This document shows, piece after piece, positions 1 through 64,000 of a stretch of DNA of 64,000 bases. A program made the position numbers and the translations under genes. Source of the DNA: Lacinutrix sp. Hel_I_90 (GTDB taxonomy: Bacteria; Bacteroidota; Bacteroidia; Flavobacteriales; Flavobacteriaceae); contig NZ_JYNQ01000001.1 of the NCBI RefSeq assembly GCF_000934685.1, positions 558,001 through 622,000 on the forward strand, in the 5' to 3' direction. The notes under the pieces are model-generated. The model worked only from the letters and a program-made list of their open reading frames with translations. It was not told where the DNA came from and made no database searches. Numbering within the stretch: position 1 is the stretch's first letter; each line of letters opens with the position of its first letter.

Positions 1-332
1 TTTTAGAAGCCTTTGGTAAATTGTTTTTTAAAGATTTACGTGTGTATCTATACCCAGTGGAAAATGAAGATGGTACATTAACCACCAGCGACAATTTAAA
101 GGTACACCCAAGAATGAAAGAATTATACAAATTCTTTAAATATAATGGAAAAGTAATCGATATTACAGACTACGATCCAACAACACTCAATGTATTCTCT
201 CGAAAAGTATTAAGTATGATTGCCTCTGGTGAAGAAGGTTGGCAAAGTATGCTGCCGGAAGGTGTATCTAGCTTAATTATGGAAAAGAGTTTGTTTGGTT
301 ATGAAACTGAAGAAATTCACAAGCGCGAATAG
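1..332 (+). CDS. C-terminal fragment of a conserved hypothetical protein, cut by the window start
   Basis: The frame is open from base 3 to the TAG at 330-332, and the residues before the first in-frame TTG (LEAFGK) read as normal coding sequence, so this is the last ~109 residues of a longer gene. It is a soluble, charged, mixed alpha/beta-looking tail with no membrane segment. Recognisable stretches are FFKDLRVYLYP, SDNLKVHPRMKELYKFF and GWQSMLPEGV. I recall similar tails in other Flavobacteriaceae but cannot name the function with confidence. No terminator is visible in the 130 bases that follow. Confidence 0.7.
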   Translation, partial: LEAFGKLFFKDLRVYLYPVENEDGTLTTSDNLKVHPRMKELYKFFKYNGKVIDITDYDPTTLNVFSRKVLSMIASGEEGWQSMLPEGVSSLIMEKSLFGYETEEIHKRE

Positions 333-464
333 CATTTGTTTTATTTTCTCCAATAAAATTATGTATTATAGCTAATTATCGGGCTATTTCTGATTTGTAA
401 TGCTTAAACAACAAATGACAAATAGATTCATTTATTTTGTATCAAAACACCTCTATAAAATAAT

Positions 465-1583
465 ATGAATAGAACATTAGCCCAATCTAAAAACAGTAAG
501 CTTAAAAACTTCGTGTCTCGGCATAAAAAATATATGCCTATCATTTTTTTTATCGCTGGTTTTGTTTTTGACACCCTGACTCTTGGACGCATTGATCGCA
601 CGTACGACATTGTTGTGTTATGCCTTCACATGACCGCGCTTACAATTACTATTTATCTCTATAACTTAGCTGATGATGGTAGGTGGGAAAACACTTTACT
701 TGGTCGTTATGAAACATATCTGCCTTTAGCCATTCAGTTTTTCTTTGGTGGGCTTTCAAGTGCCTATGTTATTTATTTTTCAAGAAGTGTTTCACTTTCT
801 AAAACAATAGCCTTCTTTATCATTTTAGTCGCTTTACTCTTTGCTAATGAATTTCTAAAAAAAAGAATCTCTAATAAATACCTACAGTTTAGTGTCTACT
901 TTTTTATAAGCTTCACCTTTTTTGCTTTCATGATACCGGTTTTGATCAAAGAAATGAGTACTACTATTTTCATTTTTTCAGGTTTAGTGAGTTTAGTTTG
1001 CACACTCCTTTTAATTAGTATTATTTACGGGGTAAGTCCGAGCACACGAGCAGAAATAAGCCTGGGTAAACTAATAGGACTTGTTTTTTCTATCTATCTT
1101 TTAATCAATACCTTTTATGTTTTTAATCTTATCCCTCCTGTTCCTCTAGCTATGGATACTGGTATTGTAGCACATAATATTGAAATGGAAGGCAATAATT
1201 ACATGGTTACCTATGAAACAGATGAATGGTATATTTTCTGGAGAAGTCACAAGCTAAAATTCATGCATCAACCCAACGAAAACGTCTATGTTTTTTCATC
1301 AGTTTTTGCACCAACAGATTTGAATAAAAACATATTACATCGCTGGAATTGGTATAACGATACCAATAAAGAATGGGAGATTGTTGAAGATATCGGCTAT
1401 AACATTACCGGAGGACGAGATGGCGGATTTCGGGGTTATACTTTTAAAAACAATATAAAACCAGGCTTATGGAAGGTTCAAGTCATCACAGAAGAAGAAG
1501 AACTAGTGCTAGGCGTTATAGATTTTGAACTTATCTCCAACACAGCTGCTAAACGTATAACATTGGTTGAAAAAGCATTCTAA
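465..1583 (+). CDS. Integral membrane protein with C-terminal DUF2914 domain
   Basis: A 372-residue protein. About seven hydrophobic segments lie between residues ~25 and 240. A soluble C-terminal domain of ~110 residues follows (about 265-365). That domain has the DUF2914 pattern: VYVFSSVFAP, then HRWNWYND, a basic/Gly stretch GGRDGGFRGYTFK, PGLWKVQVI and a closing VIDFEL strand. DUF2914 has no assigned function; it is often found at the end of membrane or exported proteins. The ATG at 465 follows a 130-base AT-rich gap. A single-gene unit is likely, because the next gene is convergent. Confidence 0.8.
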   Translation: MNRTLAQSKNSKLKNFVSRHKKYMPIIFFIAGFVFDTLTLGRIDRTYDIVVLCLHMTALTITIYLYNLADDGRWENTLLGRYETYLPLAIQFFFGGLSSAYVIYFSRSVSLSKTIAFFIILVALLFANEFLKKRISNKYLQFSVYFFISFTFFAFMIPVLIKEMSTTIFIFSGLVSLVCTLLLISIIYGVSPSTRAEISLGKLIGLVFSIYLLINTFYVFNLIPPVPLAMDTGIVAHNIEMEGNNYMVTYETDEWYIFWRSHKLKFMHQPNENVYVFSSVFAPTDLNKNILHRWNWYNDTNKEWEIVEDIGYNITGGRDGGFRGYTFKNNIKPGLWKVQVITEEEELVLGVIDFELISNTAAKRITLVEKAF

Positions 1584-1647
1584 ACGAAAGCACCAGGGTT
1601 CAGTTAATCCACTATCTGAAATATTTCAAAAAACCAGTAAGCTAATT

Positions 1648-2106
1648 CTAAATCAAATCTAATATTTGAGCCGCGTGGTCCTTAGTTTTAACTTTATCAA
1701 TGACATGAGCTACCACCCCCTTTTCATCAATTAAAAACGTTTTACGGTGAATGCCATCAAAGGTTCTACCCATAAACTTTTTTTCTCCCCAAACCCCAAA
1801 AGCTTCAATAACTTCTTTATCTGTATCAGCCAATAAAGGATAAGGAAACTTAAACTTATTTTTAAAGTTAGCCTGTTTTTTTTCAGTGTCAGCACTTACA
1901 CCCAAAATAGAATACCCCTGATCTTGTAAGGCTTTATAATTATCACTTAAATTGCAAGCCTCTGCTGTACAACCAGGAGTATTTGCTTTAGGGTAAAAGA
2001 ATACCACTAATTTTTTTCCATTATAGTCACTTAAAGATATGGCATTCCCATCTTGATCATTAACAGTAAAATTTGGAACTTTATCGCCTTGTTTTAATGT
2101 ATTCAT
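1648..2106 (-). CDS. bcp: Thioredoxin-dependent thiol peroxidase (BCP-type peroxiredoxin)
   Basis: At 152 residues it has the normal length for the BCP/PrxQ family, which reduces hydroperoxides in the cytoplasm using thioredoxin. The peroxidatic Cys46 is in the motif YPKANTPGCTAEAC. Cys51, five residues on, is the resolving Cys of atypical 2-Cys BCPs. The remaining core (LGVSADT, FPYPLLADTD, FGVWGEKKFMGR, RKTFLIDEKG) is complete. It is divergent from nth, and the two genes share a 46-base promoter region with back-to-back TAnnTTTG elements. Confidence 0.95.
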   Translation of the reverse strand: MNTLKQGDKVPNFTVNDQDGNAISLSDYNGKKLVVFFYPKANTPGCTAEACNLSDNYKALQDQGYSILGVSADTEKKQANFKNKFKFPYPLLADTDKEVIEAFGVWGEKKFMGRTFDGIHRKTFLIDEKGVVAHVIDKVKTKDHAAQILDLI

Positions 2107-2111
2107 AGTTG

Positions 2112-2119
2112 TAATTTTG
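2112..2119 (+). promoter_or_regulatory. Candidate -7 element for nth
   Basis: TAATTTTG fits the Bacteroidota sigma-A -7 consensus TAnnTTTG and lies 33 bases before the nth ATG at 2153. No clear -33 TTG was identified. It overlaps the leader of bcp on the other strand. Confidence 0.45.
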
Positions 2120-2138
2120 AATTAAATTCGTGTCCCTT

Positions 2139-2146
2139 CAAAAATA
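2139..2146 (-). promoter_or_regulatory. Candidate -7 element for bcp
   Basis: Read on the minus strand this is TATTTTTG, a full match to TAnnTTTG, 32 bases upstream of the bcp ATG at 2106. Confidence 0.45.
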
Positions 2147-2152
2147 CAACTA

Positions 2153-2809
2153 ATGACCAAGCAAGAAAAGGTAGATTTTGTTATAAATACGTTAAATACG
2201 CTCTATCCACAAATTCCTATTCCATTAGACCATAAAGACCCTTATACTTTATTGATTGCTGTTTTGCTTTCTGCACAATGTACAGATGTACGCGTGAACA
2301 AGATTACACCTTTATTATTTGCAAAAGCAGATAATCCCTACGACATGGTTAAAATGAGTGTTGATGAAATAAAAGACATCATAAGGCCTTGTGGATTATC
2401 ACCAATGAAAAGTAAAGGCATTCATGGTCTATCTCATATTTTATTAGACAAGCATGATGGAGAAGTACCACAAAGTTTTGAAGCTTTAGAAGCTTTACCT
2501 GCCGTTGGCCATAAAACGGCAAGTGTTGTAATGTCACAAGCTTTTGATATTCCTGCATTTCCTGTAGATACGCACATTCACAGACTCATGTACCGCTGGA
2601 GTTTAACCAATGGAAAAAGCGTGACGCAAACCGAAAAAGATGCAAAACGTTTATTTCCAGAAGAAATATGGAACGATTTACACCTGCAAATTATTTGGTA
2701 TGGAAGAGAGTACTCTCCAGCGCGTGGTTGGGATTTAGACAAAGACATCATAACAAAAACTATTGGAAGAGCTTCTGTTTTGAAAGCCTATGAAAAATTA
2801 AAGAAATAG
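2153..2809 (+). CDS. nth: Endonuclease III-like DNA glycosylase/AP lyase without the Fe-S cysteines
   Basis: This 218-residue protein has the helix-hairpin-helix and GPD-type core of the Nth family, which removes oxidised pyrimidines in base-excision repair. LPAVGHKTA carries the catalytic Lys121, and FPVDTHIHR carries the catalytic Asp139. Both residues are present, so activity is plausible. The C-terminal tail, where E. coli Nth binds a 4Fe-4S cluster with four cysteines, reads REYSPARGWDLDKDIITK and continues to the end without any Cys. The cluster is therefore predicted to be absent. A single-gene unit ends at a strong hairpin. Confidence 0.9.
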   Translation: MTKQEKVDFVINTLNTLYPQIPIPLDHKDPYTLLIAVLLSAQCTDVRVNKITPLLFAKADNPYDMVKMSVDEIKDIIRPCGLSPMKSKGIHGLSHILLDKHDGEVPQSFEALEALPAVGHKTASVVMSQAFDIPAFPVDTHIHRLMYRWSLTNGKSVTQTEKDAKRLFPEEIWNDLHLQIIWYGREYSPARGWDLDKDIITKTIGRASVLKAYEKLKK

Positions 2810-2842
2810 TTTTTTGATTACTAACTCCTACCATTATTATTT

Positions 2843-2875
2843 AAAAAATCCTGATTTTTAAAAATCAGGATTTTT
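2843..2875. terminator. Bidirectional intrinsic terminator between nth and the sigma-factor operon
   Basis: A near-perfect inverted repeat (AAAAATCCTGATTTTT / AAAAATCAGGATTTTT) has A-runs and T-runs on both sides. It sits between two convergent stop codons (2809 and 2879) and can serve both strands. Confidence 0.75.
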
Positions 2876-2878
2876 AGT

Positions 2879-3067
2879 CTAATTCAAGAGTGCTTCAAAC
2901 TCTATGTTTTTATAATTTATAACACTTAAAGCCTTGGAGTAATTAAGAATAAAACTAATTGTTTCATCTTTTGGGTTCAATTTTTTGTCTTTTTTAGGGT
3001 TCTCAGAGTAAAGTTTTGCCATGTAATTTGTTTGTTGTTTCAAATTAATAACGGCATTTTTTCTCAT
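2879..3067 (-). CDS. Small hypothetical protein following the ECF sigma factor
   Basis: A 62-residue basic protein (KNAVINLKQQ, SENPKKDKKLNPKDETISFILNYS) with no signal peptide, membrane segment or Cys. It starts 13 bases after the stop of the sigma-factor gene on the same strand and ends just before a terminator, so it is most likely co-transcribed. Its position suggests a small partner or regulator, but there is no domain to support that and it does not look like a zinc-binding anti-sigma factor. The function is unknown. Confidence 0.65.
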   Translation of the reverse strand: MRKNAVINLKQQTNYMAKLYSENPKKDKKLNPKDETISFILNYSKALSVINYKNIEFEALLN

Positions 3068-3080
3068 ATATTGTATCGTC

Positions 3081-3671
3081 CTAATTCGTTAAAATAATAT
3101 TGTGCTTTTCTATGACCTTTCGCATGTTTATTAAAGCATAACGCATACGTCCTAAAGCGGTATTAATACTAACGCCGGTGCGTTCTGAAATCTCTTTAAA
3201 ACTCATATCCTGATACATACGCATCACTAAAACCTCTTTTTGATCTTCGGGCAGCTCTTCAATTAAGCGTCTCACATCACTTTCAACCTGGTCTTTTATA
3301 ATCGCTTTTTCAGCATTTAGACTACTATCACATAAAACAGAAAAGATGCTAAACTCACCACTATTATCAAACTTAGGCATGCGATTATTTTTTCGAAAAT
3401 GATCAATAACTAAATTATGAGCAATACGCATCACCCAAGGTAAAAATTTACCTTCTTCGTTATACTTGCCTCTTTTTAAGGTTTTTATAACTTTAATAAA
3501 CGTATCTTGAAATACATCTTCAGCCACATCTCTATCATAAACTTTAGAATAGATAAAACTGTAAATACGTTGCTTGTGTCTTTTTATTAAAATTTCTAGT
3601 GAAGATTCATCGCCATTAATATAGCTACTAACTAAAGTAGCATCTGTTATAAGTTCTTTTTGCATAGTCAT
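3081..3671 (-). CDS. ECF-type sigma-70 family RNA polymerase sigma factor
   Basis: A 196-residue protein with sigma region 2 at about 20-95 (KVYDRDVAEDVFQDTFIKV, LPWVMRIAHNLVIDHFRK) and sigma region 4 at about 135-185 (LPEDQKEVLVMRMYQDMSFKEI, SINTALGRMRYALINMRK). It directs RNA polymerase to a specific promoter set. There is no adjacent FecR-like anti-sigma factor or SusC/TonB operon, so it is not a classical iron or glycan signalling sigma factor. It is followed by a 62-residue small gene. Genes of this type with a small downstream ORF are common in Flavobacteriaceae; the regulon cannot be read from this window. Confidence 0.9.
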   Translation of the reverse strand: MTMQKELITDATLVSSYINGDESSLEILIKRHKQRIYSFIYSKVYDRDVAEDVFQDTFIKVIKTLKRGKYNEEGKFLPWVMRIAHNLVIDHFRKNNRMPKFDNSGEFSIFSVLCDSSLNAEKAIIKDQVESDVRRLIEELPEDQKEVLVMRMYQDMSFKEISERTGVSINTALGRMRYALINMRKVIEKHNIILTN

Positions 3672-3872
3672 TACTTTTTTTTAGCAGAAGGTAGGACTTC
3701 GGCTTTAGATTTAGGTTTGTAAATAAAAAAGTAATCGTATGCTATAGGCTTGAATATTGAATAATTATTAATGTTGTAAATATAACAACAATCATTCCGA
3801 AAAAACAAAAAAAATTAAAATTTTTAACATTTTATTGCACAATAATCTGTTTTTAAGCTGAAATAGAAGTCT

Positions 3873-3880
3873 TATCTTTG
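3873..3880 (+). promoter_or_regulatory. Candidate -7 element for uvrA
   Basis: TATCTTTG, a full TAnnTTTG match, lies 25 bases before the uvrA ATG. The ~200 bases between here and the divergent sigma gene are AT-rich and hold no gene. Confidence 0.45.
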
Positions 3881-3905
3881 TACACTTTGAAATTTACAAA
3901 ACCCT

Positions 3906-6704
3906 ATGATCACTAAGCTTTCCGAAGTTAATCCCAAACATAACATCATCATTAAAGGTGCTAAATTGCACAATTTAAAAAATATTGATGTGGTTATTCC
4001 AAGAAATAAATTGGTGGTTATTACAGGCTTGTCAGGCTCAGGAAAGTCAAGTTTAGCATTCGATACCTTGTATGCAGAAGGGCAAAGACGTTATGTTGAA
4101 AGCCTTTCCAGCTATGCCAGACAGTTTCTTGGACGTTTAAACAAACCTAAAGTAGATTACATTAAAGGCATCGCCCCTGCAATCGCTATTGAGCAAAAGG
4201 TGAATTCTACTAATCCGCGGTCTACTGTTGGTACAACAACAGAAATTTACGATTACCTCAAATTATTATTCGCAAGAATTGGCAGAACCTATTCCCCACA
4301 TTCGGGAGATGAAGTGAAAAAAGATTCGGTTACAGATGTTTTAAATTATATAAAAGGTATTGCTCAAGGCGAAAAACTGCTCCTCCTCGCTCCTATTCAT
4401 TTAGAAGAAGGAAGAGCCATGAGTGATAAATTAAAAGCACTCAATGCCCAAGGGTATGCAAGAATTAAAGCTGAAGGTGAGATTATTCGTTTAGATGCAG
4501 CTGAAAACATCACAGAGAAAACAAAAGACCTCTTTTTGGTCATTGATAGAATCGTGACAAAAGACGATGAAGATTTCTTTAATAGATTGGCAGATGCAAT
4601 ACAAACAGCTTTTTTTGAAGGTAAAGGCGAATGCTTTATCGAATCGCTTTCTAGCGATGCTGTAGGTAACGGGATGCGTCATTTTAGTAATAAATTTGAA
4701 TTAGATGGCATTACTTTTTTAGAACCTAATGTTCATTTATTCAGTTTTAATAACCCGTATGGTGCTTGCCCTAAATGTGAAGGCTATGGAGACGTTATTG
4801 GTATAGATGATGACTTAGTAATCCCAAATACAGCACTTTCTGTATATGAAAACGCTATTTTTCCTTGGCGTGGTGAAAGCATGAGCTGGTATCGCGATCA
4901 ATTAGTAAACAACTCTCATCATTTTGATTTTCCAATTCACAAGCCTTATTTCGAGTTGAGTACTGTTCAAAAAAGCCTCATTTGGAACGGTAATAAATAC
5001 TTCGAAGGCTTACACGCCTTTTTTGCTGAATTAGAAAGCAAAGCCTATAAAATTCAAAACCGTGTGATGTTATCACGCTATCGCGGAAAAACAAAATGTA
5101 AAGTTTGTAACGGAAAGCGCTTACGACCAGAAGCAAATTATGTAAAAGTAGCTGGCGCCACATTAACAGACTTAGTTGAAATGCCTCTAGATAAACTAAG
5201 CCTCTGGTTTAAACAATTAGAATTAAACGATCACGATACTACGATTGCAAAACGATTATTGACCGAAATAAATAACCGCCTAGCTTTCTTAAGCAACGTG
5301 GGTTTAGATTATTTAACTTTAAATCGTAAATCCAACACCTTATCTGGCGGTGAGAGTCAGCGTATCAATTTAGCGACATCTCTGGGTAGTAGTCTTGTGG
5401 GCTCCATGTATATTCTCGATGAACCAAGTATAGGTTTACATCCAAAAGACACAGAACGTCTTATTTTGGTGTTAAAAGCACTACGCGATTTAGGAAACAC
5501 CGTTATTGTGGTTGAACACGATGAAGACATAATGAAAGAGGCTGATGAAATTATTGATATCGGACCAGAAGCAGGAACCTTAGGCGGCCATGTTGTTGCT
5601 AGCGGTACTTATAAGGATATTTTAGCTTCAGATTCTCTAACGGCGCAGTACTTAAATGAAACGCTTAAAATTGAAGTTCCTAAAAAACGGCGTACTTCAA
5701 AATATAATGTTGAAGTTATAGGCGCTCGAGAAAACAATTTAAAAAATATAAATGTTAGCTTTCCGCTAGGCATGCTAACGGTTATCACTGGCGTTTCTGG
5801 GAGTGGAAAAAGTACCTTAGTTAAAAAAATAGTATACCCTGCACTACAAAAACAACTCACTGGTTTTGGAGACAAACCTGGCCAGTTTACAGAACTCAAA
5901 GGAAACTATGCGAATGTAAAACACATCGAATTTGTGGATCAGAATCCCATTGGGCGTTCGTCGCGTTCTAATCCGGTGACTTACATTAAAGCCTATGATG
6001 ATATTCGGGCACTTTATAGCAAACAAAAGTTAAGTACTATTAGAAATTATGCTGCCAAACACTTTAGTTTTAATGTCGATGGTGGACGCTGTGAAACCTG
6101 TAAAGGTGAAGGTGAAGTCACCATTGAAATGCAATTTATGGCAGATGTGCACTTAGAATGTGAAACCTGTAAAGGCAAACGTTTTAAAAAAGAAGTGCTA
6201 GAAGTCACTTTTGCTGATAAAAATATCGATGCTATTCTGAACATGACCATTGACGATGCCATTGCTTTTTTTGATGAGAATCACGTTACAAAAATAAAAA
6301 ATAAATTACAACCGTTACAAGATGTTGGCTTGGGTTATGTGACTTTAGGCCAAAGTTCTTCAACACTATCTGGTGGTGAAGCACAACGTATTAAGCTAGC
6401 CTCGTTTTTAGGAAAAGGAAATGCAAAAGAAACGGCCCTGTTTATCTTCGATGAACCAACCACTGGCCTGCACTTTCACGATATTAAAAAGTTATTAAAA
6501 TCGTTTAACGCTTTAATTGAAAAAGGACACTCTATTATTGTTGTAGAACATAATTTAGAGCTTATAAAATGTGCCGATCACATTATCGATTTAGGACCAA
6601 CAGGTGGCGAAAATGGAGGGTATTTAGTCGCTTCTGGGACACCAGAAGAGATTATTAAGGTTAACGCTTCAGAAACCGGCAAATATTTAAAAGAGAAACT
6701 CTAA
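3906..6704 (+). CDS. uvrA: Excinuclease ABC subunit UvrA
   Basis: At 932 residues it has the expected length for the damage-recognition ATPase of nucleotide excision repair. Two ABC modules are complete: Walker A GLSGSGKSS at residues 41-49 with signature LSGGESQRINLA, and Walker A GVSGSGKST with signature LSGGEAQRIKLA, each followed by a FDEP or LDEP Walker B. The C-terminal zinc finger is intact (CETCKGEGE ... CETCKGKRF). In the first zinc finger the leading CxxC found in E. coli is replaced by HFSNKF, leaving only CPKCEGYG, so that finger is probably modified. Bacteroidota often carry more than one UvrA; which copy this is cannot be settled here. Confidence 0.95.
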   Translation: MITKLSEVNPKHNIIIKGAKLHNLKNIDVVIPRNKLVVITGLSGSGKSSLAFDTLYAEGQRRYVESLSSYARQFLGRLNKPKVDYIKGIAPAIAIEQKVNSTNPRSTVGTTTEIYDYLKLLFARIGRTYSPHSGDEVKKDSVTDVLNYIKGIAQGEKLLLLAPIHLEEGRAMSDKLKALNAQGYARIKAEGEIIRLDAAENITEKTKDLFLVIDRIVTKDDEDFFNRLADAIQTAFFEGKGECFIESLSSDAVGNGMRHFSNKFELDGITFLEPNVHLFSFNNPYGACPKCEGYGDVIGIDDDLVIPNTALSVYENAIFPWRGESMSWYRDQLVNNSHHFDFPIHKPYFELSTVQKSLIWNGNKYFEGLHAFFAELESKAYKIQNRVMLSRYRGKTKCKVCNGKRLRPEANYVKVAGATLTDLVEMPLDKLSLWFKQLELNDHDTTIAKRLLTEINNRLAFLSNVGLDYLTLNRKSNTLSGGESQRINLATSLGSSLVGSMYILDEPSIGLHPKDTERLILVLKALRDLGNTVIVVEHDEDIMKEADEIIDIGPEAGTLGGHVVASGTYKDILASDSLTAQYLNETLKIEVPKKRRTSKYNVEVIGARENNLKNINVSFPLGMLTVITGVSGSGKSTLVKKIVYPALQKQLTGFGDKPGQFTELKGNYANVKHIEFVDQNPIGRSSRSNPVTYIKAYDDIRALYSKQKLSTIRNYAAKHFSFNVDGGRCETCKGEGEVTIEMQFMADVHLECETCKGKRFKKEVLEVTFADKNIDAILNMTIDDAIAFFDENHVTKIKNKLQPLQDVGLGYVTLGQSSSTLSGGEAQRIKLASFLGKGNAKETALFIFDEPTTGLHFHDIKKLLKSFNALIEKGHSIIVVEHNLELIKCADHIIDLGPTGGENGGYLVASGTPEEIIKVNASETGKYLKEKL

Positions 6705-6889
6705 TATTTTGTGTAACTAACCAACTACTCTATAGACACCTTACGTCCTAAGACAAAAGCATTGAGCGCAATTTAGTTTTTGTAACACTACTAGAATTCA
6801 CGTAGTAGGTCATAGATAATTAAAGATTTTAATCCATGATGCAAAAGTGTTATGCCCATTTTTGAATATTCCGCTATGGCATGCAGCGT

Positions 6890-7996
6890 CTAATAAAACA
6901 TAAAGGCAAATAACCCTAAAACAACTACAGTAATAGGTATTACTATGGCTAAAAACAAGAATGTTGTTAATCCACTTTTTATAAAACTCAAAAACCAATC
7001 TTGCTTATAAAAGCGTTTTAGAGCAATTAGTAAATAAATAAAGGTTGACAGTAGAATTAAAAAATCCAGCCAATTCGGGATGTCGATTGCAAAGTTTGTA
7101 CCAAGAATAATAGTAAAAACGGTAAACAAGAAAGCAAAATAGTAAAAACTAAACACTAAATGATGCGCATAGCGCCCTTTATTGAAGTATAAAACTTTTA
7201 ATATTAATGCGAAAATTGGCAATAAGAAAAACATGGCTATGGGCATGGTATCATAAAATGTCTGCAAAATACTCCCACCCTGTTTAGATTTATAAAATTT
7301 TAATCCTTGAGTATATAATCGTCTTTTAAATGCACCAGCATCATCTTTTAAGCCCATTGCCTTGTGGATTTCGGCATCTGTCGCTTGTGCTTCTATTAAC
7401 GAATCTATTGTTTTGAATTCATCAAAATTAAAATTTAGCGCGTCATTGTTCTTAAATTTATCCGTATTAACGAAAGAGTCAATTTGCTTTTCAGAAATTT
7501 CTGTTAAAAAAGCATTGTCTTTCAATGCTTTTTTAATCTCTTCTTTTGTTATAGAATCTTTTTCTTTTTTAGCTTTGTGGACTTCAAAAGCTATAGAATC
7601 CCTTTTTTTTGCGTCGCTAATAGTGTCGTTAATAATTTTTGATTTTTTAAAAGAATCTACGATAGAATTATTAATACTTTCCACTTGTTTTCGTGTACTA
7701 AATGAAAATAAAAAGAAAAATACTACTGAGATAAAAAGATAGAGTTGTGCAGGATGAAGATATAACAAACGTTTTCCTTCTATAAACTTTGCTGCCAGAT
7801 ACCCCGGCTTGAACATTAAAGGTAAAAAGCTTCTAAAAAATCGCGCATCCACAGAAAAATAATTGCTAATGGTATTATTAAACAACAAACCTAGAGTAAG
7901 CTCTTCGTCATCTTTTTGTCCGCAATAAGGGCAATATTCGTAAGTTTCGTCGAATGGTTGCTCACAATTTTTACACGCTTTTATTTGCTTTGTCAT
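6890..7996 (-). CDS. DUF3667 membrane protein with N-terminal zinc ribbon
   Basis: A 368-residue protein. It begins with a CKNCEQPFDETYEYCPYCGQ zinc-ribbon motif (residues 8-27), the hallmark of DUF3667, followed by FFRSFLPLMFKPGYLAAKFIEGKR and a first membrane segment. A long charged, probably coiled-coil loop rich in Asp/Lys/Ser follows (~110-230). Then come four hydrophobic segments to the C-terminus. The family is common in Bacteroidota and has no assigned function. The gene stands alone: uvrA is convergent and the next gene is divergent. Confidence 0.85.
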   Translation of the reverse strand: MTKQIKACKNCEQPFDETYEYCPYCGQKDDEELTLGLLFNNTISNYFSVDARFFRSFLPLMFKPGYLAAKFIEGKRLLYLHPAQLYLFISVVFFFLFSFSTRKQVESINNSIVDSFKKSKIINDTISDAKKRDSIAFEVHKAKKEKDSITKEEIKKALKDNAFLTEISEKQIDSFVNTDKFKNNDALNFNFDEFKTIDSLIEAQATDAEIHKAMGLKDDAGAFKRRLYTQGLKFYKSKQGGSILQTFYDTMPIAMFFLLPIFALILKVLYFNKGRYAHHLVFSFYYFAFLFTVFTIILGTNFAIDIPNWLDFLILLSTFIYLLIALKRFYKQDWFLSFIKSGLTTFLFLAIVIPITVVVLGLFAFMFY

Positions 7997-8136
7997 TATT
8001 TGAATAGCTCTTATACCCTTTAAAGATACTAAATTATAAAAATTACTTGAACTAATGCTACAATTTCTTACTAGTCCATATGAAGACTAAGTAAAGAAAC
8101 ACCTCATAACACCAGTAAAAACAATGGCTAACAACT

Positions 8137-8152
8137 TTGGCACGCATATTGA
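8137..8152 (+). promoter_or_regulatory. Sigma-54-like -24/-12 element upstream of the YNRxG-repeat protein
   Basis: TTGGCACG, then four bases (CATA), then TTGA. This matches the RpoN consensus TGGCACG-N4-TTGC in every position except the last C. It lies 70 bases before the ATG at 8222. The same arrangement precedes the paralogous gene at 10782, which is why I take it seriously. Confidence 0.5.
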
Positions 8153-8221
8153 AAACTAATTACACAAATAGCGTAAGCCGAAAAGCTAAAGAGTAGGCAC
8201 AGAATCTAAAACCCTAATACT

Positions 8222-8926
8222 ATGAAACAATTAGTACTATTATTTACAGGACTGTTAATAGGATTAACCACTGTAACAGCAGCAGAAAAAGTTGAATCTG
8301 CATCACAAGGTGAAGATTTGACTAGTAATCGCTACCGTTTTGATGAACCAATCCAGTTTATTGAGCGTGGTGTAGAATTTTTAATTTTTCCCGATGGCTC
8401 ATTTGACTTTAATACAAATATTGAAGACAACCATAATAATCATGACGACGGTTACTACAGAAGATCGAATACCAGACGTACCAGTGTAAATGGCACCTTT
8501 GGAGCACCTGGAACACAAGTGAGGTTTTCTACTCCAAGAGACCGCGGTGTTATTATTACACATGACAGCGATGGAAAAGTAAGACGTATTGGTAATGTCT
8601 TTGTAAACTACAATAGAATAGGACAAGTAAGGCGTTTAGGCTCTGTTTACATACAATATAACAGACAAGGCTGGTTAACGCAAGTTGGAGGGTTGCATTT
8701 AAGATATAACCGCCGTGGACAGATTATCAATAGTTTTGGTCACGTTAACTTTAGAAATCAAGGTTGTGGATTCTGCGGTGTTACTGGTTGTTCAGTAAGC
8801 CATTATGGAACGCATAATAATCATGATGATGATTGGAATAATCAAAACGATAACGACGATTACTACTATTATAAAAAAGATGGTAAAGTTAAGAAGCAAA
8901 AAAAGTTGAAAAAACTTAAGAAATAA
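8222..8926 (+). CDS. Secreted protein with YNRxG repeats (paralogue of 10782)
   Basis: A 234-residue protein with a signal peptide (MKQLVLLFTGLLIGLTTVTA). A short N-terminal strand pair (QFIERGVEFLIFPDGSFDFN) is followed by a His/Asn/Asp stretch. About three tandem units of ~18 residues come next, of the form VRRIGNVFVNYNRIGQ, with YNRxG at the centre. The tail is HNNHDDDWNNQNDNDDYYYY followed by a Lys-rich end. It has no lipobox and no T9SS C-terminal domain. The 10782 product shares the N-terminal motif and the YNxxG units. Function is unknown; the repeats resemble beta-hairpin units. A terminator follows at 8950. Confidence 0.8.
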   Translation: MKQLVLLFTGLLIGLTTVTAAEKVESASQGEDLTSNRYRFDEPIQFIERGVEFLIFPDGSFDFNTNIEDNHNNHDDGYYRRSNTRRTSVNGTFGAPGTQVRFSTPRDRGVIITHDSDGKVRRIGNVFVNYNRIGQVRRLGSVYIQYNRQGWLTQVGGLHLRYNRRGQIINSFGHVNFRNQGCGFCGVTGCSVSHYGTHNNHDDDWNNQNDNDDYYYYKKDGKVKKQKKLKKLKK

Positions 8927-8949
8927 ATTCTTAGAATCTTAAAATATAG

Positions 8950-8984
8950 AATCCCACAAATTGAGGTTTGCGGGATTTTTTTTA
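8950..8984 (+). terminator. Intrinsic terminator after the YNRxG-repeat gene
   Basis: AATCCCACAAA pairs with TTTGCGGGATT (one mismatch) around a six-base loop, followed by a long T-run. The minus-strand SDR gene ends at 8988, so it may also serve that gene from the other side. Confidence 0.75.
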
Positions 8985-8987
8985 TTA

Positions 8988-9764
8988 TTAATCCACTTCT
9001 TGCATTTTTCTTACTTTTGAGAGCAGGAATTTTTTTGGTATTACAGGAATCATCGTCAGCATGGTTTTCTGAGAAAAAGTCAAACCAGACATCACATCTA
9101 GTTTACCCGCAATCATTCCGTTATAAGCATCTTCTGCAACATTTCTTGCACTTGCAGTACTTTTAAACAGCTCTGTTTTGTTCATGCCAGAAACTTTACC
9201 AAAATTTGTTTCTGTTGCACCAGGCATTAAATTGGTAACCGTGATATTTGTATCATGTAGTTCTTCTGCTATTGCATTACTAAAAGAAGTAACATAAGCT
9301 TTTGTAGCAAAATAAACAGCTTGTAAAGGTCCGGCCATTAAACTTGCTGTTGACGACACATTAAGAACTCTCCCTTCATCTCTCGCTACGAAATCAGGTA
9401 AAAACAAACGCGTTAAAGCAGTCAAGGCTAAAATATTTAATAAAATCATGTCGTGGTCTTCTTGCCATTCCCTTTCATGAAATTTTCCTATGCCACCAAA
9501 ACCAGCATTGTTAATTAAGTAATCTATAGTAATATGCTCTCTTTTCACAGCATCATAAACGTCTTGCGCTGCGTTTGGTTTCACTAAATCTTGAACGATG
9601 AGAAAGACTTTAATGTTGTATTTAGTCTCCAACTCTTTTTTTATGGCTTTCAAAGCATCTTCACTCCTAGCCACCAAAACCAGGTTCCCTCCTTTTTCTG
9701 CATGAATTTGAGCTAACTTTTTACCTATGCCAGTACTGCCTCCTGTGATTAATGCTGTTTTCAT
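8988..9764 (-). CDS. SDR-family NAD(P)-dependent oxidoreductase
   Basis: This 258-residue classical short-chain dehydrogenase has the cofactor loop GGSTGIG at 8-14, NNAG at 85-88, a catalytic Ser in NVSSTAS (~137) and the Tyr151-x3-Lys155 pair in YFATK. VLVARSED after strand 2, with Arg, suggests NADPH preference. The KVRKMQEVD tail is short and soluble. The substrate cannot be told from sequence; this subgroup is usually annotated only as SDR. It stands alone between a convergent gene and a 280-base gap. Confidence 0.9.
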   Translation of the reverse strand: MKTALITGGSTGIGKKLAQIHAEKGGNLVLVARSEDALKAIKKELETKYNIKVFLIVQDLVKPNAAQDVYDAVKREHITIDYLINNAGFGGIGKFHEREWQEDHDMILLNILALTALTRLFLPDFVARDEGRVLNVSSTASLMAGPLQAVYFATKAYVTSFSNAIAEELHDTNITVTNLMPGATETNFGKVSGMNKTELFKSTASARNVAEDAYNGMIAGKLDVMSGLTFSQKTMLTMIPVIPKKFLLSKVRKMQEVD

Positions 9765-10043
9765 ATTTTACGCTTTTATTAAAGATAAAACATGATAAAG
9801 CATATTTCTGTTAAAAAACTTGTAATTAAGTTGAGTTATAGTGGCGTTAAATGAAATAAACAAGGAAGACATGGTCTATAAAACTAGTATTTCTACAAAT
9901 TCAGTTTTATAGCTATATTTGATGCAGCCCTTCTAAAGCTTTTTTTTTTCTTCTGTATAATGGGACTAAGCTAAATATTTCAAACGCTCAGGCTCCTAAA
10001 TATCTGTTATATCGTGTTCTTTAATCCTTAGTCAAAGGGTATG

Positions 10044-10655
10044 CTACCCTTTTATAATCTGAGCATTAAACATGAAGGTGTCTTCAAAACGTTTTAGTCG
10101 TGGTGTTAATTTTTCAGCAAAAATGAGGTATTGACACTTCTCCATGCTTTCTGGTATACGGTTAACATCTGCAAAATGCATCCCTTTTTCTGCAAACACC
10201 GCATCCTCAATGATGAATAGTTTTAACTGACTCACATTAACCGAATTCAATAAAAACAACCTGTTTAAACGCTTAGGCGTTGCAATTAATATATCTTGTC
10301 CGTAATAAATTTCTTCCTTTTGTTGGTCTAGCGTTTGCTCTTCGTAAGCCGTATAGACTCTTAAATCTGTACGTTTACAAAATTTAGTAAATTCTTCTTT
10401 TAGTCTTAATGCTTCCGCTTTGTTTTCAACAATAATTAGAGCTCTTGGTGCATCTTCAAAAGCCTGACTGTTCAATTTTTGCATGGTTGCAATAATTATT
10501 GCTGTTGTTTTTCCGCAGCCTTTATCGCCAATACAAAACAAATCTGCACCTCCTTTTATTTTTGGTAATACTGCTTTTTGAAATGGTGTAAGCAGCGTAA
10601 TATTATTATTATCTAAGGCTTCTTTGATTTCAGTATTTAATTTTTTTAAGGACAT
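10044..10655 (-). CDS. Single-domain DEAD-box-like protein with degenerate motif II
   Basis: A 203-residue protein corresponding to only the first RecA-like domain of a DEAD-box helicase. The Q-motif-like TPFQKAVLP, Walker A GDKGCGKTT and TPKRL (motif Ib-like) are visible. Motif II reads IIEDAV instead of DEAD, motif III is not SAT, and there is no second helicase domain. It can probably bind ATP but is unlikely to unwind RNA alone. The downstream sequence shows no remnant of a C-terminal domain, so it looks like a stable short protein rather than a fresh truncation. A GGGTA/TACCC hairpin overlaps its stop codon. Confidence 0.8.
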   Translation of the reverse strand: MSLKKLNTEIKEALDNNNITLLTPFQKAVLPKIKGGADLFCIGDKGCGKTTAIIIATMQKLNSQAFEDAPRALIIVENKAEALRLKEEFTKFCKRTDLRVYTAYEEQTLDQQKEEIYYGQDILIATPKRLNRLFLLNSVNVSQLKLFIIEDAVFAEKGMHFADVNRIPESMEKCQYLIFAEKLTPRLKRFEDTFMFNAQIIKG

Positions 10656-10730
10656 GATTTTCTTCTTATTGTAAGTATACTGCGAAGTTAACGGATATTT
10701 ACCGACTTACAAAACTACAGCAATATAGTT

Positions 10731-10746
10731 TTGGCACGATGCTTGT
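10731..10746 (+). promoter_or_regulatory. Sigma-54-like -24/-12 element upstream of the second YNRxG-type gene
   Basis: TTGGCACG, then ATGC, then TTGT: the same -24/-12 layout as at 8137, again with only the final C of the -12 box missing. It lies 35 bases before the ATG at 10782, giving a predicted leader of roughly 25 bases. Confidence 0.55.
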
Positions 10747-10781
10747 ATTTCTGTTAGTGTTCAATCTTAAAAACGAATATT

Positions 10782-12005
10782 ATGAAACAATTTATGTATC
10801 TTTTATCAGCCTTACTTCTTACGAGTTTTACTGTAAATGCAGACGCAAATAACAATAAAGAGACTTCAGAATCTATAGCAACCTCATACCGAGGTTATGG
10901 CAAGTCTTTTATTTTTAACGAACAAGGTATTGAATTTTCTGTTTATGCAGATGGGCAATTCGATTTTTACATGCCAAATTATGGACCAGATGTGAATGTT
11001 TCAATAGGTGCGCCTAATGTGAACATCAGTTTTAACTCTGGTTATGACTATAACGCCTATGTGCAATACGATGAATATGGTGCGATTATTCAAATTGAAA
11101 ACACGCCTATTTATTATGACCACTATGGTCGCATTACTCAGGCAGGAGACATTTATATCAATTATAATAATCGCGGATACATTACAAGAGTTGGTGGATT
11201 ATATGTACACTACAATAGATATAATAGGTTCGATTACTGTTCTGGATATATAAACGTTTACAATAGAGCTTATGTATACAGACCTTGGCACAGATACTAT
11301 GCTATTCCAGCTTATAACTATTGTGTCGTTTATAATAGACCTTACAGACAACATTATGTACCTATTCGATATAGATATGATAGACCGTATGCTAACAACT
11401 ATAGAAGAGCTACAGCTGTAGCTAGTAGAAGAGGTAATACGATATCAAGAAACAGAAGTTATGCTTCTAATACCAATGGGAGATCTAGAGCTAATGCAAC
11501 AACTAGAACTCGTGGTACAGCATCAAATGCGACACCAAGAACCCGAGGTAATGCTACAACAGCTACGCCTAGAACTAGAGGAAATAGCTCTGCTTCTACA
11601 CCAAGAACTAGAGGAAATAGCTCTGCTTCTACACCAAGAACTAGAGAAAACAGCTCTACTTCTACACCAAGAACTAGAGGTAATTCAAGCACGCCAAATA
11701 CCAGAGAGCAATCGAATACCCCTAGAACTAGAAGTACAACACCTACACGAACACGTCCTAGTACAGAAGCTCGTAACACGCGATCTAACAGAACGGTAGC
11801 TACTCCTAATCAAAGTAGAACACGTACACAGTCAAGTACTTCAAGAACAAATAATAAACGTGTCGCTTCTAATACAAGAAATAATAGAACAGTTGCAAAA
11901 TCAACCCCTTCGAGAAATACAAAAGCAAGAAGTACAAGAACTAACACAAGTGTTTCTCAAGCTTCAAAAACACGTACTTCTAGATCTAGAAGAGGCGATA
12001 GATAA
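10782..12005 (+). CDS. Secreted protein with YNxxG repeats and a Thr/Arg/Ser-rich repetitive tail
   Basis: A 407-residue protein with signal peptide MKQFMYLLSALLLTSFTVNA. Its N-terminal part is paralogous to the 8222 product: FNEQGIEFSVYADGQFDFY against FIERGVEFLIFPDGSFDFN, then YNNRGYITRVGG and YNRYNR units. A Tyr/Arg-rich segment follows (~150-215). The last ~190 residues are low complexity, built from TPRTRGNSS-type units and very basic. The tail suggests a surface or matrix protein, possibly one that binds polyanions; this is inference. The next gene is only 66 bases downstream and may be in the same unit. Confidence 0.8.
   Translation: MKQFMYLLSALLLTSFTVNADANNNKETSESIATSYRGYGKSFIFNEQGIEFSVYADGQFDFYMPNYGPDVNVSIGAPNVNISFNSGYDYNAYVQYDEYGAIIQIENTPIYYDHYGRITQAGDIYINYNNRGYITRVGGLYVHYNRYNRFDYCSGYINVYNRAYVYRPWHRYYAIPAYNYCVVYNRPYRQHYVPIRYRYDRPYANNYRRATAVASRRGNTISRNRSYASNTNGRSRANATTRTRGTASNATPRTRGNATTATPRTRGNSSASTPRTRGNSSASTPRTRENSSTSTPRTRGNSSTPNTREQSNTPRTRSTTPTRTRPSTEARNTRSNRTVATPNQSRTRTQSSTSRTNNKRVASNTRNNRTVAKSTPSRNTKARSTRTNTSVSQASKTRTSRSRRGDR
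11581..11679 (+). repeat. 33-base tandem repeat within the secreted-protein gene
   Basis: Two identical 33-base units (11581-11613 and 11614-11646) are followed by a third variant unit (11647-11679). Each encodes 11 residues of the form ENSSASTPRTR. More degenerate TPRTRGN units flank them on both sides. The identity of the first two suggests recent slippage or duplication. Confidence 0.85.
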
Positions 12006-12071
12006 TATAAACTTAAAAACACCTTTTTAATAAAAAATTCAATTCAAAACAACTATTTAAATCTTATAAAA

Positions 12072-12515
12072 ATGAAAACAAAACCTACTTTACTCGTCCT
12101 TACTTTTTTCCTAATGGCAAGCATATGCTTTGCTCAAAAAGATCAACCGCTATCTATCATACATGGAAAAGTAGGTATCTCAAAATACCACGACCGCGAT
12201 GAACTGAACCAGTTACATAAAGGTAAATTATTAACCTTGTATATTGAAAGAATAGAAGTGATTGTTAAAATTTTACCTAACATAGCCTTTGCTACTATGC
12301 CTGGTGTTACCATGACCAATTTAGGTATTCCAGACACTAAAGATCACAGAAAAGCATTGGAGGATCAGCATGAGGCTACAGACACTTATTTTACTAATAC
12401 GCTTGAGTTTCAAAACAAGATATTACCCTACTCAGACAAGTCTAACTTAATCTCTGCCATCTTGTTTTACGAAGAAACCTTGAAGTCATTGCATACCTAT
12501 AATGAATTTAATTAA
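12072..12515 (+). CDS. Small secreted hypothetical protein
   Basis: A 147-residue protein with signal peptide (MKTKPTLLVLTFFLMASICFAQ) and a mature part of ~125 residues. It is predicted mostly helical in its second half (DHRKALEDQHEATDTYFTNTL, SDKSNLISAILFYEETLKSL). No Cys pair, lipobox or known motif is present. It follows the repeat-tailed secreted protein on the same strand with a 66-base gap and ends at a strong terminator, so the two may form one transcription unit. I do not recognise the family. Confidence 0.65.
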   Translation: MKTKPTLLVLTFFLMASICFAQKDQPLSIIHGKVGISKYHDRDELNQLHKGKLLTLYIERIEVIVKILPNIAFATMPGVTMTNLGIPDTKDHRKALEDQHEATDTYFTNTLEFQNKILPYSDKSNLISAILFYEETLKSLHTYNEFN

Positions 12516-12545
12516 TACCCATCCCCTATGAGTTTTAATAAATTT

Positions 12546-12590
12546 AAATCCTGTTATTTTGTTTACGAAAGCAAAATAACAGGATTTTTT
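12546..12590. terminator. Strong bidirectional terminator
   Basis: AAATCCTGTTATTTTG and CAAAATAACAGGATTT form a perfect 16-pair stem (loop TTTACGAAAG), with A-runs and T-runs on each side. It separates the plus-strand secreted-protein gene from the end of the minus-strand polysaccharide operon. Confidence 0.85.
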
Positions 12591-12600
12591 AGTTTATAAA

Positions 12601-14055
12601 CTAGCGTTTTATCAGTCTACTAATAATCGCAGAAATATCTTTTGAAAGTTTAAGGCGTAGTACTAAAACACCATAGCTTATACTAATTAAAATGGACTTA
12701 AGAACAATATTCAAAATAGGATTGAAATTGAAATCCCAAAAATAGAACAGTAAAGTCGTGATTAAAATTAATAAAAAAGCAGGCAGGGTCTTTTCACTAA
12801 AAGGGTGCATCTTAAATTTCTTATGGACATACCACACCTTTAAAATGCCGTAAAACGAAAGCGAAATAAAAGTAGCGGTAGCTGCCCCATTTATATTATA
12901 AATTGGTATGAATATAAAATTCAAAACAACGGCAAGCATAATAATGAGTAATCCAAAAAACAAAATAATTCTATAATAATCCGAATTAAAAATAATAGAG
13001 TTGTTATTACCTGAAAGATTATCTAGTAATTTAATAATCCCAATGATGATGACCACATAAAGACCTTGACTATAATCTTGAGGTAAAATAACATACAATT
13101 CGTTAATGTTTGCTATTATTAAAATGAATAACAAACCGGCAACAACTAAAAGATTCAACGCACTTTTTTTATACAAATGAGAAAGCGCTTTAAAGTTTTT
13201 CTCATTCATTAATTTTGCGGTTATTGGATACGTAATTTGATGCATTGCTCTGGATGGCACAGCAATCACCGTTACTATGAATATAGCTACATTATAAGGG
13301 GCAATGTTATCAATTTCTACTAGCTTACCCAGCATAAATTTATCCAAATCCAACATTAGCATCGCCACAGAACCTGCGATTATTATTAGAAAACTATATT
13401 TTAAAACGGAGACTACATTAAAATTAAAATTAAAATCAACCTTAGGGAAACGCAAGCTAAACGCGTAGATTTTTATGATTAGCATTCTTAAAACATAAAC
13501 AGCTCCTAAGCTATATATAAATTGTTCAACAGTAATCCATTTAAAATAGACACTAACAAGTAACAACAGCACACATACTCTATGAAAGACCTCTTTCATG
13601 AGGTTACCAAAAGCACTTTTAAAATGGATTTTACTCCAGGCAAAAAAGATTTCAAAATAAGCCATTGCTACAGCTATAACATAAATTAACCAAGTGTAGT
13701 CTTTAATAATTGTATTTTTATTAGCTAACCAGTTGCTAATCCATTCATAACCTAATGTGCCAAACAATCCGACAGGAATAATCATTATTAAAGGCAAAAA
13801 CAACATCAAAGTTAAAAAACTGTTTTGCTTCTTTTTTGTTTTATAAGAAGAATAAAACTTAACTAATGTATTACTAACGCCAAACATAAAAATAGGCATC
13901 ATTATATTAGCTGTTGACAAAACAAAGCCGACCAATCCAAAGTACTCTTTGGTCAAAAAATAAGTGTATAGAAATAAGGTATTAATAGCACCTATTACAA
14001 AACCTATATAAGTGGTTACCGTATTCTGTATTGATTGTTTAATAACTATTCCCAT
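12601..14055 (-). CDS. Polysaccharide/lipid-linked oligosaccharide flippase (MATE/Wzx-like)
   Basis: A 484-residue polytopic protein with 12-14 evenly spaced hydrophobic helices and almost no soluble domain. This is the layout of the MOP-superfamily flippases (Wzx/RfbX type) that move undecaprenyl-linked glycans across the inner membrane. N-terminal IQNTVTTYIGFVIGAINTLF and LVKFYSSYK are typical of Bacteroidota members. It lies 14 bases after the glycosyltransferase gene, and the whole run from 18108 downward looks like one operon, which supports an envelope-glycan role. The exact substrate is unknown. Confidence 0.85.
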   Translation of the reverse strand: MGIVIKQSIQNTVTTYIGFVIGAINTLFLYTYFLTKEYFGLVGFVLSTANIMMPIFMFGVSNTLVKFYSSYKTKKKQNSFLTLMLFLPLIMIIPVGLFGTLGYEWISNWLANKNTIIKDYTWLIYVIAVAMAYFEIFFAWSKIHFKSAFGNLMKEVFHRVCVLLLLVSVYFKWITVEQFIYSLGAVYVLRMLIIKIYAFSLRFPKVDFNFNFNVVSVLKYSFLIIIAGSVAMLMLDLDKFMLGKLVEIDNIAPYNVAIFIVTVIAVPSRAMHQITYPITAKLMNEKNFKALSHLYKKSALNLLVVAGLLFILIIANINELYVILPQDYSQGLYVVIIIGIIKLLDNLSGNNNSIIFNSDYYRIILFFGLLIIMLAVVLNFIFIPIYNINGAATATFISLSFYGILKVWYVHKKFKMHPFSEKTLPAFLLILITTLLFYFWDFNFNPILNIVLKSILISISYGVLVLRLKLSKDISAIISRLIKR

Positions 14056-14069
14056 AAACTTACAGGTCG

Positions 14070-15374
14070 TTATTTAACGATTAGCTGAGCTAATGATTTA
14101 GTTAAGTCTTTACGACTATACTTTTTTAAGCCTATTGGGTTTGTTTTCAAATTCTTTTGTTGAAAAGCGTTAAAATGTTCAAAAATTTGATGTTTTAACT
14201 CCGTGGCAGCATCGTAATTAAAATAATGTCCTGTGTTTGTTTCTTTAATTATTTTTTCGACGTCTGTGCCTTGTGGTCCGATAGCTATAATAGGTCTTTC
14301 CGAAACCATATATTCAAATAATTTTCCAGGAATAATTGCTTTGGTTTCTATAGAATCTATTTCGATGAGTAACAATACTTGTGATTTTTTTTGAAAATGA
14401 ACAGCCTCTTCATGTGACACATAACCTACGACATTTAGATGGTTATTTAAATTATAATCTTCAATCGATTTTAGAACGGCGACTCCAACAGAACCAACCA
14501 AGTTCAATTTGAAACTTTTAGCAAAATCATCGTTTTCTTTAATTAATTCACTGAGCGCTTTCCATAGTATTTCAGGATTTCGTTTTGATAATAATGACCC
14601 GATATGCGACACTGTAAACCGAGAATCCATGATTGTCTTTTCAGCTTTCTCTATATCGTAGCCATTTGTTATCACCGCTATTGGCTTATTAGTAATTTTA
14701 GAAAATTCTTTTTTGGTATTCGTACTAGTTACTATAATAGTATCAGCAGTATTTAACACTTTTTCTTCTAATGCTTTGTGCTTACTTTTAGATTTATTAG
14801 TTAATTTTAATTGCTTGTGATAACCTATCGTTGTCCATGGATCACGAAAATCAGCCAGCCACTCTACGCCGGTTTTTTCTTTTAATTGCAAACCAATAAG
14901 GTGTAAACTATGTGGCGGGCCACTCGTAATAATCGTTTCAATATCAAAGTCCTTGATATACGTCGACAAATACCGTACTGAAGGTTTCACCCAATGCTTT
15001 CTAGCGTCCGGAATAAAAAAATTACCCCGAATAAACAGTAGTGCTTTTTGTGCCAAACTCTGCTTCTTTTCTTCTGGAATAATGCCCTTACTAATGGTTT
15101 TGCTGTCTTTTGATAAAAAGTTAGCTATTTTGTAAGGCTCATTAATAGGCTGTTTTAAAACAATTAAGTCTTTTGAAACTTCAGCTAACAAACTTTCATC
15201 TTTTTGTGGGTAAATGGGATTGTAAGGGCAATAAACTATGGGTTGAATATCAAATTCAGGTAAATATTTCACAAACTTTAGCCAACGTTGTACGCCTGGA
15301 CCTCCAGCTGGTGGCCAATAATAGGTAATGACTAAAACTTTTTTCTTACTCAACTTTTTTGTTTTTAAACTCAT
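14070..15374 (-). CDS. Glycosyltransferase family 4-like protein
   Basis: The product is 434 residues from the chosen start. An ATG 42 bases further upstream exists, but MSLKTKKLSKKKVLVITYYW begins in the usual place, and a GGGAGGG stretch precedes this ATG. The GT-B pattern is clear: N-terminal PPAGGPGVQRWLKFVKYLP, middle HWLADF-type segment (EWLADFRDPW), VITNGYD linker, and C-terminal donor domain with VSHIGSLLSKRNPE, NVVGYVSHEEAVHF and PGKLFEYMVSERPIIA. It probably adds a sugar to a cell-surface glycan together with the neighbouring flippase. It overlaps the end of the YfhO gene by 29 bases. Confidence 0.88.
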   Translation of the reverse strand: MSLKTKKLSKKKVLVITYYWPPAGGPGVQRWLKFVKYLPEFDIQPIVYCPYNPIYPQKDESLLAEVSKDLIVLKQPINEPYKIANFLSKDSKTISKGIIPEEKKQSLAQKALLFIRGNFFIPDARKHWVKPSVRYLSTYIKDFDIETIITSGPPHSLHLIGLQLKEKTGVEWLADFRDPWTTIGYHKQLKLTNKSKSKHKALEEKVLNTADTIIVTSTNTKKEFSKITNKPIAVITNGYDIEKAEKTIMDSRFTVSHIGSLLSKRNPEILWKALSELIKENDDFAKSFKLNLVGSVGVAVLKSIEDYNLNNHLNVVGYVSHEEAVHFQKKSQVLLLIEIDSIETKAIIPGKLFEYMVSERPIIAIGPQGTDVEKIIKETNTGHYFNYDAATELKHQIFEHFNAFQQKNLKTNPIGLKKYSRKDLTKSLAQLIVK

Positions 15375-17814
15375 AAAACAACCCTCCCAATAGCAATAAA
15401 AACAATACTGCAACACTGGCTAAAGCTATTGTACTTCCAGTCTTCACAACCTCTGGTTCAAATTTAAAGACTATGGTATGTTTTCCTTTTGGTATTTCCA
15501 AACCTCTTAAAATATAATTGACTCTTTGAATTGGAACAGATTTATCATCTATTGAAGCTTTCCAACCGTTGCCATAATAGACTTCTGAAAAAACAGCAAA
15601 ACCATCGTTATTATTAAAAGACTCATATTTAATATAGTTTGGTTCGTAATCTACGACTTTTATAGACGCTAAAGAGTCTAGTTTATATATAGGATGTAAT
15701 GTGTTATCTGAAGTATAGACCGCAAGTTTTTTATTGTCTATTTTTTCTAAAGCGAGTATTTCATCGTTAGCCGACCCTACTTTTTGTAATACTTCTATAA
15801 ACCAAGCATTACCATTAGCCTCTTCATTGAGGTACGGATATGGTTTTTGAGACTCATCTTCTGCTATAATGTATTTTGTATTCAACATATTCAATACATT
15901 CATGTTGTTTCTTGAAATATAAAAATCATAAAGTGCATCAAAGCGCTTCAATTTTGCTGCATGGTAACCATTAAGCGTATTGTGAAAATATGGCGCACTC
16001 AGTGACCCAGAGGTCATTTCTTTTACTTTTTGTGCGCTGGCTCTACCTTCCCCTGAGCTTATATCGTAAACTCTGAAATGTCCATTATCTGAAAAGATTT
16101 TTTTATCTGCCTTATTGGTTTGAAACGGCTTTTGAACATATCTCGATGCTACAAAATTTTCAGTATTCACATAACGTCTGTCTACACCTACCTGATCGAA
16201 TACAATTAAAAGCGCAAATACAATAATCACTTTTACCTCAGATAACTTCTTCTTTAAAAACGAGTAAATAGTTATTGCTGAAAGTAATACTAAAAGTAAA
16301 CTTCTTAAAGTGTCTTTTGTGAAAATCATTTTTCTATCTGACACAATAGCATCTAAAAACGGTTTCCCATAATTGGCTTTAAAAGAAGCGTCACGTGCAC
16401 CTTCAAAATTAAAACCTAAAATTCCTGTATATCTACTTATGAGAAATATTACAGCCATTCCGGCTGTAATTAGTACTGAGAATTTCAAAGCTTTAATTTT
16501 GTCTTCATCCTTTCCGTAGTCATTAAACAAGCGTACTAAGGCAAAAATTGCCAGTACAGGAATACACAATTCTAGGATTACTTGTATCGAAGTGACTGCT
16601 CTAAACTTATCGTAAAGTGGCACAAAATCAATAAAAAAGTCGGTTAGAAAACCAAAATTCTTTCCATAAGACAATAAAAGAGACATTAGAGTTCCAGCTA
16701 CTAACCACCATTTTAATCGTCCTTTAACTAAAAACAGCCCAAAGACAAATAAAAAGAGTATGACGGCACCCACATAAGCAGGAGCCTCAACAATGGGTTG
16801 ATCTCCCCAATACGTTGGCACACTTTCAGCGGCTTCTTTAGCTTGTGCAGGCGAAGCCCCTTGTGCTAAATAAAAATCGTAAAATGCAGAATCTTCTCCA
16901 ACATTCTCACTCATACCACCACCTAATAGTCTTGGAATAAACAAGTTAAATGTTTCTAACCCGCCGTAACTATACTCTGTAATCTTTTCTTTTGGTAATC
17001 CAGTTTCAGCAGCTTTTGGCGAACCATCTGGATTTATAGTAATTTCACTTTGGCCTCGGGTACTTTCTTTTACATACTCTTGGGTTGCTAAAATATTTGC
17101 CGCATTCATCCCAACGGCAAGAATTACTGCTACCATTAGAATCCCAATAGACTTAAAAAAGTGTGGCAACACTTTCTTTTTATAGGCATCTATCAAATAA
17201 ACAATACCTATAACTATGACGAGTAGCATTAAATAATAGGTCATTTGAAAATGATTTGCCACCAATTGCAGACCCATGGCTAGTGCAGTAACAATAAATC
17301 CGAGACTATATTTTCGTTGAAAGGTGAGTAGTATCCCACTTATAACCAATGGCATATAAGCAATAGCATGTGCTTTACTATTGTGTCCAACACCCAGAAT
17401 AATTACTAAATAAGTTGAAAAACCAAAGGCCAAAGCCCCTAGAGCGGCCAGTTTAAAATTCACTTTTAAACTCAAAAGTAAAATGTAAAAACTTACAAAA
17501 TAAAGCAAAAGATAATCTGCCGGACGTGGTAAGAATCGTAATGCCAAATCTAATTTCTTGATGTAATGATGCGGATATCTTGCTCCTAACTGATAGGTAG
17601 GCATACCTCCGAAGGCACTGTTTGTCCAATACGTTTCTTCTCCGGTTTCGGCTTTGAAGTCACGTTGTTGCTTTGCCATGGCATTGTACTGCACAATGTC
17701 ACTTTGCAGGATTTCTTTACCTTGCAAAACAGGACTAAAATAAGCTAATGAAAGTATTATGAAGCCAGCAAATACGAGTAGATGTGGCAGGATTTTTTTT
17801 AAGATTGATTGCAT
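15346..17814 (-). CDS. YfhO-family membrane protein (GT-C type glycosyltransferase-like)
   Basis: An 822-residue protein with about 12-13 membrane helices across the first ~530 residues, a large extracytoplasmic domain (~550-790), and a final membrane helix before KNKKVE. YfhO proteins in Bacillus and Listeria add sugars to lipoteichoic or wall teichoic acid; in Bacteroidota the target is unknown. Large loops contain YSYGGLETFNLFIPRLLGGG and the C-terminal YGNGWKASIDDKSVPIQRVNY, both typical of the family. It is the second gene of a four-gene minus-strand run with a glycosyltransferase and a flippase. Confidence 0.9.
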   Translation of the reverse strand: MQSILKKILPHLLVFAGFIILSLAYFSPVLQGKEILQSDIVQYNAMAKQQRDFKAETGEETYWTNSAFGGMPTYQLGARYPHHYIKKLDLALRFLPRPADYLLLYFVSFYILLLSLKVNFKLAALGALAFGFSTYLVIILGVGHNSKAHAIAYMPLVISGILLTFQRKYSLGFIVTALAMGLQLVANHFQMTYYLMLLVIVIGIVYLIDAYKKKVLPHFFKSIGILMVAVILAVGMNAANILATQEYVKESTRGQSEITINPDGSPKAAETGLPKEKITEYSYGGLETFNLFIPRLLGGGMSENVGEDSAFYDFYLAQGASPAQAKEAAESVPTYWGDQPIVEAPAYVGAVILFLFVFGLFLVKGRLKWWLVAGTLMSLLLSYGKNFGFLTDFFIDFVPLYDKFRAVTSIQVILELCIPVLAIFALVRLFNDYGKDEDKIKALKFSVLITAGMAVIFLISRYTGILGFNFEGARDASFKANYGKPFLDAIVSDRKMIFTKDTLRSLLLVLLSAITIYSFLKKKLSEVKVIIVFALLIVFDQVGVDRRYVNTENFVASRYVQKPFQTNKADKKIFSDNGHFRVYDISSGEGRASAQKVKEMTSGSLSAPYFHNTLNGYHAAKLKRFDALYDFYISRNNMNVLNMLNTKYIIAEDESQKPYPYLNEEANGNAWFIEVLQKVGSANDEILALEKIDNKKLAVYTSDNTLHPIYKLDSLASIKVVDYEPNYIKYESFNNNDGFAVFSEVYYGNGWKASIDDKSVPIQRVNYILRGLEIPKGKHTIVFKFEPEVVKTGSTIALASVAVLFLLLLGGLFYEFKNKKVE

Positions 17815-17844
17815 AAATATTGATGAAAACTTTGAAAGTGAAAA

Positions 17845-18108
17845 TTAATCAATTTCTTCGTAATCTACATATTCACCAACAGTTTTGTTTGAGGTTTTAT
17901 TATCAGGCATCTTATCAATAGTGATTTCGCCTTCATTTTGAGGCTTTTGCTGTGGTCTTTCATTTTGAAAACCACCAAATTGGCCGCCAAAACGTTGTTT
18001 CGCCTTTTTTTTAAGATACTTTAAAAATAATGGCGCAAAAAGTCTCGACAAAATTTTGAAGCCATAAAAAATCACCAAAATTATAAGTATCGTTCGTAAT
18101 AATTGCAT
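17845..18108 (-). CDS. DUF4834 family small membrane protein
   Basis: An 87-residue protein with one N-terminal membrane helix (LRTILIILVIFYGFKILSRL), a basic stretch (KYLKKKAKQRF), a Gly/Gln/Asn linker and an acidic end (GEYVDYEEID). This matches the DUF4834 layout, a family restricted to Bacteroidota and regularly found just upstream of a YfhO gene, as here (30 bases). It may be an accessory factor for the YfhO protein, but that is inference from context. Confidence 0.85.
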   Translation of the reverse strand: MQLLRTILIILVIFYGFKILSRLFAPLFLKYLKKKAKQRFGGQFGGFQNERPQQKPQNEGEITIDKMPDNKTSNKTVGEYVDYEEID

Positions 18109-18138
18109 GTCAACTATTTAATAGAATTATGTTTCATA

Positions 18139-18146
18139 CAAAAATA
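18139..18146 (-). promoter_or_regulatory. Candidate -7 element for the DUF4834-YfhO-GT-flippase operon
   Basis: Minus-strand TATTTTTG (TAnnTTTG), 30 bases upstream of the ATG at 18108. No clear -33 TTG was found at the expected distance. Confidence 0.4.
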
Positions 18147-18200
18147 CAATACTTAGCCTGTAATTTCAGTTTTAAATACTTAAAAAATATATAAAATCTC

Positions 18201-18208
18201 TATATTTG
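18201..18208 (+). promoter_or_regulatory. Candidate -7 element for the porin-like gene
   Basis: TATATTTG, a full TAnnTTTG match, 18 bases before the ATG at 18227. This supports 18227 as the start and argues against the in-frame TTG at 18206, which would lie inside the promoter. Confidence 0.5.
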
Positions 18209-18226
18209 GAGCTAAACTACTTACTT

Positions 18227-19243
18227 ATGTTTTTAAGGAAACAATATCTACCACTCCTGGTTTTCGCGGCTTGCATTTCTGCGAATGCTCAATATACCGA
18301 AGTTATAAACTCTAATCGCCCTGGTGTTTCAAGATCAGCCTTTTCTGTTGGCACTAATGTTGTGCAGTTTGAAGCTGGACCTTTTACTGTTAAAGAAGAG
18401 CACACCCCTTTAAAATATGAAGTTAAAGGTTTTGGTGTTGATTTTGCTGCGCGTTATGGATTACTTTTTCCGCAATTGGAAATTAACATTGAAGGGACTT
18501 ATCAAAATGACACGAAAACAGATTTTCGTTCTGCAATATCAAGTGAATTTGGACGCGCTAATTTTAAAAACCTCACTTTAGGAGCGAAGTATTTGATTTA
18601 TGATCCCTATAAAAATCGCGAAGACAAAGTCAGTATATACAGCTATCACGAAAACAAAAAATTTAGATGGTCTGATTTAATTCCTGCCGTAGCCGTTTAT
18701 GGTGGTGCTAACTATGATTTAGAAAACAACCCTTACACTGCTCCTGGCGTAGAAGGTTTTAGCCCGAAAGTCATGATTGCAACACAAAATAATTTTTCAA
18801 GTGGTTGGGTATTTATTATGAATTTTTCAAAAGATAGAATTGGTACAGATTATTCAGATTTTCAATATATTTTAACGCTCACGAAAGCTATAAGTCAGCA
18901 GTGGGTTTTATTTGGTGAGACACAAGGAATTCAAAGTGATTTTTATGCCGATAATTTATTTCGTTTTGGTGGTGCGTATTTATGGAATGAAAATTTCCAA
19001 TTAGATACGGCTTTAACTTTTAATACAAAAGATACGCCTTCTGTTTTTGGAGTTAACCTTGGCGTGTCTTACCGTTTAGATTTTCATAAAGACCCAGGTA
19101 TAGATAATGGTACATCTGTTGAAGCAGAAGCAGAACGAAAAGCTAATAAAAAAAGAAAACAGACGAATGATTTAGATTTACCTGAAGGTGACACTAATAG
19201 AAGAAAAAAAACAAACAGTATTGATTTTGATGATGAAGACTAG
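18227..19243 (+). CDS. Outer-membrane transporter-like beta-barrel protein
   Basis: 338 residues from the ATG at 18227. The signal peptide (KQYLPLLVFAACISANAQ) is followed by TEVINSNRPGVSRSAFSVGTNVVQFEAG, the usual opening of the transporter/phenol-degradation-MetA-like barrel family. Alternating aromatic-ended strands follow to about residue 290. The tail is charged and Lys/Asp-rich (KKRKQTNDLDLPEGDTNRRK). It probably sits in the outer membrane; the substrate is unknown. The acetyltransferase-like gene begins 3 bases after its stop, so the two are co-transcribed. Confidence 0.8.
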   Translation: MFLRKQYLPLLVFAACISANAQYTEVINSNRPGVSRSAFSVGTNVVQFEAGPFTVKEEHTPLKYEVKGFGVDFAARYGLLFPQLEINIEGTYQNDTKTDFRSAISSEFGRANFKNLTLGAKYLIYDPYKNREDKVSIYSYHENKKFRWSDLIPAVAVYGGANYDLENNPYTAPGVEGFSPKVMIATQNNFSSGWVFIMNFSKDRIGTDYSDFQYILTLTKAISQQWVLFGETQGIQSDFYADNLFRFGGAYLWNENFQLDTALTFNTKDTPSVFGVNLGVSYRLDFHKDPGIDNGTSVEAEAERKANKKRKQTNDLDLPEGDTNRRKKTNSIDFDDED

Positions 19244-19246
19244 CCT

Positions 19247-20368
19247 ATGATTAAAATTAAAGAGGTCTCTAACAAAAAGGAATTAAAAGCCTTTGTAACC
19301 TTTCCCTTTTCGCTTTATAAAAACTCCAAATATTGGGTTCCTCCTATTATTAGTCAGGAAATGGCAACTTTTGACAAAGAAAAGAACCCTATATTTAAAG
19401 ATGCCGAAGCCACATTTCTTCTTGCCTATAAAGATGGTGAAATTGTTGGCCGGGTTGCCGCAATAATAAACTGGCTGGAAGTCGACAAAAAAAACCAAAA
19501 GAAAATGCGTTTTGGTTGGTTTGATTTTATTGATGATATCGCTGTTTCAACTGCACTTTTAAATGAAGTCAATCTCATTGGTAAAGCTAATAATTTAGAA
19601 TATACAGAAGGCCCCGTTGGCTTCTCAAATTTAGACAAGGTTGGTGTGATGACTGAAGGTTTTGACCAGATTGGCAATATGATTACCTGGTATAATCACG
19701 CGTACTATATTAAGCATTATGAAACTTTAGGCTATACTGTTGAAAAATCGTACTCTGAAAGTAAGTTTCCTTTTAAGAATGTAAAGCCTGAGTTTTTTAA
19801 AAAAGCACAAGAGCTTATTAAACGCCGTTATAAGTTAAAAGCATTGCAATTGAACACAACATCTGAAGTTATGCCTTATGTGGATAAAATGTTCGATTTA
19901 TTTAATGCCTCCTATTCTTCTCTATCTTCTTTTGTAGAGATTACAACGATTCAAAAAAAGTATTTTAAAGAGAAATTCATCTCTTTTATTAATCCTGAAT
20001 ACATTAAGTTTGTTGTTGACGAACAAGACAATATGGTGGCCTTTGCTATTGTAATGCCACGCTTTGCCAAAGCATTACAAGACATGAATGGTAAATTATT
20101 CCCTTTTGGTTTTGCCAGATTATTAAAAGCTAAAAAAACGAGTAAAGATGCTGTTTTTTATCTTATTGGTGTTCATCCCGACTATCAAAACAAAGGTGTA
20201 CATGCCGTTATTTTTAATGAATATTACGAGACATTCACTAAAAAAGGAATTATTGATTGTTATAGAACACCTGAATTAGAAGACAATGAAGCGATACACA
20301 AAATCTGGAAGCATTTTGATCCTGTTGTTATAAAAAGAAGAAAAACCTATAGAAAAAATATCACGTAG
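19247..20368 (+). CDS. GNAT-fold acyltransferase-like protein
   Basis: A 373-residue cytoplasmic protein. The N-terminal part resembles a GNAT domain (AEATFLLAYKDGEIVGRVAAIIN), then EGPVGFSNLDKVGVMTEGFD, and a second GNAT-like half has VFYLIGVHPDYQNKGVHAVIF, with the QNKG acetyl-CoA-binding loop. This two-part layout is common in a Bacteroidota protein with no assigned substrate. It is translationally close to the upstream porin-like gene (3-base gap) and ends at a strong terminator. Confidence 0.8.
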   Translation: MIKIKEVSNKKELKAFVTFPFSLYKNSKYWVPPIISQEMATFDKEKNPIFKDAEATFLLAYKDGEIVGRVAAIINWLEVDKKNQKKMRFGWFDFIDDIAVSTALLNEVNLIGKANNLEYTEGPVGFSNLDKVGVMTEGFDQIGNMITWYNHAYYIKHYETLGYTVEKSYSESKFPFKNVKPEFFKKAQELIKRRYKLKALQLNTTSEVMPYVDKMFDLFNASYSSLSSFVEITTIQKKYFKEKFISFINPEYIKFVVDEQDNMVAFAIVMPRFAKALQDMNGKLFPFGFARLLKAKKTSKDAVFYLIGVHPDYQNKGVHAVIFNEYYETFTKKGIIDCYRTPELEDNEAIHKIWKHFDPVVIKRRKTYRKNIT

Positions 20369-20378
20369 AATTAAACAT

Positions 20379-20413
20379 AAAAAAATCCGATTCAAATGAA
20401 TCGGATTTTTTTA
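20379..20413. terminator. Bidirectional terminator
   Basis: AAAAATCCGATTC / GAATCGGATTTTT is a perfect stem with loop AAAT and a T-run on each strand. It lies between the acetyltransferase gene and the convergent aminotransferase-family gene ending at 20443. Confidence 0.85.
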
Positions 20414-20442
20414 TTTGTATTATCTCTTTAAGTCAATCAAAG

Positions 20443-21702
20443 TTACTCGCCCATTGCTTTTATTAAAGCTGCAGACAGGCGTTTATATGTTCCATTCTCC
20501 AATCTTGTTCTAATAGCATCAAAAGCATCTAACGTATCAGAAACATCTTGTAATGTATGCGTTGCTGTTGGAATCATTCGTAATAAAATTAATCCTTTTG
20601 GTATTACTGGATATACCACTATAGAACAGAAAATACCATAATTCTCACGTAAATCTCTTACTAAGGCCATTGCTTCAGGAATACTTCCGTTTAAGTAAAC
20701 TGGCGTAACACAACTTTGTGTGGTACCAATATCAAATCCTCTATCTTTTAAACCAGATTGTAATGCATCAACAATTTTCCATAAGTTCTCTTTCAATTCA
20801 GGCATGCTACGTAACATATCTAAACGTTTAAGTGCACCAACAACTAACTGCATTTGTAATGATTTTGCAAACATTTGTGAACGCAAGTTATACTTTAGAT
20901 AGTCCATAATTTCTTTATCACCAGCGATAAAAGCACCAGTACTAGCTAAAGATTTTGCAAATGTTGCGAAATACACATCAATTTCATCTTGCACACCTTG
21001 CTCCTCACCTGCTCCTGCTCCTGTCTTTCCTAGTGTTCCAAAACCGTGAGCGTCGTCAACCAACAATCTGAAATTGAATTTCTTTTTGAGTGCTACGATT
21101 TCTTTTAAACGCCCTTGCTCTCCTCGCATTCCAAATACACCTTCAGAAATAACTAAAATACCACCTCCGGTTTGTTCTGCCATTTTCGTAGCGCGCTCTA
21201 AGTTTTTTTCTAAACTTTCTACGTCATTATGTTTGTATGTAAAACGTTTACCCATATGCAAACGTACACCATCTATAATACAAGCGTGCGCGTCTACATC
21301 ATACACTATAATATCGTCTTTTGCGACTAATGCATCAATGGTAGACATGATGCCCTGATAACCAAAGTTTAATAAATAAGCAGCTTCTTTACTTACAAAC
21401 GCTGCTAATTCATTTTGTAATTGGTCGTGCAATTCTGTGTGTCCAGACATCATTCTTGCTCCCATTGGATAAGCAGAACCATAATCTGCAGCAGCTTGTG
21501 CATCAACTTTACGCACCTCCGGATGGTTTGCTAAGCCTAAGTAGTCATTAATACTCCAAGTAATAACATCTTTTCCTTGAAATTTCATTCGGTTAGAAAT
21601 TTGTCCTTCCAACTTAGGAAACACAAAGTAACCTTCTGCCTGCTCCGCCCATTTTCCTAAAGGCCCTTTATCCTTGTATATTTTTGCAAATAAATCTTTC
21701 AT
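20443..21702 (-). CDS. Alpha-oxoamine synthase-family PLP enzyme, probable cysteate-C-fatty acyltransferase (sulfonolipid synthesis)
   Basis: A 419-residue fold-type I PLP enzyme of the AONS/KBL/serine-palmitoyltransferase family: NDYLGLANHPEV, MMSGHTELH, NFGYQG, VDDAHGFGTLG and the PLP lysine in FATFAKSLASTG (~249). The family condenses an amino acid with an acyl thioester and releases CO2. Next to it on the same strand is a cysteine-synthase-like gene. This pair matches the described capnine pathway, in which cysteate synthase makes cysteate and an AONS-like enzyme joins it to a fatty acyl group. Alternatives are KBL or 8-amino-7-oxononanoate synthase, but no biotin or threonine genes are nearby. 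Confidence 0.8.
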   Translation of the reverse strand: MKDLFAKIYKDKGPLGKWAEQAEGYFVFPKLEGQISNRMKFQGKDVITWSINDYLGLANHPEVRKVDAQAAADYGSAYPMGARMMSGHTELHDQLQNELAAFVSKEAAYLLNFGYQGIMSTIDALVAKDDIIVYDVDAHACIIDGVRLHMGKRFTYKHNDVESLEKNLERATKMAEQTGGGILVISEGVFGMRGEQGRLKEIVALKKKFNFRLLVDDAHGFGTLGKTGAGAGEEQGVQDEIDVYFATFAKSLASTGAFIAGDKEIMDYLKYNLRSQMFAKSLQMQLVVGALKRLDMLRSMPELKENLWKIVDALQSGLKDRGFDIGTTQSCVTPVYLNGSIPEAMALVRDLRENYGIFCSIVVYPVIPKGLILLRMIPTATHTLQDVSDTLDAFDAIRTRLENGTYKRLSAALIKAMGE

Positions 21703-21730
21703 GTATACGTTCTAGTTAGTTTAGAATTTT

Positions 21731-21738
21731 CAAAATTA
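21731..21738 (-). promoter_or_regulatory. Candidate -7 element for the AONS-family gene
   Basis: Minus-strand TAATTTTG, 28 bases before the ATG at 21702. With the terminator at 21789 it suggests this gene can be transcribed separately from its upstream neighbour. Confidence 0.4.
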
Positions 21739-21788
21739 CATAATTCTCCGTTTCTCGCATAATTTTTTTACATTCTATTATTAACATT

Positions 21789-21817
21789 AAAAAAGCTGAT
21801 GTCAGCTTAACACCAGC
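21789..21817 (-). terminator. Terminator after the cysteine-synthase-like gene
   Basis: On the minus strand GCTGGTG pairs with CATCAGC (one G-T pair) around a nine-base loop, followed by six Ts. It lies 22 bases past the stop at 21840. Confidence 0.6.
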
Positions 21818-21839
21818 ATTGATTTTAATATTTTTACTT

Positions 21840-22886
21840 TTATTTAATGTATTGTATGGCTTGTGCCGCCTCCTCGTTTTTACTATCAAAAAAGCCTTGA
21901 GCATTCATCCATTTGTCGCTGTACACCTTACTCATATATCGCGAGCCGTGATCTGGAAAAATAATAACCACATTATCTGTTGCTTTAAACTCACCTTCTG
22001 CACTTAATTGCTTTACCGCTTGCATAGCAGCTCCTGATGTGTATCCAACAAATAAGCCTTCCGTTTTTGTTATTTCACGTGCCGTATGTGCGCTTTCTTC
22101 ATCCGTTACTTTTACAAATTTATCTATGATATCAAAATCTGTCGCCGTTGGTATTAAGTTTTTACCTAAACCTTCAATTCTATAAGGATAAATTTCCTTT
22201 TCATCAAATTCTCTGGTTTCGTGATATTTTTTTAATACTGATCCAAAAGCATCGACTCCTATAATTTTAATATTTGGGTTTTGCTCTTTTAAATACTTTG
22301 CGGTACCAGAAATAGTACCTCCTGTTCCGCTACATGCTACTAAATGAGTGATTTTTCCTTCCGTTTGTTTCCAAATTTCTGGACCTGTAGAAGCATAATG
22401 AGCATCAATATTTAATTGATTGAAATATTGATTGATATAAACCGATCCTTTAATTTCATCATGTAAGCGTTTTGCAACCTGATAATAGGATCTCGGGTCA
22501 TCTGCGCTCACATTTGCCGGACAAACATAGACTTTAGCGCCCATGTTTTTTAGCATGTCAATTTTATCTGCTGAAGATTTAGAACTCACTGCTAAAATGC
22601 AATCGTACCCTTTAATAACACTAACCATGGCAATACTAAAACCTGTATTTCCAGAAGTTGTTTCAATAATTGTGTCGCCAGGTTTAATAATACCTTGCTT
22701 TTCTGCTTGTTCTATAATATATAATGCAATTCTATCTTTAGAAGAGTGCCCTGGATTAAAAGCTTCAACTTTAGCTAAAAAGTTACCTTTAAACTCAGAT
22801 GTCATTCTTTTTAGTTTTATCATTGGTGTATTGCCAATTAAGTCCAATACATTGTCAAAAACTTGCTTGTCGTGTGCCATAAACAA
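21840..22886 (-). CDS. Cysteine-synthase-family PLP enzyme, probable cysteate synthase
   Basis: A 348-residue fold-type II PLP enzyme of the CysK/CBS family. The PLP lysine is in [13 protein letters not shown], the substrate loop is TTSGNTG, and the phosphate-binding Gly loop is [10 protein letters not shown]. In this family beta-replacement on serine derivatives gives cysteine, cystathionine or, with sulfite, cysteate. The acyltransferase-type gene 137 bases downstream makes cysteate synthase the best guess; ordinary cysteine synthase or cystathionine beta-synthase remains possible. It has no CBS regulatory domain. A good promoter lies upstream. Confidence 0.8.
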
Positions 22887-22931
22887 TATTTAATCGGTTA
22901 CCATTAGTTAGAAATGCAACCTTAAACCTCG

Positions 22932-22962
22932 CAAAAATAAGCAATTTATTTTTAATGGTCAA
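22932..22962 (-). promoter_or_regulatory. Candidate -33/-7 promoter for the cysteine-synthase-like gene
   Basis: On the minus strand a TTG (22960-22962) and TATTTTTG (22932-22939) are separated by 20 bases, the spacing expected for Bacteroidota sigma-A promoters. The -33 part overlaps the last codons of the S9 peptidase gene. Confidence 0.5.
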
Positions 22963-25021
22963 TTCCTTCTAAATCTAATAAAAAAGCATATTCCAACGCC
23001 ACTTCTTTTAGACTTTCAAATCGTCCAGAAGCACCACCATGACCCGCTTCCATATCTATATGAAATAATAACTTATTTTTATCTGTTTTAAATTCTCTCA
23101 ATTTAGCAACCCATTTTGCAGGTTCAAAATATTGTACTTGAGAATCATGTAATCCCGTAGTCACCAAAATATTTGGATAAGACTTTGCTTCAATATTGTC
23201 ATAAGGAGAATACGACTTCATATAGTCGTAATATTTCTTATCGTTGGGGTTTCCCCATTCATCATATTCACCTGTTGTAAGTGGAATACTATCATCTAAC
23301 ATCGTGGTTACAACATCTACAAAAGGAACAGCTGCAATGACGCCTTTATACAATTCAGGGTTTAGATTTATAACTGCACCTATTAATAAACCGCCAGCAC
23401 TTCCACCCATAGCATACAAATGTTCTTTAGACGTATAATTGTTTTCAATTAAATATTTTGAACAGTCTACAAAATCTGTGAACGTATTCATTTTAGATAA
23501 AAGTTTACCGTTTTCGTACCATTCACGACCTAAATATTCACCCCCACGAATATGCGCAATCACATATATAAAACCACGGTCTAAAAGGCTTAATCTAATT
23601 GTTGAAAAATAAGGATCTATGGTTGCGCCATAAGAGCCATAGGCATATTGTAGCACAGGACTTTCTCCATTTAATGCAAGGCCTTTTTTGTAGACAATTG
23701 ACATTGGTACTTTTACACCATCTCTTGCAGTAGCCCAAACACGCTTAGATTCATAATTATTTTTATCAAAGGTTCCGCCTAAAACTTCCTGCTCTTTTTT
23801 TACTTCTTTACGTTTTGTTTTAAAGTTGTAGTCAATAACAGAACTCGGGGTAGTCAAAGCGTTATAAGTATAACGTAATGTTTCACTGTTAAAATCTGGG
23901 TTATTGCCTATATTTGCAGTATAGGTTTCATTACCAAATGGGAGATAGTAGTCTTCACTCCCATTCCAATTTATAATACGAATTTTATTTAAACCATTTT
24001 CACGCTCACTAACCACAAGATATTCTTTAAATATCTCTATATCTTCTAAAAGCACTTCTTTTCTATGTGGTAATACCTCTTCCCAATTTTCTTTCTCTGT
24101 TTGGGTTTCGGGTGTTTTTAAAAGTTTAAAATTGGTTGCATTATCTTTATTAGTTATGATGTAGAAGCTATCACCATAATGGGAAATTGAATATTCCAAT
24201 TCACGTTCTCTTGGCTGGAAAATTTTAAATTCACCATCTGGAGTATCGGCCTTTAAAATGCGATACTCTGTTGTGAGTGTGCTAGAAGATCCTATAATGA
24301 TGTATTTTTTAGACTTTGATTTGTATACGTAGGAATTGAATGTTTCATCTTCTTCATGATACACCAAAGTATCTTCTGCTACTTCTGTATACAATTTATG
24401 TTTATAGATTTTATCTGAACGCAGCGTAACTTCATTTTTTTTTACATAAAATAAAGTCTTATTATCATTTGCCCAAGTAGAGCTACCCGTTGTATTTTCA
24501 ATTTTATCTAAAAAAATCTCACCTGTTTTTAAATTTTTAATTTGAAGTGTATACTGTCTACGACTTACTGTATCAACCGAAAAACTCGCCATAGTATTAT
24601 CTGGGCTTATAGAAATTCCTGCTAATCTAAAATAAGAATACGCTTTAGCCATTTCATTACAGTCGAAAAGAATCTCTTCTTCTGCTTCTAAAGTTTCTTT
24701 TTTTCTTGTATAAATGGGATAATCTTTACCATTTTCGAATTTAGTAATGTACCAATACCCATTTAATTTGTAGGGCACAGAGCTATCATCTTCCTTAATC
24801 CTGCCTTTCATTTCTTCAAACAATGCCTTTTGAAAGTTGTCAGTATGCTTGAGTCCTTCCTTAGTATATTTGTTTTCTGAATTCAAATGATCAATAACGT
24901 CTTGATTGTCTCTGTCATTCATCCAAAAGTAGTTATCAACCCTGATGTCATCGTGGATTTCTAATTTCTTTTCAATTTTTTTTGCCATTGGAGCTTCAAA
25001 AGAAGCGTTATTTTTTGTCAT
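22952..25021 (-). CDS. S9-family oligopeptidase (oligopeptidase B-like)
   Basis: A 689-residue protein with an N-terminal beta-propeller (to ~420) and a C-terminal alpha/beta hydrolase. The catalytic triad is visible: Ser in GGSAGG (~537), Asp in GLHDSQVQY (~622), His in AGHGGASGR (~657). GEYDEWGNP and the HIRGGEYLGREWYENGK segment are characteristic of oligopeptidase B, which cuts short peptides after basic residues. There is no signal peptide (MTKNNASFEAPMAKKIEKKL), so a cytoplasmic location is likely. A single-gene unit with a TACTTTTG element upstream. Confidence 0.9.
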   Translation of the reverse strand: MTKNNASFEAPMAKKIEKKLEIHDDIRVDNYFWMNDRDNQDVIDHLNSENKYTKEGLKHTDNFQKALFEEMKGRIKEDDSSVPYKLNGYWYITKFENGKDYPIYTRKKETLEAEEEILFDCNEMAKAYSYFRLAGISISPDNTMASFSVDTVSRRQYTLQIKNLKTGEIFLDKIENTTGSSTWANDNKTLFYVKKNEVTLRSDKIYKHKLYTEVAEDTLVYHEEDETFNSYVYKSKSKKYIIIGSSSTLTTEYRILKADTPDGEFKIFQPRERELEYSISHYGDSFYIITNKDNATNFKLLKTPETQTEKENWEEVLPHRKEVLLEDIEIFKEYLVVSERENGLNKIRIINWNGSEDYYLPFGNETYTANIGNNPDFNSETLRYTYNALTTPSSVIDYNFKTKRKEVKKEQEVLGGTFDKNNYESKRVWATARDGVKVPMSIVYKKGLALNGESPVLQYAYGSYGATIDPYFSTIRLSLLDRGFIYVIAHIRGGEYLGREWYENGKLLSKMNTFTDFVDCSKYLIENNYTSKEHLYAMGGSAGGLLIGAVINLNPELYKGVIAAVPFVDVVTTMLDDSIPLTTGEYDEWGNPNDKKYYDYMKSYSPYDNIEAKSYPNILVTTGLHDSQVQYFEPAKWVAKLREFKTDKNKLLFHIDMEAGHGGASGRFESLKEVALEYAFLLDLEGIDH

Positions 25022-25047
25022 ATTTAAATTTTGTGTTCACAATAAAA

Positions 25048-25055
25048 CAAAAGTA
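25048..25055 (-). promoter_or_regulatory. Candidate -7 element for the S9 peptidase gene
   Basis: Minus-strand TACTTTTG (TAnnTTTG), 26 bases upstream of the ATG at 25021. Confidence 0.4.
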
Positions 25056-25101
25056 AAACTTATAAGGAATAAAATGATGAGATTTTTCAATAGATATTAT
25101 A

Positions 25102-25133
25102 TTGGTTATTAACCATCCAATTTAATAAATTTG
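25102..25133 (+). promoter_or_regulatory. Candidate -33/-7 promoter for the YbaB-family gene
   Basis: TTG (25102-25104), 21 bases, then TAAATTTG (25126-25133): both elements at the expected spacing, 27 bases before the ATG at 25161. Confidence 0.55.
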
Positions 25134-25160
25134 TAAATTGAATTAATAAAAAAAGAAATT

Positions 25161-25484
25161 ATGTTTGGAGATTTAATGGGAATGATGGGCAAATTAAAAG
25201 AAACCCAACAAAAAGTAGAAGAAACAAAAACACGGTTAGACTCGGTTTTAATAGATGAGCAAAGTAATGATGGCCTATTAAAAGTCACACTCACGGCGAA
25301 CAGGACACTCAAATCTATTGATATTGATGATTCTCTTTTAGAAGATAAGGAGCAACTTGAGGACTATTTAATATTGATTTTGAATAAGGCTATTGAGAAT
25401 GCGACTCATGTTAACGAAGCAGAAATAGCTGCTGTTGCTAAAGATGGCATGCCAAATATTCCAGGAATGGACATGTTTAAATAA
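25161..25484 (+). CDS. YbaB/EbfC family nucleoid-associated protein
   Basis: At 107 residues it has the typical length of this small DNA-binding family. The layout is an N-terminal amphipathic helix ([22 protein letters not shown]), a central beta-sheet ([23 protein letters not shown]), then a helix ([18 protein letters not shown]) and a short tail with IPGMDMF. Here it has its own promoter and terminator and is not next to dnaX or recR. Confidence 0.9.
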
Positions 25485-25517
25485 AAAACCCTGCCTAGTT
25501 AGCAAGCAGGATTTTTT
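25484..25517 (+). terminator. Terminator after the YbaB-family gene
   Basis: CCTGC and GCAGG stem around CTAGTTAGCAA, preceded by A-run and followed by a T6 run. The minus-strand zincin gene ends 33 bases further on, so it could also act there. Confidence 0.65.
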
Positions 25518-25549
25518 CATCAACTAATCAAAAATAAGTCCTTAGCAGA

Positions 25550-26080
25550 CTAATTTGGTATAAGGCTTTGTTTTTTGAGATATTCAGGTGAATTAAGAAA
25601 CAATTGTTCTACTTGGTAATCCCAGTCTCTAACGATATCAAAATAACTTGTATTCACTTCAGCCATGATAATATTACAATCTTTACAGGTGTGTTTGTAG
25701 CCTAAAAAGTAGTGTCCAAATTCATGGAAAGCCACCACTTTTAAAATTTCTTTATCTAGAAGCGTCATCCAACTAAAGATTATTTTTTCAACATCATGGT
25801 TATCATTTCTTACCAACATACCTAAGGTTCCACCTTTTGCTGTCATTTTTAGAGAGTCTACAATCGCTATTTCTTTTAATTTAAATAGCTTTTCTGTACA
25901 GTTAATATCATAGGCTTTGCATAATCGCATAAAATCGTCTAAATGAGGCTGAATTAATCCATCTGTTTTTAATACATCAGAAGACGAAATTCTCTCAGGG
26001 AGCTCGTAAGTGGCGTTTTGAGCATTAAGAACAAATAACCACACGAAGGTTAAAAATAAAGTTAGGTAGGCACGCTTCAT
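25550..26080 (-). CDS. Small secreted zincin-like putative metallopeptidase
   Basis: 176 residues from the ATG at 26080, chosen because MKRAYLTLFLTFVWLFVLNAQ is a clean signal peptide (an ATG 45 bases upstream adds a polar leader). The zinc-binding motif HEFGH is at 119-123, within VVAFHEFGHYFLG. It is followed by KHTCKDCNIIMAEVN, where a CxxC and a possible third ligand lie. It resembles small Bacteroidota putative metalloproteases. There is no pro-domain or C-terminal sorting domain. Proteolytic activity is inferred from the motif only. Confidence 0.75.
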   Translation of the reverse strand: MKRAYLTLFLTFVWLFVLNAQNATYELPERISSSDVLKTDGLIQPHLDDFMRLCKAYDINCTEKLFKLKEIAIVDSLKMTAKGGTLGMLVRNDNHDVEKIIFSWMTLLDKEILKVVAFHEFGHYFLGYKHTCKDCNIIMAEVNTSYFDIVRDWDYQVEQLFLNSPEYLKKQSLIPN

Positions 26081-26282
26081 AGGTATTATAGGTTTTATTG
26101 GGGTATTTTTATATTTTAAAAACAACTATCTGATTATCATAACGTTGTATCCATGTGGCTAACATAACTAGAATTTTCCATACTAACAAATAAATTATGC
26201 ATTTTAACGACAAAAAACGCATTTAATCCTTAAAATTTAACATTTAATCCTGTTTTTAACGTATTTCATCGTTTAAATAAGC

Positions 26283-26315
26283 AAAAAAAAGGAAGCCGCG
26301 TGGCTTCCTTTTTTT
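26283..26315 (-). terminator. Terminator after the OmpA-family repeat protein
   Basis: GGAAGCC / GGCTTCC stem with a four-base loop, flanked by A8 and T7 runs. On the minus strand it follows the stop at 26344 by about 30 bases. Confidence 0.8.
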
Positions 26316-26343
26316 CATGTAAATAAAATATAGATTTTACTAC

Positions 26344-28575
26344 TTAATTAGCATCGATGACTCTAAATTGAGTTCTTCTATTTGCCAAGTGATCTCTTTC
26401 TGTACAAGAAACACCATCTGAACATCTATTCACTAATCTCGATTCACCATAACCATTAGAAACAATTCTAGAAGAATTAATACCTTTCGCGATTAGATAA
26501 TTCGTTACCGCTTGTGCTCTTCTTTCTGATAATGATTTGTTAGACGCAGCAGAACCTCTAGAGTCTGTGTGAGACGCAATCTCTACAGAAACACCATTAG
26601 ATAATACTGGTAATAATATGGCATCAATCTCTGCCTTAGCAGCAGGAGTTAACGTTGCAGATCCTAAGTTCCAATTTATATTAAGATCGTTGTACTCTAC
26701 TATTTTGCAGTTCACTTCTTTCCAAGTGGTTAAACCGCCCTTAGTTTGTAACACTTCCTTAGTGACCGTTTTATTGATTGCAGGAATAATTTCTGTTTCT
26801 ACTCTTGCATCACTGGCTAAAACCGTGCGTGTTAAAGGCATTGTTTTTTGGGGTATTTCAATTTCTACTGTTGTTGGAGGCGCGACCATTACAGTACGTT
26901 TCATCGTTTTCGTTACTGCTGGAATATCAACTGCACGTGTTGTTTCGGGTGATAAAACTGTTTTTTTAATTGTTATAGTCTCAGCAGGAACATCAATAGC
27001 TATTGCCTTAGGTGGACTTACCATTACTGTGCGCCTCATAGCTGCTGTTTTAGCAGGAATTTCTAAAACTTTAGTAGTCGCTGGTTGCGCCACAATAGTT
27101 CGTTTCATGGTCTTGGTTACGGCTGGAATCTCAACAACTCTTGTTGTTGGCGGTGTTACCATTACTGTTCTCTCAACTTGTTTAGTTACGGCTGGTACCT
27201 CTATAACTCTAGTTGTGGGTGGAGTTACCATTACTCTTTTAATAACTTCTTTGGTTACCGCAGGAATGTCAATAACCTTGGTCGTAGCTGGACTAATTAA
27301 AACCGTTTTCTTAACCCTTTTAGTTACCGCAGGAATTTCTATGATTTTAGTTGTTGCCGGTTGTGTCATCACCGTTTTCTCAACCATTTTAGTTACAGCA
27401 GGAATATCTATTACCCTAGTTTTAGCTGGTGTTATAACTACTTTTCTTGTATACGTTTCCATGCCACAATCTTCACTACTGGCATTAACAATATCACAAC
27501 CTGATCTAGTAAGCACTTGTGCATCAGCAGCTAAAACAGTCGTGTTTAAGGTAATATTTTGAGCGGGTACGTTTTTGTAACACCAATATCTACAATCGTT
27601 AGGATCACTAGACGCACAATCTACTGCAGGAGTATCACTCATTCCCCATTTAGCTGTTGCTGGCTTAACTTCAACAACCTGATAATCTGTAGCAAACTTT
27701 GCTGGCACTATCGTTAGCGCAGAGCCATATTCTCTTTTCTTATATGGCAAAGTCTCCGTTCCCCATTTTGCAGGAATAACTTCTAAACGTTGACCAGCGT
27801 CGGCTACCACAACTTCAACAGTTTCAGTTCCATATTGAGCAGGAACGATTTCTAATTTCGTTGTTGCTGGTTGCACAACAACTTCAACAGTTTCAGTTCC
27901 CCATTTTGCAGGAACAACTTCCATACGCTGTCCAGCATCAGTAACAACAACTACTTCGGCCCTGGTTTCATATTTTGCAGGAACTGGTTCTAATTTTTGA
28001 TACGCTTCTTGAACAACAATAGTCTCTGTTCTTGTTTCATATTGTGCAGGCACAACTTCTAAACGCTGACTAGCTTCCTGAACAACAACTTCAAAAATTT
28101 CAGTTCCCATTTTAGCAGGCACTACTGATAGTGTTTGTCCGGCATCTTCAGACGTCACTTCAAAAATTTGTGTTGCATATTTAGCAGGAATAACTGATAA
28201 TTCTTGGTAACCTACTTTTGTTACCATTTCTTCGGTTGTGATATCTATTGTACCAGCAACTTTTTCAAGCCTTTGCGCTGGTCCTTTTACTTCAACCTCA
28301 AAAGTTTGAGTTTCATATTTTGCAGGAATAACTGATAATTCTGTTCCCGCAGATTGAACCACTACTTCTTCGTTTTCTGTCCTGTATTGCGCAGGTACGA
28401 CCTTTAGTTTTTTGTATGCTGGAGCTACCTGGATTGACACATCTTGATTCACCCATACGTCTGGTGTTATACATCGAACGTAACATTTTCCTGGTTCAGG
28501 ATTTGTTGGTAAATCTTGTGCAAATGTAATAGTGCACATGACAAAAGACAATAATGTTAGTAATACTTTTTTCAT
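26344..28575 (-). CDS. OmpA-family protein with two arrays of 23-residue repeats
   Basis: A 743-residue exported protein (signal peptide to ~19, ending TFAQ). It has four parts. Residues ~57-303 hold about eleven 23-residue units centred on VPAKYETxxEVVVV. Residues ~310-375 are a Cys-rich linker. Residues ~381-603 hold ten further 23-residue units centred on TTKVIDIPAVTKxVxxTVMV. Residues ~630-743 are an OmpA C-terminal domain (IASHTDSRGSAASNKSLSERRAQAV, NRRTQFRV) that should bind peptidoglycan. The repeats probably form an extended stalk or fibre anchored to the wall. No N-terminal barrel is visible. It stands alone with its own terminator. Confidence 0.88.
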   Translation of the reverse strand: MKKVLLTLLSFVMCTITFAQDLPTNPEPGKCYVRCITPDVWVNQDVSIQVAPAYKKLKVVPAQYRTENEEVVVQSAGTELSVIPAKYETQTFEVEVKGPAQRLEKVAGTIDITTEEMVTKVGYQELSVIPAKYATQIFEVTSEDAGQTLSVVPAKMGTEIFEVVVQEASQRLEVVPAQYETRTETIVVQEAYQKLEPVPAKYETRAEVVVVTDAGQRMEVVPAKWGTETVEVVVQPATTKLEIVPAQYGTETVEVVVADAGQRLEVIPAKWGTETLPYKKREYGSALTIVPAKFATDYQVVEVKPATAKWGMSDTPAVDCASSDPNDCRYWCYKNVPAQNITLNTTVLAADAQVLTRSGCDIVNASSEDCGMETYTRKVVITPAKTRVIDIPAVTKMVEKTVMTQPATTKIIEIPAVTKRVKKTVLISPATTKVIDIPAVTKEVIKRVMVTPPTTRVIEVPAVTKQVERTVMVTPPTTRVVEIPAVTKTMKRTIVAQPATTKVLEIPAKTAAMRRTVMVSPPKAIAIDVPAETITIKKTVLSPETTRAVDIPAVTKTMKRTVMVAPPTTVEIEIPQKTMPLTRTVLASDARVETEIIPAINKTVTKEVLQTKGGLTTWKEVNCKIVEYNDLNINWNLGSATLTPAAKAEIDAILLPVLSNGVSVEIASHTDSRGSAASNKSLSERRAQAVTNYLIAKGINSSRIVSNGYGESRLVNRCSDGVSCTERDHLANRRTQFRVIDAN
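26767..27435 (-). repeat. Repeat array 2: ten 69-base (23-residue) units
   Basis: The proline of the IPAVT core falls at residues 392, 415, 438, 461, 484, 507, 530, 552, 575 and 598, so the period is 23 residues with one unit of 22. Confidence 0.85.
27667..28407 (-). repeat. Repeat array 1: about eleven 69-base (23-residue) units
   Basis: The VPAKY-like core starts at residues ~59, 82, 105 (degenerate), 128, 151, 174, 197, 220, 243, 266 and 289, an exact 23-residue period. Confidence 0.85.
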
Positions 28576-28798
28576 CTTAGTTGAGATTTAAATGGTTAAT
28601 TTTAACGTTTAAGACCCTAAAAGAGACTTAAAGCCTCTCCTACTAATTTCGCATAAAATTGGATGGAATCAAACTCTGTTACCCTTTTATTAACTAAATA
28701 CAGACAAGAATTCGATGAAGCGCATATAATTACGCTAAAAAATATAGTAATAACATTAATGCCTAAAAATCAGATATTTATAAAGCAAATAAGTTGTT

Positions 28799-29818
28799 TT
28801 ATAGAGCACTTAATAAGTTTAAAAAGACATTGTGCATCTCATTATTATAATCCAAATGTGTAACAATTCTAAGTTTTCCTTGTCCCAAATTACTTATAAG
28901 AATATTCTTGCTTTTTAGTGTTTCAAGGAATTTTTTCTCACTTGCTTCAGCATGCAAGCTAAAAATAACAATGTTTGTTTCTACAGGTTCTACTTTATTT
29001 ACATAAGGTATATTTTTTATAGCAGATGCAATTTCCTTGGCCTTTTTATGATCCTCTTTTAGAATTTCAATATTATGGTCTAAAGCGTATAGACCAGCGG
29101 CTGCCAAATAGCCAACTTGTCGCATACCACCACCAAGAATTTTTCTAATTCTAATGGCATTTTTCATTAATGGCTCATCGCCAATCAACACAGAACCTAC
29201 CGGACACCCTAATCCTTTACTTAAACAAACAGAAATAGTATCAAAAAGATTTCCATAATCGTGGGTCGTTTCCTCTTTTGCAACTAAAGCATTCCAAAAA
29301 CGCGCACCATCTAAATGCAGTCCCAAATTATGGGTATCACAAACCTTACGAATTTTTACCAATTCACTAAAATCCCAACAGGCGCCCCCGCCTTTATTGG
29401 TTGTATTTTCCACTTCCACTAAGGTGGTTAGCGGGCTATGGTAAAAATCCGGGGGATTTATAGCGGCTTCAACCTGCGCTGCCGTAAACATCCCTCTGTC
29501 TCCATCTATTAATTTACAGGAGACCCCGCTATTAAATGAAGCACCACCGCCTTCATAATTAAAAATATGAGCATATTTATCACAAATCACCTGATCTCCA
29601 GGGTTAGTATGTAATTTAATTGCGGTTTGATTAGCCATTGTTCCGCTAGGAAAAAATAAGGCATGGGATTTATTAAACAGCTTCGCTAAACGTTGTTCTA
29701 AAGCATTTACAGTGGCGTCTTCCTTATAAACATCATCTCCTACTTTGGCCTGCTGCATGGCTTCTAACATTCCCTTCGAGGGTTTTGTTACGGTATCACT
29801 TCTTAAATCTATTATCAT
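28799..29818 (-). CDS. ltaE: Threonine aldolase family PLP enzyme (low-specificity L-threonine aldolase)
   Basis: A 339-residue protein starting IDLRSDTVTKPSKGMLEAM, the diagnostic opening of the threonine aldolase/beta-eliminating lyase family. PLP-site features are FFPSGTMANQTAI, the Asp in LHLDGARFWNA, and the Lys in VCLSKGLGCPVGS. It cleaves L-threonine and L-allo-threonine to glycine and acetaldehyde. It is divergent from prfB with a 184-base gap. Confidence 0.9.
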   Translation of the reverse strand: MIIDLRSDTVTKPSKGMLEAMQQAKVGDDVYKEDATVNALEQRLAKLFNKSHALFFPSGTMANQTAIKLHTNPGDQVICDKYAHIFNYEGGGASFNSGVSCKLIDGDRGMFTAAQVEAAINPPDFYHSPLTTLVEVENTTNKGGGACWDFSELVKIRKVCDTHNLGLHLDGARFWNALVAKEETTHDYGNLFDTISVCLSKGLGCPVGSVLIGDEPLMKNAIRIRKILGGGMRQVGYLAAAGLYALDHNIEILKEDHKKAKEIASAIKNIPYVNKVEPVETNIVIFSLHAEASEKKFLETLKSKNILISNLGQGKLRIVTHLDYNNEMHNVFLNLLSAL

Positions 29819-29977
29819 CTATTTATTTTATTGTTTTTCGTTATAAATCACTTCTTAAAGGTTACTAATCAAACTTTTACCTTACACCCGTTTCAATAGG
29901 TGCGTATCCTATTCAAATATTTAAGCATAAAACTATAAAATAACTACCTAATACTTTTCAAATCTTGCTATTAATTC

Positions 29978-29985
29978 TATTTTTG
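29978..29985 (+). promoter_or_regulatory. Candidate -7 element for prfB
   Basis: TATTTTTG, full TAnnTTTG match, 17 bases before the prfB ATG at 30003. Confidence 0.45.
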
Positions 29986-30002
29986 TTTTAAACTACAACA
30001 CC

Positions 30003-31110
30003 ATGATTACATCAGATCAAATTAAAGATCTTTCACACCGCCTTACTGAGCTAAGGCAATATCTTTGACATTGATGCCAAACGTATAGAAATTCAGAACG
30101 AAGAAGAGCAAACCTTTGATCCCAATTTCTGGAATGACTCGAAAGCTGCTGAAGCGATAATGAAATCGTTACGGGAGCAAAAAAAATGGGTTGAAGATTA
30201 TAACAATGCCCAAACACTGGTCGAAGATTTAGAGGTTATTTACGACTTTTATAAAGAGGACGAAGCTACGGCTAGCGATGTAGAAACGCGTTATAAAAAG
30301 GCGTTTGCTGCCATTGAGGATTTAGAATTCAAAAACATGCTGTCTGATGAAGGCGACAAACTTAGTGCTGTACTTCAAATTACAGCTGGTGCTGGTGGTA
30401 CAGAAAGCTGTGATTGGGCGAGCATGCTTATGCGCATGTATTTGATGTATGCCGAAAAAAATGGCTTTAAAGTCAAAGAGCTTAACTTACAAGAAGGCGA
30501 TGTTACTGGAATAAAAACAGTAACTTTAGAAATTGAAGGCCTGTATGCATTTGGCTGGCTTAAAGGTGAAAATGGGGTGCATCGCTTAGTCCGCATTTCG
30601 CCTTTTGATAGTAATGCGAAACGACACACAAGTTTTGCTTCTGTTTATGTGTATCCTTTGGTTGACGATTCTATCGAAATAGATATTAATCCAGCTGATA
30701 TTGAAATTACTACCGCACGTTCCAGTGGTGCTGGTGGACAAAATGTAAACAAAGTAGAAACTAAGGTGCAATTAACCCACAAACCTTCTGGTATACAAAT
30801 ATCATGCAGCGAAACGCGCTCTCAACATGATAACAGATCGCGTGCAATGCAAATGCTAAAATCGCAATTGTATGAAATTGAACTCCAAAAGCAATTAGCA
30901 CAACGCGAGGATATAGAAGCTGAGAAAATGAAGATTGAATGGGGGAGTCAAATTCGTAATTACGTCATGCATCCTTATAAATTAGTTAAAGATGTGCGCT
31001 CATCACATGAAACTGGTAATGTAGATGCTGTTATGGATGGCGACATTACGCCATTTTTGAAAGCCTATCTTATGATGATGGGACAACAAGACAAAGACAA
31101 CGAATTGTAA
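30003..31110 (+). CDS. prfB: Peptide chain release factor 2, expressed through a programmed +1 frameshift
   Basis: Translation starts at 30003 ([21 protein letters not shown]), meets an in-frame TGA at 30066-30068, and continues in the +1 frame from GAC at 30067 ([15 protein letters not shown]). The coding sequence is 30003-30065 joined to 30067-31110, 368 residues, matching the usual RF2 length. The anticodon-like SPF tripeptide is in [12 protein letters not shown] and the catalytic GGQ is in [13 protein letters not shown], so it should read UGA and UAA. Cells low in RF2 pause at the UGA and shift, which autoregulates the gene. An annotation starting at the internal ATG at 30160 would miss the first ~52 residues. 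Confidence 0.95.
30063..30069 (+). other. prfB: prfB programmed frameshift site CTTTGAC
   Basis: CTT TGA C is the canonical slippery site: tRNA-Leu slips from CUU to UUU while UGA waits for RF2. Upstream, TAAGG at 30052-30056 is a weak Shine-Dalgarno-like stimulator, shorter than the AGGGGG of E. coli. Confidence 0.93.
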
Positions 31111-31174
31111 TTAGTAATAACAGGATTTCCATTTTATGGAAATAAAAAGCACCCCGCTTTCTCGGGAAATAAAT

Positions 31175-31522
31175 ATGTTAAAAATATACCATAATCCAAG
31201 ATGCAGTAAGTCTAGAGAAGGCTTAGCTATTTTAGAAGCCTCAGGCAAGACCTTTGAAGTCATAAAATATTTAAATGACCATTTTACAGCTAAAACATTA
31301 TCAGAGGTCATTACTCTACTAGAAATAGACCCGATTGATTTGGTTAGAAAAAATGAAAGTATTTGGAAAGAAGAGTATAAACATTTAAATTTAACCCCTC
31401 AAGAGGTTGTTGATGCGATGGTTAAGCACCCAAAGCTTATTGAAAGACCAATAGTTACTAATAAAGATAAAGCAGTAATTGGTCGCCCACCAGAATCCAT
31501 AAAACAAATTTTAAACCTATGA
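31175..31522 (+). CDS. ArsC-family protein (glutaredoxin-dependent arsenate reductase-like)
   Basis: 115 residues from the ATG at 31175 (MLKIYHNPRCSKSREG), the standard ArsC start; an ATG 39 bases upstream adds an unrelated leader. The catalytic Cys10 is in HNPRCSKS. The second half contains the family motif LIERPIVTNKDKAVIGRPPE, with conserved Arg residues. ArsC reduces arsenate with glutathione/glutaredoxin, but no ars operon is nearby, so an Spx/YffB-like thiol role is also possible. A shorter paralogue lies 69 bases downstream. Confidence 0.85.
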   Translation: MLKIYHNPRCSKSREGLAILEASGKTFEVIKYLNDHFTAKTLSEVITLLEIDPIDLVRKNESIWKEEYKHLNLTPQEVVDAMVKHPKLIERPIVTNKDKAVIGRPPESIKQILNL

Positions 31523-31591
31523 AAAAAATAAGAGCTACCCTTAACTAGCTTTCTCTGATTATTAGCAAAACCCCATAAAAATAACTAACGA

Positions 31592-31948
31592 ATGATAGTG
31601 ATATATCACAATCCAGATTCTATAGAGTCAAACAAATGCATCGAAATTTTAGAAACCAGTAAACACAATCATCAAGTCATTAAATATTACGACAAAGCAC
31701 TTGATAAGGAAAAACTGATAAAAATAATTAATCTACTTAAAATCTCTCCATTAGAACTTATAAGGACAGAAGAAAAACTTTGGATTGAAAAATTTAAACA
31801 CCTTATAATCGCTGGTATTGAGTTTTCAAATGACGAACTTATAGATATCATGATTAGTCACCCTCAGCTCATAGAGCGTCCCATTATAATAAATGGTGAA
31901 AGAGCAGTAATTGGGAAACCGCCTAAAAAGATATTTGATATTTTGTAG
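31592..31948 (+). CDS. ArsC-like paralogue lacking the catalytic cysteine
   Basis: A 118-residue protein, clearly a tandem paralogue of the preceding gene: IYHNPDSIESNK against IYHNPRCSKSRE, SPLELIRTEEKLW against DPIDLVRKNESIW, and LIERPIIINGERAVIGKPPK against LIERPIVTNKDKAVIGRPPE. The catalytic Cys10 is Ser10 and the neighbouring Arg9 is Asp9, so reductase activity by the known mechanism is unlikely. The frame is intact and the C-terminal motif is conserved, which suggests a retained, non-catalytic role. It may be co-transcribed with its neighbour. Confidence 0.8.
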   Translation: MIVIYHNPDSIESNKCIEILETSKHNHQVIKYYDKALDKEKLIKIINLLKISPLELIRTEEKLWIEKFKHLIIAGIEFSNDELIDIMISHPQLIERPIIINGERAVIGKPPKKIFDIL

Positions 31949-32023
31949 TAAAACACGGACTTGAATACTTTTTAAGCTTTGTTAATTAACATACATTTAA
32001 CCAAAGCCGTTTAAACCATACTT

Positions 32024-32031
32024 TATTTTTG
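32024..32031 (+). promoter_or_regulatory. Candidate -7 element for the TonB-type receptor gene
   Basis: TATTTTTG, full TAnnTTTG match, 24 bases before the ATG at 32056. Confidence 0.45.
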
Positions 32032-32055
32032 CAGTCTTATTGCAAAACTTAAAAT

Positions 32056-34473
32056 ATGTATAAAACTATTACAATCGCTTTTCTTTTATTTTTCTCTTTA
32101 AATTTAATTGCTCAAAATACTCAAGAAGAAGTCACCATTTCTGGTAAAATCCTTGAAGAATCATCAAAAGCACCATTAGAATACGCTACCATCATTTTTG
32201 ATAATAAAAATGATGCAAAAGTAATAACTGGTGGTATTACAAATCGAAATGGTGAATACGCCATACAAGTACAAACGGGAAACTATAGCGTAAGCATAGA
32301 GTATATTGGATACAAAACGGTATCTCTAGGCGATAAGCGTATTACAAAAGATGAAAATTACGGCACAATTTATTTAGAAGAAAGTGCTGAAGCATTAGAA
32401 GGTGTAGAACTTATTGCCGAAACGACCACAGTAGAAATAAAACTCGATAAAAAAATATATAATGTTGGTAAAGACTTAACCGTTCGTGGTGGTACGGTAA
32501 GTGATGTTTTAGACAATGTACCGTCAGTTTCTGTAGATGTTGAAGGTAATGTTGCTTTACGGGGAAATGACAACGTACGTATTTTAATAAACGGAAAACC
32601 CTCGGGATTAGTCGGTTTAAATTCTACTGAAGCATTAAGACAACTTCCTGCGGAATCTATTGAGCGTGTTGAAGTCATCACTTCTCCATCTGCCAGGTAT
32701 GACGCAGAAGGAACGGGGGGAATTATTAATATAATTTTACGTAGAAGTAAGTTACAAGGTCTTAATGGCGCGATAACTACAAATGTAGGTTACAATCCTT
32801 CCGCAGGAATTAACGGAAACATTAACTACCGAACCGGAGACCTAAATATTTTCAGTACTACAGGATATAGCTATAGGGAAGTGCCTGGAAACTCAAACTC
32901 TTCCACTCAATTCAATTCCACCGGAGAATTTCTGGATGAAAATAACACCTATGACAGAAAAAGAAAAGGATTAACTTCTAATTTTGGAATAGAATGGTAT
33001 GTTAATGATTCCGCATCTTTAACAACTTCTATTCTTTATAGAGACGGTGATGACAAAGACGTAAACACAAACACTTTAAAACGTTACGATAGTAATCGGA
33101 ATCTACTATCTACCACAATCCGCCTGGATCCTGAGACTGAAATAGACAAAACCATTCAATATGCGTTGAATTTTCAAAAAAACTTTAGCGATAGTGGTCA
33201 TGCGTTAACTTTTGATTTTCAATATGAAGATAGTCAGGAAGATCAAAACTCCCTCATACAGGTAAATAATATTATAACGAATGATATAAAGACATTAGAA
33301 GACCAAAGTCAAATATTATTGCAATCTGATTACGTGTTACCAATTGGAGAAAATAGTCAATTTGAAGCTGGCTATAGAGGGAATTTTGATACAACATCTA
33401 CTGATTTAGACGTTGAAACTTTAGATGAGAACACTAGCACCTTAGAGATTGATACGGGATTAACAAATCAATTAAACTTTAAACAATATGTAAATGCTGT
33501 ATATAGCCAATATGGAAGTAAATTTGGGAGTTTTTCCTTTTTATTAGGGCTAAGATTAGAAAATACAAGAATTACAATAGATCAACCTACATCTGGATCT
33601 TTAAATAAAAAGAATTTTACAGGTTTGTTTCCAACTGTAAATCTAAACTATGAATTTACAGAAGATGAAAGTATAACTTTAGGTTATGCGAGAAGATTGA
33701 GACGAGCAAGAGGTTATTTTTTGAATCCGTTTCGTTCATTTTCCAGTGCTACAAACTTCTTTCAGGGAAATCCAGACTTGAATCCAAGCTACTCTGGACA
33801 ATTTGATCTGGGCTACATCAAGCGGTTTGGTAAATTCACGTTTAACTCCTCTGCGTACTATTCACATGCAACAGATGGTTTTAACTTTGTTAGCTTTGAT
33901 ACTGGTGAATTTGCAAACGTAGATGGAGAGCAATTGCCAATCATTGTGCGCACGCCAATTAATTTAGCTACAGAAGATCGCTATGGTTTTGAATTTACGT
34001 TAACTTATAATCCATCAAGAAAATGGAGGGTAAATGGTAACTTTAACTTTTTCCAAAATGAAACAAAAGGGACGACACCAAACGGTCTGTCCTTAGACAA
34101 CACTAATAACAGTTGGTTTGCTAGAATAAGTAACAAATATACTTTGCCTGGCGCTGTAGACTGGCAAACTAACCTTGATTATAGAGGACCAAATGCTGAT
34201 GCACAAAGTCAAACCGAAGGTATTTTTACAACAACGATGGCCTTTAGTAAGGATTTGTTTAATGAAAGTGCATCAATAGCGTTTAATGTTAACGATTTGT
34301 TTAATAGTCGAAAACGTCAACAAACGACCACTACTCCAACATTTACTGCCTTTAGCGAATTTCAATGGAGAGAACGTAGCTTTAATTTATCGTTTACTTA
34401 TAGATTCAATCAGAAAAAGAAGCAAGAACGCCGTGGTGACTATGGAGGTGGTGATGAAGGTTTTGAAGGCTAA
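32056..34473 (+). CDS. Outer-membrane beta-barrel family protein (TonB-dependent receptor-like, OMP_b-brl_3)
   Basis: An 805-residue protein with signal peptide (ending LNLIAQ). A carboxypeptidase regulatory-like domain follows (~25-110, VTISGKILEESSKAPLEYATI, GNYSVSIEYIGYK), then a plug domain (~130-220, VRGGTVSDVLDNVPSVSVD, GNDNVRILINGKPSGLVG, SARYDAEGTGGIINI) and a large barrel to the C-terminus. This is the OMP_b-brl_3 subgroup, which resembles TonB receptors but whose substrates are mostly unknown. There is no SusD, sigma or FecR neighbour. The tail is basic and Gly-rich (KKKQERRGDYGGGDEG). Confidence 0.9.
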   Translation: MYKTITIAFLLFFSLNLIAQNTQEEVTISGKILEESSKAPLEYATIIFDNKNDAKVITGGITNRNGEYAIQVQTGNYSVSIEYIGYKTVSLGDKRITKDENYGTIYLEESAEALEGVELIAETTTVEIKLDKKIYNVGKDLTVRGGTVSDVLDNVPSVSVDVEGNVALRGNDNVRILINGKPSGLVGLNSTEALRQLPAESIERVEVITSPSARYDAEGTGGIINIILRRSKLQGLNGAITTNVGYNPSAGINGNINYRTGDLNIFSTTGYSYREVPGNSNSSTQFNSTGEFLDENNTYDRKRKGLTSNFGIEWYVNDSASLTTSILYRDGDDKDVNTNTLKRYDSNRNLLSTTIRLDPETEIDKTIQYALNFQKNFSDSGHALTFDFQYEDSQEDQNSLIQVNNIITNDIKTLEDQSQILLQSDYVLPIGENSQFEAGYRGNFDTTSTDLDVETLDENTSTLEIDTGLTNQLNFKQYVNAVYSQYGSKFGSFSFLLGLRLENTRITIDQPTSGSLNKKNFTGLFPTVNLNYEFTEDESITLGYARRLRRARGYFLNPFRSFSSATNFFQGNPDLNPSYSGQFDLGYIKRFGKFTFNSSAYYSHATDGFNFVSFDTGEFANVDGEQLPIIVRTPINLATEDRYGFEFTLTYNPSRKWRVNGNFNFFQNETKGTTPNGLSLDNTNNSWFARISNKYTLPGAVDWQTNLDYRGPNADAQSQTEGIFTTTMAFSKDLFNESASIAFNVNDLFNSRKRQQTTTTPTFTAFSEFQWRERSFNLSFTYRFNQKKKQERRGDYGGGDEGFEG

Positions 34474-34568
34474 ATTTTTTGTTTACAACAGTAAGCAGTG
34501 CTTACTCATTAAAAAAAAAGCCAACAGCCCAGGTTTTAAAATCACTTAGTACAAAGAGTAAAAAAAAT

Positions 34569-34604
34569 AAAAGGGGAAATTCAGTTTGAATTTCCCCTTT
34601 TTTA
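34569..34604. terminator. Bidirectional terminator
   Basis: AAAAGGGGAAATTC and GAATTTCCCCTTTT form a 14-pair stem with loop AGTTT and flanking A/T runs. It follows the receptor gene and also the small minus-strand gene ending at 34624. Confidence 0.8.
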
Positions 34605-34623
34605 TATCGTAAAATAAAGCTAA

Positions 34624-34797
34624 CTACTCGTTACGCTTCGCTTTTTTTTCTTCTCTCATTTCTTTAAGACGCTCAATTAAACTGCCGCCAATCCAGTAAG
34701 GAATAACAAAAGTTAATAAAAATATCATCAACCAAAAACCTATGGTTAAGATGGTTAAGAATGCTAAAAAGCCTAAATATTGGTCAAATTCGAACAT
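34624..34797 (-). CDS. Small single-helix membrane protein (57 residues)
   Basis: The frame runs from the ATG at 34797 to the TAG at 34624 and encodes MFEFDQYLGFLAFLTILTIG, continuing with FWLMIFLLTF and a basic tail IERLKEMREEKKAKRNE. One long or two short hydrophobic helices (residues ~8-37) are followed by a charged amphipathic helix. The hydrophobic/basic layout, good codon structure and the terminator just downstream support a real gene despite its size. Function is unknown; short membrane proteins of this kind are widespread in Flavobacteriaceae. Confidence 0.65.
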   Translation of the reverse strand: MFEFDQYLGFLAFLTILTIGFWLMIFLLTFVIPYWIGGSLIERLKEMREEKKAKRNE

Positions 34798-34940
34798 AAT
34801 TGCTAGTGTCTTGTTTTAAATCTACAGCAAAGATAAGTTAAACTGTTTTTTTACACAATATAAAGTTTGTAATTATTAACAGAGTTGTTAAGAAGCAGCA
34901 TTCTTTCTTAAAAAAAAAACCAACTTGGGTAAAAACGCGT

Positions 34941-35918
34941 ATGTTTTGCATGCACAAAAACCTTTTATCTTTACTCGTCCTTTTGTTTGTTCCATTTTTT
35001 GGGTTCTCCCAAAAAATAGATCATTTGGTTTCTTACAGAGACATTGATGCTACAGATTATTTTAGATTCAACTACGACAATGATTATTTTGCTGCTACTG
35101 ATGAGAATTATACACAAGGCTATAATTTTGAACTGGTTTCGTCACATTTTGAAAAGAATCCCATTAATGCACTATTTTTCAAATGTGATACTGTGAACAC
35201 TAAAGTGAAGTATGGTCTAGCTATAGAACACATTGGCTTTACACCAAACAATTATGCGAGTCCAAACATTCAACGTTTGGATAGACCGTTTGCAGCTGCA
35301 ATTTACTTGAAATCATTTTATATAGCGACGAACACTACATCCAAAATAAGAGTTACATCATCATTTAATATAGGGCTTATTGGCCCCGGTGCTTTTGGAG
35401 AAGAAATGCAAGTTGGTATTCATGAAGCTACTGGTAATAAAATTCCAAGAGGTTGGAAAAATCAAATAAAAAATGATCTTGTTTTAAATTACGACTTAGG
35501 CATAGAAAAACAACTGTTTGAATATAACAGACTATTTTCTATGCAAGCTAATGCTAATTTAAAACTAGGCACTCTTTTTACAAGTGCTTCAATTGGTGCT
35601 TCAACGCAAATAGGCATTATAAATTCAGTATATCAGCCTCAAAAGTCAAACAAAGCGTTTCGCTTATATTTTTATTCAGAAATAAAAGGGGCTTTTGTAG
35701 GCTACGACGCTTCTTTACAAGGTGGTCTTTTTAACAGGAATAGTCCTTACACGATTGCCTCTAATGACCTAAGACGTTTTACTGGTCAGTTAAATTATGG
35801 TATTGTTTTAAAAACAAAAACAATGTATTTTGAATACACCAGAACTACCATTACTAGAGAAATCAATTCTGTAAGCGCTGCCAATTGGGGAGGAATAAAA
35901 GTTGGATTTACTTTATAG
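34941..35918 (+). CDS. Lipid A deacylase LpxR family protein (DUF2219)
   Basis: 325 residues (322 if the ATG at 34950 is used), with signal peptide ending FFGFSQ. The LpxR pattern is present: FNYDNDYFAATDENYTQGYN carries the Asn-Asp and TDxxYTxG motifs of the active-site strand, EHIGFTPN carries the His-containing strand and DRPFAAAIYL the DRPxAG-type motif. LpxR is a 12-stranded outer-membrane barrel that removes the 3'-acyloxyacyl group of lipid A. The Gly after DRPFA is Ala here. Activity is likely but not certain. A single-gene unit. Confidence 0.85.
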   Translation: MFCMHKNLLSLLVLLFVPFFGFSQKIDHLVSYRDIDATDYFRFNYDNDYFAATDENYTQGYNFELVSSHFEKNPINALFFKCDTVNTKVKYGLAIEHIGFTPNNYASPNIQRLDRPFAAAIYLKSFYIATNTTSKIRVTSSFNIGLIGPGAFGEEMQVGIHEATGNKIPRGWKNQIKNDLVLNYDLGIEKQLFEYNRLFSMQANANLKLGTLFTSASIGASTQIGIINSVYQPQKSNKAFRLYFYSEIKGAFVGYDASLQGGLFNRNSPYTIASNDLRRFTGQLNYGIVLKTKTMYFEYTRTTITREINSVSAANWGGIKVGFTL

Positions 35919-35947
35919 TTTGAGGCAAAAAACAGGTCTGAATTTTG

Positions 35948-35955
35948 TAAATTTG
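35948..35955 (+). promoter_or_regulatory. Candidate -7 element for fumC
   Basis: TAAATTTG, full TAnnTTTG match, 22 bases before the ATG at 35978. A TTTG at 35919 is slightly too far upstream for an ideal -33 box. Confidence 0.45.
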
Positions 35956-35977
35956 TACTCTAAATAACCAAAATCAC

Positions 35978-37375
35978 ATGGAATACAGAATAGAAAAAGA
36001 CACGATGGGTGACGTACAAGTGCCTGCAGATAAGCTTTGGGGCGCACAAACAGAGCGTTCAAGAAATAACTTTAAAATTGGGGCACCAGCTTCTATGCCT
36101 TTAGAAGTAGTTTATGGTTTTGCCTATCTTAAAAAAGCAGCCGCTTATACCAATTGTGAATTAGGTGTTTTAGCAGAAGAAAAACGAGATTTAATCGCTC
36201 AGGTCTGTGACGAGATTTTAGAAGGTAAACATGATGACCAATTTCCATTAGTCATCTGGCAAACCGGTTCTGGTACGCAATCTAATATGAACGTGAATGA
36301 GGTGATTGCAAACCGAGCACATCAAATTGCTGGAAAAGTGGTGGGTGAAGGAGAGAAAACAATTCAGCCTAATGATGATGTTAATAAATCGCAATCCTCT
36401 AACGATACGTTTCCAACGGGTATGCATATTGCAGCCTATCATAAGATTGCTAAGAACACGATTCCAAATATTATTAAATTACGTAACACCTTACATGATA
36501 AAACAATAGCTTTTAAAGATGTAGTAAAAATTGGTAGAACGCATTTAATGGATGCTACGCCTTTGACTTTAGGTCAGGAATTTTCGGGTTATGTATCACA
36601 ACTCGACCATGGCTTAAAAGCTTTAAATAATACATTACCACATTTAGCTGAATTAGCTCTAGGAGGAACTGCCGTTGGTACCGGTTTAAACACACCCGAA
36701 GGTTACGACGAATTGGTTGCAAAATACATTGCGAAATTCACCAACTTGCCTTTCATCACTGCCGAAAATAAATTTGAAGCGCTAGCAGCTCATGATGCGA
36801 TTGTTGAATCTCACGGAGCATTAAAACAATTAGCAGTCTCACTTAACAAAATAGCTAATGACATTAGAATGATGGCTTCAGGACCACGTTCTGGTATTGG
36901 AGAGATCATTATTCCTGCGAATGAGCCTGGAAGTTCAATTATGCCTGGAAAAGTAAATCCAACGCAATGCGAAGCCTTAACCATGGTATGCGCACAAGTT
37001 ATGGGTAATGATGTGGCCATTACTATTGGAGGCACACAAGGACATTATGAATTAAATGTATTTAAGCCTATGATGGCAAGTAACATTTTACAATCTGCAC
37101 AACTATTAGGTGATGCCTGTGCCAGTTTTGAAGAACATTGTGCTGCTGGTATTGAGCCAAATCACGATGTTATTAAAGAATTGCTAAACAACTCTTTAAT
37201 GCTTGTTACTGCTTTAAACACCAAAATTGGTTATTATAAAGCTGCTGAAATAGCAAATACAGCTCACAAAAATGGAACAACCTTAAAAACAGAAGCGATA
37301 AATTTAGGCTATGTGACTGCTGAAGATTATGATGCTTGGGTAAGACCAGAAGACATGGTTGGTGGTTTAAAATAA
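35978..37375 (+). CDS. fumC: Class II fumarate hydratase
   Basis: A 465-residue protein with the full class II (Fe-S-free) fumarase/aspartase signature [15 protein letters not shown]. It also has the conserved blocks [36 protein letters not shown] and [18 protein letters not shown]. It hydrates fumarate to malate in the TCA cycle. Aspartase is less likely given the length and the FumC-like C-terminus ([26 protein letters not shown]). A single-gene unit ending at a hairpin. Confidence 0.95.
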
Positions 37376-37396
37376 TTAGAGAAATAAATTAAGATA

Positions 37397-37431
37397 AAAG
37401 CCCAATAAACATGTCGTCTATTGGGCTTTAC
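37397..37431 (+). terminator. Probable terminator after fumC
   Basis: AAAGCCCAATA / TATTGGGCTTT stem of 11 pairs around an 11-base loop; the T-run is short (TTTA). Confidence 0.6.
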
Positions 37432-37572
37432 TAATTCGTTAGTTAGTTTATCTTGAGAAATTTAGTGGAAAGTCATTAATAACAAGTACTTGATACTAAA
37501 ATTTCGTTTTGGTGGCCAGATTCATCGCTGTAAAACAAAATAAAATAGCTTTTCAATTTTTACATTTTATTC

Positions 37573-37580
37573 TATATTTG
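37573..37580 (+). promoter_or_regulatory. -7 element only four bases before the start codon at 37585
   Basis: TATATTTG, full TAnnTTTG match. Transcription normally starts a few bases downstream, so the mRNA would have almost no leader. Confidence 0.45.
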
Positions 37581-37584
37581 AAGT

Positions 37585-37860
37585 ATGAAAGACAAAATAA
37601 ATGATCCGAAATTTAATATAATACTCATTTTTATTTTTGAAATTATTGGCAGTACTATTGCCTTTACCGCAGATTATTCGGGCGCAGGAATGTCAGCAAT
37701 TATTATTAAATGGATTCCCGCTATCATTGGACTCCTCACTATTATTGTTTATTTTGTTTCCTCACTATTCATTAAAAAGAATAATTGGATTATTACGCTC
37801 ATTGGTATCATTCTTATAATAAGCGTGGCTGTTAATATTCATCTCACAAATTTCAACTAA
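37585..37860 (+). CDS. Small three-helix membrane protein
   Basis: A 91-residue protein with three hydrophobic segments: FNIILIFIFEIIGSTIAFTA, AIIIKWIPAIIGLLTIIVYF and WIITLIGIILIISVAVNI. They are joined by short polar loops including FIKKNN. It has no Cys, His or known motif. The start codon lies four bases after a perfect -7 element, suggesting a leaderless message. I do not recognise the family. Confidence 0.65.
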   Translation: MKDKINDPKFNIILIFIFEIIGSTIAFTADYSGAGMSAIIIKWIPAIIGLLTIIVYFVSSLFIKKNNWIITLIGIILIISVAVNIHLTNFN

Positions 37861-37996
37861 ACTACAAATAACTAGTATTTTAGAGCTTACCGTGGCCTAT
37901 TCTAGCGGATTCCTTCAATTAATCCAATACAACACCCCTTGTTTCTAAGATATTGTCCCTAAATTTATACTTTAAAATATACTTACAAAGTGCACT

Positions 37997-39232
37997 ATGT
38001 CTATTCTAATAAAAAACATTAAAGAGTTACTTCAAATTCGTGATCACGGTATTTTAAAAGTTGAAGGTCATGACATGAAAACCCTTCCAACTATAAAAAA
38101 CGCCTATCTTCTTATTGAAGACGATACGATTGTTGACTTTGGAAAAATGGAAGATTGTCATAATTATAATCCTTCAGAAACCATCGATGCTAAAGGTAAA
38201 ATAGTGCTTCCAGCGTGGTGTGATTCGCATACACATATCGTATATGCAGGAAATAGAGAACAAGAGTTTGTAGATAGAATTAATGGACTGTCCTATGAAG
38301 AAATAGCAAATCGCGGGGGTGGTATTTTAAATAGTGCAGAAGTCCTTCAAAATACTTCGGAAGAAACACTTTATCAGCAATCCGCAAAGCGTGTTGAGCA
38401 AGTGATGCAATTAGGAACTGGAGCCCTTGAAATAAAATCAGGTTACGGCTTATCTATAGACGCAGAACTTAAAATGCTTCGGGTTATCAAACGAATCAAA
38501 AAAAACTTTCCTATTAAAATAAAGGCCACTTTTTTAGGTGCGCATGCACTACCAAAAGAGTATAAAAATGATAAACAAGGGTATTTAGATTTAATAATCA
38601 ATGAGATGCTTCCGCAGATAGCAAAAGAAAACTTAGCTAATTATGTGGATGTATTTTGTGAAAAAGGCTATTTTTCACTGGAAGATACCGAAAAAATATT
38701 AGCCGCTTCAAAAGCGTTTCATTTACAACCAAAAATACATGTGAATCAATTTAATGCGTTTGGTGGTGTTGCTTTAGCCGTAAAATACAAGGCATTAAGT
38801 GTAGACCATTTAGAAGAATTAAACCAGGAGGACATTGATGCTTTAAAAGGCAGTAACACCATGCCTGTAGCCTTACCATCCTGTTCCTATTTTTTGAGTA
38901 TTCCTTATACACCGGGTCGTAGAATTATTGATGCTGGTTTACCATTAGCCTTGGCAACTGATTACAACCCTGGTTCTACACCCTCTGGGAACATGAATTT
39001 TGTAGTGAGTACTGCCTGTATTAAAATGAAACTCACTCCCGAAGAAGCGATTAACGCAGCAACTATAAATGGTGCCTATGCCATGGGAATTAGTAATGTA
39101 TGTGGAAGTATTACCAAAGGAAAAAAAGCAAATATTATAATCACAAAGGAAGTCCCTAGTTATAGTTTTTTGCCTTATGCTTTTGGAGAAAACCATATAG
39201 AGCAGGTTATTATCAATGGACTATGCCTTTAA
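37997..39232 (+). CDS. hutI: Imidazolonepropionase
   Basis: 411 residues, the expected length for HutI of the amidohydrolase superfamily. It opens imidazolone-5-propionate to N-formimino-L-glutamate, step three of histidine degradation. Metal and substrate motifs are CDSHTHIVYAGNREQEF, GTGALEIKSGYGLS, ATFLGAHALP, HVNQFNAFGG, VDHLEEL and LATDYNPGSTPSGNM. hutG lies 1.4 kb downstream on the same strand, separated by a minus-strand gene; hutH and hutU are not in the window. Confidence 0.95.
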   Translation: MSILIKNIKELLQIRDHGILKVEGHDMKTLPTIKNAYLLIEDDTIVDFGKMEDCHNYNPSETIDAKGKIVLPAWCDSHTHIVYAGNREQEFVDRINGLSYEEIANRGGGILNSAEVLQNTSEETLYQQSAKRVEQVMQLGTGALEIKSGYGLSIDAELKMLRVIKRIKKNFPIKIKATFLGAHALPKEYKNDKQGYLDLIINEMLPQIAKENLANYVDVFCEKGYFSLEDTEKILAASKAFHLQPKIHVNQFNAFGGVALAVKYKALSVDHLEELNQEDIDALKGSNTMPVALPSCSYFLSIPYTPGRRIIDAGLPLALATDYNPGSTPSGNMNFVVSTACIKMKLTPEEAINAATINGAYAMGISNVCGSITKGKKANIIITKEVPSYSFLPYAFGENHIEQVIINGLCL

Positions 39233-39552
39233 TTTTATAAGTAATTTCCGCTTTATACAATTTTGCAAACAAACTCATACTACTAACTTTAAAATCCTTT
39301 GTAATTATCTAAAGCTGTTACCTTATGGAAAAACAACTGACAGCAATGACTTCTACTCTATTCTCATGAAAAAAAAGGGGGTTTTATTCTGCAACATACA
39401 TTTTTTCTAAAAACTGTCGTGCTTTAAAATAAACAAAACGCAGGTGCCTTGTATATCGGTATTTATAAAATGAAAGGAGCAAACATAAAGGACATTCTTT
39501 AAACTCGATTTGGCAAATTCGTGAGGCCTATATTATCTCATTTAAGCGCATA
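39233..39552. other. Gap without a supported gene
   Basis: About 320 AT-rich bases between hutI and the terminator of the minus-strand coiled-coil gene. A 64-codon frame running over the hutI stop has no family resemblance. I see no RNA gene, promoter match or repeat here. Confidence 0.6.
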
Positions 39553-39590
39553 AAAAAACCTGAAAGCAAATATACCTTCAGGTCTTTTTA
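39553..39590 (-). terminator. Terminator after the coiled-coil membrane protein
   Basis: On the minus strand ACCTGAA pairs with TTCAGGT, followed by a run of seven Ts. The stop codon at 39615 is about 25 bases upstream. Confidence 0.65.
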
Positions 39591-39614
39591 AATATTTTAT
39601 TAAATCTAAGAATG

Positions 39615-40496
39615 TTATCTCAATTCATATATTGCACTCGAAACGATTTCTTTTCCATTGAAAACATTAATTTTATAGTTTCCTTCTTCAAAATCTTCAC
39701 TAGCTCTAGAAACGTACTCACAAATTGGTAAGCTTTCATTTTCGTAATTGAACTTGCTAATCACACTATAGCTAAGTGTTTCTTCTCCAAAAGTAATTTG
39801 CTCGTTTGCTCCCAAAATGTTGTTTTTAGGGTCAATAACTTGTACATACAATTCTTTATCTCCAGCTGCTACTAACTTATTTTTAGCAACCGTAAAACAA
39901 ATCTTAAGTTTATCACTACGTCTTGCGCGATCAGTAGGGATTTGTTTTCCAGAACTACGCTCAATAACTCCTGTTATTGTTAAGGTATTCGTATTTAAAG
40001 TAGAGGCGCTTTCAACGACATCAGCTAAAGTCGTGTTTTGTACTAATAAGGAGTCCGTGAACATTTTACGTTCATCTAACTGTATTTTAGTGCTATCCAA
40101 ACTCGTTGCTAATGATTGGTTTTCAACTTTTAATTGATCATTCTGTGCTAAAACAGCAGTCATTTCTTTCTGTAGCGCTAAATATTTTTTCTTATAGCTC
40201 CATAAACTTTTTAAGTTTGTTTCAGATACTTTTAATGAATCTATTAAACCATCAATACGTTGCTTAGCTTCAATTAAATTTTGATTGGCTACAGTGTTTT
40301 CGCTCAATGCTACGTCATATTGCGCTTGCATTTCGGTCAACTCGTTCAGTACTTTAGTTTTTTCTTCTACTAATATTTTTTCATTTTCCTTTTTTTCAGT
40401 ATATAAAGACGCCGAATAGACCCCTACTCCAATAAAGAGAGCGATAGCGATTCCTAAAGCGACTTTTAATCCTGTATTTACTGTGTTGTCTGCCAT
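39615..40496 (-). CDS. Membrane-anchored coiled-coil protein
   Basis: A 293-residue protein with one N-terminal helix (VALGIAIALFIGVGVYSASL). A long heptad-like region follows (~35-165: EKKENEKILVEEKTKVLNEL and onward), then a C-terminal beta-rich domain (~175-293: NTLTITGVIERSSGKQ, LKICFTVAKNKLV, ELYVQVIDPKNNI). The layout suggests an inner-membrane anchor with a periplasmic coiled coil and a small globular head. Such proteins are common in Flavobacteriaceae; the role is unknown. It interrupts the plus-strand hut genes. Confidence 0.75.
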   Translation of the reverse strand: MADNTVNTGLKVALGIAIALFIGVGVYSASLYTEKKENEKILVEEKTKVLNELTEMQAQYDVALSENTVANQNLIEAKQRIDGLIDSLKVSETNLKSLWSYKKKYLALQKEMTAVLAQNDQLKVENQSLATSLDSTKIQLDERKMFTDSLLVQNTTLADVVESASTLNTNTLTITGVIERSSGKQIPTDRARRSDKLKICFTVAKNKLVAAGDKELYVQVIDPKNNILGANEQITFGEETLSYSVISKFNYENESLPICEYVSRASEDFEEGNYKINVFNGKEIVSSAIYELR

Positions 40497-40640
40497 AATT
40501 GTTTTGTTTTTAAGGTAAAATTTAAATTTAAGGGTTAATTTTTAAGTGTGAAATTTAAGTTTTTCTTTATTAAATTTAATGTTTGTTAGTTCTTTTTTTA
40601 AATGTAAATTTATTTTTTTTTATAACCGTTTATAATTGTG

Positions 40641-41666
40641 ATGGATACACTTGTGTTAATGACCCAATCTAAAATTGAAAATTTAATTTCTAAACGTCCT
40701 TTAGAATCTAAATTTGGTGAACACGTAAAAGTATTGTCTTCTATAACCAAGAATATATACGAAGACTTAAACCTTTTAGACGTCAAGTATGTTATTTTAG
40801 GATTACCTGAAGACATTGGTGTGATTGCAAATTACGGAAAACCAGGCGCCTGCGCTACTTGGGATGCTACTATTAAAGTTTTGTTAAACACACAAAACAA
40901 CGCTTTTAATACTGCTAAAAATGTCCTTATTCTGGGCCATTTAGATTTTACTGCCGAAATAGAAAAACTATCCAAGTGGCAACAAGATACTAAAAAATAT
41001 AGTGTTAAAGCTAGGAAAGTAGTAGCCGAAATTGATAAAAGCGTTTGTGATGCCGTTTACACTATTGTAAAAGCGGGTAAAATCCCCATTCTCATTGGAG
41101 GCGGTCATAATAATGCCTACGGAAATATTAAAGGAACTTCTCTCGCTTTAAAGCATAAAATAAATGCTATTAACTTCGATGCGCATTCAGATTTTAGAGC
41201 ACTGGAAGGTCGTCACAGTGGTAATGGTTTTAGTTATGCTTTCGCAGAAGGGTTTCTGAACAATTATTTTGTATTCGGTTTACATGAAAACTATACGTCG
41301 GATACTATTTTAGAAATTTTAAAAGAAAATAAAAAATTACAGTACACAACTTTTGAGGCTATAGAAATTAGAAAGGATTTAGCTTTTAAAGCAGAAATGA
41401 AACGCGCTAAAGAGCATATCGCTAAAGGTGAATTTGGATTAGAAATTGATTGTGATGCGATAGAAAATATTCCTAGTAGCGCGCAAACCCCAAGTGGATT
41501 CTCAACTACCAGAGCAAGGCAGTTTGTAAATTACTTTGGAAAACAAAAACAGGTTGCCTATTTACACCTATGTGAAGCGGCGCCCACTAGCGAGCAAGAG
41601 TACCAAGTTGGTAAATTGATAACGTATCTCATAACAGACTTTATAAGGGCCAATAGCTATGAATAA
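40641..41666 (+). CDS. hutG: Formimidoylglutamase (arginase family)
   Basis: 341 residues from the ATG at 40641; a GTG at 40638 and an ATG at 40659 (MTQSKIENL) are alternatives. Arginase/ureohydrolase Mn ligands are visible: GGGHNNAYG (His), NFDAHSDFR (Asp-His-Asp) and EIDCDAIENIP (two Asp). It hydrolyses N-formimino-L-glutamate to glutamate and formamide. Together with hutI 1.4 kb upstream it makes up the last two steps of histidine degradation. The small membrane protein downstream overlaps it by 8 bases. Confidence 0.85.
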   Translation: MDTLVLMTQSKIENLISKRPLESKFGEHVKVLSSITKNIYEDLNLLDVKYVILGLPEDIGVIANYGKPGACATWDATIKVLLNTQNNAFNTAKNVLILGHLDFTAEIEKLSKWQQDTKKYSVKARKVVAEIDKSVCDAVYTIVKAGKIPILIGGGHNNAYGNIKGTSLALKHKINAINFDAHSDFRALEGRHSGNGFSYAFAEGFLNNYFVFGLHENYTSDTILEILKENKKLQYTTFEAIEIRKDLAFKAEMKRAKEHIAKGEFGLEIDCDAIENIPSSAQTPSGFSTTRARQFVNYFGKQKQVAYLHLCEAAPTSEQEYQVGKLITYLITDFIRANSYE

Positions 41667-41952
41667 TCGTATAAAAATAGAAAAGATAAGATTAAATCTT
41701 AACCTAGGTATTTTAGTCTATTTCTGCTTTATTATTGGTGTATACTATTTTAAAGTTGAAACACAAATTGTCAAAGTTATTGGAGAGTTATTGACCATTC
41801 CTGCGCTGTTAGGCTTAGTTGCTATTCCTATTTGGGCTTTAATAGATAATTTCAGGAACAAAAACGAGAACACATCTAGATACGTTGTTACTCTTTTAAT
41901 AACATTGCTCACATTTACCTTATTGTTTGTTGCAAATTCATATTTGAATTAA
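41659..41952 (+). CDS. Small membrane protein
   Basis: A 97-residue protein with three hydrophobic segments (LGILVYFCFIIGVYYF, LLTIPALLGLVAIPIWALI, YVVTLLITLLTFTLLFVA) and basic/Asn-rich loops. The ATG overlaps the last codons of hutG by 8 bases and the next gene starts one base after its stop, so it is in the same operon and probably translated by coupling. Family unknown. Confidence 0.7.
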   Translation: MNNRIKIEKIRLNLNLGILVYFCFIIGVYYFKVETQIVKVIGELLTIPALLGLVAIPIWALIDNFRNKNENTSRYVVTLLITLLTFTLLFVANSYLN

Positions 41953-41953
41953 G

Positions 41954-42430
41954 ATGAAGATTGTTCCCTTTAAAAACGAATATTCGAAAGAATTTTACAA
42001 TTTAAATACAGAATGGCTTAAAACCTTTTTTTACGTCGAACCTTTTGATGAAGAAGTATTATCTAAACCTGAAACCTATATTATAAACAAAGGGGGCTAT
42101 ATCTTTTTTGCTTTACTAGATAATAAAGTTGTGGGTACAGTTGCTTTAATGCCATTACCAAAACAAGAGGCTTTCGAACTGACTAAAATGGCCGTCTCAC
42201 CCAAACATCGCGGACATAAAATTGGTCAGAAACTAATGCAACATTGTATTGATTTTGCAAAGACAGAAAACTTCAACAGACTACTTCTCTATTCTAACAC
42301 AATTCTCGAAAACGCCATCTATATCTATAGGAAACATGGTTTTATTGAAATTAATGTAGAAGCAAACTGCCCTTACGAGCGTTGTAATATTAAAATGGAA
42401 TACGTTCTAAACCGCCCTAAAAATAAATAA
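41954..42430 (+). CDS. GNAT-family N-acetyltransferase
   Basis: A 158-residue protein with a complete single GNAT domain: GGYIFFALLDNKVVGTVALMPLP (beta strands 2-4), then FELTKMAVSPKHRGHKIGQKLMQHCID with the acetyl-CoA loop RGHKIG, and the C-terminal LLLYSNTILENAIYIYRKHGF. The acceptor substrate is unknown. It is the last gene of the hutG-membrane protein-GNAT run. Confidence 0.9.
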   Translation: MKIVPFKNEYSKEFYNLNTEWLKTFFYVEPFDEEVLSKPETYIINKGGYIFFALLDNKVVGTVALMPLPKQEAFELTKMAVSPKHRGHKIGQKLMQHCIDFAKTENFNRLLLYSNTILENAIYIYRKHGFIEINVEANCPYERCNIKMEYVLNRPKNK

Positions 42431-42492
42431 AAGGGTGTTTTTCCTGTATATAATTTAGTTTTTACACTCCCCCAATAATAGGTATTGAACTC

Positions 42493-42523
42493 TTGAAAAC
42501 TATTGGTTTCAGTTATACTTTTG
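42493..42523 (+). promoter_or_regulatory. Candidate promoter for the secreted-paralogue operon
   Basis: TTG (42493-42495), 20 bases, then TACTTTTG (42516-42523), the full TAnnTTTG -7 match at the expected spacing. The ATG of the first gene of the 14-kb block is 27 bases further at 42550. No comparable site is seen between later genes of the block. Confidence 0.55.
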
Positions 42524-42549
42524 AACCATAATTTAAGAATACATATCTT

Positions 42550-44949
42550 ATGAAAACTACAACCTCAAAAATAAGAATAGAATTAGTACTATGCTTCTTA
42601 GTAACTTTTATCACACAAACACTATGTGCACAAAACTTTAGTGGCTTACAGAATAAAGATTTAAATAAAATAGATGATGTAACAGGAGTACTTAGTGATA
42701 TTCTTTCCAATTTTAATGGTAAAATTGACAAGGCCACTGTAACATACGACAGTGAGCGAACATTAAAAGTAACTGTACATTTTTCTGGTACCCAAGATGG
42801 CTATTTTATAGCCAATGTATTAGCTGGCGATAAAACCAGCCAGCGTGAAATTTCTAAAATTGAATATTCACTAGAAGGAAAATCTAGCCCATTAGAACTA
42901 GAGTTCTTTTTATCTGAAAACGCCACTGAAGGTACAGCGCTATCCTCTGCCTATCTTGAAATTAAATTATCCGAAAGTAAAAATAAGTTTGTTAAAAAGA
43001 CCTTTTTATATGCTTTAAACAAGAACTGGAAGAAAGATATTAGTCCTGAAAATCTTATCATACCAATAACGCTAGAACCTATTGGTAGTGCCGCAAATTT
43101 AAAAGAAAACATTAAAACTATTGTCTTACCAATAAAAAAACCTGTATTAAAATACGACAGGTCAAAAATTAAAAATGTTGCTTTATATAAGCCAAGCAGG
43201 GCCGTAACCAATGTTAGAACTCTTAAAGCAGAAACGCCTACCTCAACCAATACTTCTACTATCGATGGTACATGGGAAAACACCGATAAAAACACAAGAA
43301 GTATTACAAAAATTATTATTTCTAATAATGGTACAAAAATTCAAGCCTTTGGTAAGTGCTCTCCTAAAGACTGTGATTGGGGAACGACAAGATTATCATC
43401 GAGCAGAGGTACTTATTATGCCACTTTTAAATTGAGTAATGGCACATCCTCTTTTAATTTTTCTATAAAAGACAATGTTATGAGTAATACACATACAAAA
43501 GTCTATAAATTGGCTTCAAAACCTAAAAAAACGACTAACAGTACGTTCAAAAAACAAATTACTCCGTTATTAGCTGCAGTTTATTATCCTTCTCTAACGA
43601 CAACAAGTACAACTGCTACAACAGAAACTACTCCTCCAGCAGATATGCAAGCGCAAGGACCAGACAATCAAGCCATATCATTATGGGAAGATTTAGTTGC
43701 AGACAATGATTTTGAATTTCCTCATGAAATCACAAATATAAGAATGGATATTTATCCAGATAAAAATAAAGCTTCTGGTATTTTTTATTATTTGCCAACA
43801 GCATATCACTTAAGATGGAATAAAGATGAAGGCTATAATTTTAAAATGACCTATGGTACAGCAGATAATGCTGAATCTACTGGAGATGTAAGAATGACAG
43901 GGACACTAACACCTGGAATTACCTCTAATGAAGTGGCTTTAATGAAATCGCTACTAGAATCTTATGTAAAAGACAATCCGCTTTACACGTATAAAGAATT
44001 AAAAATAATGCCTTTACAATCTGTACCTGCAATTTCAATTTCAGCGGGATTAGAAGGCCATTACAATATTCCTGCAAATAAAATTAACGTCTCCGTATCA
44101 TCATCTATTACAAACCCTATTGATATTTCTTGGGTAACCGATAGCAATACTAAAGAAGAAATGCAAGTCTCATTAGCACAAAGTATTGGTATTAATGGAG
44201 AAATGACTTTAGTACCTGATAGTGAAACTGTTCCTAGCCAGCTTATTCCAGTACGAATAACAATATCAGACCCTAGAACTATTGGGCGTTTTACTTTAAC
44301 TCCAAACCAATGGAGAAATGAAAACTGGGTAAATACCACAGATTTTCCTTTAAGACTAAAGAAGATACATGCGTTGATTATTGAAAAGCAAGGCAATAAA
44401 TCTATTCCATTAATTTATTCTTGGGATTTAAATGATACTGAAGTTCCCTCTAAAGCTAGTGTAAACTTCAATACATCCAAAATGCCAAGTTGGATTGAAA
44501 CTGAAAATAAAACAGAACGTATCTGGATTGATTATAACATTGTGGATTGCACCTCTTGTGTTAATAAAGTGATTGATAATCTTATTGATGGCACAATAAG
44601 TAAGGAGAAAAATATCTCTTTCGAAAGCTTCAAAATATTCGATGCTACTAACGCGGCTTTCTTAAAAATAAGAGTAAGAGCTATACAAGCAGATCCTAAA
44701 AAAGAACGCTTAATAGAACTACCGCCTGTTAGAGTTACAGAAGATTTATCTGTCTTCTCGACAGGACCTTTATACTTATCTGATGAAGAAGCACCAAGTT
44801 TTGAATATTACTTATCTGTAGTTATGGATGATGGTGTTGTGTACGATGCAGCAGATTGGATTCCTGCCAGCGATGTAGAAGTCTTTATAGGCATGCAAAA
44901 TCTAAAAGCTGCAATTCCAGAGTTAAATACACTAATTACAGAAGACTAA
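42550..44949 (+). CDS. Large secreted multidomain protein, first gene of the paralogue operon
   Basis: A 799-residue protein with signal peptide ending TLCAQ. Parts: residues ~30-200, beta-rich; ~239-325, a compact domain with GTWENTDKNTR and AFGKCSPKDCDWG (two Cys) that I have seen in secreted bacterial proteins but cannot name; ~330-375, Thr-rich linker; ~395-799, a region sharing the layout of the following paralogues. That layout opens with IFYYLPTAYHLRWN and ends in a beta-rich segment with IPLIYSWDLND and ERIWIDYNIVDC. It has no T9SS C-terminal signal or lipobox. It is probably exported to the periplasm or cell surface. Confidence 0.75.
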   Translation: MKTTTSKIRIELVLCFLVTFITQTLCAQNFSGLQNKDLNKIDDVTGVLSDILSNFNGKIDKATVTYDSERTLKVTVHFSGTQDGYFIANVLAGDKTSQREISKIEYSLEGKSSPLELEFFLSENATEGTALSSAYLEIKLSESKNKFVKKTFLYALNKNWKKDISPENLIIPITLEPIGSAANLKENIKTIVLPIKKPVLKYDRSKIKNVALYKPSRAVTNVRTLKAETPTSTNTSTIDGTWENTDKNTRSITKIIISNNGTKIQAFGKCSPKDCDWGTTRLSSSRGTYYATFKLSNGTSSFNFSIKDNVMSNTHTKVYKLASKPKKTTNSTFKKQITPLLAAVYYPSLTTTSTTATTETTPPADMQAQGPDNQAISLWEDLVADNDFEFPHEITNIRMDIYPDKNKASGIFYYLPTAYHLRWNKDEGYNFKMTYGTADNAESTGDVRMTGTLTPGITSNEVALMKSLLESYVKDNPLYTYKELKIMPLQSVPAISISAGLEGHYNIPANKINVSVSSSITNPIDISWVTDSNTKEEMQVSLAQSIGINGEMTLVPDSETVPSQLIPVRITISDPRTIGRFTLTPNQWRNENWVNTTDFPLRLKKIHALIIEKQGNKSIPLIYSWDLNDTEVPSKASVNFNTSKMPSWIETENKTERIWIDYNIVDCTSCVNKVIDNLIDGTISKEKNISFESFKIFDATNAAFLKIRVRAIQADPKKERLIELPPVRVTEDLSVFSTGPLYLSDEEAPSFEYYLSVVMDDGVVYDAADWIPASDVEVFIGMQNLKAAIPELNTLITED

Positions 44950-44985
44950 ATATTTTTATTCACCTCTTTATACTACAACCTCATC

Positions 44986-46107
44986 ATGATTTCTAATAGA
45001 AACCTATTCGTTTTATTATTGATTACTTCATTTACTTTCTCATTTGGGCAGGCAAATTTAGACTCGAAACAAGTCATTGATGATCTTGTCATTTTTCAAG
45101 ATTATAACGATGCTAGCGTCTACTATTATGCGCCTCAAGGTTTAAAATTAGTTGTAGATAAAGCAGGGAAACCTAGTTTCAAATTTATACAAATGCGTTA
45201 CACAGGAACGCGTGCCACTACAGATCAAGGGGATTTCCGTTTTAAAAGTCTCATAAGTCTTAAAGTCGCCCAACACGTGCCAGAAAAAACGAAGATAGAC
45301 AGTATTAAAAACGTCTTATTGCAACGTGGATACCCTGTTACAACTTTTAAAAGTATGGGGTTAAGTAATATAAATGCAAAATTAATTCATGCTGCAGATG
45401 CTTTTATAGATTCTACAAAAACAATTTCTAATGGCTTTTTTGAAGAAGCGACTATGCCAGCTCAAAACACTAATTGGAAAGAGCGTGACTTTACTATTCG
45501 ACTTAATAGTAAAGATGCTCAAATATTCTGGGAAGGGTTTAAAAGTAATCAGCCAACAATAAGTGTTGATTACAGCTTTCACGCTAAAGTCTTTAGTAAT
45601 AATAACAGCGCTCTAATAGTAGATGGTAGTGAAGCATTTGAAACCGCGATTATAGCGAGTATAGCAGAAAAAGATAGTACGCGTATTAATCTTAAAGAAG
45701 TGATTGTGAATGCTGGTGCAATACCAATAGTTATAGACACAGAGCGTTGGCCTGATCTTATTAAACAAATTGATATAAATGAGCAAATACCTCCTGATTA
45801 CGCTGTAATAGACATTTACTGTTATGATTTTAATAATGAATTAAGAGCTGATTTGTATGCAAAACGCATAGAAATAAAAGCGACGGGCGTTGGAGGAAAA
45901 GAGGTGAAAATAAAAAAAACATTTAAGTATGATACCCCTGAAGTGTATGCTCAAACCACTCAATTTATGAATGCTATAAAATTAAGTGAGCCATACCTAT
46001 ACAGAATTACCGAGGTTTTTCATGACGGAAGCTATCACAAAACAGATTGGATAGCTAAAGCATCCTGGAATGAAATTCTCGACATAACAACAAAACCAAA
46101 ACATTAA
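44986..46107 (+). CDS. Secreted protein of the paralogue family, short form
   Basis: A 373-residue protein with signal peptide ending FSFGQ. It shares the opening motif of the family (ASVYYYAPQGLKLVVDKAGKPSFKFIQMRY) and the following strand-rich core, but lacks the GGxxH motif and the long C-terminal half. The last ~100 residues (AVIDIYCYDFNNELRADLYA, YRITEVFHDGSYHKTDWI) resemble the C-terminal WY-type strands of the others. It starts 36 bases after the preceding gene and 14 bases before the next. Function unknown. Confidence 0.7.
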   Translation: MISNRNLFVLLLITSFTFSFGQANLDSKQVIDDLVIFQDYNDASVYYYAPQGLKLVVDKAGKPSFKFIQMRYTGTRATTDQGDFRFKSLISLKVAQHVPEKTKIDSIKNVLLQRGYPVTTFKSMGLSNINAKLIHAADAFIDSTKTISNGFFEEATMPAQNTNWKERDFTIRLNSKDAQIFWEGFKSNQPTISVDYSFHAKVFSNNNSALIVDGSEAFETAIIASIAEKDSTRINLKEVIVNAGAIPIVIDTERWPDLIKQIDINEQIPPDYAVIDIYCYDFNNELRADLYAKRIEIKATGVGGKEVKIKKTFKYDTPEVYAQTTQFMNAIKLSEPYLYRITEVFHDGSYHKTDWIAKASWNEILDITTKPKH

Positions 46108-46121
46108 TAAAATTAGAAATC

Positions 46122-47933
46122 ATGAATACTATAAAAACACTAAAAGCATTTGGTTTACTATTCTTAATGAGTTTTCATCTTTTTGCAACCGTAAAATATG
46201 ATGAAGGAAGAGTAGAAATAGATGGCATTCAATTATTACAAGATAGCGAAGATGATAACGCTTATTACTATCTCACAAGATTTGTAAGGTTATCTCAAAA
46301 AGAAGACGGCAGCTATGAATTACTCTGCATTAAATATGTTGGAGAAAACGAAGATTCTAGCGGCGGGTTGTTTCACGCTTTAGTCGAGTTTTCATTGCCT
46401 CAAGACATTATTAATACCGTTCAGGCAAAGCTTAAAGCGCAAATAGGAGAAAATGCAAGAATAGTAGGACCTGTACCCATGCAACAATATACTAAAGACG
46501 GAGAAAAAGGCATTGGTAAGTTTGACGTGGTTTCTTCTATTTTAACTGATACCGAAGGAGAAAAAGCGTTTACTAGAAATGTGTTAACCTCAGGATTTGC
46601 ACCGTTATTACCCAACTCTAAAGCAGCTATTGCTGCAAAATTAAATCCTAATGGAGCAACTCTATTGTGGGAATCATTAGTAGGTGGTGGAACATCTGAT
46701 GTTTCGGTCTCTGTTCATGGCTATTATGAAGCTGTGGTAAAAGGATATAATGCTATCATCACTGCTGAGGCGAGTACTATTTACGAGCATTACAGCAAAC
46801 TTAGTAATTTTCAAGAAGGTTTTACAAGAGAGCAAATGCGAAAAATCACAAATGAAATGCTTCAAGACCAAGTATTAAACATAGAAGTGTTTGATAGGTC
46901 TGAAGGCTTAGGTATAGATAATAAAGCGATGACAAGTATTTTAGATATTGTTAGCGAACGCATCATAGAGTTAATGTTTGACACCCAGACCGGTTGGGCT
47001 CAAAAACCTGTTGAAGAAGTTGCTGTTGAACTAAATCAAATTAAAGGGAGACAAGATCGCGGTTGGTTTGATAACATCTTTGGTGGAAAGGACAATACAG
47101 AGTATTACTCAGACAACCAATATGTAATTAAAAGAAGAGAAGATATTCGAATGAACAAATTCTACCTTAACCTTTCTAAAACGACGACAATAAAAGTACC
47201 TATTCATACTTCGGGAAACCTAGGTGGTTTATATAGTGAAATGCAAAATGATGACCGCTATTTTAAAGTTATTAATCTTGCAGATTCAGATTTTCAAAAA
47301 AGGGCTGTACATTTTCAAATAGATGGCGAGTTTAAAGATGCCTTTAATGAACTCTTAAATTCTGTATCGGTTTCTTTCAAAAAAGTCTATGGTGGTGATA
47401 CAGATGATGCCACTGGTAGCTTAATCTTTACAGGAAAAGATGTTTCTGAAGGTAAAGACTTTAAGGCGCTCATCTATCCGAGATTAGGAATAACCAGTAG
47501 TGAGTGGTTGAATTACGACTATAAAATTAGCTGGAATCTAAAGGGAGAAGAAAAACCAATACTAATCCCCAAAGCAGTTGATTTGTGGAAAGCCGGAAAT
47601 GCCTCATTAACAACATTAACCCCGCCATTTAAAAAAAGAACTGTAGAAATAGATGCTGATAAATCTGGATTTAAAGAAAGTGGAATACGCTCTGCTTCTA
47701 TACGTTTTTTCACAGTGCTTAATGGCGATGCAATTCCTCATAAAACACTAATAATTAGAGATACAGATACCGAAAACACGTCTAAAGTTAATTTGTTTTT
47801 TGATGAAGGAGAACCAATTGCTTATCAAATAACTTGGTATAGTAAAAAGGGAAAGTATTCAGAAAAAATTAAAGCGTTAGATCAAGACTATTTATTTCTA
47901 ATCACACCGTCTACTGAAGACTTTAACGATTAA
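46122..47933 (+). CDS. Secreted protein of the paralogue family
   Basis: A 603-residue protein with signal peptide ending HLFAT. N-terminal half: AYYYLTRFVRLSQKEDGS, SSGGLFHALVEFSLP, RIVGPVP, VVSSILTD, APLLPNSKAAIAAKL, ATLLWESL, all of which recur in the neighbours. C-terminal half: FQKRAVHFQIDGEFKDAFNE, LNSVSVSFKKVYGG, WLNYDYKISWNLKG, PPFKKRTVEIDAD, YQITWYSKKG. A non-conserved segment joins the two halves (~290-350, DRGWFDNIFGGKDN). It is mostly beta by pattern. The gap to the next gene is four bases. Confidence 0.75.
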   Translation: MNTIKTLKAFGLLFLMSFHLFATVKYDEGRVEIDGIQLLQDSEDDNAYYYLTRFVRLSQKEDGSYELLCIKYVGENEDSSGGLFHALVEFSLPQDIINTVQAKLKAQIGENARIVGPVPMQQYTKDGEKGIGKFDVVSSILTDTEGEKAFTRNVLTSGFAPLLPNSKAAIAAKLNPNGATLLWESLVGGGTSDVSVSVHGYYEAVVKGYNAIITAEASTIYEHYSKLSNFQEGFTREQMRKITNEMLQDQVLNIEVFDRSEGLGIDNKAMTSILDIVSERIIELMFDTQTGWAQKPVEEVAVELNQIKGRQDRGWFDNIFGGKDNTEYYSDNQYVIKRREDIRMNKFYLNLSKTTTIKVPIHTSGNLGGLYSEMQNDDRYFKVINLADSDFQKRAVHFQIDGEFKDAFNELLNSVSVSFKKVYGGDTDDATGSLIFTGKDVSEGKDFKALIYPRLGITSSEWLNYDYKISWNLKGEEKPILIPKAVDLWKAGNASLTTLTPPFKKRTVEIDADKSGFKESGIRSASIRFFTVLNGDAIPHKTLIIRDTDTENTSKVNLFFDEGEPIAYQITWYSKKGKYSEKIKALDQDYLFLITPSTEDFND

Positions 47934-47937
47934 AATC

Positions 47938-49674
47938 ATGACACTTAAACTCATATATATCATCATATTTAGTATCTGTATTCAAGTTGCAAATTCACAA
48001 CAAGTGTATATAGACCAAGGGATACAAGTTAATGGGTTGTGGTGTTTCCCCACCCATAACAATCCTAAAGAATACCAATATCTTCCTACGCGATCTCGAT
48101 TAGCTTTAGATGAAGACAAGCATCCTAAATTCTCATTTATGAGATATATAACGGAGCGTCCTACAACAGAAGATACTACTAGTAGTATTAAAGAAGCTGG
48201 TGGTGGTGGCATCTTACATTTTTTAATTTTATATGATACCCCTAAAACGCAAGTTGAAGACGCTGAACTTTTATTACAAGAACGGTTTGAAGATGACACA
48301 TTTAAAATTAAGGGTCCTATTCTTTTTGAAACTGGAAAATATGCCTTGGTGTCTTCTATTCTTAACGGTGTCACCAACGAAAGGGAACAAAAAGTTATTT
48401 CTATGGGGGAAGCTCCCGTTATGGAAAATAGTAAGATTGCCCTGTCTTTTGATGTAGATCCTTTGCACTCAAAACTATTGCTTGAAAGTTTTAAAATGGA
48501 CACTCCAGACATCTCTATTATGTTCGATTTAACGTTCTCTGGGCTTACTGAAGCTTATGATGCCACACTGGAAATAGACTGGTCTGAAATTAAAAAGAGT
48601 GTCAGTTTTGGCGCTGGTGGAACCATTTATTTTGTTGGTGCAGATGTAGAATTTGGCTTAGACGAATTATTCAAAGACAATAGTATAAGACTCATTACCA
48701 ATGGAAGCGATGCTAATTTAGAAGCGTTATTAACAACGGTATACGACAAGCTTCTTGAACTCATGTTTAAGCCGGTCGAGCCAGCAATTGTTCCAGAAGA
48801 ACAACAAGGCGGTATTATGGATGCGGTTACCGCTTTAATAGGTGAAGACGGCCCTATATCTAGTGGAAATACTACTGGTTTTGGATTAAATGCATCTTTC
48901 CAACGAAAAGAACTAAGATCTGAAGGGCAATCACGATTATTCTTTAAAGGACGTTCTACCGTTTTTCGCCATCACATACTAACCTTTAATATTGGTGACT
49001 TATATCAAAATTATGGAAACGACACACGCTTTTTTAGGGACGTTCCAATATGGGATCCAGCATTTCAGCAAAGAGAAGTATTTGTTGGTGTTGATGGTGA
49101 TTTAGAAAAAGAGTTTGAAAGCATGCTAAATAGTGTCACCCTTTCAGTCAGAAAAAAACATTTAAATGGTAGTGAAACAGTTAAAGAAGTCTTTTTAAAT
49201 AAGGAGCGCTTTAAATCTTACGAAGGTAATTTATCAATGTTCTATTTAAATCAAGGGGATACTATACAAACAGATTGGCTAAACTACCAATACAAAACCG
49301 TTTGGAAATTTAATGGTGGTGGAAGTTATGAAAGTGAATGGCTTGACGAAAACGGTGCAATGGTGAACTTGTATGTCCCATTTAAAAGGCGAAAAATAAT
49401 TCTAGATGGCAATTTGAAAGCTTTAGAAGCCCAATCTGTAAAAGCGATTTCTGTTTTAGTGGATTACCCCTTTTTTGATAAAACAAAAACACACCGTTTA
49501 ACATTAAGGCCTAATGACATCCTTGAAGAAAAGAATTTCGACATCACTTTACCAAATACTGAAGAAGAAGTCAATTATACCATAACCTGGTTTATTGAAG
49601 ATCAACCCAGTATAACCAAACAAGCCAAAGATAAATACGGTTTAATTTTTATTGATGAAATACCAAAGGACTAA
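47938..49674 (+). CDS. Secreted protein of the paralogue family
   Basis: A 578-residue protein with signal peptide ending VANSQ. It carries the full set of family motifs: YQYLPTRSRLALDEDKHPKFS, GGGGILHFLILYD, KIKGPILFETG, LVSSILNG, KLLLESFKMDTPDISIMFD, EIDWSEIKKS, YDKLLELMFKPVEP. The C-terminal half has FQQREVFVGVDGDLEKEFES, LNSVTLSVRKKHLNG, WLNYQYKTVWKFNGG, LPNTEEEVNYTITWF and a FIDEIPKD end. It is probably the most typical member. Its TAA overlaps the ATG of the next gene (TAATG). Confidence 0.75.
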   Translation: MTLKLIYIIIFSICIQVANSQQVYIDQGIQVNGLWCFPTHNNPKEYQYLPTRSRLALDEDKHPKFSFMRYITERPTTEDTTSSIKEAGGGGILHFLILYDTPKTQVEDAELLLQERFEDDTFKIKGPILFETGKYALVSSILNGVTNEREQKVISMGEAPVMENSKIALSFDVDPLHSKLLLESFKMDTPDISIMFDLTFSGLTEAYDATLEIDWSEIKKSVSFGAGGTIYFVGADVEFGLDELFKDNSIRLITNGSDANLEALLTTVYDKLLELMFKPVEPAIVPEEQQGGIMDAVTALIGEDGPISSGNTTGFGLNASFQRKELRSEGQSRLFFKGRSTVFRHHILTFNIGDLYQNYGNDTRFFRDVPIWDPAFQQREVFVGVDGDLEKEFESMLNSVTLSVRKKHLNGSETVKEVFLNKERFKSYEGNLSMFYLNQGDTIQTDWLNYQYKTVWKFNGGGSYESEWLDENGAMVNLYVPFKRRKIILDGNLKALEAQSVKAISVLVDYPFFDKTKTHRLTLRPNDILEEKNFDITLPNTEEEVNYTITWFIEDQPSITKQAKDKYGLIFIDEIPKD

Positions 49675-50354
49675 TGAAAAAATGTACTAAAAACATAGCG
49701 TTTTGTTGTTGCCTTATTATAGCTATTAACGGTTATGCGCAAATAATCTGTCAAGAAACAAAAGAAAAAATAACATTGAATAGTGGCAACTCGGTTTACG
49801 TTTATCAAGAAAAAAACACAACCGATTCACCAACTTACTTTTATGTTCCCACGCAACTTAATCTCTCTGAACGCAAAGGACAACCAGAATATTCATTTCT
49901 AGAATATAAAAATCTAGGAAGTGTTACACCAGATGGGGCTATTCTACATATGCTAATCACCTGGGGATTGAACAATAAGGAGCTTAGCGAATTAAGACAG
50001 TGTATTAAACACCTCTATGGTGACAGTGCCACTTTATCTGGAGCTCTCTATTTAAATAATAAAGCCTCAGGAATTACAATAAACACAAACACAAAAATAG
50101 GACAAATACTTAATAGCGCACTTAAAAGTAAAGGTGTTCCCCCTACCCTTTCTAGTGGTAAGATGGCGCTCTCCTTCAGATTAAAAAAAGAAGAAGTGAA
50201 CTTAATAAGGGAGGCCATAAAAAACAAGTCTGGATTTAGTAAAACACTTTTAAAAATCAATTATTCATATAATACAAATACTTGTAAAGGCTCAATTTCA
50301 TTAGCTAAAAAGAATGAACTAAGTCTTGAAGGTCATTTACAAAACTGGTTTTAA
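49674..50354 (+). CDS. Secreted protein of the paralogue family, N-terminal half only
   Basis: A 226-residue protein with signal peptide ending NGYAQ. It matches only the first half of the family: TYFYVPTQLNLSERKGQPEYSF, DGAILHMLITWGLN, ATLSGALYLNN, SGKMALSFRLKKEEVNLIREA. It ends with SLEGHLQNWF, where the others continue for 300-400 residues. No continuation of the C-terminal half is readable downstream, since the next gene starts one base after its stop, so this is a stable short form. Start TAATG-coupled to the preceding gene. Confidence 0.7.
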   Translation: MKKCTKNIAFCCCLIIAINGYAQIICQETKEKITLNSGNSVYVYQEKNTTDSPTYFYVPTQLNLSERKGQPEYSFLEYKNLGSVTPDGAILHMLITWGLNNKELSELRQCIKHLYGDSATLSGALYLNNKASGITINTNTKIGQILNSALKSKGVPPTLSSGKMALSFRLKKEEVNLIREAIKNKSGFSKTLLKINYSYNTNTCKGSISLAKKNELSLEGHLQNWF

Positions 50355-50355
50355 A

Positions 50356-51072
50356 ATGAGACTAACACTAATACATATCATCAAGATTAAAATCATCATA
50401 ATTAGTTTATTATTGATACAGCCTGCTTCCGCAGAAACTAAGGACATCTATTTGGTCTTCTACGCGACAGCAAATGGTAAAAGTGGTCATGTAGGCATTG
50501 CTGTAGATAATTACAAAGTCATTGTTAAAGATACTTTTGATGAAAATAATAATAGAATAGCTGTTTATGACACGATTAAAAATGGTGCTTTATCTTACTA
50601 TGATCTTTGGCCAAAAACAGACGATTTCAATGCCTTTAACGTCGATAAAAATGTACCTGCTCAATACTTTAAGTTACCCTCCGCCTCATGGGAGAATGAT
50701 ATAACCATTGCTAGCCTTATAAAAACAGGATTGCCGCATGAAGAATTCTATCCTGTCGATGGATTATTACAAATAACATCTTCAGTAAAAGAAGACCTAG
50801 AAATTAAAAAATACATAGCAGCTCTAATAAATAAAAATCAAGACTTTAATGTACGTGATTTTAATTGTGCAGATTTTGTTGAATTGATTATAGAAAAACA
50901 ATGTCACTGTGACATTAAAGCAGATGAATCTATAGTATTACAAAGGTCTACTACACCAAACAGGATTTATCAGGAAGTATCAAAACTAAAGAATATAAAG
51001 ATAATTAAAGACGCTAGTGAAAAAGCAAAAGGAGCGTTTACGTCTGAACGCTTACTAAAAAGAAACCAATAA
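50356..51072 (+). CDS. Secreted papain-like protein (permuted NlpC/P60/LRAT-type), putative amidase/peptidase
   Basis: 238 residues from the ATG at 50356. A TTG-started longer reading overlaps the previous gene and is not needed. A hydrophobic export signal is present (IIKIKIIIISLLLIQPASA). A His in KSGHVGIAVDNYKV (His45) and a later Cys in NVRDFNCADFVELIIEK (Cys171) follow the His-first, Cys-later order of circularly permuted NlpC/P60, YiiX and LRAT-like enzymes. A second Cys pair (CHC, ~183-185) may be structural. It sits inside the run of paralogues, so it may process them or the cell wall; this is inference. Confidence 0.65.
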   Translation: MRLTLIHIIKIKIIIISLLLIQPASAETKDIYLVFYATANGKSGHVGIAVDNYKVIVKDTFDENNNRIAVYDTIKNGALSYYDLWPKTDDFNAFNVDKNVPAQYFKLPSASWENDITIASLIKTGLPHEEFYPVDGLLQITSSVKEDLEIKKYIAALINKNQDFNVRDFNCADFVELIIEKQCHCDIKADESIVLQRSTTPNRIYQEVSKLKNIKIIKDASEKAKGAFTSERLLKRNQ

Positions 51073-51103
51073 CAGTAATTAATCATTTAATAAACAGATA
51101 AAA

Positions 51104-53062
51104 ATGAAAACAATTAAAAAACAGTTGAAAATTGTACTATTGAGGAATTCTTTTCTCCTATTAGTACTTAGCCTATTCCTTTTTCAAGGATTAGAGGCAC
51201 AAGTGATAATGGACTCTCAGAATAAAGTCGACATTTCACTTGACGATGGAACTCAAGTAACGCTATATGGTAAGGCGATTACAAGAAGTAATTCTTTTTC
51301 TAGTGAGTATGTGTATCTACCAACAAATCTGCATTTATCTAAAAGACCAGATGGAACTCCAGAGTTTTTATTCTTAAAATATACGACAGAAGAAAGAGAA
51401 GATGCTGGTGGCGCACAAGGTGGACTGATGCATTTTTTAATGGAGTGGGGCTTAACCTCAGAGCAAGAAGCAGAAGCTCAAGAAAAACTAAAGGAAAAAA
51501 TTACAGAATTAAATAAAAATTCAAGAAGTAAATACAGAAGAGTAAAATCACCTGTTATCCTTGGAGCAGCAGATGTTACTGTAGAAGATGGTAATTCATT
51601 TAGAATAATCTCTTCAATTTTAACCGATGAAGGCATGGCCAAAGTTGTTGCTTCTGGAAACGCCTCTCCTATTCCAGGTAATAAAATTGCTGTTGCTGCA
51701 AAACTCGACAAAAATGCTGCACAATTATTAGCGGCTACATTTGAAGAAAACAGGTCAATTACTGATGTTTCTATAGAACTTAGCTTTAAATATGATGTCT
51801 TATTTCCAGCTGTAGATGGTAAAATTGTAATAGACTGGAAAAAAGTTGAAGAAACATTTGAAACCTTTTCTTCGGAATATTCACATGACAGAAAAGAAAC
51901 TAAAACAGGAAATGATGACACCTACTCTTATGCAGAGGTCGATAGTATTTACAATTCTGCAATAGAAAATAAAGCTGTTATTTTCGAAATAGATAAAAAC
52001 ACGACTGATGATGAAGTCGCTAATCAAATTGTAGAAAGTTTTATGAATGTCTTTACTGAAGCGCTAACAGACAGGGATGCTACTGCTCCTCCTGCACCAC
52101 CTAGCGATGAAGAATTAGAAGCAAACCCAAATGCAAAGTATGGCGCAAGTTATACTTATAGCCGTACAAAAGCAGAGAAAAGATTTCAGCGGCTAAGAGA
52201 AGTCTATAGATTAAAATACCGCGTCGCAATTCCAAAAATGATGCCTTTAACGGGCAATCTTGGTTCTTGGTACGATGGAGTGAGAGACAACCCAAAATGT
52301 ATTGCGTCAGTTAACTTAAACGATCCCTTTTTCCAGCATAGAGACATTAATCTTATTCTAGACATAGAAGCAGAAGATATGTTTGGAAAAGAAGTGAATT
52401 ACGTCACGGTAAATATTAGAAAAAAAAGAAATCAAGGCAACGATTTTGAAGATCAGGTTACTATTGACAGAAACTACTTAAAAGAAAAAGGCATTAGAGC
52501 GGCACTAACCTATGCGCGTGGTGAGGATAAAAATCCAGAAGCCTATGAATACAAAATGCAATGGAGTTTAAAAGGGGGCCATATCTATCCTGAAAATCCT
52601 AATTGGACAGTTGGAGACTGGGAAGGTGTTACACTTGCAGCTCCTGTAACGCCAAGATTAATAGAAGTAGAAGCAGATATCGATGAGCTTAAAGATAATG
52701 ATATTGTTAGAGTTACCGCGGCTATTCGCTATTACCGTTTTGGTAAAGAAGAAGAAACTAATATTCCATTAACCGTCTCTAAAGAACAAATGCTGGTGCC
52801 AGAAACCATATTTACAGATAGAAATACTAAAGGCTATGCTTATCGTCTAATTTATACACATAAAAAAGAAGGAAAACTGGCCATGCCTTGGGAAACAAAA
52901 ATAAATGACAACTATATCTATGCTTCAGTTCCTGAGGAATTTCAAGACAATGAATCTGAGTTATTTAAAGAAGCTAAAGTGGCTGGGACAGAAATTTTAG
53001 AAACAGTAAAAAAGAGTGTCTTAGATAAGTTTAAAGATTTAATTAAAGGAGATGAAAACTAA
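51104..53062 (+). CDS. Secreted protein of the paralogue family, long form
   Basis: A 652-residue protein with signal peptide ending GLEAQ. First-half motifs: YVYLPTNLHLSKRPDGTPEFL, GAQGGLMHFLMEWGL, RRVKSPVILGAAD, IISSILTDEG, GNKIAVAAKLDKNAAQLL, KIVIDWKKVEETF. The joining segment is charged and Pro/Asp-rich (~320-350). Second-half motifs: FFQHRDINLILDIEAEDMFGK, VTVNIRKKRNQGN, YEYKMQWSLKGGHIY, PRLIEVEADIDELKDN and YRLIYTHKKEGK. The end is Lys-rich and helical (VKKSVLDKFKDLIKGDEN). Its stop lies inside the next gene (11-base overlap). Confidence 0.75.
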   Translation: MKTIKKQLKIVLLRNSFLLLVLSLFLFQGLEAQVIMDSQNKVDISLDDGTQVTLYGKAITRSNSFSSEYVYLPTNLHLSKRPDGTPEFLFLKYTTEEREDAGGAQGGLMHFLMEWGLTSEQEAEAQEKLKEKITELNKNSRSKYRRVKSPVILGAADVTVEDGNSFRIISSILTDEGMAKVVASGNASPIPGNKIAVAAKLDKNAAQLLAATFEENRSITDVSIELSFKYDVLFPAVDGKIVIDWKKVEETFETFSSEYSHDRKETKTGNDDTYSYAEVDSIYNSAIENKAVIFEIDKNTTDDEVANQIVESFMNVFTEALTDRDATAPPAPPSDEELEANPNAKYGASYTYSRTKAEKRFQRLREVYRLKYRVAIPKMMPLTGNLGSWYDGVRDNPKCIASVNLNDPFFQHRDINLILDIEAEDMFGKEVNYVTVNIRKKRNQGNDFEDQVTIDRNYLKEKGIRAALTYARGEDKNPEAYEYKMQWSLKGGHIYPENPNWTVGDWEGVTLAAPVTPRLIEVEADIDELKDNDIVRVTAAIRYYRFGKEEETNIPLTVSKEQMLVPETIFTDRNTKGYAYRLIYTHKKEGKLAMPWETKINDNYIYASVPEEFQDNESELFKEAKVAGTEILETVKKSVLDKFKDLIKGDEN

Positions 53063-55067
53063 AAACAGAAAAAACACAGTAATGCAATGGCTATTATATG
53101 CTTTAGTCATGTGCGCGATAAATGTTAGTTACGGCCAACAAATAAATTTGGATAAGGTTGTTAGAGCCGGAGAGTTAACTTTGTTTCAAGAGTTAAGAAA
53201 CCCAAAATCTTGGTATTACATCATAGATAAACCAAGTATCGCTAAGGACGAAAATGGGATACCTAAATTCTCTTTTTTAAGATATGTAGACAACGTACGT
53301 TCTGGAAGTGATGAAGCAGAGCTAAGGGAAGGAGATGGTGGCGGCATCGTACATGCTCTGATAGAACTTGGTGTCACAAAAGATCAAATTAAAGATGCTC
53401 AACGAGAATTAAAAACCCTAGTGCCTGAAGGTGTTATTAAAGGGCCTGTTATTTATAATGATGGAACAATAGCTATTATCTCTTCTTTTGCGAAAGCCGA
53501 TGGTGAACTCACAAAACAAGTTTTAGGTATTGGAAAAGCGCCTATTTTAGATGGTCAGCGGGCTGCAGTCTCTATTCAACTTACTAAACAAGGTGCAAAG
53601 ATTCTTTGGGAATCATTTAAAACACCAACGCCAGACATGAGTATTTCTTTCGAGATGAATTTATCAGGTTATCGTTCTCCAAAAAGAGCGCTAATTGAAG
53701 CAGATTTTGAACAAGTCTACAAACATAAAAGTTTTGAGGCTGGCATTTCTGCACCAGTACTAGCTGCCGAAATTAAATTAGCTTTTGATGATTTAGTAAA
53801 AAAAGGAGATATTAAAGTAACACAGATTGGAAGTGACGAAGATCTCCAAAAAATCATGGAATCTGCGTATAATAAAATTCTAGCAATGATGTTTGATCCT
53901 GTTGGAGGGACAGGTACACCCAGTTTAGGGTCATTAACTTCTGGTGCCACTGGTAATACACCAAGCTTATTAGATAGAGCAACAACGATGTTAAATACGG
54001 CTAGAACAGATGCCAGAACAGAAAACACACGCATTAGAGCAGCCAATCAAACAGAAAGAGAGCGTGTTGCCAGAGAGAATGAGAGCCGTGCAACCAATAG
54101 TAGTACCGCAGCGCCCTCTACCGAAACCAGCGCGGCAACTACAACAGATTCAACAACAACTAGACCGGTAACCGCTAGAGCTGCTAGAACACCTATGGCA
54201 ACGCCACAGCACGCCAGAGAAACAAGCCCCTCTGACTCCGCCCCTGCTGAACCCAATCTACAACAGGAAGAAACAGTGCCTTCATTTGCTGTGGCTGTAT
54301 CATTCCAAATGAAAGAAATTAAACAACGTGGTATTTTTAAAATTGATCTTAATAAATATACAACGGACAATCTCACATTGCGATTCGATAAAAATTTTGG
54401 CAACATCAATTGTGACAAATGCTTTAAAGAAGTGAATTTAGACGATGCACTATTTAAGCAAAGAGAGCTTGTCGCTTTTGTGGATGGTAGTAATGCGACC
54501 GACTTTGGAAGCTATATCAATTTTGCAACTTTAGCTATGAAAAAAAAGCATCAAAGTGGAGCGATTACTAATGATGAGGTGCGGATTGATCGTAATAATT
54601 TTAATAAAGAAGGTAACAATTTCAAACTCTTATATGGATGGCAAGGCGATGATGATAGAAGCAAATGGTTGGATTATGAATATAAGACAACATGGAGCTT
54701 CTTCGGTGGCCATAAAGTTGAAGGAGAATGGACTAAAAATGACCAAGGCGCTATAGCCATTGCTCCACCGCTACTTAATAAAAAAATTGCGATTGAAATA
54801 GATCCTAGCTCCATTGAGGGAAGCGATATTCGAGTTATAGATGTAAAACTATTTTATACTATAGGAGACAAAGAACAGCTAAAAAATGTAACCTTCTTGG
54901 TTGGTAAAGGAGAACTTTCAAAAGAAGAGCATATTATTCTTCCAAGAAACACTGAAGAATATGGCTATGAAATAGTTTGGAATTTAAAAGGAAATAAAAC
55001 AGTATCATCTGGAAAATTAGCGACAACATCGAGTGTGCTTTTTGTTGATGACCTTCCAGAAAATTAA
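53052..55067 (+). CDS. Secreted protein of the paralogue family with a Thr/Ala/Arg-rich linker
   Basis: A 671-residue protein; signal peptide ends NVSYGQ. First-half motifs: SWYYIIDKPSIAKDENGIPKF, GDGGGIVHALIELGV, VIKGPVIYNDG, IISSFAKAD, ILWESFKTPTPDMSISFEM, YNKILAMMFDPVGG. A low-complexity linker of roughly 115 residues follows (about 285-400; ATSSTAAPSTETS-like, then RAARTPMATPQ). Second-half motifs: FKQRELVAFVDGSNATDFGS, ATLAMKKKHQSG, WLDYEYKTTWSFFGGH, NKKIAIEIDPSS, YGYEIVWNLKGN, with a FVDDLPEN end. The ATG overlaps the previous stop by 11 bases. Confidence 0.75.
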   Translation: MKTKNRKNTVMQWLLYALVMCAINVSYGQQINLDKVVRAGELTLFQELRNPKSWYYIIDKPSIAKDENGIPKFSFLRYVDNVRSGSDEAELREGDGGGIVHALIELGVTKDQIKDAQRELKTLVPEGVIKGPVIYNDGTIAIISSFAKADGELTKQVLGIGKAPILDGQRAAVSIQLTKQGAKILWESFKTPTPDMSISFEMNLSGYRSPKRALIEADFEQVYKHKSFEAGISAPVLAAEIKLAFDDLVKKGDIKVTQIGSDEDLQKIMESAYNKILAMMFDPVGGTGTPSLGSLTSGATGNTPSLLDRATTMLNTARTDARTENTRIRAANQTERERVARENESRATNSSTAAPSTETSAATTTDSTTTRPVTARAARTPMATPQHARETSPSDSAPAEPNLQQEETVPSFAVAVSFQMKEIKQRGIFKIDLNKYTTDNLTLRFDKNFGNINCDKCFKEVNLDDALFKQRELVAFVDGSNATDFGSYINFATLAMKKKHQSGAITNDEVRIDRNNFNKEGNNFKLLYGWQGDDDRSKWLDYEYKTTWSFFGGHKVEGEWTKNDQGAIAIAPPLLNKKIAIEIDPSSIEGSDIRVIDVKLFYTIGDKEQLKNVTFLVGKGELSKEEHIILPRNTEEYGYEIVWNLKGNKTVSSGKLATTSSVLFVDDLPEN

Positions 55068-55078
55068 AATATAAAACA

Positions 55079-56563
55079 ATGAAAACTTTAAAATATATTC
55101 AAAAAAGCAGTTTTTTAATGCTATGCTTACTATTTATTGGAAATAGTTTTGCGCAAAATGACCGCTCTATATTAAAAGATAAATTTAGATTTATCTATAT
55201 AGCCAACCCAAACAGTACCAGCTCCATAATTTTGAATAATAATCAAATTTATAGCGGTAACGAAACGGGGACTTTCTGGACCAACAGTAATATGGGACGT
55301 AGTCAAGCTTTAGTAAGAGCTTTACTTAGGGATAATGGAAATGGTGGTGATCAAACACTTCAATATTTTGCATCAAAAATTGTTAAAATAGTAGATAAAC
55401 CAGTACTGGTGTATCTCTATGATGATACTAATGTTACTCTCACATCAGCTTCAATTCAAAGATGGGGTTTATGTGCAGATGATCCTAATAGTGCAAACCC
55501 TAAAGCATGGCCTTGTGCTAATAACCAATCTTTGGCCGATGATTTTTCGCAAAACATCGCCAGATGTTTAGGAAATCCAGATCCCGGGAGAACAGATGAT
55601 CGCTGGGGAGGCTATATGCATTTGGGGGCGCATCATTTAAATGCACATCCTGTGATATGGACCAAAGGCACTTTTATTCACGAATTGGTGCATACCCAAG
55701 ATATCTCTGATAATAGAATGCATATGTTCTGGGTCAATGGATCAAATTTTCGCTACGGATTAGACGGCAATCATTATGGAATAGAAGCGGTACCTAATTT
55801 AGGGATGACTTACAAGGAAGGGATTGCAAACACAATTACCTTACTTTATGATAATACAAAATCTTCAGACATGTTCAATTGGTTTAAAGACAACGAAGCA
55901 CTTATTGTAGAAATAAATCCCAATCCTGAAGGCACAGGTCCAGGAAACGTACACAGATGCCTTGATGTTACTCACCCAAGTCCTGATGCGTGGCTATATA
56001 ACGTTATGATGGATGCTGGTGAAACCTCGTTAAGAACTGTAAACGTTCCTTCAGGAAGCACAAACCAATATGCGGTCTTTAAAATTAGAGACGTAGCTCC
56101 TAAATTTATAGTTCACAATGAATTTATTTTAGCACTGATTTTTTCTGAATATGCGCATCATATATCACTTGGTAGATTTATTTCTGCATTACACTATTCA
56201 AACAATCAGTTATTTAGAGTTTGTGCTAGTGGTGTTGCCGTACTTTTCGAAAACATGTGTATTGAAGGTATTCCTGAAGGAGAAACGCTAGCCAGTTTAT
56301 CACAATCTCAATCCGGTATAACAGAAAAAAAATATTTGCTTCCTTTAGCATTTGCTGACTATTTTACGTCTTACAGATCTCAAACTAAATCAGACTTTGA
56401 AACTATTTTTGAAAATGCACTGCCACAAGGTTGGATTGATCTTTATTGGGACACTGCAAGAACAACTGTTAGAAATGCCGTTCCTATCACCACTCCTGAA
56501 AGAGGAGACCTTACAGATATTGCTATAGCCTTAGGCATAACAACATCTTCAATAGATGATTAG
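55079..56563 (+). CDS. Secreted HExxH-motif protein, last gene of the paralogue operon
   Basis: A 494-residue protein with signal peptide ending NSFAQ. The zinc-site motif is HELVH (201-205, in GTFIHELVHTQD). Glu247 in MTYKEGIANT or Glu236 in YGIEAVPN could be the third ligand, as in gluzincins. The body is long, with conserved-looking segments RWGGYMHLGAHHLNAHP and NEFILALIFSEYAHHISLGRF and several Cys pairs. Whether it cleaves peptides is unproven. It follows the last paralogue by 11 bases and precedes the terminator at 56696. I do not recognise the family. Confidence 0.7.
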   Translation: MKTLKYIQKSSFLMLCLLFIGNSFAQNDRSILKDKFRFIYIANPNSTSSIILNNNQIYSGNETGTFWTNSNMGRSQALVRALLRDNGNGGDQTLQYFASKIVKIVDKPVLVYLYDDTNVTLTSASIQRWGLCADDPNSANPKAWPCANNQSLADDFSQNIARCLGNPDPGRTDDRWGGYMHLGAHHLNAHPVIWTKGTFIHELVHTQDISDNRMHMFWVNGSNFRYGLDGNHYGIEAVPNLGMTYKEGIANTITLLYDNTKSSDMFNWFKDNEALIVEINPNPEGTGPGNVHRCLDVTHPSPDAWLYNVMMDAGETSLRTVNVPSGSTNQYAVFKIRDVAPKFIVHNEFILALIFSEYAHHISLGRFISALHYSNNQLFRVCASGVAVLFENMCIEGIPEGETLASLSQSQSGITEKKYLLPLAFADYFTSYRSQTKSDFETIFENALPQGWIDLYWDTARTTVRNAVPITTPERGDLTDIAIALGITTSSIDD

Positions 56564-56857
56564 AATAAACTCCTGCAATCTCAAGCCATTGAAACGGTAT
56601 ACTTTTATGTGCTTTATTTGAGATTGTCTTTGCTAATTTAAAATATGAGGTTGTAGTCATTATAATTCGTAAAGTTCACAGATAAACACATGAAGAAAGC
56701 TCTAAGTTTTAACTTAGAGCTTTTACTATTGTTAAGTACATGTATTCAAAAGAAAACGGCTGTTGTTATATGTGATATTCTTTTCAATTATAATTGAGCA
56801 ACGGTTGTACTCTAGTTTAAAGCGCCTTATTAAAATAGGATTTTAAATAAACATAAT
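56564..56857. other. Non-coding stretch between the secreted-paralogue operon and the regulator
   Basis: About 290 bases with no supported gene. It contains the terminator at 56696-56724 and, further on, AT-rich sequence leading to the palindrome and -7 element of the regulator gene. No RNA gene is visible. Confidence 0.6.
56696..56724 (+). terminator. Strong terminator closing the secreted-paralogue operon
   Basis: AAGCTCTAAGTT / AACTTAGAGCTT is a perfect 12-pair stem with a two-base loop and ends in TTTT. It lies 133 bases past the last stop of the block. Confidence 0.8.
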
Positions 56858-56869
56858 GCGAACGTTCGC
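56858..56869 (+). promoter_or_regulatory. Perfect palindrome, candidate operator of the XRE regulator
   Basis: GCGAACGTTCGC is a perfect 12-base palindrome, GC-rich in an AT-rich gap. It is 26 bases upstream of the -7 element, so a bound dimer would cover the -33 region. Autoregulation is the simplest reading. Confidence 0.5.
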
Positions 56870-56895
56870 TACAAATAAATAATCGCAAAAAAACG

Positions 56896-56903
56896 TATCT
56901 TTG
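56896..56903 (+). promoter_or_regulatory. -7 element directly in front of the XRE regulator start codon
   Basis: TATCTTTG, full TAnnTTTG match, five bases before the ATG at 56909. The message would be nearly leaderless. It also shows that the in-frame GTG at 56903 is not the start. Confidence 0.5.
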
Positions 56904-56908
56904 TGTCA

Positions 56909-58384
56909 ATGGAAGAAGAATACATCAAACTCATTTTTGGCTTAAAACTAAAGCAGATACGGACTGACAAGAATTTGTCTTTATTCGGATTGTCTAAACT
57001 TAGCGGTTTATCTAAGTCCTATTTAAACGAAATAGAAAAAGGCAAAAAATATCCTAAACCAGATAAAATTGCACTATTAGCTGAAAAATTAGATGTTCCT
57101 TATGATCATTTCGTATCCTTAAAATTAGACAAAAATCTGGCTCCCATTGGCGAAATACTACAATCAAAAATCTTAAAAGAAATTCCTTTAGAGGTTTTTG
57201 GCATTGAAGAAAGCACACTTATAGACATCGTTTCCAATGCACCTGCAAAAGTAAATGCCTTTATAAGTACCATTATTGAAATTGCCCAGCATTATAGTTT
57301 TAGTAAAGAAAGTTTTTATTTAGCTTCTGTTCGTTCCTTTCAACAAGCAAACAATAATTATTTTGATGATTTAGAGCAAAGTGTTGTCCAGTTTGCTAAA
57401 GCCTATCAAATTGATTTAAACAAACCCATTTCATCTTCAGAATTAGAGGAGGTTTTGATAGAAGAATATGGTTACACTATAAATAATAAAGATTTAGAGA
57501 AACATAAAGAGTTAGACACCTTACGTTCTATATTTATCCCGAAAACAAAAACACTATTATTAGCGAATCACATCGATGATGCCCAACGCAGCTTTATTTA
57601 CGCTAAAGAATTAGCCTATAACATCCTTAAATACAAAGCGCGTTTGTACACCTTCTCTTGGATTAAATTTGAAAATTTCGATCAGGTTTTAAATAATTTC
57701 TATGCGTCGTATTTTGCTGGTGCTTTATTACTACCGCGCACTATTATGACTAAGAAACTCACTAAACTTTTTAATAAGAAAGCATTTGACAGTGATGCCT
57801 TTGTTACGATTGCTGAGTCCTTTAACGCCTCTCCTGAATCCTTTTATCAACGGTTAACAAATATTTTACCGAAAGATTTTAATCTTCAGAATTTATTCTT
57901 TTTACGATTTGTGCATAAAAAAGATGATAAAAAATTCTATCTAAATAAAGAACTGCATTTAACGCATCAACATTCGCCTCATGCTAATGAAACTGATGAA
58001 CATTATTGTAGACGCTGGGTATCACTAAAAGTATTACAAGACATCGTAAAGACTAATGATAATCATGTTTTTGACATTCAAATTTCGCATTATCCAGACA
58101 GCAAGCATTCTTATTTAATTTTTTCTTCGGCTACTAGAGATCCTTTTAAAACAGATCAATACAGAAGTGTTAGTGTTGGTTTATTAATTAATCAGCAATT
58201 AAAGCGTAAGATTACTTTTTGGGATGATCCCTCAATAAAGCGGTTTAACGTGGGGGTTACTTGCGAACGTTGTGCTATTAGTGATTGTAAAGAGCGTATG
58301 GTCCCTCCTGTTCTATTAGAAAAAGAGCAAAAAAATTTACAAATTGAAGCAGTTGTTGAAGATTTATTTAAGCAATTTAGCTAG
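56909..58384 (+). CDS. XRE-family transcriptional regulator of the ScfR/RamB type
   Basis: 491 residues from the ATG at 56909. N-terminal helix-turn-helix (~8-65: KLKQIRTDKNLSLFGLSKLS, SKSYLNEIEKGKKYPKPDKI), then a long middle region containing an IrrE/peptidase-like segment (~170-300), without a visible HExxH, and a C-terminal Cys-containing domain (VGVTCERCAISDCKERMVPP). This is the layout of short-chain fatty acyl-CoA regulators (RamB, PrpC2/MccR). These control acetate/propionate or glyoxylate metabolism and usually regulate themselves. No aceA/aceB genes are in this window. A perfect palindrome lies upstream. Confidence 0.85.
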   Translation: MEEEYIKLIFGLKLKQIRTDKNLSLFGLSKLSGLSKSYLNEIEKGKKYPKPDKIALLAEKLDVPYDHFVSLKLDKNLAPIGEILQSKILKEIPLEVFGIEESTLIDIVSNAPAKVNAFISTIIEIAQHYSFSKESFYLASVRSFQQANNNYFDDLEQSVVQFAKAYQIDLNKPISSSELEEVLIEEYGYTINNKDLEKHKELDTLRSIFIPKTKTLLLANHIDDAQRSFIYAKELAYNILKYKARLYTFSWIKFENFDQVLNNFYASYFAGALLLPRTIMTKKLTKLFNKKAFDSDAFVTIAESFNASPESFYQRLTNILPKDFNLQNLFFLRFVHKKDDKKFYLNKELHLTHQHSPHANETDEHYCRRWVSLKVLQDIVKTNDNHVFDIQISHYPDSKHSYLIFSSATRDPFKTDQYRSVSVGLLINQQLKRKITFWDDPSIKRFNVGVTCERCAISDCKERMVPPVLLEKEQKNLQIEAVVEDLFKQFS

Positions 58385-58410
58385 CTTTATTAAGCAGCTC
58401 TAACTAAGCG

Positions 58411-58911
58411 TTATTTTTTAAAGTTGTAATCTAAATAATACTCTAGTGCATCACAGTATCTCTGATCCTCAATGCAAAGTGTGTGTGTCGTTTCGATAAG
58501 GAGATTTACAACGTTTTCATTTTTAGGGTCTATTTTATGTGCTAAAACAAATTCAGAATACGCACCAGAGACATTATGTTTTGAAAGTCTGCTTTTGCCT
58601 GAGTTCAGCAAAAACTGAAATGCAGTTTCATTACATTCTGAATGCACGATAACCCTCTTTCTCTCAAGGGACGATTCATATTGATGCCATTTACTTCCCA
58701 GTATATATAAAGCACTAAAAAACAGTAAAATTATAGCTATTGTAGTAAAGCCTACTGCTCTTCTATTCTCTTTTGATTTAGGCTTTAATGCAAATGTTCT
58801 GGAATATGAGGGTAAAGAAGCAAAGGTAGGTACTTTACCTCGTTTAGAAAATGGCCGATGCAATTTACGTTTGTAAATCCAACTTTGCATGCCTAGTCCA
58901 GAATACCCCAT
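58411..58911 (-). CDS. Membrane-anchored protein with TPR-like C-terminus
   Basis: A 166-residue protein. A basic N-terminal region (~1-50, KRKLHRPFSKRGK) is followed by one membrane helix (~53-72, AVGFTTIAIILLFFSALYIL) and a C-terminal helical region (~92-160). The segment NSGKSRLSKHNVSGAYSEFVLAHKIDPKNENVVNLLIE is shaped like one TPR unit. A periplasmic TPR-like domain on an inner-membrane anchor is the likely topology. Starting the gene at the second Met (residue 8) is equally possible. Function unknown. Confidence 0.7.
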   Translation of the reverse strand: MGYSGLGMQSWIYKRKLHRPFSKRGKVPTFASLPSYSRTFALKPKSKENRRAVGFTTIAIILLFFSALYILGSKWHQYESSLERKRVIVHSECNETAFQFLLNSGKSRLSKHNVSGAYSEFVLAHKIDPKNENVVNLLIETTHTLCIEDQRYCDALEYYLDYNFKK

Positions 58912-58978
58912 ATAAGTGTTTACTTATAGGTCTATTTTATGTGAAATTTGTTACTCCTAAAATTAAATTTTACACTGA

Positions 58979-60745
58979 TCACAAGCCTTTTAAAGAATCA
59001 ATTTTTCGCTGTAATCGTGAAATCTCATCGTCTTCACGTTTTTTAGTAATTGAATCTAATTTTCGTTGCAAATTATCTATAGCTTTACTATTGCTGTTAA
59101 TGTTATTTCTAAATTTTGTGGTGTCTACAGCGATCACATGAGCTGCAGAATCACTTATCGTTTCAATAGGTTTAATTTCATTAATATAATAATCATTAAT
59201 ACGTTCACCTTCGCTTGAGCTCCAGGCTTCATTTAATTGATCATACAGTTCCTTTTCCCAACCGCTGGGATGCTTTACATCTATCCAAACCACATCACGG
59301 TATTCACTATCTATTAATGCTAAATCTGGTGTCGCCGCACCATCAAAGTTCTTAGAGCCGTCTTTAACTGCGGCAATAGTTCCTAAGAAAAACAAACGTT
59401 TTCTTCCTGCGATGTTTTTAATATAGGGCCTAAACTCTACAGGTTTATTCACACTCCAATCAAATTCTTTACGGGATTCTATCACTTTTAAAGGCATGGC
59501 AGAAACACCAGCGTACCCTTGTTTTTTAGCCCCATGATCATAATAAAACAGCTTATCTGAGCCATCAGCTGGCACAAAAACGCTATAGGTTAAACTGGAA
59601 CGCTCATCGCCTATTGGTTCTAAACCAAACCAATGGTACAATCCGCTATAGGCTGGAACCTGGGTATCTTCAAAATTAAAATCGGTGACAAAAGGTTGCT
59701 GATTTTGATCATCTGCTAAATCTGGAATTTTAACCGCCGTTTTCATATTCCATGGCAAAGGATCACTAAACCCACCTAAAAATTTTAATGATTCGCCTTG
59801 TAAGCGGGATACTTTTTCGGCTAAGATGTTCTGTCGTGTTAAAAACGGGTAGTTCTTTAATTCCTCTGGCGCAATAAACTTCCCTTTCCCAATGGTAATG
59901 CGTTCAAGATAATCTTTAAAATAGTGTACGCCATTTTCAATAATCATGACCCCTCCAAAAGTTGGATATGGAAAAAAGAACCCTTTCCATTTTATCAAAC
60001 TCACAACTTCAACCCATTGTCCTGTATCATTTTTCATATAATAGGTGTCGCTTGGTTCATAGTTTAATAACATCCACGGATTAAAACGCTGCACGACTGC
60101 ATTGTAAGTGTTTCGACTAAATTTTAGAGATTCTCCTATAGAAAAGGTCACTGGAATTCTATTTTCATTTGAAAAACGCGGAAACGGTGTCGTACTCGAT
60201 ACAGAAAACACCTCTTCTATATTATCACGCATGCCTTGCCAATAATACTTCTCGGTGGGCTGAATGGCCATCGTCCATTTATTCTCATTGTCTACTCTTA
60301 CCAAATGTGGCAATGAGACATCTTTAGTTTCACCAACACTTTCATTAGCCATAGAATGAATGTTATTTAATGGCTGAATCCGTTCGTTTTGCGTTAGGGG
60401 TAGTTCATTTATTTCTACACGATTTAAGTCATTAAATACATTGTAGGTTTTCATATAATCATATAGTTCTAACTTCCAACCTACGACATAAAAAGCGGCA
60501 AAAAACACACCCAATAGCACCAAAATGAAGATGCGTTTGCCCGTTGAAGCCTGACGTCTAAATTTCTGTAATCCGAAGAATAGAATTAAAGCACTCAGTA
60601 AAATAACAAAAATGAATTTACGTACAAATAATAATGCCGGTTGGTAATCATCTCGTAAAAAGAAGAGTAAAGCAATAAGAATAAGCGCTATTATAACAAC
60701 GATTCGCTTTTGTTTTCCGCCTTTATTCCAGTAGTTTTTGATCAT
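58979..60745 (-). CDS. Large membrane-anchored hypothetical protein
   Basis: A 588-residue protein with three N-terminal membrane helices (~15-100: IVVIIALILIALLFFL, FIFVILLSALILFFGL, IFILVLLGVFFAAFYVVGW). A large extracytoplasmic domain follows (~105-540) and a final coiled-coil stretch with KLDSITKKREDDEISRLQRK. The globular part is rich in aromatic/Pro strands (YYWQGMRDNIEEVF, WFGLEPIGDERSSLTYSVF). I do not recognise a domain. It is followed by the TPR-like protein and preceded by another small membrane protein on the same strand. Confidence 0.75.
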   Translation of the reverse strand: MIKNYWNKGGKQKRIVVIIALILIALLFFLRDDYQPALLFVRKFIFVILLSALILFFGLQKFRRQASTGKRIFILVLLGVFFAAFYVVGWKLELYDYMKTYNVFNDLNRVEINELPLTQNERIQPLNNIHSMANESVGETKDVSLPHLVRVDNENKWTMAIQPTEKYYWQGMRDNIEEVFSVSSTTPFPRFSNENRIPVTFSIGESLKFSRNTYNAVVQRFNPWMLLNYEPSDTYYMKNDTGQWVEVVSLIKWKGFFFPYPTFGGVMIIENGVHYFKDYLERITIGKGKFIAPEELKNYPFLTRQNILAEKVSRLQGESLKFLGGFSDPLPWNMKTAVKIPDLADDQNQQPFVTDFNFEDTQVPAYSGLYHWFGLEPIGDERSSLTYSVFVPADGSDKLFYYDHGAKKQGYAGVSAMPLKVIESRKEFDWSVNKPVEFRPYIKNIAGRKRLFFLGTIAAVKDGSKNFDGAATPDLALIDSEYRDVVWIDVKHPSGWEKELYDQLNEAWSSSEGERINDYYINEIKPIETISDSAAHVIAVDTTKFRNNINSNSKAIDNLQRKLDSITKKREDDEISRLQRKIDSLKGL

Positions 60746-60809
60746 ATCTATATGCTGCGTTAACTTATTTAATACTTCGCATTGCGTTTAGACGTTGTAT
60801 GCAACGTTT

Positions 60810-61337
60810 TTATAAATGCCCCTTATCCTTTAACCTTTGCCGTGCACTCTTTTTAGGCACCTCAGGTTCTTTTTTAATTTCTTTTTTAGCTTCTTCTAAA
60901 GCCTTCGTGTCTTTAGCTTCCAAATCCTTGATGTACTCTTTTCCTTTTTCAACGGTATCTTTTACAGCATCAACAAAGGAATCCCCTTTCTCGTCCAAAA
61001 CTTCAGAAGATTTAAACACCAAATTTGCTAAATAAGTGCCTACAAGCGTTCCAAAAATACCCGAAGCAAATAATGATAAAGTGGCTAAATCAATTGGAAT
61101 AAGAAATCTTACAATGACAATCCCTAGTAAAAATAATACAGCGATATAAACCAGTCTCATTAAAAAGGATTGCTGATACACAAACCCTTTATTACTATCA
61201 GACTTCATTTGTAATTCTTTTGAATAAAAGAGTTTATTAAAAAACCGATAGACTTTATTTGTTTTAGATTCTCGCCAATACAAAACAATTCCGAAAAGGA
61301 TTGAGGCGATGAAGAGTATTATTTCTAGTGACATCAT
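60810..61337 (-). CDS. Membrane protein with charged C-terminal tail
   Basis: A 175-residue protein with one N-terminal helix (LEIILFIASILFGIVLYW) and two more around ~60-105 (RLVYIAVLFLLGIVIVRFLI, LATLSLFASGIFGTLVGTYL). A Lys/Glu-rich, probably coiled-coil tail follows, ending PKKSARQRLKDKGHL. It starts with Met-Met; the second is equally possible. Together with the next two minus-strand genes (ending 58979 and 58411) it may form an envelope-related group, but gaps of ~65 bases make one operon uncertain. Confidence 0.72.
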   Translation of the reverse strand: MMSLEIILFIASILFGIVLYWRESKTNKVYRFFNKLFYSKELQMKSDSNKGFVYQQSFLMRLVYIAVLFLLGIVIVRFLIPIDLATLSLFASGIFGTLVGTYLANLVFKSSEVLDEKGDSFVDAVKDTVEKGKEYIKDLEAKDTKALEEAKKEIKKEPEVPKKSARQRLKDKGHL

Positions 61338-61453
61338 GGTTTTATTTAGTTTGAAGCACGACGTAAGACCTTTGAAAGTCCTTACTCAAGCTGGTTATTT
61401 TGTTATAGGCACTAAATTAGAAACTTGAAGTTTCTTAGGCGCATTGAATACAT

Positions 61454-61836
61454 TTATTCTTCAATTTTATTTCTAAAGGCTATCATCATATTCATTAAAT
61501 TAAAACACTCTTTATAATATTCATCGCACTTATCTTTTGTTAAATAATTACGTCTGACAACCTTATGCAAACAAGCAATAACTGCTACCAAAGCCCTTAT
61601 TGAATAACCTAAAATTTTTTATATTCTCTTCAAGACTGTAAAGTTGAACCCTCAGACATATTTAATGCAATAGAATCTGCTGCTCGTTTTAATTGAGATG
61701 ACAGATTAAATATTTCATCTTTGGGAAATGTCTTAGATAAAATATTCATATTCTCACCAAAATCCATTCCTTTTTGCCAAAGGATTACATCTTCAAATTT
61801 AAACTTCATCTCATTTTTTAAATTTCCATTATCCAT
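61454..61836 (-). pseudogene. Broken four-helix-bundle protein gene (23S rRNA intervening-sequence-type family)
   Basis: The intact part encodes MKFKFEDVILWQKGMDFGEN, FPKDEIFNLSSQLKRAADSIALNMSEGSTLQS, then a TGA. Beyond it the same frame gives REYKKF. One base appears to be missing in the T-run, after which the shifted frame reads LGYSIRALVAVIACLHKVV and RNYLTKDKCDEYYKECFNLM, to a TAA at 61454. Together these rebuild a normal ~120-residue four-helix bundle protein. Two lesions (an in-frame stop and a one-base loss) make this a pseudogene; the short N-terminal half could still be translated. Confidence 0.8.
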
Positions 61837-61891
61837 TTAACAAAACCTCAAACTCCTAACTTCAAGCTTCTAACCTATTAGTAGCCTTTTT

Positions 61892-63127
61892 TCAAATATT
61901 GTTACGAATTTCCTGAATGACCCATTCTTTTAGTGACGCATCCCAAGTATCATAACTTTTATAAAACTGTTCTTTATCGTACCAGTATAAAAATAAAACA
62001 TCTTTAGCAGATACATTAATTAAAAGTTTCCAAATTAAATCGATATGCTTTGACGACAGAGACGAATGTGGTTGATGCAGCGCTTCATAGAACTTAGCAT
62101 CTACTATATCGGCAATCTTAAACTGATTACTTACTTCCAATTTTTCTAAATAGCGCTCCACGCTCATGACTCGTTTTCTTGAATCGATATCTAATTTATT
62201 TAAATAACTCTTAAACAACACCTTATCATTTAAAATAGTTTTAATAGGGTGCTGCGTTTCTTTTAAATCTGAAGCAAATTCAAACTTTTTAATGCGTTCG
62301 TAACGGGCTGTTTTAGCTATGGCCTCTAAATCACATTCAATAATAATATGATCCCGAAGTTTCTCCATTAATTCGGGTTGTGAAATATGATAAATTAGCA
62401 CCTCGTGAGTGGTATCTTTAATAGCTTCTTTATACCATTTCAGGTCTTCGAAAACAAGAATGTCTGAAATAAAATCACGCAGCACATAAACACCACCAAA
62501 CGCCTTTGTATAAAAGGAATCGGTACTATATTGCAATTCATGTAACTCTAAATCCCGATCCCTTAAATCACCATAGGTCTTTGATGATTCTAGTAATTGC
62601 TGATGTAGGTTTTCATCTATAAAATTATGACCGTGTTTAAAGATTTCTATTAAGGTCAATTGCTCTTTTTGAACGGCATCTAAGTTGTCCATCAAATGAA
62701 AATGAATGGTCACCTTATCATATTTTAATAGGTCTAAAGGCTCATAAAAGGCATCAATATTCTGGTCAAAATCTAAACAAATGGCGCTATCTCGTGTAAT
62801 ATCGTTAATTTTCTGACGGTGTGTTCTAAACACCAGTTGCATCATCTCGCGATCGAAAGAATGAAAGGGTACATAAACCGGCATCCCTTTTTGTAAAGGC
62901 GAAATTAATATGGCATGCGGATTGGCCTCTCCATTATTCAAGTAATGAAGATTCTTTTTTTCTTCTGCTATTTCTGGGCTCCAGCCAATACCATCAATCG
63001 AAAAATTAGCCAGTTTTGTTGGTGTGAAACCTAGTTTAATCAAGCATTTATTATAACGCTCAACGAGTTTTCCACTTACAGGAATGAGTTCGCTTCTATA
63101 TAAATTCGCTTGTTTTAGTTTTTGCAT
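61892..63127 (-). CDS. DUF6638 family protein
   Basis: A 411-residue soluble, mostly helical protein without signal peptide, starting MQKLKQANLYRSELIPVSGKL. Recognisable stretches are KLGFTPTKLANFSIDGIGWSP, HAILISPLQKGMPVYVPFH, FDREMMQLVF and WVIQEIRNNI. I assign it to DUF6638, a Bacteroidota-specific family of unknown function, from memory of its N-terminal pattern. It lies 49 bases after the NUDIX gene on the same strand and is probably co-transcribed with it. Confidence 0.7.
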   Translation of the reverse strand: MQKLKQANLYRSELIPVSGKLVERYNKCLIKLGFTPTKLANFSIDGIGWSPEIAEEKKNLHYLNNGEANPHAILISPLQKGMPVYVPFHSFDREMMQLVFRTHRQKINDITRDSAICLDFDQNIDAFYEPLDLLKYDKVTIHFHLMDNLDAVQKEQLTLIEIFKHGHNFIDENLHQQLLESSKTYGDLRDRDLELHELQYSTDSFYTKAFGGVYVLRDFISDILVFEDLKWYKEAIKDTTHEVLIYHISQPELMEKLRDHIIIECDLEAIAKTARYERIKKFEFASDLKETQHPIKTILNDKVLFKSYLNKLDIDSRKRVMSVERYLEKLEVSNQFKIADIVDAKFYEALHQPHSSLSSKHIDLIWKLLINVSAKDVLFLYWYDKEQFYKSYDTWDASLKEWVIQEIRNNI

Positions 63128-63176
63128 TTTATTTTCCTCTTTCAGCTACGCTTAAGTTAAACTCAAACAGTATCTT

Positions 63177-63764
63177 TTAATTCTTAAAAATGTTATTTAT
63201 CTGTGCATATTGCAAAAGACAAATCGTTTTAAGATCTTTTATGTTCCCGTTACTCATCAATTCTATTGCCTCCTTAAAAGGCATCTCAAGTACTTCAATG
63301 TCTTCTGTTTCATTTTCTGCGCCGCCACCTTTACTTACTTTCATATCCGCAGAATATTCAGCTATAAAATAGTGTAGTACTTCTGTAAGCACGCCTGGCG
63401 AAGAATAAGCTTCCAGAACTTTTTTTACCTCTGTCAAGCGATACCCTGTTTCTTCTTCTGTCTCTTTTTTTATACAATCTTCAGGGTTGTCACCATCTAA
63501 CAAACCAGCACATGCCTCAATAAGTAAACCCGATGTGTTCCCGTTCATATAAGACGGAATTCTTAACTGTCGTGTTAACACTACCGTTTGTTTTTCTATG
63601 TTATACAAAAGTATCACAGCACCATTGCCACGAGCATAGCATTCACGAATTTGAGTTACCCATTCCCCATTATTTAAGTGATAGTCAAACGTTAGCTTGC
63701 TTAAGGTATACCGATATTTAGATAATAATTCACTTTTTAAATTCTTAATTCTATTATTACTCAT
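63177..63764 (-). CDS. nudK: NudK-type NUDIX hydrolase (GDP-mannose pyrophosphatase-like)
   Basis: A 195-residue protein, close to the 191 of E. coli NudK. The NUDIX region reads IEACAGLLDGDNPEDCIKKE followed by TEEETGY, which matches the unusual NudK box, with Lys where most NUDIX proteins have Arg. SSPGVLTEVLHYFIAEY after the box is also NudK-like. It should hydrolyse GDP-mannose or related nucleotide sugars to GMP and sugar phosphate. Its start overlaps the stop of the upstream gene by 8 bases, so the two are coupled. Confidence 0.85.
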   Translation of the reverse strand: MSNNRIKNLKSELLSKYRYTLSKLTFDYHLNNGEWVTQIRECYARGNGAVILLYNIEKQTVVLTRQLRIPSYMNGNTSGLLIEACAGLLDGDNPEDCIKKETEEETGYRLTEVKKVLEAYSSPGVLTEVLHYFIAEYSADMKVSKGGGAENETEDIEVLEMPFKEAIELMSNGNIKDLKTICLLQYAQINNIFKN

Positions 63765-64000
63765 GATTAAATGTTTCTCTAGCTTTCAAATCAATATTCA
63801 TTTGATTCACTCTCGCATCTACTTTACGTTTAAAATCTGTATCTGCAATGGTGGCGACGTTATCTAAATAGCGCACCACTTCTTGTCGTCTTATCTCTGA
63901 AAAATCTAAACCTTTCATGTTTTGCTTCATTAATTCCTGAAGCATATTAAACTTGGTTTCGTAATTCTGCTTAAAATAAATTTCAGGATTATCAAACCAA
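63757..64000 (-). CDS. C-terminal fragment of a hypothetical protein, cut by the window end
   Basis: The minus-strand frame stays open to base 64000 (WFDNPEIYFKQNYETKFNML) and runs into MKQNMKGLDFSEIRRQEVVR, then LDNVATIADTDFKRKVDARV, and ends NHE. The Met at 63945 is therefore internal, not a start. The ~80 visible residues are helical and charged. No family is recognised. The stop overlaps the NUDIX start by 8 bases, so it heads or continues the NUDIX-DUF6638 operon. Confidence 0.7.
   Translation of the reverse strand, partial: WFDNPEIYFKQNYETKFNMLQELMKQNMKGLDFSEIRRQEVVRYLDNVATIADTDFKRKVDARVNQMNIDLKARETFNHE

Follow-up and report, generated by a model that had tools for sequence, protein, structure and literature searches.

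By sequence comparison, a nine-gene operon in the window (the whole stretch of 64,000 nucleotides of the Lacinutrix sp. Hel_I_90 genome analysed here) is one divergent branch, with exported products, of a cassette hitherto without a name; the distribution of this cassette across bacteria and one archaeon is sporadic. A check of open reading frames recovered all nine plus-strand genes at 42550-56563, where the first-pass annotation had placed them (Table 1; genes and products are named by start position). Intergenic distances, in gene order, are 36, 14, 4, -1, 1, 31, -11 and 11 bases, the gap of 1 base assuming that 50356 starts at the ATG at that position, and the gaps flanking the operon are 119 and 339 bases. 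By eye, the N-termini of all nine products look exported, in agreement with the signal peptides that had been read on each of them.

Table 1 Features of the operon and its surroundings, in window coordinates.
Feature	Position	Strand	Basis
Presence/absence island, 14,486 bp	42403..56888		Alignment to same-genus genome G008
Putative Bacteroidota-type promoter, TTG..TACTTTTG	42490..42525, approximate	+	By eye
Probable class F member, first gene, 799 aa	42550..44949	+	hhalign, C-terminal part
Divergent family member, 373 aa	44986..46107	+	Class profiles A-D; BLASTP
Family member, 603 aa	46122..47933	+	Class profiles A-C; BLASTP
Family member, 578 aa	47938..49674	+	Class profiles; structure model
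Short family member, 226 aa, N-domain only	49674..50354	+	Class profiles A and D; BLASTP
Exported protein, GHVG..NCADFV	50356..51072	+	Motif by eye
Family member, 652 aa	51104..53062	+	Class profiles A-C; BLASTP
Family member, 671 aa, sister of 47938, low-complexity linker	53052..55067	+	Class profiles; BLASTP
Exported protein, 494 aa, HELVH..EGIAN	55079..56563	+	Motif
Terminator-like stem-loop, 13 pairs	56695-56724	+	Terminator scan

That six of the products belong to one family was borne out with profiles of classes A-D built only from other organisms, without window sequence. Run against the 66 window frames of at least 100 codons at an E limit of 100, these profiles together matched the six operon members, and they matched neither the other 60 frames nor, at the same limit, the reversed sequences of the nine operon proteins. 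The six proteins thus have N-terminal domains homologous to those of the A-F cassette family, and BLASTP connected them pairwise: 47938 with 53052 (E=2.8e-47), 46122 with 47938 (E=1.3e-29) and with 51104 (E=8.6e-28), 49674 with 51104 (E=4.7e-14), and 44986 with 53052 (E=1.2e-9). The first-pass count of "six or seven" is firm for six members and probable for the seventh, because the profiles match six, whereas 42550 is matched only through a two-row profile. On its own, the 42550 product reached a best BLASTP E value of 0.26 against the other eight operon proteins and a non-significant 0.051 with the class F profile; paired with L051:3175, its C-terminal part aligned to class F across 215 columns, with an hhalign probability of 87% (E 4e-6). 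The 42550 product, in which the YYLP motif lies near residue 415, is therefore probably a seventh family member. The products of 50356 and 55079 are not members.

The proposal that no named family covers these proteins also held. None of the nine operon proteins matched Pfam, NCBIfam or PHROGs at E<=0.001 (best E values 0.064, 0.019 and 0.0078, respectively), PADLOC at 0.01 gave no match for the five of the nine that were tested or for the class A protein of L014, ten paralogues from L008, L010 and L011 had no Pfam match at 0.1, and PDB searches found no relative. A keyword search of titles and abstract starts, in a collection with few subscription papers or preprints, returned no paper on the family, and Pfam and NCBIfam searches of the operon proteins gave no match to a type IX secretion C-terminal sorting domain. 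The full-length model of the 47938 product (pLDDT 84.9) predicts a mixed alpha/beta N-terminal domain, a linker and a C-terminal beta-sandwich region, with the sandwich part separate from the N-terminal domain; the latter, confidently modelled, matched no fold in the PDB at E<=0.001. In a Foldseek search with the full model, CD109, C4, C5 and C3 were among the top matches listed, and the family resembles alpha-2-macroglobulin/complement thioester proteins in its strings of Ig/MG-type sandwiches. We rejected this likeness as one of generic sandwiches, with a TM of about 0.1 and no domain-level match among those listed, and the N-terminal domain of the family is unmatched.

The family was found at 40 loci in nine phyla, one of them archaeal, and 231 family-matching open reading frames, some partial or overlapping, were collected in 49 stretches; these locus counts are lower bounds, as the genome scan patterns favour genes near class A of three seeds. 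Genes at these loci were called mechanically, and GC-rich loci contain merged or mis-started frames. An ordered cassette, transcribed F-E-D-C-B-A, occurs at 17 loci in six phyla; ten of these have no separate entry for D, L032 has none for E either, and B is hidden in L016. In a tree of 42 rows from 11 loci, every one of the classes A-D is a single clade that spans phyla, with bootstrap values of 99-100; this tree leaves out L016, L019, L027, L030 and L032, and its class labels were assigned from gene position and a quick tree. The loci are not independent, since four come from one Cohnella genome and near copies occur among Rhizobiales and Paracoccus. The family thus extends far beyond what the first-pass annotation could show. 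The window members do not sort cleanly into its classes: their scores against classes A-D are low and nearly tied, and 47938 and 53052 are a pair of sisters, so that one copy of each class is not established for the window branch. The first-pass term "extracytoplasmic" fits, by eye, the window branch, its exported relative L051 and probably the G263 gene (L068); at most other loci, class A-C genes start ML.. and no signal peptide is apparent. Ten OmpA-like inserts were seen, all of them the rows from which the OmpA-like profile was made. One candidate relative, L007 (G426), whose locus contains an RND pump frame, was dropped.

Enzyme genes recur beside the family: at 30 of 44 loci it is adjoined by one of four kinds, namely caspase, DMATS-like prenyltransferase, C39-like protein and PLD, with caspase genes at nine and the DMATS-like gene at 13, counts that include the companion profiles' own seeds. 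L051 and seven other loci have none of the four kinds, though they are not cut short at class A. Among 11 caspase frames, the Cys motif is present in ten and a strict SGHG in five. The DMATS-like label is supported by six of eight PDB profile matches (best E 1e-4) and by an invariant Glu within a P-x-E motif; DMATS-type ABBA prenyltransferases (CymD, PDB 6os3) resemble this partner gene and not the paralogue family, and no DMATS-like gene was found in the window operon. The C39-like label, which had no Pfam or PDB support, comes from Cys, Gly-His and Asn-Pro motifs seen by eye. A toroid-like partner was set aside: the PDB rows shown were nearly all antibody light chains with one weak terpene cyclase match (0.063), and Pfam gave a weak squalene-cyclase match (0.076) on a Paracoccus protein. 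By eye, the toroid-like partners show no CGEQ-type motif, unlike alpha-2-macroglobulin/complement thioester proteins.

Within the window, the two operon products outside the family, which the first-pass annotation had left unlabelled among its nine exported proteins, look like putative peptidases from their motifs, with no Pfam, NCBIfam or PDB support for either. In 50356, GHVG precedes NCADFV by eye, placing His before Cys, and we take it to be a thiol hydrolase of the permuted NlpC/P60 or LRAT type; weak relatives were found in two of 389 other same-phylum genomes (G124, 8e-9; G062, 4e-4). In 55079, HELVH is followed by EGIAN with its downstream Glu, presumably marking a gluzincin-type zinc metallopeptidase, and no relative was found in the same 389 genomes.

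The window operon is present or absent as one unit. A stretch of 14,486 bp in the window corresponds to 73 bp in G008, a genome of the same genus, and the flanks align on either side, window 39774-42402 to positions 1-2628 of the G008 stretch L096 (82.7%) and 56889-58383 to positions 2702-4196 (84.7%). On its left side the island begins 28 bp ahead of a GNAT gene's stop, and we give little weight to the one exact direct repeat at its ends, which is 10 bp long and AT-rich. A second genome, G007, was rejected as a clean empty site, its flanks being about 3.5 kb apart. A phage origin was also dropped: the L006 query matched none of 50,697 phage records, and pattern scans of viral contigs returned 46 and 51 stretches, none confirmed.

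The reading we favour, and to which we give an even chance of being right, is that different paralogues build a hetero-oligomeric scaffold for an interchangeable enzyme, which the scaffold would hold or deploy. Several distinct paralogous subunits, about six in full cassettes and most likely one copy of each, would assemble through their common N-terminal domain, leaving the C-terminal Ig-like beta-sandwiches and the adjacently encoded enzyme to act outside the scaffold core. The window's own enzymes would be the Cys/His hydrolase 50356 and the zinc metallopeptidase 55079, working outside the cytoplasm. The scaffold is favoured by membership in one family, by the distinct class clades, fixed F-E-D-C-B-A order and frequent enzyme linkage of the non-exported relatives, by whole-unit absence in G008, by the close packing and overlapping of the window genes and by the two-part 47938 model. 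It is weakened by the nearly tied class scores and the 47938/53052 sisters, by the motif-only window enzymes, by L051 and the seven other loci that show none of the four enzyme kinds, by class labels that we set ourselves and by the interdependence of the loci. From the earlier interpretation, an unrecognised paralogue family kept in one operon stands and the hetero-oligomer gains support from the recurrence of classes and order; its assembly, like stoichiometry, enzyme binding, localisation, substrate and function of the cassette, we infer.

A bolder form of the scaffold reading, which we offer tentatively and at clearly less than even chances, would make the family an undescribed pan-prokaryotic modular machine. 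About six obligate subunits, each of a different kind and with the PDB-unmatched N-terminal domain, would form a ring or stack; the cassette would have spread whole between phyla and into archaea, with lineages mounting different enzymes and the window branch having moved the machine outside the cytoplasm. The enzymes mounted on such a machine would be caspase pairs, the DMATS-like prenyltransferase, C39-like and papain proteases, PLD and a metallopeptidase.

We consider it unlikely that the cassette is a sensor-effector conflict system, in which paralogues would sense an invader or damage, assemble and switch on the enzyme, the exported branch targeting outside rivals. The caspase genes at nine of 44 loci, the sporadic and island-like occurrence, and the EAD1-trypsin, EAD1 and AAA/STAND-like genes upstream of the Paracoccus plasmid cassette point that way; against it, five window proteins and the L014 class A protein lack a PADLOC match, the DMATS-like enzymes at 13 loci are unlike effectors, and no NTPase or nuclease was recognised by Pfam in the window operon. 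The available portion of a paper on EAD/STAND NTP-dependent conflict systems (Kaur et al. 2020, PMC7159879) describes systems that are likewise multi-gene and sporadic, with caspase and trypsin partners, and does not mention the paralogue family. The likeness in EAD1 is confined to the Paracoccus plasmid cassette, and the nine window proteins differ in having no EAD, STAND or NTPase Pfam match.

That the products are exported structural or adhesive surface or matrix proteins, cut or anchored by the adjacent peptidases and forming no defined complex, seems to us quite improbable. Their exported appearance, the modelled C-terminal Ig-like sandwiches and the peptidase-like genes within the operon would suit such a role, but in most relatives no signal peptide is apparent, prenyltransferase-like and PLD partners fit it poorly, and fixed order with class clades over six phyla exceeds what adhesin diversification needs. 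Paralogue classes that stay distinct and keep one gene order, in organisms ranging from Bacteroidota to an archaeon, support a hetero-oligomer of different subunits better than one lineage's diversified surface proteins. That the family belongs to an extracellular contractile injection system (eCIS), as a component or as its payload, is highly improbable. In its favour are Pvc16_N matches in 11 of the 39 family-holding genomes, and Pvc16_N, sheath and tube genes that begin 1.9 kb downstream at the archaeal locus L017. Among the loci looked at, however, only L017 has such linkage, and no sequence relation to the paralogues was found. Neither the window's genome nor G146 has a Pvc16_N match, so that the former holds a cassette without eCIS. 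In 8 of the 11 genomes with Pvc16_N, one Pvc16_N contig each was compared with the contig of the cassette, and the lengths differed in all 8. The phage records gave no match with the L006 query, and none in the viral contigs was confirmed.

The family is unnamed and unmodelled in the libraries searched, and its operon logic is kept over several phyla. The roles of bacterial caspases are mostly unsettled; because the family ties them to a defined multi-gene partner, their activation becomes testable, and the cassette is a small gene set whose assembly could be probed by co-expression.

Two control signals had been proposed for the operon. Upstream, a putative promoter, TTG...TACTTTTG, matches by eye a Bacteroidota consensus; sigma-70 sites in the region (58) do not exceed the 65.2 in shuffles. 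Downstream, terminator-like sites are no more numerous than in shuffles (8 vs 9.6), but among the eight sites listed the stem at 56695-56724 ranks first by base pairs, with 13.

The nine plus-strand genes of the operon are closely packed, no gap or overlap exceeding 36 bases, as the first-pass annotation had described, and all nine products begin with signal-peptide-like N-termini (by eye). A 13-pair terminator-like stem lies 3' of the operon, a kind of site that shuffled sequence contains at least as often as the region does. Six genes (44986, 46122, 47938, 49674, 51104 and 53052) form one family: pairwise BLASTP among them gave a best E of 2.8e-47, and profiles built without window sequences picked out just these six among the 66 frames of the window, with no match to any reversed protein. 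The annotation had counted six or seven members; six stand by these outside-organism profiles, and 42550 is probably the seventh, since its C-terminus aligned with class F, the first gene of relatives' cassettes, in a two-row profile (hhalign 87%), while on its own the sequence gave nothing significant (best E 0.26; 0.051 with the class F profile). Outside the paralogue family are 50356, with a GHVG..NCADFV motif, and 55079, with HELVH..EGIAN, which we take to be a putative thiol hydrolase and a putative zinc metallopeptidase, respectively; the libraries searched lent these enzyme readings no support.

At E ≤ 0.001, Pfam, NCBIfam and PHROGs gave no match to any of the nine operon proteins, nor did PADLOC to the five searched against it; ten paralogues from three other cassettes had no match in Pfam, and an 81-row profile of the common N-terminal domain (N-domain) found nothing credible among PDB sequences (two matches, 0.39 and 0.43). 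In two AlphaFold2 models, of mature 47938 (pLDDT 84.9, pTM 0.65) and of the N-domain alone (pLDDT 86.7, pTM 0.72), a mixed alpha/beta N-domain is joined to a C-terminal beta-sandwich region through a linker that is poorly modelled. Searched with Foldseek, the whole model matched 19 rows at E ≤ 0.001, all strings of Ig/MG-type sandwiches with a TM of about 0.1; the N-domain gave none at that threshold, and its top rows listed, Asf1 and GH3 enzymes, are taken to be chance likeness (query-normalised TM ≤ 0.22 among the best 50 rows). Because library, fold and literature searches gave no relative, the paralogue family appears to be new, in keeping with the earlier failure to recognise a named one; a specialist source beyond the libraries searched could overturn this.

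Comparison with G008, a genome of the same genus, showed 73 bp between flanks (82.7% and 84.7% identical) that are 14,486 bp apart in the window. The left island edge lies 28 bp ahead of the GNAT gene stop and the right edge 14 bp ahead of the frame of the 56903 regulator; island GC (0.350) equals that of the flanks (0.343 and 0.337), and exact direct repeats at the ends reach 10 bp at most. In a second genome, G007, these flanks are about 3.5 kb apart, and six of 13 same-genus genomes lack a match to the regulator, which shows variation at the site itself. Taken by itself, the G008 comparison is compatible with either gain or loss of the island; gain is likelier, because the family is absent in 12/12 other same-genus genomes (single-protein search; three genomes <90% complete). 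The regulator bears a weak likeness to RamB, and its G008 counterpart matched in three pieces, with stops.

Queries with a single window protein, less sensitive than a profile, gave no family match elsewhere in the same genome and none in 39 further genomes from the same genus, family and order. A profile search within the phylum, of the sort the annotation had envisaged for Bacteroidota, found the family in 7 of 395 same-phylum genomes, own genome counted; G146, of the same phylum, is close to the Fermentimonas locus L012 (82%), in line with a placement of the window in Bacteroidota. When species genomes were scanned once with a three-row N-domain alignment, 40 loci emerged, assigned by record title to Bacteroidota, Bacillota, Actinomycetota, Pseudomonadota, Acidobacteriota, Chloroflexota, Cyanobacteriota, Aminicenantota and one Methanosarcinales archaeon; many are metagenome bins, and single phylum assignments may therefore be wrong. 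In the phylum of genome G444, 2/296 genomes matched, the centre genome and one already in that scan. Pararhizobium and two Paracoccus plasmids carry plasmid-borne copies.

Iterated profiles recovered 231 family ORFs in 49 stretches. By class profiles, 17 loci have the transcription order F-E-D-C-B-A (G146, L012, L013, L014, L016, L017, L019, L020, L023, L024, L025, L026, L027, L030, L032, L034 and L045), with class D listed as a separate gene in seven, fused to E in L012 and L013 and unlisted in eight; E is also unlisted in L032, the B gene of L016 is masked by an overlapping frame, and the archaeal L017 has one additional C-like gene. L008 reads F-E-C-C-B-A, and Rhizobiales, cyanobacterial and Paracoccus cassettes have related yet different orders. 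In a careful tree (42 rows, classes A-D, 11 loci; labels set from position and a quick tree), each class formed one clade (bootstrap 99-100) spanning Bacteroidota, Bacillota, Actinomycetota, Acidobacteriota, Pseudomonadota and the archaeon, with a long-branch warning between C and D. As each class is one cross-phylum clade, the classes seem older than the spread of the cassette. The window operon reads as a divergent branch with its own duplications and no textbook A-F set, because its members fit the classes poorly and group in the quick tree, in a weakly supported region, with L051, an exported set from Aminicenantota; there 47938 and 53052 pair as sisters (99) inside a starred set that also includes three genes of L051 (97). 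Cohnella faecalis has several cassettes (L036, L038, L048, L049), with divergent pairs in L048 and L049 and many broken frames.

Seed profiles found enzymes of four kinds beside the cassette, with 30 of 44 loci having at least one: caspase in 9, DMATS-like in 13, C39-like in 7 and PLD in 4, caspase and DMATS-like co-occurring in three. The caspase label is solid (4/4 proteins examined above the Pfam cut-off) and PLD also exceeds its cut-off; for DMATS-like, 6/8 PDB profile matches agree (best 1e-4; a lectin second, 0.0024), and in Pfam one of six members matched, under cut-off (0.005). The C39-like and toroid labels are weak. About a third of loci (14/44) show none of the four kinds: six end in or before class A (L018, L028, L033, L034, L045, L046), and the others are L015, L023, L029, L031, L048, L049, L051 and L066, the last with papain and muramidase genes (Pfam). 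Ten long class A proteins (L015, L017, L020, L022-L027 and L030, not L021) carry an insert whose profile matched 14 PDB entries at E values from 0.0055 to 0.38: 13 outer-membrane or periplasmic proteins, presumably OmpA-like, and, in last place, an esterase. Eight inserts occur at DMATS-like loci and two (L015, L023) at loci without a recognised enzyme; the six caspase-only loci have none, and 5/13 DMATS-like loci lack one.

One family with classes and order conserved among relatives, frequent enzyme linkage and a window unit present or absent as a whole are best read as a proposed hetero-oligomeric scaffold with an interchangeable enzyme. The paralogue N-domains would pack against one another, sandwich parts or linkers would carry the enzyme, and the window products would act outside the cytoplasm. 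The main rival, a sensor turning on an effector enzyme, involves the same assembly step for another purpose. The exported branch, the finding proper, is the least securely assigned to classes, its enzymes are suggested by motif only, and none of the four kinds occurs at L051, the exported set closest to it. Neighbouring genes at other cassettes are included in the table.

Coordinates of the operon, its island and features at related loci
Feature	DNA	Coordinates	Description
Operon	window	42550-56563	nine genes
Island	window	42403-56888	
Terminator-like stem	window	56695-56724	
Regulator	window	56903-58384	downstream, outside island; HTH, IrrE-like M78 domain, ScfR-like C-terminus
Papain region	L066 (another genome, same family)	7560-15067	family gene flanked by a papain gene on one side and, about 3.3 kb on, an N-acetylmuramidase gene on the other
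Upstream genes	L011 (Paracoccus plasmid)	4414-9301	trypsin-EAD1, EAD1, AAA/STAND-like
Downstream gene	L011 (Paracoccus plasmid)	27800-28843	annotated tyrosinase
Contractile genes	L017 (archaeal)	16627-20796	Pvc16_N, contractile sheath, gp19-type tube; begin about 1.9 kb downstream of cassette
Additional family genes	L029 (Sphaerisporangium)	15-4232	two, opposite strand, ahead of cassette
Additional family genes	L031 (Sphaerisporangium)	1-4085	two, opposite strand, ahead of cassette
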